Positions 1 to 19,959 of a DNA stretch of 19,959 nucleotides are shown one piece after another (the stretch's first letter is position 1; every line of letters begins with the position of its first letter). Source of the DNA: an uncultured Sphingomonadales bacterium (GTDB lineage Bacteria; Pseudomonadota; Alphaproteobacteria; Sphingomonadales; Sphingomonadaceae). Below the pieces are notes generated by a model. That model was not told the DNA's origin and did no database searches. It was given only the letters and a program-made list of their open reading frames with translations. Where the stretch lies: assembly GCA_903958285.1 (NCBI GenBank), contig CAJBSR010000490.1:1-19959 (forward strand). Direction: 5' to 3'. The position numbers and the translations under genes were made by a program.

Positions 1-758
1 CCTGCTGCCAAGGCGAAGATAAGGAAAGCGCGATTGGACAGCGACTCTTTGATTTCTCCAAAGGCATGGCCGACACTCGTCGGGACCGGGCGGGCATCGG
101 GTAGACGCGCCATCCGCTTGTGCTGCCCCGCTGCCGACAACAGCACGGTCAGCGCAATGAGCAGCCCGCCGAAGAGCCCGTAATTCCAATAGCCCTCAGG
201 GTTGAGTTGGCCAACGGCATGTCCCGCATCGGGCTTAAGAAACACACCATAAGCCAGAAACAGCATCAGCAGCCCGCCGCCCCAGGCGAACAGATAGCGG
301 AACCGCATCAGCCCCGTCCGCTCATCATAATCGCGGGTGAGTTCAGGCACGAGCGCAACGGAGGGGACTTCGCAGCAGGAGACGAGCGCGCGGACCAGAA
401 CCGCCGTGGAGACGAGATAAAGGAAGAGGTGCCCATGCGCGCCTTCGGGCGGCGACCAAAGCAACAGCCAGGCAAAGCCGAGCGGTATCGGCGCGATGTA
501 AAGCCAGGGCAGGCGCTTGCCCCAGCGCGTATAGGTCCGGTCGCTCATATGCCCGACAATGGGGTCGATAAATGCGTCGATGAACAGCGCGAGCATGAGC
601 GCTGCTGAAACCAACGTCGCCTCCAGCCCCAACACCTGATTGTAAAACAGGAGGAGGAAGGTCGAAAAGCCGTTGTCTTTTACGCCATAGGCAATGCTGC
701 CCATGCCGTGGACAAGCTTCAGCCTGAGCGGGAGCTTGTCCTCAACTGGGGGGCTCAT
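1..758 (-). CDS. GPH/MelB-type MFS transporter, N-terminal part (cut by window start)
   Basis: The reading frame begins at the ATG complementary to 756-758 and stays open to base 1, giving 252 residues of a protein that is normally about 450 residues; the C-terminal half lies outside the window. Residues near 18-30 (HGMGSIAYGVKDNG) and the segment DAFIDPIVGHMSDRTYTRWGKR at about 61-82, with Asp61 and Asp65 placed like the cation-binding aspartates of MelB, are typical of the glycoside-pentoside-hexuronide family (MFS_2). Hydrophobic stretches near 33-60, 84-95, 105-125, 155-172 and 190-208 are likely membrane helices. The start overlaps the stop of the upstream SDR by 4 bp (ATGA), so the two are probably translationally coupled. 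The transported compound cannot be inferred; its place beside acyl-CoA genes suggests uptake of an organic acid, glycoside or conjugate rather than proving it. Confidence 0.85.
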   Translation of the reverse strand, partial: MSPPVEDKLPLRLKLVHGMGSIAYGVKDNGFSTFLLLFYNQVLGLEATLVSAALMLALFIDAFIDPIVGHMSDRTYTRWGKRLPWLYIAPIPLGFAWLLLWSPPEGAHGHLFLYLVSTAVLVRALVSCCEVPSVALVPELTRDYDERTGLMRFRYLFAWGGGLLMLFLAYGVFLKPDAGHAVGQLNPEGYWNYGLFGGLLIALTVLLSAAGQHKRMARLPDARPVPTSVGHAFGEIKESLSNRAFLIFALAA

Positions 759-1600
759 CCTTGCGGCGCATCCACATAGGCCTGCAAGGCGTCGAACAGG
801 CCGGGCGCTTCTGGGTTCCAGCTGTGCGGCTGGCCCGTCGTGATGCCGCCATCGACGACGAAGTGCGCGCCGGTGATGAAGCCCGCTTCCTTGGACGCAA
901 GGAAGGCGACCATATTCGCAATGTCATCAGGGCGGCCGCCGCGCTTCACCGGCTGGGTGTGGTTGGAGATTTCCCAGATGATCTTGTTCGCTTCGTCGCG
1001 CCTTTCCTCTGGCACGTCCATCGATGACGCAAAGATGTTGGTCTGGATGAAGCCGGGGCAGATCGCATTCATGCGGATATTGTGTTTGGCCAGATCAGTC
1101 GCGCCGACCTTCGTCAGGTGGATGACGGCGCCTTTGGCAACCGCATAAGCCGTCGGCGAATAGCCCGCGCCCAAGCCTGCAACGCTGGCTGTGTTGACGA
1201 TGGCGGCGCCTTCACGGCCGATCATGTGGGGCACGGCATAACGCACGCCCATCGCAACAGACCGCAACAGCAGGTCCATCGTCCGGTCCCAGCCTTCAGG
1301 CTCGATTTCTTCGATGGGGGCCTTGTCGCCACCGGCGCCCGCATTGTTGAACACGACGTCGATGCCGCCCGTTTTCTCCGCGGCGAAATCCATCAGCGCC
1401 TTGATGTCGGCAGTGTTGCACACATCGGTGTGCTTGAAGAAGATTTTGCCATTGGACGTCGCGGCCAGTTCCTCGCCACCCGCAGCGTCAATGTCGCCTG
1501 CGATGACGGTGGCGCCTTCCGACGCGAACAGCAGGCAGGTCGCCTTGCCAATGCCCGATGCGGCGCCTGTGATGACGACCGTTTTGCCTGCGAATCTCAT
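755..1600 (-). CDS. SDR-family NAD(P)-dependent oxidoreductase
   Basis: This is a classical short-chain dehydrogenase of 281 residues, slightly longer than the usual 250 because of a C-terminal tail. It shows the cofactor motif TGAASGIG at 11-18, an acidic residue after the second strand (GDID near 35-38) that favours NAD(H), NNAG at 85-88, catalytic Ser139 and Tyr152-x3-Lys156, and PG at 182-183. It should oxidise a hydroxy group or reduce a ketone on a small lipid, steroid, terpenoid or acyl-CoA intermediate; the substrate is unknown. The start has a good ribosome site, AGGAGAGAG just upstream on the minus strand. It is the first gene of a leftward pair with the transporter (4-bp overlap) and is divergent from the acyl-CoA dehydrogenase pair across a 153-bp spacer that contains a candidate operator. 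Confidence 0.9.
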   Translation of the reverse strand: MRFAGKTVVITGAASGIGKATCLLFASEGATVIAGDIDAAGGEELAATSNGKIFFKHTDVCNTADIKALMDFAAEKTGGIDVVFNNAGAGGDKAPIEEIEPEGWDRTMDLLLRSVAMGVRYAVPHMIGREGAAIVNTASVAGLGAGYSPTAYAVAKGAVIHLTKVGATDLAKHNIRMNAICPGFIQTNIFASSMDVPEERRDEANKIIWEISNHTQPVKRGGRPDDIANMVAFLASKEAGFITGAHFVVDGGITTGQPHSWNPEAPGLFDALQAYVDAPQG

Positions 1601-1695
1601 GTCTCTCTCCTATGTCTTTGGGCGTCATCCTGTCTGGCGGAAGCAGCTTGGTCAACGCGTTCGGCACTTCCCTTACGGAAAGCATGGTCTCCAAG

Positions 1696-1711
1696 TTGAC
1701 GCTTGCGTAAA
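1696..1711. promoter_or_regulatory. Candidate operator, copy 1 (divergent SDR / acyl-CoA dehydrogenase spacer)
   Basis: The 16-mer TTGACGCTTGCGTAAA is an imperfect palindrome with 12 of 16 positions symmetric (ACGC-TT-GCGT core). It ends 42 nt before the ATG at 1754. Related 16-mers lie at 7289-7304 and 13158-13173 at almost the same distance from rightward start codons. From memory it resembles the ACGT-WW-ACGT palindromes of MerR-family LiuR-type regulators of acyl-CoA catabolism; that assignment is inference. Confidence 0.6.
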
Positions 1712-1753
1712 GCCGCGCTGCCGACTTAGACAGGGCACTCGAAATAGGAGACG

Positions 1754-2917
1754 ATGATGACAGATCTCGAAACCTTCCGGAAGGAAGCCCGTTCTTGGTT
1801 GGAAGCAAATTGCCCGCCCGAAATGCGTCAGCCCGTTAAGGCGGATGACGACGTTTGCTGGGGTGGCCGCAACTGGGTGTTTTCGTCTCCGGCGCAAAAA
1901 CAATGGCTGGATGTCATGGCGGCCAAGGGCTGGACGGTTCCTGACTGGCCTGTTGCCTATGGCGGCGGTGGCCTTTCACCGGAACAGACTAAGGCCCTGC
2001 GGCAGGAAATGGCAAAGCTCAATTGCCGGTCTCCGCTCAACAGCTTCGGCATCTGGATGCTTGGCCCCGCACTTCTGAAATTCGGTACCGAAGAACAAAA
2101 GCTTCACTATCTCCCCCAGATCGCGCGCGGTGAAATCCGCTGGTGCCAAGGCTATTCGGAACCGGGCTCTGGTTCCGACCTCGTCTCGCTCCAGACCTTT
2201 GGCGAAGACAAGGGCGATCATTGGGTCGTCAACGGCCAGAAAATCTGGACGAGCTATGCCGACAAAGCCGACTGGATCTTCTGCCTTGTCCGCACCAACA
2301 AGGAAGACAAATATCAGGGCATCAGCTTCCTGTTGTTTGATATGACGACACCCGGTGTGACGACCAAGCCGATCCTCCTGATCTCCGGCGCTTCGCCCTT
2401 CTGCGAAACCTTCTTCGACAATGTGGCCGTGCCCAAGCACCAAATCGTTGGCGAACTCAATCGTGGTTGGGATGTCGCCAAATATCTGCTCGGGCATGAG
2501 CGCGAGATGATCTCCGGCATGGGCGGCGACGGTGGCATGGCCTCGCTCGGCTCCTTCTACGCCGATGTGCTGGCCGACAACCCCGTGCTGCGCGCAGAAA
2601 TGGCGATGTTTGAGGTCGAAAACCTCGCCTTCCGCGCCCATTCCGAACGCTTCATGGATGAATGGAAGACCGGTCGGGCACACCCCGCCTATTCCAACCT
2701 TATGAAATATGTCGGGACCGAACTGAACAAGTCGCGCCACGAACTCGTGATGGCGGCCGGTGGCTCGGATGCGCTGGAATGGGAAAGTGCCCGCACCAAT
2801 GGCGGCGCCCGTCCGCGCGCCTGGTTGCGCACCAAAGCCAACAGCATCGAAGGCGGGACGAGCGAGGTCATGCTCAACGTCGTCTCCAAACGCATTCTCG
2901 AAATGCCGGGGGCCTGA
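1754..2917 (+). CDS. Acyl-CoA dehydrogenase family protein, alpha-type subunit
   Basis: This flavoprotein should introduce an alpha-beta double bond into an acyl-CoA. Up to 387 residues contain the N-terminal helical domain, the FAD/substrate motif YSEPGSGSDL at 134-143, NGQKIWTS at 160-167 and, near the end, SIEGGTSEVM at 364-373. Compared with MCAD (IYEGT, catalytic Glu376) the Glu sits one place earlier (Glu366), as in many FadE-like enzymes with IGGGT, so the catalytic base is not certain. ATG codons occur at 1754 and 1757; GGAG at 1747-1750 lies only 3 nt from the first and 6 nt from the second, so 1757 may be the true start. It is the first gene of a rightward run and is followed after 3 nt by a second, dissimilar acyl-CoA dehydrogenase, suggesting a heteromeric enzyme. 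Confidence 0.93.
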   Translation: MMTDLETFRKEARSWLEANCPPEMRQPVKADDDVCWGGRNWVFSSPAQKQWLDVMAAKGWTVPDWPVAYGGGGLSPEQTKALRQEMAKLNCRSPLNSFGIWMLGPALLKFGTEEQKLHYLPQIARGEIRWCQGYSEPGSGSDLVSLQTFGEDKGDHWVVNGQKIWTSYADKADWIFCLVRTNKEDKYQGISFLLFDMTTPGVTTKPILLISGASPFCETFFDNVAVPKHQIVGELNRGWDVAKYLLGHEREMISGMGGDGGMASLGSFYADVLADNPVLRAEMAMFEVENLAFRAHSERFMDEWKTGRAHPAYSNLMKYVGTELNKSRHELVMAAGGSDALEWESARTNGGARPRAWLRTKANSIEGGTSEVMLNVVSKRILEMPGA

Positions 2918-2920
2918 TCC

Positions 2921-4057
2921 ATGGGACTTTACCACACCGAAGATCAGGCGATGCTGAAAGACAGCGTTGCGCCTTTCCTTGCCGAAAACGGATCGATCAA
3001 GCAGTTGCGCTCTTTGCGAGACAGCAACGACGCCACTGGCTTTGCACGTGATCTCTGGTCGCAATTTGCGGAGATGGGCCTGAACGGCATCCTGATTCCC
3101 GAAGCGGAAGGCGGGCTTGGCCTTGGCCATGTTGAAGCCGGCATCGTGCTTGAAGAAATTGGCCGCAACCTGACGCAGTCGCCGTTCCTGTCGACTGCGG
3201 TTGCCGCCGTTGAAGCCCTGAGATCGGCAAGTGCGGACATTCGCGGGCAGTGGTTCCCCAAAATCGCCGGCGGTGAGGCGGTGATCGGCCTCGCGCTGGA
3301 GGAAGGTAAGAAGCACAATCCGGCGGCGACTGCGCTTAAGGCGGAACGTTCGGGCAATGGCTTTAAGCTGACTGGCGCAAAGACCTTTGTCGTCCATGGC
3401 CATGTGGCGGACCTATTGCTCGTATCGGCGCGAACGGCAGGGGCGGCGGGCGAAGAAGCAGGCATCACGCTGTTCGCCGTACCGCGCGATGCGGCCGGGC
3501 TGACGGCCGAGGCAGACCGTCTGGTCGATTCGTCCATGTCTGCCCGCATCACTTTAGATGGCGTGCAGGTCGATGCCGATGCCGTCATTGGAGAGGTTGA
3601 TGCCGGTTGGGCGCCCCTCACCGCACTGCTCAACGCCGGACGTCTGGGCGCTTCGGCAGAGCTGGTTGGCGTCGGTACCGGCGCGATGGACATGACGTTC
3701 GATTACCTCAAACAGCGCAAGCAGTTTGGGAAGGTCATCGGCGAGTTTCAGGCGCTGCAGCACCGCGCCGCGCATCTTTATGGTGAGATGGAAGGCGCGC
3801 GTTCGATTGTACTTAAGGCGCAGCACATGCTCGACGATGGCGATCCGCGTGGAGAGATGTTCGTCTCTGCCGCCAAGGCCAAGGCGGCCAAGTCCACCAA
3901 CCTTGCGGTGCGTGAAGGTGTGCAGATGCATGGCGGCATGGGGATGACCGACGCCTATGACATCGGCCTTTACATGAAGCGCGACCGTGCGCTGAACGAA
4001 GTGTTTGGCGACCTTTATTTCCACGCCGACAAGCTGGCGAAGATGAACGGATATTGA
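2921..4057 (+). CDS. Acyl-CoA dehydrogenase family protein, beta-type subunit
   Basis: The protein has 378 residues and the acyl-CoA dehydrogenase fold. Visible landmarks are FxxxGLNGILIPEAEGGLGLG in the N-terminal domain, the central beta domain, DYLKQRKQFGKVIGEFQALQ in the C-terminal helices, and QMHGGMGMTD at 335-344. The usual YEGTSEIQ loop is absent: the chain runs RALNEVFGDLYFHADKL at the end, with Phe where MCAD has its catalytic Glu. Such divergent copies are typically partners of an adjacent subunit in alpha2-beta2 acyl-CoA dehydrogenases known from steroid side-chain degradation. The 3-nt spacing from the upstream dehydrogenase gene and the 1-nt overlap with the downstream SDR (TGATG) put it in the middle of a tightly coupled operon. 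Whether this subunit is catalytically active on its own cannot be told from the sequence. Confidence 0.92.
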   Translation: MGLYHTEDQAMLKDSVAPFLAENGSIKQLRSLRDSNDATGFARDLWSQFAEMGLNGILIPEAEGGLGLGHVEAGIVLEEIGRNLTQSPFLSTAVAAVEALRSASADIRGQWFPKIAGGEAVIGLALEEGKKHNPAATALKAERSGNGFKLTGAKTFVVHGHVADLLLVSARTAGAAGEEAGITLFAVPRDAAGLTAEADRLVDSSMSARITLDGVQVDADAVIGEVDAGWAPLTALLNAGRLGASAELVGVGTGAMDMTFDYLKQRKQFGKVIGEFQALQHRAAHLYGEMEGARSIVLKAQHMLDDGDPRGEMFVSAAKAKAAKSTNLAVREGVQMHGGMGMTDAYDIGLYMKRDRALNEVFGDLYFHADKLAKMNGY

Positions 4058-4851
4058 TGATGGATATTACAAAGCTGTTTTCGCTTGAGGGCCGCGTGGC
4101 GTTGATCACCGGCGGGTCGAAGAACCTTGGCAAACACATTGCCGAAGGCTTCATCGCGCAAGGGGCGAAGGTCTACATCACTTCGCGCAAGGCGGACTCG
4201 TGCAACGAAACGGCGGCTGAACTCGGGCCCAACTGCATCCCGCTGCCGATGGACGTTTCCTCGGTGGAAGGCTGCAAGGCGCTGGCGGCGGCTTTTGCCG
4301 AACGTGAAGAAAAGCTCGACATCCTCGTCAACAATGCCGGTGCTGCATGGGGTGCGCCGTTTGAGGATTTCCCCGAAGTGGGCTGGGACAAGGTGATGGA
4401 CCTCAACGTCAAAGGCCCCTTCTTCCTCACGCAGGCGCTCTATCCGCAGCTGAAGGCCGCCGCGTCCAAAGGGCAGCCGGCCAAGGTCATCAACATCGGG
4501 TCGATTGACGGCATCCGGTTGAACCCTTGGGAAACGTATAGCTATCACGCGTCCAAGGCGGCGATCCTGTATCTGACGAAGCGCATGGCAGCGCGCCTCA
4601 TTCAGGACCAGATCAACGTCACGGCCATCGCGCCGGGTGCCTTTGCTTCCGACATGAACCGCGCGGCGCGCGATCATGCTGATGCTGTTGCCCAGAACAT
4701 CCCGAACAAGCGGATTGGTGTTGCGGAAGACATGGCAGCGGCCGCCATCTTCCTCGCCAGCAATGCCGGCAATTATGTGGTTGGCGATACGATCACCGTC
4801 GACGGCGGTGTGGCGCACGCCAACATTGGTTCTGGCGGCATCGACGCATGA
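4057..4851 (+). CDS. SDR-family oxidoreductase (3-oxoacyl reductase / RhlG-like)
   Basis: The protein has 264 residues and is a classical SDR with TGGSKNLG at 18-25, NNAG at 92-95, catalytic Ser149, and Tyr163-x3-Lys167 in YSYHASKAA, followed by APGAF and a C-terminal VDGG. Arg44 after the second strand (ITSRK) suggests a preference for NADP(H). The general look recalls RhlG-like 3-oxoacyl reductases, but the substrate is not determined; in this operon it would fit oxidation or reduction of a hydroxyacyl/oxoacyl-CoA. An in-frame TTG at 4054 is also possible, but the ATG at 4057 (or the adjacent one at 4060) is chosen because it overlaps the upstream TGA in the common TGATG arrangement. Its own stop overlaps the next start by 4 bp (ATGA). 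Confidence 0.92.
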   Translation: MMDITKLFSLEGRVALITGGSKNLGKHIAEGFIAQGAKVYITSRKADSCNETAAELGPNCIPLPMDVSSVEGCKALAAAFAEREEKLDILVNNAGAAWGAPFEDFPEVGWDKVMDLNVKGPFFLTQALYPQLKAAASKGQPAKVINIGSIDGIRLNPWETYSYHASKAAILYLTKRMAARLIQDQINVTAIAPGAFASDMNRAARDHADAVAQNIPNKRIGVAEDMAAAAIFLASNAGNYVVGDTITVDGGVAHANIGSGGIDA

Positions 4852-5978
4852 GCGTGCAGGGGTTCGCGCAAGACCGCTTCGCAGGTGTGAAGGAGGTTCT
4901 TGCCGCGAACCTCGCCAGCGGCGCCGATATCGGCGCCTCCTTCTGCGCCACGATTGATGGGGAAACTGTCGTCTATATATGGGGCGGCCATGCCGACACG
5001 GAGAAGACCCGGCCTTGGCAATCCGACACGATCATCAACGTCTATTCGACGACGAAGACGATGACCGCGCTAACCGCGCTATTGCTGGCCGACCGGGGGG
5101 CGATCGACTTCGCCAAGCCTGTTGCGCACTATTGGCCGGAATTTGCAGCCAACGGCAAAGCGGATGTGACAGTCGCCCATTTGATGAGCCATTCGGCCGG
5201 ACTGTCCGGATGGAAGGAGCCGATTCAAAAGTCCGATTTTTACGATTGGGACAAGTGCACCAGTCTGCTCGCCGCTCAGGCGCCCTTTTGGGAACCCGGC
5301 ACCCAGCCAGGCTATCACGCTGTTACCCAGGGTTATTTGGTGGGTGAAGTCGTCCGCCGTGTGACGGGCAAATCGCTTGGCACGGTGTTTCGGGAAGAGA
5401 TTGCCGAACCCATGGGCGCTGATTTCCATATCGGGCTGCCGTCATCCGAAGATCATCGTGTGGCCGATCTTTTGCCGCCGCCGCCTTCGGCCGCCGTTGG
5501 AGCGGACGGGCCTTCGGATCTGGTAAAGAATATGGCGATGAACCCCGGCATTGACGTGCTCGAAACGCGCACGCGCGCCTGGCGCGGAGCTGAGATTCCG
5601 GCGGCGGGTGGCACAGGCAATGCGCGGTCGGTCGCGGAGATCCACACAATCCTTGCCAATGGTGGGATGGCCAAGGGCAAGCGCTTCCTGTCTGAAGCGG
5701 GATGCCGCAAACTACTGGAGTGTCAGGTGGAGGGCACCGACCTCATCCTCGGCATTCCGGTCCGTTTTGGCCTTGGCTTTGGCCTATCCGGTGGGATGAC
5801 GCCGCTGCCCAATGAGAGTTGCTGTTACTGGGGCGGTTATGGCGGATCGATCATCATCATCGATATGCAGAACCGCGCGACCTACAGCTATGTCATGAAC
5901 AAGATGGAGGGCACGACGTCTGGTGATGTGCGCGGCTTCGGTCTGGTGATGGCGGTCATGCAGGCCATGGCGGCCTGA
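4848..5978 (+). CDS. Beta-lactamase-fold serine hydrolase (class C / EstB-like esterase)
   Basis: The protein has 376 residues of the Beta-lactamase (PF00144) type. The nucleophile motif SxxK is Ser67-Thr-Thr-Lys70 in NVYSTTKTMTAL. The second motif appears as Tyr156-His-Ala in PGYHAVTQG, in place of the YxN of true class C enzymes, and WGGYGG at 328-333 takes the place of the KTG motif. These changes point to an esterase, lactonase or amidase rather than an antibiotic-degrading enzyme. No signal peptide is visible, so it is probably cytoplasmic, which also argues against a periplasmic beta-lactamase. It overlaps the SDR stop by 4 bp, so it is part of the same acyl-CoA operon and might open a lactone or cleave an ester on the catabolised molecule (inference). 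Confidence 0.88.
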   Translation: MSVQGFAQDRFAGVKEVLAANLASGADIGASFCATIDGETVVYIWGGHADTEKTRPWQSDTIINVYSTTKTMTALTALLLADRGAIDFAKPVAHYWPEFAANGKADVTVAHLMSHSAGLSGWKEPIQKSDFYDWDKCTSLLAAQAPFWEPGTQPGYHAVTQGYLVGEVVRRVTGKSLGTVFREEIAEPMGADFHIGLPSSEDHRVADLLPPPPSAAVGADGPSDLVKNMAMNPGIDVLETRTRAWRGAEIPAAGGTGNARSVAEIHTILANGGMAKGKRFLSEAGCRKLLECQVEGTDLILGIPVRFGLGFGLSGGMTPLPNESCCYWGGYGGSIIIIDMQNRATYSYVMNKMEGTTSGDVRGFGLVMAVMQAMAA

Positions 5979-6004
5979 AGAAACAAACAAAAGGGGAGAG
6001 AAAC

Positions 6005-6394
6005 ATGGATATGGTCGCACGGGTTTTGGTTGGCATCATGGCGCTGTTTTTTGGCGCAATGGGCGCTGGCTTCTGGCTGAATCTGGAAACGCAGGCCGCC
6101 ACTTTCGGCCTGCAGGGCGCTGTAGAAGCATCGAACCTTATCGGACGCGTCAGCGTGCGGGCAGACTTTGGGTCCTTCTTCCTGACCATCGGCATCCTAT
6201 GTGGCTATGCCGTCTGGAAGCGCAGCGGCAGCGCGGCGGTTGGCGCGGCGCTCCTGTTTGGCATCGCGCTTCTTGGTCGCCTCGTTTCGATTGCCCTTGA
6301 TGGCCCCGCACCGGGCGGCACGCCACCGATGGTGATTGAAGCGGTTTGCGTGGCGATCCTGCTCTGGGCGCGGAGTGTCTGGAAGAAGGCCTAG
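6005..6394 (+). CDS. Small integral membrane protein, DUF4345-like
   Basis: The protein has 129 residues, mostly hydrophobic, with four likely membrane helices near 5-25, 52-70, 77-97 and 108-125. The conserved-looking stretch GRVSVRADFGSFFL followed by a later GRLVSIALDG matches my memory of the DUF4345 family of uncharacterised membrane proteins. A strong ribosome site (AAAGGGGAGAG) lies 5-12 nt upstream. It follows the serine hydrolase by 26 bp and is probably the last gene of the rightward run. Its stop codon TAG at 6392-6394 lies inside CTAG, whose other strand supplies the stop of the convergent thioesterase gene. Function unknown. Confidence 0.8.
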   Translation: MDMVARVLVGIMALFFGAMGAGFWLNLETQAATFGLQGAVEASNLIGRVSVRADFGSFFLTIGILCGYAVWKRSGSAAVGAALLFGIALLGRLVSIALDGPAPGGTPPMVIEAVCVAILLWARSVWKKA

Positions 6395-6786
6395 CCCCGG
6401 CTTCGGTCCAGCATCACGTTGATCTGGGCCATCGCCACAGGCTTTTCGATGTCATCCTGCCAGGCAATGGCTTCGATATTGGCAATCCGCTTGCCGAGCC
6501 GTTCGATGGTTGCCCGCGCATAGGTCGTCATTTCAACAGCACCGCGCATATAGGTGGCGGTGACGTTGACGGGTTTGATGACCGGCCGGTCATCCTCCCC
6601 CAGCGCTTCTGACAGTGTCGCATAGGCCACTGTCTCCAGAAGACCGGCGAGCGCACCTCCGTGCACAAATCCGGGGCGACCGCGCACGCCATCGCTATAG
6701 GGCATGGCGATGACCAAGCGTCCGTCTGCGTCGCGTTGCTCTTCAAAGCCCATTGTCTGGGCGTAGGGCGAAAATGATGTTTTCAT
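6391..6786 (-). CDS. PaaI-family hotdog thioesterase
   Basis: This 131-residue single hotdog domain contains GFVHGGALAGLLETVAYATL at 39-58, with His42-Gly-Gly and Glu51 in the positions of the PaaI/YbgC-like HGGxxxxLxE active site. The protein should hydrolyse acyl-CoA thioesters in the cytoplasm, either releasing product or freeing CoA when the pathway stalls. Its ATG overlaps the TGA of the upstream thioesterase gene by 4 bp (ATGA), so the two hotdog proteins are co-translated and could form a hetero-oligomer, since hotdog proteins work as dimers or tetramers. It ends in a 4-bp convergent overlap with the DUF4345-like gene. Confidence 0.88.
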   Translation of the reverse strand: MKTSFSPYAQTMGFEEQRDADGRLVIAMPYSDGVRGRPGFVHGGALAGLLETVAYATLSEALGEDDRPVIKPVNVTATYMRGAVEMTTYARATIERLGKRIANIEAIAWQDDIEKPVAMAQINVMLDRSRG

Positions 6787-7220
6787 GCGCTTGCCGTAAA
6801 GAAATAGGTGCCGGCCACATGGGCGATCGGCTTTTCTGGGTCTCCATCATGGGCGTGGCCACGGATGAAAGCGATGGATTTAGTCACGTGATAGCATTCG
6901 CCATGCCCGATCACGGTGTTGCCGGGACGCGCGGGGCGAAGATAATCGATTCGTAGATCGAGTGTGGCCTGCGGTTGGAACGTCCCTGTTTTCAGCCAGA
7001 TAGACAGGCTGGTCGCCATGTCCATCAGCGTGAAAATCGGCCCCGAGGCAAGGATGCCTGAGGCGGTATCGGTCACCAATGTCTCGCTATAGGGCAACGC
7101 GAGCTCACACCAGCCCTGCCCATGTGCGTGATAACGCGTTCCAATCAACTTGTTATGGCCATTTTTCGACATGGTCTGGATCAGACGTGCCGGATCAAAT
7201 TCGGGCGGAAACTCATTCAT
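6783..7220 (-). CDS. PaaI-family hotdog thioesterase, atypical active-site loop
   Basis: The protein has 145 residues from the chosen ATG. The open frame extends further upstream to about 7343, but that would run through the candidate operator and the divergent promoter. The start at MNEFPPEFD is preferred although its ribosome site is weak (GGAG lies about 12 nt upstream). The hotdog core is visible in CELALPYSETLVTDTASGILASGPIFTLMDMATS and later LRIDYLRPARPGNTV. Asp67 (TLMD) stands where PaaI enzymes keep their acidic residue, but the usual His-Gly-Gly is replaced by Ser59-Gly-Pro, so catalysis may be altered or the protein may act with its partner. It is the first gene of a two-gene leftward unit and is divergent from the acyl-CoA synthetase gene. 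Confidence 0.82.
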   Translation of the reverse strand: MNEFPPEFDPARLIQTMSKNGHNKLIGTRYHAHGQGWCELALPYSETLVTDTASGILASGPIFTLMDMATSLSIWLKTGTFQPQATLDLRIDYLRPARPGNTVIGHGECYHVTKSIAFIRGHAHDGDPEKPIAHVAGTYFFTASA

Positions 7221-7288
7221 GCGCCGCAGTTCACTCCACTTGCTCGGGCGTTCCCTGTGAAGGACGCCAGTTGCTTTTGTCTTTGGGC

Positions 7289-7304
7289 CTAACGTAAACG
7301 TAAA
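7289..7304. promoter_or_regulatory. Candidate operator, copy 2 (divergent thioesterase / acyl-CoA synthetase spacer)
   Basis: The 16-mer CTAACGTAAACGTAAA carries two ACGT half-sites separated by AA, and its right flank AAAGC is shared with copy 1. It ends 44 nt before the ATG at 7349. Twelve of the 18 bases from 7289 to 7306 match copy 1 at 1696-1713. It is probably a regulatory site for the divergent pair. Confidence 0.6.
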
Positions 7305-7348
7305 GCATAAAGAATCGAACAAAATTCGAGAGAGGACCGTCACCCGCC

Positions 7349-8890
7349 ATGCATCCCTTTGTTCACGCGCAATCCCATCCGGACAAACCCGCTATCATCG
7401 TTGCGGAAACCGGCGAAATCCGGACCTACCGGCAGCTAGATGATGCTTCGAACAAAGTGGCGCAGTTTTTTCGTCAGCGTGGGCTCCACCATGAAGACGT
7501 CGTCGCCTTCATGCTCGAAAACACACCAGACTATTACAGCCTCACCTGGGGCGCCCAGCGGGCAGGGCTGCGCTATGTCTGCATCTCATCCCGGCTGACG
7601 CAGGATGAGACGGACTACATCCTTGAAAATTCAGGCGCGAAGATTTTCGTGATTTCAGGCGCGCTTTCGGGTGCGGCGGCGCTTCTGTCCACGCAGGTGG
7701 AGCGTTATTCAATGGGTGGTCCAGTCGAGGGCTATGGGTCGTTTGAAGATGCCGTGGCGACGATGCCGGCAGAACCGGTGCCGGATGAACGCGCGGGCGT
7801 CGATATGCTTTATTCGTCGGGTACAACGGGACGGCCCAAGGGTGTGCGTATTCCGCTTCCGGAAGACCCCGCTATTGATCAAGCTAACAGTCTTGTGGCA
7901 ATCGCCATGGGCCTGTTCCGCTTCACGCCGGACAGTGTCTATCTCTCGCCCGCACCGCTCTATCATGCGGCCCCGCTGCGTTGGTCGATGACGGTGCACA
8001 AGATTGGCGGCACTGTTGTGATGATGAAGAAGTTCGATGCCGAAGGCGCGCTTGCCGCGATTGAAAAATATAAGGCGACCTGCAGCCAATGGGTGCCGAC
8101 GCATTTCGTGCGGATGCTGAAACTGCCCGAGGACGTTCGGAAGAAGTACGACACCTCGTCGCTTAACTGCGCGGTCCATGCCGCAGCACCTTGCCCGATG
8201 CCGGTCAAGCGCGCGATGATCGACTGGTGGGGTCCGGTGCTTGAGGAATATTATGCGGGGTCCGAAGGCAATGGCTTCACCTATGTCGGCTCCGCCGAGT
8301 GGCTGCGTCTGGCTGACAAGGAAGGTGCCGGGACTGTCGGCAAGGCCGTGACGGGCATCGCCCACATCATGGGGGAAGACAATGAAACCGAGATGCCGAC
8401 GCGAAGCGAGGGTACGGTCTTCTTCGAAAGCGACAGCGTTTTTGAGTATCATGACGATGAAGAAAAGACGCAGTCGAGCCGCAATTCCAAAGGCTGGTCA
8501 ACGCTGGGTGATGTGGGCTGGATGGATGAGGACGGCTATTTGTTCCTCACCGACCGCAAGAGCTTCATGATCATTTCAGGCGGCGTGAACATCTACCCGC
8601 AGGAGATTGAAAACCATCTCGTCACGCACCCCAAGGTGCAGGACGTTGCTGTCATCGGCGGCCCGCATGAGGAGATGGGCGAAGAGGTGATCGCGGTCAT
8701 CCAGCCGGTCGACATGGCCAACGCCAATGACGCGCTGCGCGCCGAGTTGACAGACTATGCGCGTGAAAAGCTGTCGGGCGTGAAGATCCCGCGCCGTATC
8801 GACTTTCTGGCAGAACTACCGCGGCACGACACGGGCAAGCTCTACAAGCGCCTGCTGCGTGACCAATATTGGGAAAAGGCCAAGAAGTGA
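7349..8890 (+). CDS. AMP-binding acyl-CoA synthetase (FadD-like)
   Basis: The protein has 513 residues of the ANL superfamily and should activate a free acid with ATP and CoA, the entry step of the pathway. The phosphate-binding motif YSSGTTGRPKG is at 155-165. In the second half GWSTLGDVGWMDEDGYLFLTDRK contains the ribose-binding Asp and hinge region, and HDTGKLYKRLL near the end supplies the catalytic Lys497. The length is normal for medium-chain or aryl/cyclic acid ligases; no signal peptide or membrane helix is seen. The start lies 44 nt after the candidate operator. The last codons overlap the following gene by 4 bp (GTGA). Confidence 0.95.
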   Translation: MHPFVHAQSHPDKPAIIVAETGEIRTYRQLDDASNKVAQFFRQRGLHHEDVVAFMLENTPDYYSLTWGAQRAGLRYVCISSRLTQDETDYILENSGAKIFVISGALSGAAALLSTQVERYSMGGPVEGYGSFEDAVATMPAEPVPDERAGVDMLYSSGTTGRPKGVRIPLPEDPAIDQANSLVAIAMGLFRFTPDSVYLSPAPLYHAAPLRWSMTVHKIGGTVVMMKKFDAEGALAAIEKYKATCSQWVPTHFVRMLKLPEDVRKKYDTSSLNCAVHAAAPCPMPVKRAMIDWWGPVLEEYYAGSEGNGFTYVGSAEWLRLADKEGAGTVGKAVTGIAHIMGEDNETEMPTRSEGTVFFESDSVFEYHDDEEKTQSSRNSKGWSTLGDVGWMDEDGYLFLTDRKSFMIISGGVNIYPQEIENHLVTHPKVQDVAVIGGPHEEMGEEVIAVIQPVDMANANDALRAELTDYAREKLSGVKIPRRIDFLAELPRHDTGKLYKRLLRDQYWEKAKK

Positions 8891-9498
8891 GCGGCCCGCG
8901 CGTCGAGTTCTTCTTTGATTTGTCCAGCCCATGGACGCGGCTGGCCTTTGCCAATTTGGGACCGATGCTGGACCGGACAGGGGCGCAGGCTGTGCTCCGG
9001 CCCATCCTTGTCGGTGGTGTGTTCAACGCGGTCAATCCTGCGGTCTATGCCGCGCGCGAAGATGCGGGGAACAGGCGGCTCCAGCACAGCTGGAAAGTAC
9101 TCGCCGATTGGGCGCGATTGGCGGGTGTCTCGATGAACTTCCCGAGCGTCTATCATCCGGCCAAGAGCGTGAATGCCATGCGGATGGCGTGTGCGCTGGA
9201 AGACGATCAGGTGGCGTTGCGAGCGTTCACGACGGCGGCGTTTGAGAGCTATTTTGGGGCACAAGAAAATCTCGATGACCCTGACGTGCTCGTTGCAGTC
9301 GCCAATGCGGCAGGCCTTGATGGCGCCGCGGTCCGCGCGGCCTCCGTCACAGATGAAAACAAACTCCGGCTGCGCGGCAATACCGATGAACTGGTAGAAC
9401 GCGGCGGCTATGGTTCGCCCACGATCTTCGTGGACCGGACCGATATGTATTTTGGCAATGATCAGCTGCCGCTGGTCGAGGCTGCATTGAAGAGATGA
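8887..9498 (+). CDS. 2-hydroxychromene-2-carboxylate isomerase / DsbA-like (kappa GST fold) protein
   Basis: The protein has 203 residues from a GTG start at 8887 that overlaps the synthetase stop (GTGA). An in-frame ATG at 8869 would add six residues lying wholly inside the synthetase gene and is less likely. The N-terminus VEFFFDLSSPWTRLAFANL is the thioredoxin-fold strand and loop of HCCA isomerases and kappa glutathione transferases, with Ser13/Ser14-Pro in place of the DsbA CxxC, so it is not a disulfide oxidase. The C-terminal YGSPTIFVDRTDMYFGNDQLPLVEAAL matches the cis-Pro region and final helix of the family. It may isomerise a ring or double bond with glutathione as cofactor. Its position between an acyl-CoA synthetase and a crotonase suggests a role in the same catabolic route; the exact reaction is unknown. 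Confidence 0.87.
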   Translation: MSGPRVEFFFDLSSPWTRLAFANLGPMLDRTGAQAVLRPILVGGVFNAVNPAVYAAREDAGNRRLQHSWKVLADWARLAGVSMNFPSVYHPAKSVNAMRMACALEDDQVALRAFTTAAFESYFGAQENLDDPDVLVAVANAAGLDGAAVRAASVTDENKLRLRGNTDELVERGGYGSPTIFVDRTDMYFGNDQLPLVEAALKR

Positions 9499-9530
9499 AG
9501 CCCCAAAAGGGTTGTTGAGAGGACGGAAAG

Positions 9531-10334
9531 ATGAACGACCGCATTTCGATCACCATGCTGGAAGATGGCATCGCCGATGTCCGCATGACCCGTGTCAACA
9601 AGATGAACGCGCTCGATAGTGCGCAATGGTCGGCTTTGGTCGAGGCGGTTGAAACGCTCAAGGCGATGGCCGGACTGCGCGTTGTTGTTCTGTCCGGCGA
9701 AGGCCGCGCTTTCTGCGCTGGGCTAGACCTGTCGAGCATGCAATCTGACCGTGAACCCGGCGGTAGCAGTGCAGGCGGATCGCTGGCGGACCGTACCCAC
9801 GGCATTGCCAACAATGCGCAATATGCGGCTTGGGGCTGGCGCGAACTGCCGGTGCCCGTCATCGCCGCTGTGCATGGTGTGGCCTTTGGCGCAGGCAGCC
9901 AGATCATGGCCGCTGCCGACATCCGCATCGTCCACCCGGACACGCGCATCGCCATTATGGAAATGAAGTGGGGCCTTGTGCCCGACGTTGCGGGCATGCC
10001 GCTGTGGCGCACGCAGGTCGCCGATGATGTGCTGCGTGAGATGATCTACACCAACCGCGAGTTTAACGGCGTCGAAGCCAAGGAAATGGGCTTTGCCACG
10101 CACGTGTCGGATGACCCCCACGCCCATGCGATGGAGCTGGCGCGCGTGATTGCCAACAAGAACCCGCACGCCATTCGCGGCGCCAAGCGGTTGTGCAACC
10201 TGATGGGCGACGCCACCGACGCCGAACTGCTTCAGGCAGAAAGCGATGAACAGGTGCTGGTCATCCGCAAGCCCAACCAGATGGAAGCGGTGATGGCGGC
10301 GATGGAAAAGCGGAAGCCGAATTTCGCGGAGTAA
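9531..10334 (+). CDS. Enoyl-CoA hydratase/isomerase (crotonase) family protein
   Basis: The protein has 267 residues of the crotonase fold. The oxyanion-hole segments are RAFCAGLDLSS at 59-69 and HGVAFGAGSQIMAAADIRI at 115-133. Compared with rat mitochondrial enoyl-CoA hydratase, Gln124 stands at the position of Glu144, while Glu144 of this protein (AIMEMKWGLVPD) matches the second catalytic Glu164. One of the two acids is therefore missing, which fits an isomerase, a retro-Claisen type hydrolase or another crotonase rather than a standard hydratase. The insert QSDREPGGSSAGGSLADRTHGI is typical of sphingomonad and actinobacterial members. The start has GAGAGGACGGAAAG directly upstream and lies 32 bp after the previous stop, so it probably ends the synthetase operon. 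Confidence 0.92.
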   Translation: MNDRISITMLEDGIADVRMTRVNKMNALDSAQWSALVEAVETLKAMAGLRVVVLSGEGRAFCAGLDLSSMQSDREPGGSSAGGSLADRTHGIANNAQYAAWGWRELPVPVIAAVHGVAFGAGSQIMAAADIRIVHPDTRIAIMEMKWGLVPDVAGMPLWRTQVADDVLREMIYTNREFNGVEAKEMGFATHVSDDPHAHAMELARVIANKNPHAIRGAKRLCNLMGDATDAELLQAESDEQVLVIRKPNQMEAVMAAMEKRKPNFAE

Positions 10335-10340
10335 GCTTGT

Positions 10341-10531
10341 CGTCATGCTGAACTTGTTTCAGCATCCATGAACACTGCGGTGTAAAGGTTCGCGCAGAGA
10401 CGCAGAGAGCGCGGAGCGACGGACGGGGTCACCTGACGCACAGAACACGCATTGCCTCGGCGTCCTTTGCGTCTCTGCGCGAGCCATTCTTAATTGATGC
10501 TAGTGGATCCTGAAAGAAGTTCAGGATGACG
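10341..10531. repeat. Nested composite inverted repeat between convergent genes
   Basis: The outer arms are at 10341-10368 and 10504-10531 and match as inverted copies at 25 of 28 positions. Each arm is itself a small hairpin: ATGCTGAA/TTCAGCAT on the left and ATCCTGAA/TTCAGGAT on the right. The inner arms, at 10387-10406 and 10466-10485 (core CGCGCAGAGACGCA), match at 18 of 20. The element fills the gap between the crotonase gene and the convergent thioesterase gene. It resembles the repetitive extragenic palindromes that are common in sphingomonads and may end transcription from both sides. Confidence 0.8.
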
Positions 10532-10540
10532 GTGTTGGCC

Positions 10541-10978
10541 TCAGCCCGCCGTCACCAACTGCGCCGTCAATCCCTCGACAATCTCCGTCCGGAGCGGCTT
10601 CGCCTCATTGTCCGTCCGGCAGACGACGACCGTGTCGCACGTCGCGATGCACTGGCCGTTTTGGAACATGGCCTGTTCGATGGTCCAGCTGGAGGTGCCG
10701 ATGCGGCCGATGCCGGAACAGACTGTGGCGTCGGCGGGGAAGTTGCCTTCGCGCAGATAGTTGATTTCAACCGCCGCCACCATCGTCCGCTCATTGTCCG
10801 GGCGGTCGGCCCAGGGGCGGACATTGCGGTTCAATTGCACCCGCGCATTTTCAAACAGCGCCGCAAAGGCGACGTTGTTGAGGTGGCCGTTGATGTCCAT
10901 GTCCTGAAAGCGCGTTTGCGCGACCATGGTCACGGGGTAGATCGACGGATCGAGGCGGTGGGGCAAAGGTTTGGGCAT
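10541..10978 (-). CDS. 4HBT-type acyl-CoA thioesterase
   Basis: The protein has 145 residues from the ATG complementary to 10976-10978. The hotdog active-site segment RFQDMDINGHLNNVAFAALFENAR at 23-46 carries Asp28 at the position of Asp17 of Pseudomonas 4-hydroxybenzoyl-CoA thioesterase, followed by the GHxNN seen in FcbC/YbgC-like enzymes. It should hydrolyse short or aryl acyl-CoAs. The frame is open upstream to 11095, but that part overlaps the SDR gene and is not expected to be coding. A GC-rich hairpin with four T residues lies immediately before the start codon, so expression may be limited by termination of the upstream SDR transcript or may use its own promoter. It is the third hotdog thioesterase in the region. 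Confidence 0.85.
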   Translation of the reverse strand: MPKPLPHRLDPSIYPVTMVAQTRFQDMDINGHLNNVAFAALFENARVQLNRNVRPWADRPDNERTMVAAVEINYLREGNFPADATVCSGIGRIGTSSWTIEQAMFQNGQCIATCDTVVVCRTDNEAKPLRTEIVEGLTAQLVTAG

Positions 10979-11010
10979 AAAAGGCCCCGCCCGCTTGACG
11001 CGAGCGGGGC
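10979..11010 (-). terminator. Candidate intrinsic terminator abutting the thioesterase start codon
   Basis: On the minus strand GCCCCGC and GCGGGGC form a perfect 7-bp stem around a 13-nt loop, followed by CTTTT that runs directly into the ATG of the thioesterase gene. It lies 17 bp after the stop of the SDR gene at 11028. The T-run is short, so termination may be partial. Confidence 0.5.
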
Positions 11011-11027
11011 GCCTTCTGTCTGTCAGA

Positions 11028-11810
11028 TCAACGCGGGGCCATGCGGATGCCGCCGTCGAGGCGGACATCTTCACCGTTGAAATAGCCGTTTTCAATCATG
11101 CACATGGCAAGGTTGGCATATTCCACCGGGTTGCCGAGGCGCTTCGGGTTGAGCACGGTCGCACCCAGCGCATCGCGGACGTTCTGCGGCGCGCCTGCGA
11201 GCAGCGGGGTATCGAAGATGCCCGGCAGGATCGTGTTGACGCGGATGTTCTCGCTGGCGAGGTCACGCGCGATGGGGAGTGTCATGCCGACAACGCCGCC
11301 CTTCGAGGCCGAGTAAGCGGCCTGACCCATCTGGCCGTCTTCAGCGGCGACCGATGCGGTGTTGACGATGGCGCCACGCTCACCGTCTTCCATCGCAGGC
11401 AGCGACATCATGCCAGCGGCCGACTTGGCGATGCAGCGGAAGGTACCGACGAGGTTGATCTGGACGATCCAGTTGAACGCATCGAGCGGGAAGTGCTTGA
11501 TCGAACCATCTTCCTTGGAACGGCTGGCGGTCTTGATCGCGTTGCCGGTGCCGGCGCAGTTCACAAGGATGCGCTCCTGACCGATGGCGGCACGCGCCTT
11601 GGCAAAGCCTGCGTCCACCGAGGCATCGTCGGTCACGTTCACTTCGCAGAACACGCCGCCGAGTTCCTTGGCGATGGCTTCGCCCTTTTCGGTCTGAAGG
11701 TCAAAGATGGCGACCTTGACGCCCTTGGCGGCGAGCGCGCGGGCAGTTGCCGCACCAAGGCCGGACGCGCCGCCTGTGACGACGGCAGATACGGAGGAAT
11801 CGAGTTTCAT
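11028..11810 (-). CDS. Type II 3-hydroxyacyl-CoA dehydrogenase-like SDR
   Basis: The protein has 260 residues starting at MKLDSSVSAVVTGG. The frame is open further upstream, but that part crosses the inverted repeat at 11838-11923; AAAGGACC upstream of this ATG is a good ribosome site. Motifs are TGGASGLG at 12-19, Asp37 after the second strand (IFDLQ; NAD preference), NCAG at 84-87, Ser153, Tyr166-x3-Lys170 (AAYSASKGG) and PGIFDTPLL. The pattern GQMGQAAYSASKGG is characteristic of HSD17B10-like 3-hydroxyacyl-CoA / 3-hydroxy-2-methylbutyryl-CoA dehydrogenases. It would catalyse the third step of beta-oxidation, directly before the thiolase encoded upstream in the same direction, although a repeat element of about 125 bp separates the two genes. 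Confidence 0.92.
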   Translation of the reverse strand: MKLDSSVSAVVTGGASGLGAATARALAAKGVKVAIFDLQTEKGEAIAKELGGVFCEVNVTDDASVDAGFAKARAAIGQERILVNCAGTGNAIKTASRSKEDGSIKHFPLDAFNWIVQINLVGTFRCIAKSAAGMMSLPAMEDGERGAIVNTASVAAEDGQMGQAAYSASKGGVVGMTLPIARDLASENIRVNTILPGIFDTPLLAGAPQNVRDALGATVLNPKRLGNPVEYANLAMCMIENGYFNGEDVRLDGGIRMAPR

Positions 11811-11837
11811 ATTGCAGGTCCTTTCATTGATAGTTTT

Positions 11838-11923
11838 CCGCTCGCCCTGAGCTTGTCGAAGGGCTGCCCTTCCCTTTGCATATAAGCGGAAGGACGGGGC
11901 TTCGACAGGCTCAGCCCAAACGG
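11838..11923. repeat. CTGAGCYTGTCGAAG inverted repeat pair (REP-like)
   Basis: The left arm at 11838-11865 contains CTGAGCTTGTCGAAGGGC and the right arm at 11895-11923 contains CTTCGACAGGCTCAG, the inverse of the same core. Inside them CCTTCC and GGAAGG form a further inverted pair. The element lies between the thiolase stop and the SDR start, both on the minus strand. This core is very common between genes in sphingomonads and is probably a dispersed palindromic repeat; it may also weaken or end transcription leaving the thiolase gene. Confidence 0.75.
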
Positions 11924-11935
11924 AGGAAGATGTTC

Positions 11936-13108
11936 CTAGAGTCGTTCGACGATCGTGACGTTGGCGACGCCGCCGCCTTCGCACATCGTCTGGAGGCCGT
12001 ATTTGCCGCCCTTGGCTTTGAGCACGCCGAGCAGCGTTGCCATCAGCTTGGTGCCCGATGCGCCGAGCGGGTGGCCGAGCGCAATGGCGCCGCCGTGGAT
12101 GTTCAGCTTTTCAGGGTCAGCACCTGTGTGCTTGAGCCAAGCGAGGGGCACGGAGGCGAACGCTTCGTTGACTTCATAGGCGTCGATGTCGCTGATCTTC
12201 ATGCCGGCGCGCTGCAGGGCGCGGTCTGTCGCAAACAGGGGCTCTTCGAGCATGATGACAGGGTCACCCGCCGTCACCGTCAGATTGTGGATGCGTGCAA
12301 TCGGCGTCAGGCCATAGGTCTTGAGCGCCTCTTCCGACACGATCATGACCGCCGAAGACCCGTCGCAAATCTGCGAGGAGGACGCGGCGGTGAGCGAACC
12401 GCCTTCCTGCAACAGTTTCACGCCCGCAATGCTTTCCAGCGTCGCGTCAAAGCGGATGCCTTCATCGACATTGTGCTGGATTACGCCTTCGGGGGTTTCG
12501 ACGTCGAGCACGACGAGCTCATCGTTGAACATGCCGGCTTTGGTTGCGGCGATTGCGTTCAGGTGGCTCTTGAGCGCGAACTGGTCGAGATCATCCTTGG
12601 AAAAGCCATGCTTCTTCACGATCATTTCAGCGCCCATGAACTGGCTGAACATGATGCCGGGGTACTTCTCTTCAAGGCGCGGCGACTTATAGTGGCCGAG
12701 ACCTTCCTTCATGTGGAACATCGCGTTGGAGCCCATCGGCACGCGCGTCATCGATTCCACGCCCGAGGCGATCACGACATCCATCGTGCCGGACATGACG
12801 GCCTGCGCTGCAAACTGCATCGCCTGCTGGGAAGAGCCGCACTGGCGGTCAATGGTGACGGCAGGCACGCTGTCCGGAATGTTCTTGGCAGCAAGTACGG
12901 CGTTGCGGCCGACCTGCATGGCCTGCTGGCCTGCCTGCGTCACGCAGCCCATGATAACGTCGTCGATCTTCGCGCCGTCCATGCCGGTGCGGGCGACAAG
13001 CGTATCGAGTGTTGCCGCGGCGAGATCGACGGGGTGCCAGCCGGCAAGTTTCCCGTTGCGGCGGCCGCCGGCAGTCCGGACAGCGTCAACAATATAGGCA
13101 GTGGCCAT
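11936..13108 (-). CDS. Acetyl-CoA C-acyltransferase (thiolase)
   Basis: The protein has 390 residues, the normal length of degradative thiolases. The acyl-binding Cys90 lies in DRQCGSSQQA, the catalytic His346 in GGAIALGHPLGASG and the second Cys376 in MCEGGGVAN; NEAFA is also present. It should cleave a 3-ketoacyl-CoA to acetyl-CoA (or propionyl-CoA) and a shortened acyl-CoA, the last step of a beta-oxidation cycle. The start MATAYIVDAVRT is chosen over the upstream in-frame TTG because AGAGGA lies 8 nt before it. It is divergent from the nitroreductase gene, with a candidate operator in the spacer, and it heads the leftward run with the 3-hydroxyacyl-CoA dehydrogenase-like SDR. Confidence 0.95.
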   Translation of the reverse strand: MATAYIVDAVRTAGGRRNGKLAGWHPVDLAAATLDTLVARTGMDGAKIDDVIMGCVTQAGQQAMQVGRNAVLAAKNIPDSVPAVTIDRQCGSSQQAMQFAAQAVMSGTMDVVIASGVESMTRVPMGSNAMFHMKEGLGHYKSPRLEEKYPGIMFSQFMGAEMIVKKHGFSKDDLDQFALKSHLNAIAATKAGMFNDELVVLDVETPEGVIQHNVDEGIRFDATLESIAGVKLLQEGGSLTAASSSQICDGSSAVMIVSEEALKTYGLTPIARIHNLTVTAGDPVIMLEEPLFATDRALQRAGMKISDIDAYEVNEAFASVPLAWLKHTGADPEKLNIHGGAIALGHPLGASGTKLMATLLGVLKAKGGKYGLQTMCEGGGVANVTIVERL

Positions 13109-13157
13109 GTCCAAAATCCTCTCCAAAGGGGGTCAATTCTGAAATCCCTTGCGCAAA

Positions 13158-13173
13158 TTGACGTTAACGGCAA
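13158..13173. promoter_or_regulatory. Candidate operator, copy 3 (divergent thiolase / nitroreductase spacer)
   Basis: The 16-mer TTGACGTTAACGGCAA is the most symmetric of the three copies, with 14 of 16 positions palindromic around TTAA. It ends 43 nt before the nitroreductase ATG and begins 50 nt upstream of the thiolase ATG. Like the other two copies it lies in a divergent spacer of the acyl-CoA region. Confidence 0.65.
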
Positions 13174-13216
13174 GGGAAAGTTGCGCAACAAAATCACCTT
13201 CGCAGGGACCCAGCAG

Positions 13217-13882
13217 ATGAATGTTTCCGAAGCCGTAGAGTATCGCCGCTCCGTCAGGGGCTTCCTCGATAAGCCGGTGGATCCCGCACTGGTGAAGGAC
13301 GTTGTGGAGCGCGCCTCCCGCGCCGCTTCCGGCGGCAATCTCCAGCCCTGGCACGTCGACATTGTCCAGGGTGATTCGATGGCTAGGCTTAAAGGCATCA
13401 TGGCGGAAAAGATCGCCAATCGGGAAAGCGAGATGCCCGAATATGCGATCTACCCCGCAGGGCTGACAGACCCATGGGAAGGCCGCCGGGCCGAAGTGGG
13501 CGAGATGCTCTACGGTGCGCTCAACATCCCGCGGGAGGACAAGAAGGCGCGCGCCATGTGGTTTGCCCGCAACTTCCAGTTTTTCGGCGCCCCCGTCGGC
13601 CTGTTCGTCTCACTCGACCGGCAAATGGGCCTGCCGCAATGGGCGGATGCCGGCGCGCTGCTCAATTCAATCATGCTGCTCTTGTGTGAAGCTGGGTTGG
13701 ACAGCTGCCCGCAAGAATGCTGGGCGGTCTACCCCAAAACCATCGGCAGCTTCCTTGGCCTGCCGGACAACCGCATTATGTGGACGGGTATGTCGATCGG
13801 CTACAAGGACCCCAATGATCCCGCCAACAGCCTGCGCGCCAACCGCGCGTCCTCAGAAGAATGGCTGGCAATCCACGACTGA
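13217..13882 (+). CDS. Nitroreductase-family FMN oxidoreductase
   Basis: The protein has 221 residues. The N-terminus VSEAVEYRRSVRGFLDKPV followed by ASRAASGGNLQPWHVDIV is the FMN-binding signature of the nitroreductase family (RRSxRxF and SxxNxQPW). Later DAGALLNSIMLLLCEAGLDSCPQE and SIGYKDPNDPANSLR match the C-terminal FMN and dimer-interface segments. Such enzymes reduce nitroaromatics, quinones or enones with NAD(P)H; in catabolic clusters they may act as ene-type reductases or dehydrogenases, so the physiological substrate is open. The start at 13217 follows AGGGA with reasonable spacing; the long open frame that continues upstream of it is antisense to the thiolase and is not used. It is probably controlled by the operator shared with the thiolase gene. 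Confidence 0.92.
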   Translation: MNVSEAVEYRRSVRGFLDKPVDPALVKDVVERASRAASGGNLQPWHVDIVQGDSMARLKGIMAEKIANRESEMPEYAIYPAGLTDPWEGRRAEVGEMLYGALNIPREDKKARAMWFARNFQFFGAPVGLFVSLDRQMGLPQWADAGALLNSIMLLLCEAGLDSCPQECWAVYPKTIGSFLGLPDNRIMWTGMSIGYKDPNDPANSLRANRASSEEWLAIHD

Positions 13883-13885
13883 TGA

Positions 13886-13914
13886 TTGACAGCGCGGCGT
13901 CGCTTCGCCATTGG
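13886..13914 (+). promoter_or_regulatory. Possible tRNA-Tyr promoter
   Basis: A perfect -35 hexamer TTGACA is at 13886-13891. At 17 nt spacing the -10 would be CATTGG at 13909-13914, a poor match, and it would lie about 44 nt before the mature tRNA. This is suggestive only. Confidence 0.35.
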
Positions 13915-13957
13915 GCCACCTCTCGCATCGATGGCCCCGCCGCGATGTGACGCCTGG

Positions 13958-14043
13958 GGACAGGTGGCCGAGTGGTTAAAGGCAGCAGACTGTAAATCTG
14001 CCCGCGCAAGCGTACGCTGGTTCGAATCCAGCCCTGTCCACCA
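13958..14043 (+). tRNA. tRNA-Tyr (anticodon GUA)
   Basis: The 7-bp acceptor stem GGACAGG/CCTGTCC is closed at 13958-13964 and 14033-14039, with discriminator A14040 and an encoded CCA at 14041-14043. The anticodon stem GCAGA/TCTGC encloses the loop CTGTAAA with anticodon GTA at 13992-13994. A variable arm (CCGCGCAAGCG) marks a class II tRNA, as expected for bacterial tRNA-Tyr. The T arm has GGTTCGAATCC. It lies just upstream of an integrase gene, and its 3' end is the likely integration site of the element to its right. Confidence 0.97.
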
Positions 14044-14156
14044 AATTCCTATACGGGGATGTTCGCTGAAATTCGTAGAAATCCCAGAAATCATAGCGTA
14101 TTGTCACCGCAATCGTCCCCCTGCGTCCGCTGTTGTTTGCCTGCAACCGGAGCAGA

Positions 14157-14237
14157 GTGTGGGGGTAATGTGGGGGTAAATCGACTTACCCCCACATATT
14201 TACCTCTCGAAACCGGAGGGGAAAGTGTGGGGGTAAG
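14157..14237. repeat. GTGTGGGGGTAA repeats, probable integrase arm-type sites
   Basis: The 12-mer GTGTGGGGGTAA occurs at 14157-14168 and 14225-14236. TGTGGGGGTAA is at 14169-14179, and an inverted copy, TTACCCCCACA, is at 14186-14196. They fill the 80 bp before the integrase gene, the last one ending 4 nt before its ATG. P4-type integrases use an N-terminal domain to bind such short repeated arm sites next to att; that function is inferred here. Confidence 0.65.
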
Positions 14238-14240
14238 AGG

Positions 14241-15467
14241 ATGGGCAAGCTTACGGCGGTGGCGGTCAAAGCGGCTTTGGCGATTCCCGGCACTTATCAA
14301 GACGGGGAAGGGCTGTTTCTAAAAGTAGATAAGCGGGGTGGCGCTTATTGGATGTTGCGCCTCCAGCGCGACGGCAAACGGCAGGATATTGGTCTGGGCA
14401 GTGCCAAACTGCTGCCGATTGCAGAGGCCCGACAGAAGGCCAGCGGGGTTCGCAGGGCAATCAAGATCGACCGTCGTGACGTTTTAGCCGAGAAGAAGGA
14501 CGAAGCGGCCGCAAAAGTGACCTTCCAAGTTGCCGCCCGTCAATATCATATGGAGAACGAGGCGGGCTGGAAAAGCACCCTCTATGCGCGCCAATGGCTT
14601 GCCAGCTTAGAAAACTACGCCTTCCCCAAACTAGGCAATATAGCGGCTGGGGCAATAACTGCCGCTGATATCATCACAGTGCTGACGCCTATCTGGCAGG
14701 AAATTCCCGAAACCGCCCGTCAGGTGCGCAACCGGATTTGCGCTGTGCTTGATTTTGCACATGCCAAGGGCTGGCGTTCCCGCGAAGCACCATCGGGCAA
14801 TGGCAGTCTGAAAGCGGGACGGGGTCTGCCTCGGCAGGTGAAGGCGCGGGAAAATCGCAAAGCAATGCCGTATGTCGCCTTGCCCGGTTTTATCACCGCA
14901 TTGCGTCGCAAGCCCTCCTATGGCCGGTTGGCGCTGGAACTTCTCATCTTGACCGGCGCTCGCTCGCAAGAGATCCGGTTGGCAACTTGGGAAGAATTTG
15001 ACCTTGAAGGTCGAATGTGGGCAGTGCCCGCCGATCATATGAAGCGGGGCAAGGCGCACATCGTTCCCCTGTCTGAGGCTGCCTTGGCTGTGCTCGCGAA
15101 GGCGGACGCCTTGAGACTAACGGGAACGGACGTCGTCTTCCCCGGTGCGACTGGCAAACCGATGTCAGACATGACGTTGCTGAAGGTGCTGCGTGATATG
15201 GCCGAACCGTTTCACGTTCACGGTTTCCGCTCCACATTTACGGATTGGGCCGCCAATGAAGGCTTCCCCGATGCCGTTGTAGAGGCAGCGCTGGCGCACA
15301 AGACCCCCGACGCTGTGCAGGCGGCCTATCGCCGAACGACTTATCTAGGCACTCAGGGCCAGCCTGGCGCTCGCGTGCAACTCATGGAAACTTGGGGTCG
15401 CTATTGCGCGAGCGGTTTGGTCTGCAAGGACAATGTGGCGCCGATGCTCGGCACGAAGACGGGATAG
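14241..15467 (+). CDS. P4-type tyrosine integrase
   Basis: This 408-residue site-specific recombinase begins with the DUF4102 arm-binding domain (LTAVAVKAAL, then DGEGLFLKVDKRGGAYWMLRLQRDGKRQDIGLG at about 22-53). A central SAM-like core-binding domain follows, then the catalytic domain with Arg in LTGARSQEIR, His-x-x-Arg in HGFRSTF, His in ALAHKT and the probable nucleophile Tyr in QAAYRR. All catalytic positions appear intact. It is oriented away from the adjacent tRNA-Tyr gene, the usual layout for an island integrated at the tRNA 3' end. AAGAGG touches the ATG and a better GGAGG lies about 21 nt upstream, separated by the third GTGGGGGTA repeat, so translation initiation is unusual and may be blocked when integrase occupies the repeat. 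Confidence 0.93.
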   Translation: MGKLTAVAVKAALAIPGTYQDGEGLFLKVDKRGGAYWMLRLQRDGKRQDIGLGSAKLLPIAEARQKASGVRRAIKIDRRDVLAEKKDEAAAKVTFQVAARQYHMENEAGWKSTLYARQWLASLENYAFPKLGNIAAGAITAADIITVLTPIWQEIPETARQVRNRICAVLDFAHAKGWRSREAPSGNGSLKAGRGLPRQVKARENRKAMPYVALPGFITALRRKPSYGRLALELLILTGARSQEIRLATWEEFDLEGRMWAVPADHMKRGKAHIVPLSEAALAVLAKADALRLTGTDVVFPGATGKPMSDMTLLKVLRDMAEPFHVHGFRSTFTDWAANEGFPDAVVEAALAHKTPDAVQAAYRRTTYLGTQGQPGARVQLMETWGRYCASGLVCKDNVAPMLGTKTG

Positions 15468-15490
15468 CTTGGCAAAGCAGAATGCCAAGC
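15467..15490. terminator. Stem-loop between convergent recombinase genes
   Basis: GCTTGGCA at 15467-15474 and TGCCAAGC at 15483-15490 form a perfect 8-bp stem with an 8-nt loop. It begins in the stop codon of the P4-type integrase gene and ends 3 nt before the stop of the opposing recombinase gene. No T-run follows on either strand, so it may be a weak bidirectional terminator or an RNA end-protecting hairpin. Confidence 0.45.
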
Positions 15491-15493
15491 GCC

Positions 15494-16618
15494 TTAGCCT
15501 AATCCTTGGTCTGGTAAATTCTGCATGGCGGCCAGAACTTGCGCCACGAGGACCGGATCAACTGGCGGAGACTGTTTGCTCGCCATGGACTTCTGGCCGC
15601 CCATGCCCCGGATCAATTCTGCCTGACGGTGCGGGGCTACTGTACCGTAGCTGGTAAGCGTTGTCATCACGCGCTCGTGTCCAAGGTTTTGCGACCACGC
15701 CTTGAAGGCTTCGATTGTCGGGCAAACCTGTTCACCGAACTGAACCAGTGTATCGCGGAACGAATGTGGGTTGAAATAGGGCAGGCCAGCCTTTTCAAAC
15801 GCCTTGCGGAATATACCTCGGATTGGTCCAGCCCCTTGCCAGCACTCATCACGGCGCAAGCCGACAGGTATGAAGCCTCCGTTTTCGCCGAGACCAATCT
15901 GCGTCGGCGGGAACAGTGGATCGTCGTCTCCCCAAAGCATGTTGGTGCGAAGGTATTGGCACCACTCCTGCACGATCCTAAGAGCATCGCCGCCAACTGG
16001 GAAAAACCAAGTGGTGAACGTCTTGCTGCCCTTAGTCTTCACGTCGCGGGCATCTTGATCGACACGACCCTGAGCAAGATCAACGTGCTTCAGCCGGAAC
16101 GATGCCAGCGCCCCATCCCGCGCGCCGGTCAGAAGAGCGAAAGCCACCAACGCCCGGTTGCGCTTTTCAATGGGGGTGCCGATGGGCATGGTGGCGATAA
16201 CGTGGTGGACTTGGTCCAGTGAGGGAAACGACTTCTGACGTCCTGCTTTGGCAATTCGCACGTCCTTTTCTGCAAGGTTGAAATAGTCGGCATCAGCATA
16301 GGACAGGCGAGATTTGTAGCCGGGCTGCCCCGCCAGCCAGATAAAGAACGCGCGAAGTGCGGACAGGGTCGAATGCACCGTCGCCCGGCTCAGCGGCTTG
16401 CCTGTGCGCAGAGCCAGTTGCTTATCCAGCTTCTGCTTAAAGGCGACAGCCTGCGCCCTGTGAAAAGTCTTGAAATCTTTGTGGCCGTTCGCCTCCTCGA
16501 AGCGCGCAAGCGCCTTTGCAACGGCATCGATTGACCCTTCATCTCGGCGTTGCGCTTCCTTGAGATATATGAAGTATTCGCGCTTGATCCGAGCGTTCGC
16601 GGCATTGTGTTTTGCCAT
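15494..16618 (-). CDS. Second tyrosine recombinase (phage integrase family)
   Basis: The protein has 374 residues and is not closely similar to the neighbouring P4-type integrase. An N-terminal SAM-like DNA-binding domain (about 15-110) precedes the catalytic domain: Arg167 in LTGARDGA, a likely Lys at 195-198, His285-x-x-Arg288 in NPHSFRDT, His314 in NLGHERVM and nucleophile Tyr324 in LTSYGTV. The complete set suggests an active enzyme. It is the last gene of a leftward module in which an excisionase-like protein and an HTH/Cys4 protein come first; the gap to the preceding gene is only 3 bp. It faces the P4-type integrase tail to tail. It could belong to a separate element inserted inside the first, or be a cargo recombinase for another site. 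Confidence 0.92.
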   Translation of the reverse strand: MAKHNAANARIKREYFIYLKEAQRRDEGSIDAVAKALARFEEANGHKDFKTFHRAQAVAFKQKLDKQLALRTGKPLSRATVHSTLSALRAFFIWLAGQPGYKSRLSYADADYFNLAEKDVRIAKAGRQKSFPSLDQVHHVIATMPIGTPIEKRNRALVAFALLTGARDGALASFRLKHVDLAQGRVDQDARDVKTKGSKTFTTWFFPVGGDALRIVQEWCQYLRTNMLWGDDDPLFPPTQIGLGENGGFIPVGLRRDECWQGAGPIRGIFRKAFEKAGLPYFNPHSFRDTLVQFGEQVCPTIEAFKAWSQNLGHERVMTTLTSYGTVAPHRQAELIRGMGGQKSMASKQSPPVDPVLVAQVLAAMQNLPDQGLG

Positions 16619-16621
16619 GGT

Positions 16622-17101
16622 CTATTGGTCCTTTCGATTGTCACAATTCAGGGAAGCGGCGGGGCGCTCATATATGCGTGACCCGGCCTCCCTAATTTGG
16701 ACGTTCAGATTGGGCATGATTGCGCCGATTACGTCCAAACGGGCGCGGCGATGCATCATGGTGCCACACCCTTCGCAAAGGGCGGTCAGGTTGCCTGTGG
16801 TGGCATTCTGGTGGGTGGCTTCGACCATTCCCAAGGCAGGCGCGCGCGGTCGGCGGCATTTGAAGCAATATAGCGTGCCGGGCGGACAGGGGCGCTTTGC
16901 TAACTTGCGCTTGCTTTCCAGATATGCGCGAAGTTCATGGCCTAAAATTAGCATAGGTCGGGACTGGTCAATGGTCGGTAGGCCGTCGTTGATCCAGCCG
17001 CGCACGGAATTCTTGTGCACGCCAAGCGTGCGGGCTACCTCTTCGACACTATAGGGCCGATGCAGCTTAATGAGGCGCGGGTTGATCCGGCGGGCGGGCA
17101 T
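16622..17101 (-). CDS. HTH protein fused to a Cys4/HNH-like zinc module
   Basis: The protein has 159 residues. Residues 17-43 (YSVEEVARTLGVHKNSVRGWINDGL) form a MerR/excisionase-like helix-turn-helix, continued by a short wing to about 65. A second part carries Cys79-x2-Cys82, His97, Asn104, Cys109-x2-Cys112 and His117; the stretch NLTALCEGCGTMMHRR recalls the Asn-x3-Leu-Cys-x2-Cys-His part of HNH nucleases, but whether a full catalytic site exists is unclear. It might be a recombination directionality factor, a regulator of the recombinase, or a nuclease. It is coupled to the downstream recombinase gene (3 bp apart) and follows the excisionase-like gene by 18 bp, so the three genes are probably one transcript. 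Confidence 0.75.
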   Translation of the reverse strand: MPARRINPRLIKLHRPYSVEEVARTLGVHKNSVRGWINDGLPTIDQSRPMLILGHELRAYLESKRKLAKRPCPPGTLYCFKCRRPRAPALGMVEATHQNATTGNLTALCEGCGTMMHRRARLDVIGAIMPNLNVQIREAGSRIYERPAASLNCDNRKDQ

Positions 17102-17119
17102 GAGTGTTGCGCCTGCCGC

Positions 17120-17311
17120 TTATTCGGCATCACATTGGCGGAGATGCGGTGCCTCACCAGCTAGCGCCTTGATTGAGGTAATTTTGACTAGGGTGCGGCG
17201 GCCAATTTTGACTGTTTCCAGTTTGCCCGCGTCTATGAGGCGATATGCTGTTGTTCGACCAATGCCGAGTGCGCGCTGCGCATCGGTGATTGAGGCAAGA
17301 TAAGGTTCCAT
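17120..17311 (-). CDS. Excisionase-like helix-turn-helix protein
   Basis: This 63-residue protein is almost entirely one winged HTH of the excisionase/AlpA type: ITDAQRALGIGRTTAYRLIDAGKLETVKIGRRTLVKITSIKALAG. Helix-turn-helix residues lie at about 9-29, followed by the IGRRTLV wing. A ribosome site GCGGAGAAG stands 5 nt before the ATG. As first gene of the leftward recombinase module it is likely to steer the recombinase toward excision and to regulate the module, possibly through the inverted repeat just upstream; both are inferences from family and position. Confidence 0.82.
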   Translation of the reverse strand: MEPYLASITDAQRALGIGRTTAYRLIDAGKLETVKIGRRTLVKITSIKALAGEAPHLRQCDAE

Positions 17312-17327
17312 GTGCTTCTCCGCTTAC

Positions 17328-17387
17328 GACAGCACTGCGCTGTCGAAGAACGGCGGGACATATGAACGCACATTGGCGGACTGGCAA
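17328..17387 (-). promoter_or_regulatory. Candidate promoter and operator of the recombinase module
   Basis: On the minus strand TTGCCA (17387-17382) and CATATG (17364-17359) are spaced by 17 nt and could be -35 and -10 hexamers. Immediately downstream GACAGC-5 nt-GCTGTC (17344-17328) is a perfect 6-bp inverted repeat lying 16 nt before the excisionase-like ATG. This looks like an autoregulated promoter, but short matches of this kind arise by chance. Confidence 0.35.
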
Positions 17388-17412
17388 AGTGATCTGACAA
17401 AAATCAAACGTA

Positions 17413-17667
17413 TCAGGAATTCTGGGCTTTCCTGTATAAGGCCCACCATGAAGCCACCGCCCTTGGTGTGACTTCAATCCCATATTTCCAATCAACGTAT
17501 TGGACGTGGTGGTCGATTATCACGTCCCGTATCCCATAGGGACGAACATGACCGTCGTAACAAAATTCAAGCCAATCACGCTCACACGCGGCGCCCACCT
17601 GCAAACGCTGTTTCAACGGCAGCGCAGGTGGGCGCCCAGCTCCGCGTCTTGGACCACCGCGCGGCAT
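17413..17667 (-). CDS. Small hypothetical mobile-element protein
   Basis: The protein has 84 residues. The first part, MPRGGPRRGAGRPP, is the basic Gly/Pro/Arg N-terminus often seen in phage and island proteins such as terminase small subunits. The rest (residues 24-84) contains many aromatic residues (RDWLEFCYDGHVRPYG, HHVQYVDWKYGIEV, SWWALYRKAQ) and no motif that I recognise. No clear ribosome site precedes the ATG. It lies upstream of the excisionase-like gene in the same direction, with a 101-bp gap. An open frame on the other strand (17500-17820) covers the same bases but has a less natural composition. A 13-bp perfect inverted repeat falls within its N-terminal coding part. Confidence 0.5.
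   Translation of the reverse strand: MPRGGPRRGAGRPPALPLKQRLQVGAACERDWLEFCYDGHVRPYGIRDVIIDHHVQYVDWKYGIEVTPRAVASWWALYRKAQNS
17590..17636. repeat. 13-bp perfect inverted repeat
   Basis: GGCGCCCACCTGC at 17590-17602 is exactly complementary to GCAGGTGGGCGCC at 17624-17636, leaving a 21-nt loop that itself contains CGCTG/CAGCG. It lies in the coding region of the small hypothetical protein. It could be a strong RNA hairpin, a recombination site or a terminator-like structure. Confidence 0.6.
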
Positions 17668-18031
17668 TATGCTGTGGCGGCGACAGCGTTAGACGCGGAG
17701 TGGTCATTAACACATCCGGGCATGCATGCCTCGGAGGTTGGTTGTCGCGCGTTTCGGGGACAGCCGTCATCTGACTGTCTATGGCTACTTTTCGCGCGGG
17801 TGTTTTGCCTGAAGCCCTGAATATCCAAAAGCAAGTCCCCCGAACATTGCACGCAGAGCATTAGCTTTAGACGGATGCGCCGCCAAGCGGTGAACAGTCC
17901 CAGTCATTCACTGGCCTGCTCAAATGTCACCCGAGCATCTGGATATCGGCCAAGTTTAGGGTTGGGTGTGCGACTGAGCCGAGCGGCATAACTTGCACCG
18001 CGGCACTCTTAGGCGGACATCAATCCTTAGT
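17668..18031. other. Stretch without a convincing gene
   Basis: This 364-bp segment lies between the mobile-element genes and the TPR-sulfotransferase gene. I see no RNA gene, no second copy of the tRNA-Tyr end and no IS terminus. The only coding candidate is a 40-codon minus-strand frame at 17785-17907 (reported as a finding). It may contain the right border of the island, but nothing visible proves it. Confidence 0.5.
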
Positions 18032-19807
18032 TTATACTCGTCGACGCCCCCAATCCTTTAACACTCCCGCCGCATCCAGTTCAGCGATCAGCGGCTGTAA
18101 CTCATCTTTGTATGCGACCCAGCGGCCAAGGCCACTTGCATTGACTGGTTGCTTGACCTGTGAACGGCTGACCGTTCGCGCGCGGCTCTCTGTTTCGTAA
18201 AAACGCTCGCAATTTGCATCAGGGGGTAAGTCCAAATGGGCCAATACGCATTCAAGCGTGCCGTTAAAATTGTCGACCCAGTCTGAAAGGCGCACCTCAA
18301 GAATGCGCCCCGGCAGAACAGACTTCCAGTGCTCCATCAGCCTTAACTGCTGGGCAATCGTCCAACCCATATCCGCCAGATCATGCGCATACCCGTGATA
18401 GCCATGAAACCTAAACGTAAAGATCGAAAGGCCAATGTCCCTAGGGTCCCGGAGGCAATGGATGAACTTTGCTTTGGGAAACAAGCGCGCGGCCAGCCCG
18501 ACATAGAGATAATTGCCCGGCATTTTATCGATGATACGCGTTTTGTCAGGGGCCAGAGCATGAAGGTTTGCTAGATAAGTCGCTGCTATCTCATCCAGCG
18601 CCTCACGTTCTAGACCAGAAATCGCCTCAGGGTCGCCCAACCGCTGCGCCAATTGGCCAAGATTAGAGCGCTCTCCTGCGCCGTAGACTTGATGATGCGC
18701 AGCGACGATTTGTTCGCACAACGTTGTACCAGATCGCGGCATGCCGATAATGAACACAGGTGCAGTGTCGCCATTGCTGGCAATCGATGACTGTTCAAAT
18801 CGGCTTTTGGGAAACGCCTTTATGCTCGCTTCGACAAAGGCAAGATGCTCCTCGCGCGAAAATGGTTGTACCTGTTTCAGGAGCGCATGTCCTTTTAACC
18901 ATTGAGAGAAGGCACGGCTTGGCTCATTCAGTCCGGACCAGAACTTGGCCAAATCATAATATGCCATGACCTGGTGCTCCGGTACGCCGTCAGGCCCCAT
19001 CTCGCCGATGGATTCCTCCATTGCATCGGCGAGTGTTGCGGCACCGTTTAAATCTCCCACGGACTGCGCGAGTACGATGCGGCGCCAGAGATACAGAGGA
19101 CGTATCTCAGGCGGAATAGGTCCAAGCGCATCAAATTCTTGCAATACCGCTTGCCCTTCTGCGAGACGATTTTGCACCAAGAGCGCGATGGATTTCTGCA
19201 AAAGCCAATGGCGGCGCGGCTGTAATTCTTCTGGCAATTCGGGGGCAGCGTCCAATATCGCCAGTGCCTCTGCCGGACGTTCCTCGTTGATCAGGTCAGC
19301 AACCAGATTAAGCCGGGCGGCAACATTGTCCGGCTCTGCATCAAGTGTCTTTTGCAGAAGATTTTCTGCGCCCTCATGCTCGCCTGAGATGCGCATCAGT
19401 GCACCCAAATTGGCAGCAGCGGCTTGATTGCCTGGGGCATGACGCAATGCTTCACGCATGGCATTTTTTGCGTGTTCGATGTTCCCGAGACGATAGCGGG
19501 TGAGTCCAAAGTTTATCCATGCGTCAGGCCATGTCGGGGCCTTCTGAATTGCGTCTTTAAACGCCTGGTCGGCTTGGAGGAGGTCTCCCTGGGCAAGGAA
19601 CACTTCCCCTGCGGCATAATCCGCTTCCGGGCGCTCGGGATCTGATTGGCGGGCTGCGTTAGCCTCTACAAGAGCATCCTCTAGGCGGCCGTCACTTAGA
19701 AGCTTGGAGCAGGTTTGGAGATGGACCATAAAAGGATCGGGGGTAGACGGCGTTTTGGTTTCGTCCATTGACGCAATGCCATTCGATTGATTGGTGTCGG
19801 ATGCCAT
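18032..19807 (-). CDS. Tetratricopeptide-repeat sulfotransferase family protein
   Basis: The protein has 591 residues. Residues about 27-330 are helical repeats of TPR type (for example DALVEANAARQSDPERPEADYAAGEVFLAQGD as a first unit, then GNIEHAKNAMREALRHAPGNQAAAANLGAL). Residues 350-585 are a sulfotransferase domain with the 5'-phosphosulfate loop VFIIGMPRSGTTLCEQI (GMPRSGTT at 355-362) and the 3'-phosphate motif CLRDPRDIGLSIF. It would move sulfate from PAPS to an unknown acceptor, or act on protein partners bound by the TPRs. No signal peptide or membrane segment is seen, unlike the Golgi-type relatives. AGGAC 9 nt before the ATG supports the start. Such TPR-sulfotransferases are frequent in sphingomonads; whether this copy is island cargo or resident chromosome is unresolved. 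Confidence 0.92.
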   Translation of the reverse strand: MASDTNQSNGIASMDETKTPSTPDPFMVHLQTCSKLLSDGRLEDALVEANAARQSDPERPEADYAAGEVFLAQGDLLQADQAFKDAIQKAPTWPDAWINFGLTRYRLGNIEHAKNAMREALRHAPGNQAAAANLGALMRISGEHEGAENLLQKTLDAEPDNVAARLNLVADLINEERPAEALAILDAAPELPEELQPRRHWLLQKSIALLVQNRLAEGQAVLQEFDALGPIPPEIRPLYLWRRIVLAQSVGDLNGAATLADAMEESIGEMGPDGVPEHQVMAYYDLAKFWSGLNEPSRAFSQWLKGHALLKQVQPFSREEHLAFVEASIKAFPKSRFEQSSIASNGDTAPVFIIGMPRSGTTLCEQIVAAHHQVYGAGERSNLGQLAQRLGDPEAISGLEREALDEIAATYLANLHALAPDKTRIIDKMPGNYLYVGLAARLFPKAKFIHCLRDPRDIGLSIFTFRFHGYHGYAHDLADMGWTIAQQLRLMEHWKSVLPGRILEVRLSDWVDNFNGTLECVLAHLDLPPDANCERFYETESRARTVSRSQVKQPVNASGLGRWVAYKDELQPLIAELDAAGVLKDWGRRRV

Positions 19808-19959
19808 TTAAATTGTCCTATTCCCGGCATTTGGCGAAGTAGCTAAATGCGCTCATCTATTGCTGATCAAATACCTCCGACCATGGAAGTGTCGAGAGTT
19901 TAACTTGTCATTCATCGATCGGGGCGACCGCTCGGGTATCATTAAACATCACAGGGAAA
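19808..19959. other. Upstream region of the TPR-sulfotransferase gene
   Basis: This 152-bp stretch runs to the window end. It is AT-richer than the catabolic region and presumably holds the promoter of the leftward sulfotransferase gene, but no clear hexamers, operator copy or gene end could be recognised. Confidence 0.4.

Follow-up and report, generated by a model that had tools for sequence, protein, structure and literature searches.

Three spacers between divergent genes in a contig of an uncultured Sphingomonadales bacterium carry variants of one 16-bp palindrome, and the question raised by this locus is which protein reads them. The window, meaning the whole stretch of 19,959 nucleotides that was analysed, had been said in a sequence-only reading to encode no regulator; this holds for the MerR family, although an HTH_17 protein (16622-17101) is encoded beside recombinase genes. 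The palindromes are very likely operators of one MerR-family regulator, a sphingomonad orthologue of LiuR, which is encoded on another contig (C495) of the same assembly behind a palindrome of its own.

Palindromes between divergent acyl-CoA genes

The first predicted operator (TTGACGCTTGCGTAAA, 1696..1711, unstranded) lies between a leftward target, a short-chain dehydrogenase (SDR) gene (755..1600, minus strand, Pfam) that starts 95 nt from the site and is followed by an MFS transporter gene (3-758, Pfam), and a rightward target, an acyl-CoA dehydrogenase gene (1754..2917, plus strand, Pfam and NCBIfam) whose closest curated NCBIfam model is PimC, under cut-off. Judging from spacing, this dehydrogenase gene probably forms one operon with the genes behind it (2921..6394, plus strand, Pfam), encoding a second acyl-CoA dehydrogenase, an SDR, a beta-lactamase-family protein and a DUF4345 protein. 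The second predicted operator (CTAACGTAAACGTAAA, 7289..7304, unstranded) has as its leftward target two 4HBT thioesterase genes (6391..7220, minus strand, Pfam; 6783-7220 first, then 6391-6786) and as its rightward target a FadD4-like acyl-CoA ligase gene (7349..8890, plus strand, Pfam; 596.7 bits against the NCBIfam FadD4 model, under the cut-off of 850), with genes for a DSBA-family protein and an enoyl-CoA hydratase downstream (8869..10334, plus strand, Pfam). The thioesterase ORF in its longest version begins with a GTG at 7343, and the alignment of relatives begins at an inner ATG (7218-7220), 68 nt from the site. The third predicted operator (TTGACGTTAACGGCAA, 13158..13173, unstranded) separates a leftward thiolase gene (acetyl-CoA C-acyltransferase; 11936..13108, minus strand; above the cut-off of NCBIfam PRK06504), which starts 49 nt from the site, from a rightward nitroreductase-family gene (13217..13882, plus strand, Pfam). 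The thiolase gene is followed by an SDR gene (11028..11810, minus strand, Pfam on a longer ORF), its start set at ATG 11810 and matching the relative at locus L248. The three 16-mers, ending 42, 44 and 43 nt ahead of the ATG codons at 1754, 7349 and 13217, were found where the sequence-only reading had put them, each in a spacer between divergent genes; site 2 counts as such only if the thioesterase starts at the inner ATG. A second, overlapping inverted repeat (CCCTTGC...GCAAGGG, 13146..13176, unstranded) surrounds site 3 and is largely retained in the alignment of related sphingomonads.

The pattern TTKACGTWWACGTMAA, which we take to be a LiuR-like consensus, fits all three sites, two of which differ from it by 2 mismatches. 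At up to 3 mismatches it matches the window four times vs 0.23 expected, a count reached in 0/200 shuffles; the fourth match (4397, 3 mismatches) is within a coding region. To avoid circularity, the sites for a scoring matrix, 31 in all, were drawn exclusively from two other genera. With this matrix the window sites scored 26.3, 18.2 and 16.5 and ranked 1, 2 and 3 in the window, followed by the match at 4397 (11.8) and then by a position at 5.9; in 300 first-order Markov windows the mean maximum was 6.5 and the mean count at 16.5 or above was 0.0. The short core ACGYWWRCG, by which the sites had originally been grouped, is unspecific when used alone (6 matches on both strands vs 2.55 expected, with 9/200 shuffles reaching 6) and was dropped as a search pattern, being near chance in the window. 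One match to this core falls within a tRNA-Tyr gene.

The supposition that the palindrome is kept in orthologous spacers holds for related sphingomonads, where it is conserved above its surroundings. Site 3 has 1 mismatch in 5/5 syntenic relatives, with 15/16 alignment columns invariant; 13/16 columns are invariant in site 1 and likewise in site 2. Four of five syntenic relatives keep site 1 at 2 mismatches, and at locus L037 it has decayed to 4. Nine of the 78 scored ligase loci (L033-L037, L061, L062, L072, L091), all six nearest included, have site 2 with no more than 2 mismatches, and the Sphingopyxis loci among these 78 are without it. The constant distance of 42-44 nt, which had been offered as an argument against chance, is true of the window's three sites and is no rule. 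It is coincidental: over 42 target sides, with start codons picked by the analyst, the distance spreads from 13 to 95 nt (20-50 nt in 30/42, with many sites just 13-31 nt away), and it drifts in relatives, being 42-77 nt for the nitroreductase gene in those that keep the site.

A MerR-family gene elsewhere in the assembly

A scan of the window's assembly, a draft that is 91.1% complete and 4.29% contaminated, bears out the expectation that the motif would adjoin acyl-CoA genes and one regulator gene, here of the MerR family. Allowing 2 mismatches, the motif occurs at 17 places (18 matches, overlaps included), against 2 for a reversed-pattern control. Twelve of these adjoin acyl-CoA-type genes or the regulator, when those on contigs C75 and C343 are counted by their orthologues, and five are away from acyl-CoA genes. 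Most (15/17) have an orthologous counterpart in G059. This genome, from the same genus, has 21 matches vs 9 in the control at up to 2 mismatches and 13 vs 0 at up to 1. By site position, the targets in sphingomonads are genes for electron-transfer flavoprotein (ETF), acyl-CoA dehydrogenases, ligases, hydratases and thiolases, along with some unrelated genes, and PHA synthase and GTP cyclohydrolase genes are also found beside sites; functions in genomes G059, G122 and G215 were mostly judged by eye from translations, and in G122 and G215 the 16 of 31 sites that had loci were inspected. The C343 site adjoins a MarR gene, and the G059 orthologue of this site, at L149, lies ahead of a gene for an acyl-CoA dehydrogenase.

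The distant regulator gene that had been postulated was found on contig C495 (695-1108, minus strand), where it adjoins an acyl-CoA dehydrogenase gene and is preceded by a perfect palindrome, 13 nt away from the start. It encodes a 137-aa protein with MerR_1, MerR-DNA-bind and MerR above Pfam cut-offs. Each of the 30 best-scoring sphingomonad orthologues has a dehydrogenase neighbour and a site with no more than 2 mismatches. In metal-responsive MerR activators such as CueR, ZntR and CadR, two cysteines of the C-terminal part bind the metal. Such a function was considered for the C495 protein and rejected: one Cys (position 101) is conserved in 30/30 sphingomonad proteins, a second conserved Cys is absent, and the curated models stay under cut-off (62.9 and 62.7 bits against the best NCBIfam ZntR models, with cut-offs of 143 and 168).

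Orthology to LiuR was judged from a tree and gene context, with an alignment that held no named LiuR sequence. Among 20 relatives outside the class (20/20 "same phylum" matches fetched), which are probably beta- or gammaproteobacterial, an IVD-like gene of at least 69% identity was within 6 kb in 19/20, an MCC-beta-like gene was near 16/20, and an upstream site at up to 1 mismatch was present in 19/20. Since most of these relatives have liu genes nearby and the palindrome in front, they are identified as LiuR by context, and the LiuR-type MerR assignment initially proposed is upheld. Alphaproteobacterial relatives outside the order (18 of the 29 "same class" genomes with a match were fetched) have an upstream site at up to 2 mismatches in 10/18 and none in 8/18. 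In the tree, sphingomonad proteins form a clade (98/93) within an alpha group, and the outside-class proteins come next; the deep forks are poorly resolved, and the alignment has few columns.

Proposed mode of action and competing explanations

The first half-site (TTGACG-like) appears to occupy the -35 position in many targets, and a -10-like hexamer follows some 17 nt further along; binding would thereby cover the promoter. This overlap of operator and promoter is moderately supported: -10-like hexamers at 16-18 nt are enriched vs shuffles (p 0.0005, n=41), for a spacing that was spotted by eye prior to testing, and they are more frequent on the target side than on the gene-less side (p 0.0002, n=26), which is often coding. 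A dimer on the 16-bp site would most likely block transcription, and because both half-sites read alike outward, a single dimer could shut off the two divergent promoters together. The regulator might then be released by an acyl-CoA intermediate, and release would turn on dehydrogenases, ligases, hydratases, thiolases and electron-transfer flavoprotein together, plus the regulator itself.

Regulation could instead be one-sided, acting on dehydrogenase, ligase and thiolase, with the nitroreductase and other divergent genes as bystanders. This modification of the best explanation is a serious though minority possibility. When the 30 best relatives of the nitroreductase are compared, 5/7 with an adjacent, divergent thiolase gene and 1/23 with none carry the site; however, the palindrome is symmetric, and the nitroreductase gene at L248 keeps the site while diverging there from the SDR gene of the same set. 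The nitroreductase gene, first proposed as part of the regulon, keeps the site in the near clade, but among these 30 relatives the site goes with the divergent thiolase.

MerR-family proteins are classically activators, with an operator placed within an over-long 19-20 nt spacer between the -35 and -10 boxes. It is unlikely that the C495 protein binds the sites in this manner, reshaping promoters with an over-long gap. The nearest NCBIfam models (ZntR, CueR and MerR, all far under cut-off) are in keeping with an activator, but the operator seems to sit over the -35 position, from which the -10 box is a normal 17 nt away, the 13-31 nt between many sites and the start codon also argue against it, and one report (PMC3223726) describes the LiuR of Shewanella as a repressor of the MerR family.

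It is very improbable that some other regulator (e.g., a TetR, GntR or second MerR-type protein) reads the palindrome and simply has the C495 MerR gene among its targets. Regulator genes can be controlled by other proteins, and the MarR gene beside the C343 site might be such a reader, but motif copy number follows the C495-type gene. In the window's family, which is probably the Sphingomonadaceae, 138 genomes with the MerR gene average 4.00 motif copies (control 0.25) and 22 genomes without it average 0.32 (control 0.27), where the genomes are related and the cut-offs were set after the table was seen. The exceptions are 8/138 gene-holding genomes with no site at up to 1 mismatch and 5/22 gene-less ones with one or two. 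Copy number tracks the gene within genus g12 too, and other families of the order show a weaker excess (2.33 vs control 1.41). The same palindrome before MerR relatives in other classes also argues against another reader. So does the fact that the two remaining MerR_1 genes of the assembly lie on contigs, C304 and C348, where no site with 2 or fewer mismatches occurs; the C304 protein is closest to CadR/CueR models, below cut-offs, and the C348 protein matches no NCBIfam model at 1e-10. That the palindromes arose by chance or are plain -35 boxes binding no regulator is negligibly probable. The half-site TTGACG does equal the -35 consensus, and in the window the short core by itself occurs at a near-chance frequency, but both palindrome halves are conserved, the assembly has few matches to the reversed-pattern control, and copy number goes with a single gene.

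Leucine genes and known regulons

Two roles, in branched-chain and in fatty acyl-CoA catabolism, had been suggested for a LiuR-type regulator of these sites. Its placement over acyl-CoA genes stands. The branched-chain role is not supported here, because liuA- and liuB-like genes are without a site in four sphingomonad genomes (G000, G059, G122 and G215): at their best IVD- and MCC-beta-like loci, no upstream site at up to 3 mismatches was found within the stretches read. The liu genes had been expected among the targets.

The kind of system is already known. The LiuR regulon of Proteobacteria, under a MerR-family regulator of branched-chain amino acid utilisation, has in common with the sphingomonad system an orthologous regulator, the kind of palindrome and an autoregulatory site. 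It differs in that the sphingomonad leucine genes seem left out and the targets appear wide, covering broader acyl-CoA genes and some unrelated ones. Kazakov et al. 2009 (J Bacteriol 191:52) are said to have assigned fatty-acid degradation in alphaproteobacteria to LiuR orthologues, an assignment that agrees with what the window shows. For LiuR, PMC5343134 gives 103 genomes in 15 taxonomic groups in a table and 104 regulons and 16 regulogs in the text. According to PMC7238569, the gene for LiuR of Rhodospirillum rubrum (Rru_A1994) is itself preceded by an ILV box, and in this respect it is like the gene of the sphingomonad regulator. FadR (GntR) and PsrA and FadP (both TetR proteins) each act as one regulator over dispersed fatty-acid genes, as set out in PMC5343134, its table included; they do an analogous job with protein families other than that of the MerR-type candidate. 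The TetR-protein palindromes given in PMC12882949 are unrelated to the window motif. Among the papers available to the search, none was listed that treats this motif or a sphingomonad LiuR regulon, and none of those listed contains the exact 16-mers of the three sites.

A broader scenario can be put forward tentatively, at somewhat less than even probability. The LiuR orthologue may have dropped the leucine genes and now serve as an overall switch for acyl-CoA catabolism, with ETF, PHA synthase, GTP cyclohydrolase and nitroreductase also within its reach and between 0 and 17 strong sites in each genome of one family; the palindrome would amount to two outward -35 boxes, one dimer closing both promoters, and the well-kept helix-turn-helix beside a strongly diverged C-terminal part would mark a changed effector. 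For sphingomonad acyl-CoA catabolism, the analysis names one specific candidate as the regulator, supplies a matrix for the sites and lists some 17 to 21 testable promoters per genome. It also offers a usable case of regulon turnover, in which the protein line and its DNA site are unchanged and the genes differ, with 0 to 17 motif copies per genome among relatives holding the gene.

Conserved palindromes in the window and across the assembly

The three 16-mers singled out by the sequence-only reading (site 1, 1696-1711; site 2, 7289-7304; site 3, 13158-13173) lie at those positions, and the genes flanking each spacer are divergent; site 2 falls outside the thioesterase gene if the latter starts at the ATG at 7218-7220, from which relatives also align. 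By domain and model searches, the genes around the sites encode acyl-CoA dehydrogenases, short-chain dehydrogenases (SDRs), thioesterases, a FadD4-like CoA ligase, an enoyl-CoA hydratase, a thiolase and a nitroreductase. All three fit the pattern TTKACGTWWACGTMAA, a LiuR-like consensus; at up to three mismatches the window holds four matches, against 0.23 expected. With a matrix built, to avoid circularity, on 31 sites drawn from two other genera, the sites took ranks 1-3 (26.3, 18.2 and 16.5; next position 11.8), and positions scoring at least 16.5 averaged 0.0 over 300 Markov windows.

The palindromes are conserved in orthologous spacers. Aligned with five or six relatives, sites 1, 2 and 3 had 13, 13 and 15 of 16 columns invariant, against 62/137, 28/113 and 24/92 outside them. 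No other 16-nt stretch of spacer 2 matches the site in conservation; the eight that do so in spacer 3 all overlap site 3, and two of the three in spacer 1 lie away from site 1. In one relative (L037), site 1 is eroded to four mismatches (TTGACGCTTGCGGAAG) and sites 2 and 3 are retained.

Two other features of the window were noted. A second inverted repeat, CCCTTGC...GCAAGGG (13146-13176), overlaps site 3 off-centre, is mostly retained in relatives and could be a site for another regulator. The region 13958-17101 looks like an integrated element or remnant, with a tRNA-Tyr gene followed by a recombinase with an Arm-DNA-binding domain (14241-15467), a second recombinase (15494-16618, minus strand) and an HTH_17 gene (16622-17101, minus strand); the 3′-terminal 16-30 nt of the tRNA gene have no second copy within the window.

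Across the draft assembly (593 contigs, 2.98 Mb), the pattern at up to two mismatches gave 18 forward matches at 17 distinct places, and its reversal gave two. Twelve of the 17, the window's three included, adjoin acyl-CoA-type genes or one MerR gene, the kind of concentration for which the sequence-only reading proposed a genome scan. Outside the window, the neighbors are an ETF gene, an acyl-CoA dehydrogenase/MFS pair, the MerR gene, an AMP-binding ligase, two enoyl-CoA hydratases, a further acyl-CoA dehydrogenase, MaoC and a thiolase, with those on contigs C75 and C343 assigned through counterparts in the same-genus genome G059. The remaining five places adjoin an aldehyde dehydrogenase, two amidohydrolases, a flavin monooxygenase and a TonB receptor/GTP cyclohydrolase pair. 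A site occupies the orthologous position in G059 for 15 of the 17; of the other two, one has no match and one has a match that fails to span the site. G059 itself has 21 matches at up to two mismatches (control, reversed pattern, 9) and 13 at up to one (control 0). One G059 site (L148), a single letter off perfect, is flanked by a PHA synthase gene (PhaC_N) on one side and, as assigned by eye, a CaiB/BaiF-like CoA-transferase gene on the other, possibly linking acyl-CoA breakdown to storage.

A candidate MerR regulator gene and its relation to LiuR

The sequence-only reading placed the regulator gene away from the window, and a candidate for it exists on contig C495 (695-1108, minus strand), one of three MerR_1 genes in the assembly. 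It is followed by an acyl-CoA dehydrogenase gene and preceded, 13 nt upstream of its start, by a perfect palindrome, TTTACGTATACGTAAA. The best 30 sphingomonad orthologues (L113-L142) all have this neighbor and a site in the 200 nt before the gene (perfect in 5, one mismatch in 23, two in 2); that most of these sites (23/30) are one letter off consensus is as would be expected of a weaker autoregulatory site. In other families (G002, G007, G010, G014, G017, G043, G058, G067), two palindromes overlap upstream of merR with a 6-bp shift, giving three consecutive half-sites, and the window's genome has a weaker form (C495:1122 and 1128). A cysteine at position 101 (numbered on P0001) is invariant in 30/30 sphingomonad regulators and uncommon in other relatives; it might be relevant to sensing.

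Motif number follows the gene among 246 genomes of the order searched for the protein and for the motif (up to one mismatch). Among genomes of the window's family, the 138 that have a strong orthologue (E <=1e-40) average 4.00 sites (control 0.25), 130 having at least one, and the 22 without (E >1e-30 or no match) average 0.32 (control 0.27), five having one or two; 3 genomes fall between these classes. In other families, the means are 2.33 with the gene (E <=1e-30, n=64; control 1.41) and 0.74 without (n=19; control 1.63). Mann-Whitney tests give p-values (4e-11 and 7e-7) that overstate the significance, because the cut-offs followed inspection of the table and the genomes share ancestry. Within genus g12, 4/4 genomes without the gene have no site and 14/15 with it have at least one; four genomes of genus g15 without the gene have 1, 0, 1 and 0. 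Weaker MerR relatives in two family genomes without an orthologue (G019, G025) have no site (best, 5 mismatches) and are placed elsewhere in the tree than the sphingomonad regulators.

Orthology to LiuR is supported by more distant relatives, found at E <=1e-15 in 54/150 genomes of the phylum. All 20 matches outside the class were fetched, and most show the LiuR gene layout: an isovaleryl-CoA-dehydrogenase-like gene (at least 69% identity) within 6 kb in 19/20, an MCC-beta-like carboxyltransferase gene in 16/20, and a site at up to one mismatch in the 250 nt upstream of the MerR domain in 19/20. Among 18 analyzed of the 29 alphaproteobacterial relatives found outside the order, 14 have the acyl-CoA dehydrogenase neighbor seen in the window's genome, and a site at up to two mismatches is present in 10. 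The tree, built on few columns with a very distant outgroup and unresolved in its deep forks, places the 30 sphingomonad proteins in one clade (98/93) within the alpha group. The regulator's HTH (residues 18-55) averages 59% identity to the outside-class proteins, and its residues 88-130 average 23%. In one alphaproteobacterial family, f19, five genomes (L208-L211, L215) have two adjacent MerR genes of this type, and the second copies group in a separate clade. LiuR orthologues were reportedly named fatty-acid regulators in alphaproteobacteria by Kazakov et al. in 2009. PMC5343134 records LiuR from 103 genomes in 15 groups and classes it with branched-chain amino acids. The system here thus belongs to a known kind.

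Position of the proposed operator and individual putative targets

The constant distance of 42-44 nt from site to start codon is not general: over 42 target sides it ranges over 13-95 nt, with 30/42 at 20-50 nt. A -10-like hexamer is favored 16-18 nt past the first half-site (p 0.0005 against shuffled tails, 41 sides) and on the target rather than the gene-less side (p 0.0002, 26 one-sided sites); few of the sides (5) carry a strong -10 match. Because the spacing was spotted by eye ahead of testing and the gene-less side is frequently coding, overlap of the operator with the -35 box is moderately supported. Given this position, and since PMC3223726 describes LiuR as a repressor of the MerR family, the LiuR-type regulator is predicted to repress from such operators; its release by an acyl-CoA intermediate is a guess.

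The predicted regulon differs from that of LiuR as a leucine-degradation regulator. In four sphingomonad genomes (G000, G059, G122, G215), no site at up to three mismatches precedes the best liuA-like or liuB-like gene in the 9-15 kb stretches read, and control of leucine degradation in these genomes is, judged by sites, not borne out; a site does precede acyl-CoA dehydrogenase genes of greater divergence (37% identity class; L223, L224, L229).

The nitroreductase gene, proposed as part of the regulon, retains the site in the window and its five syntenic relatives. Nitroreductase relatives were matched in 87/149 family genomes searched; among the best 30 loci, the site occurs in 5/7 with an adjacent thiolase and 1/23 without, the latter locus (L248) having the SDR of the same set as its divergent gene. 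The nitroreductase may be a bystander of gene layout. Among 78 ligase loci, 19 of Sphingopyxis type (L038-L058) lack the palindrome upstream and have in common another element, TTGACCRAWAGTTTC, located 50-60 nt ahead of the start codon.
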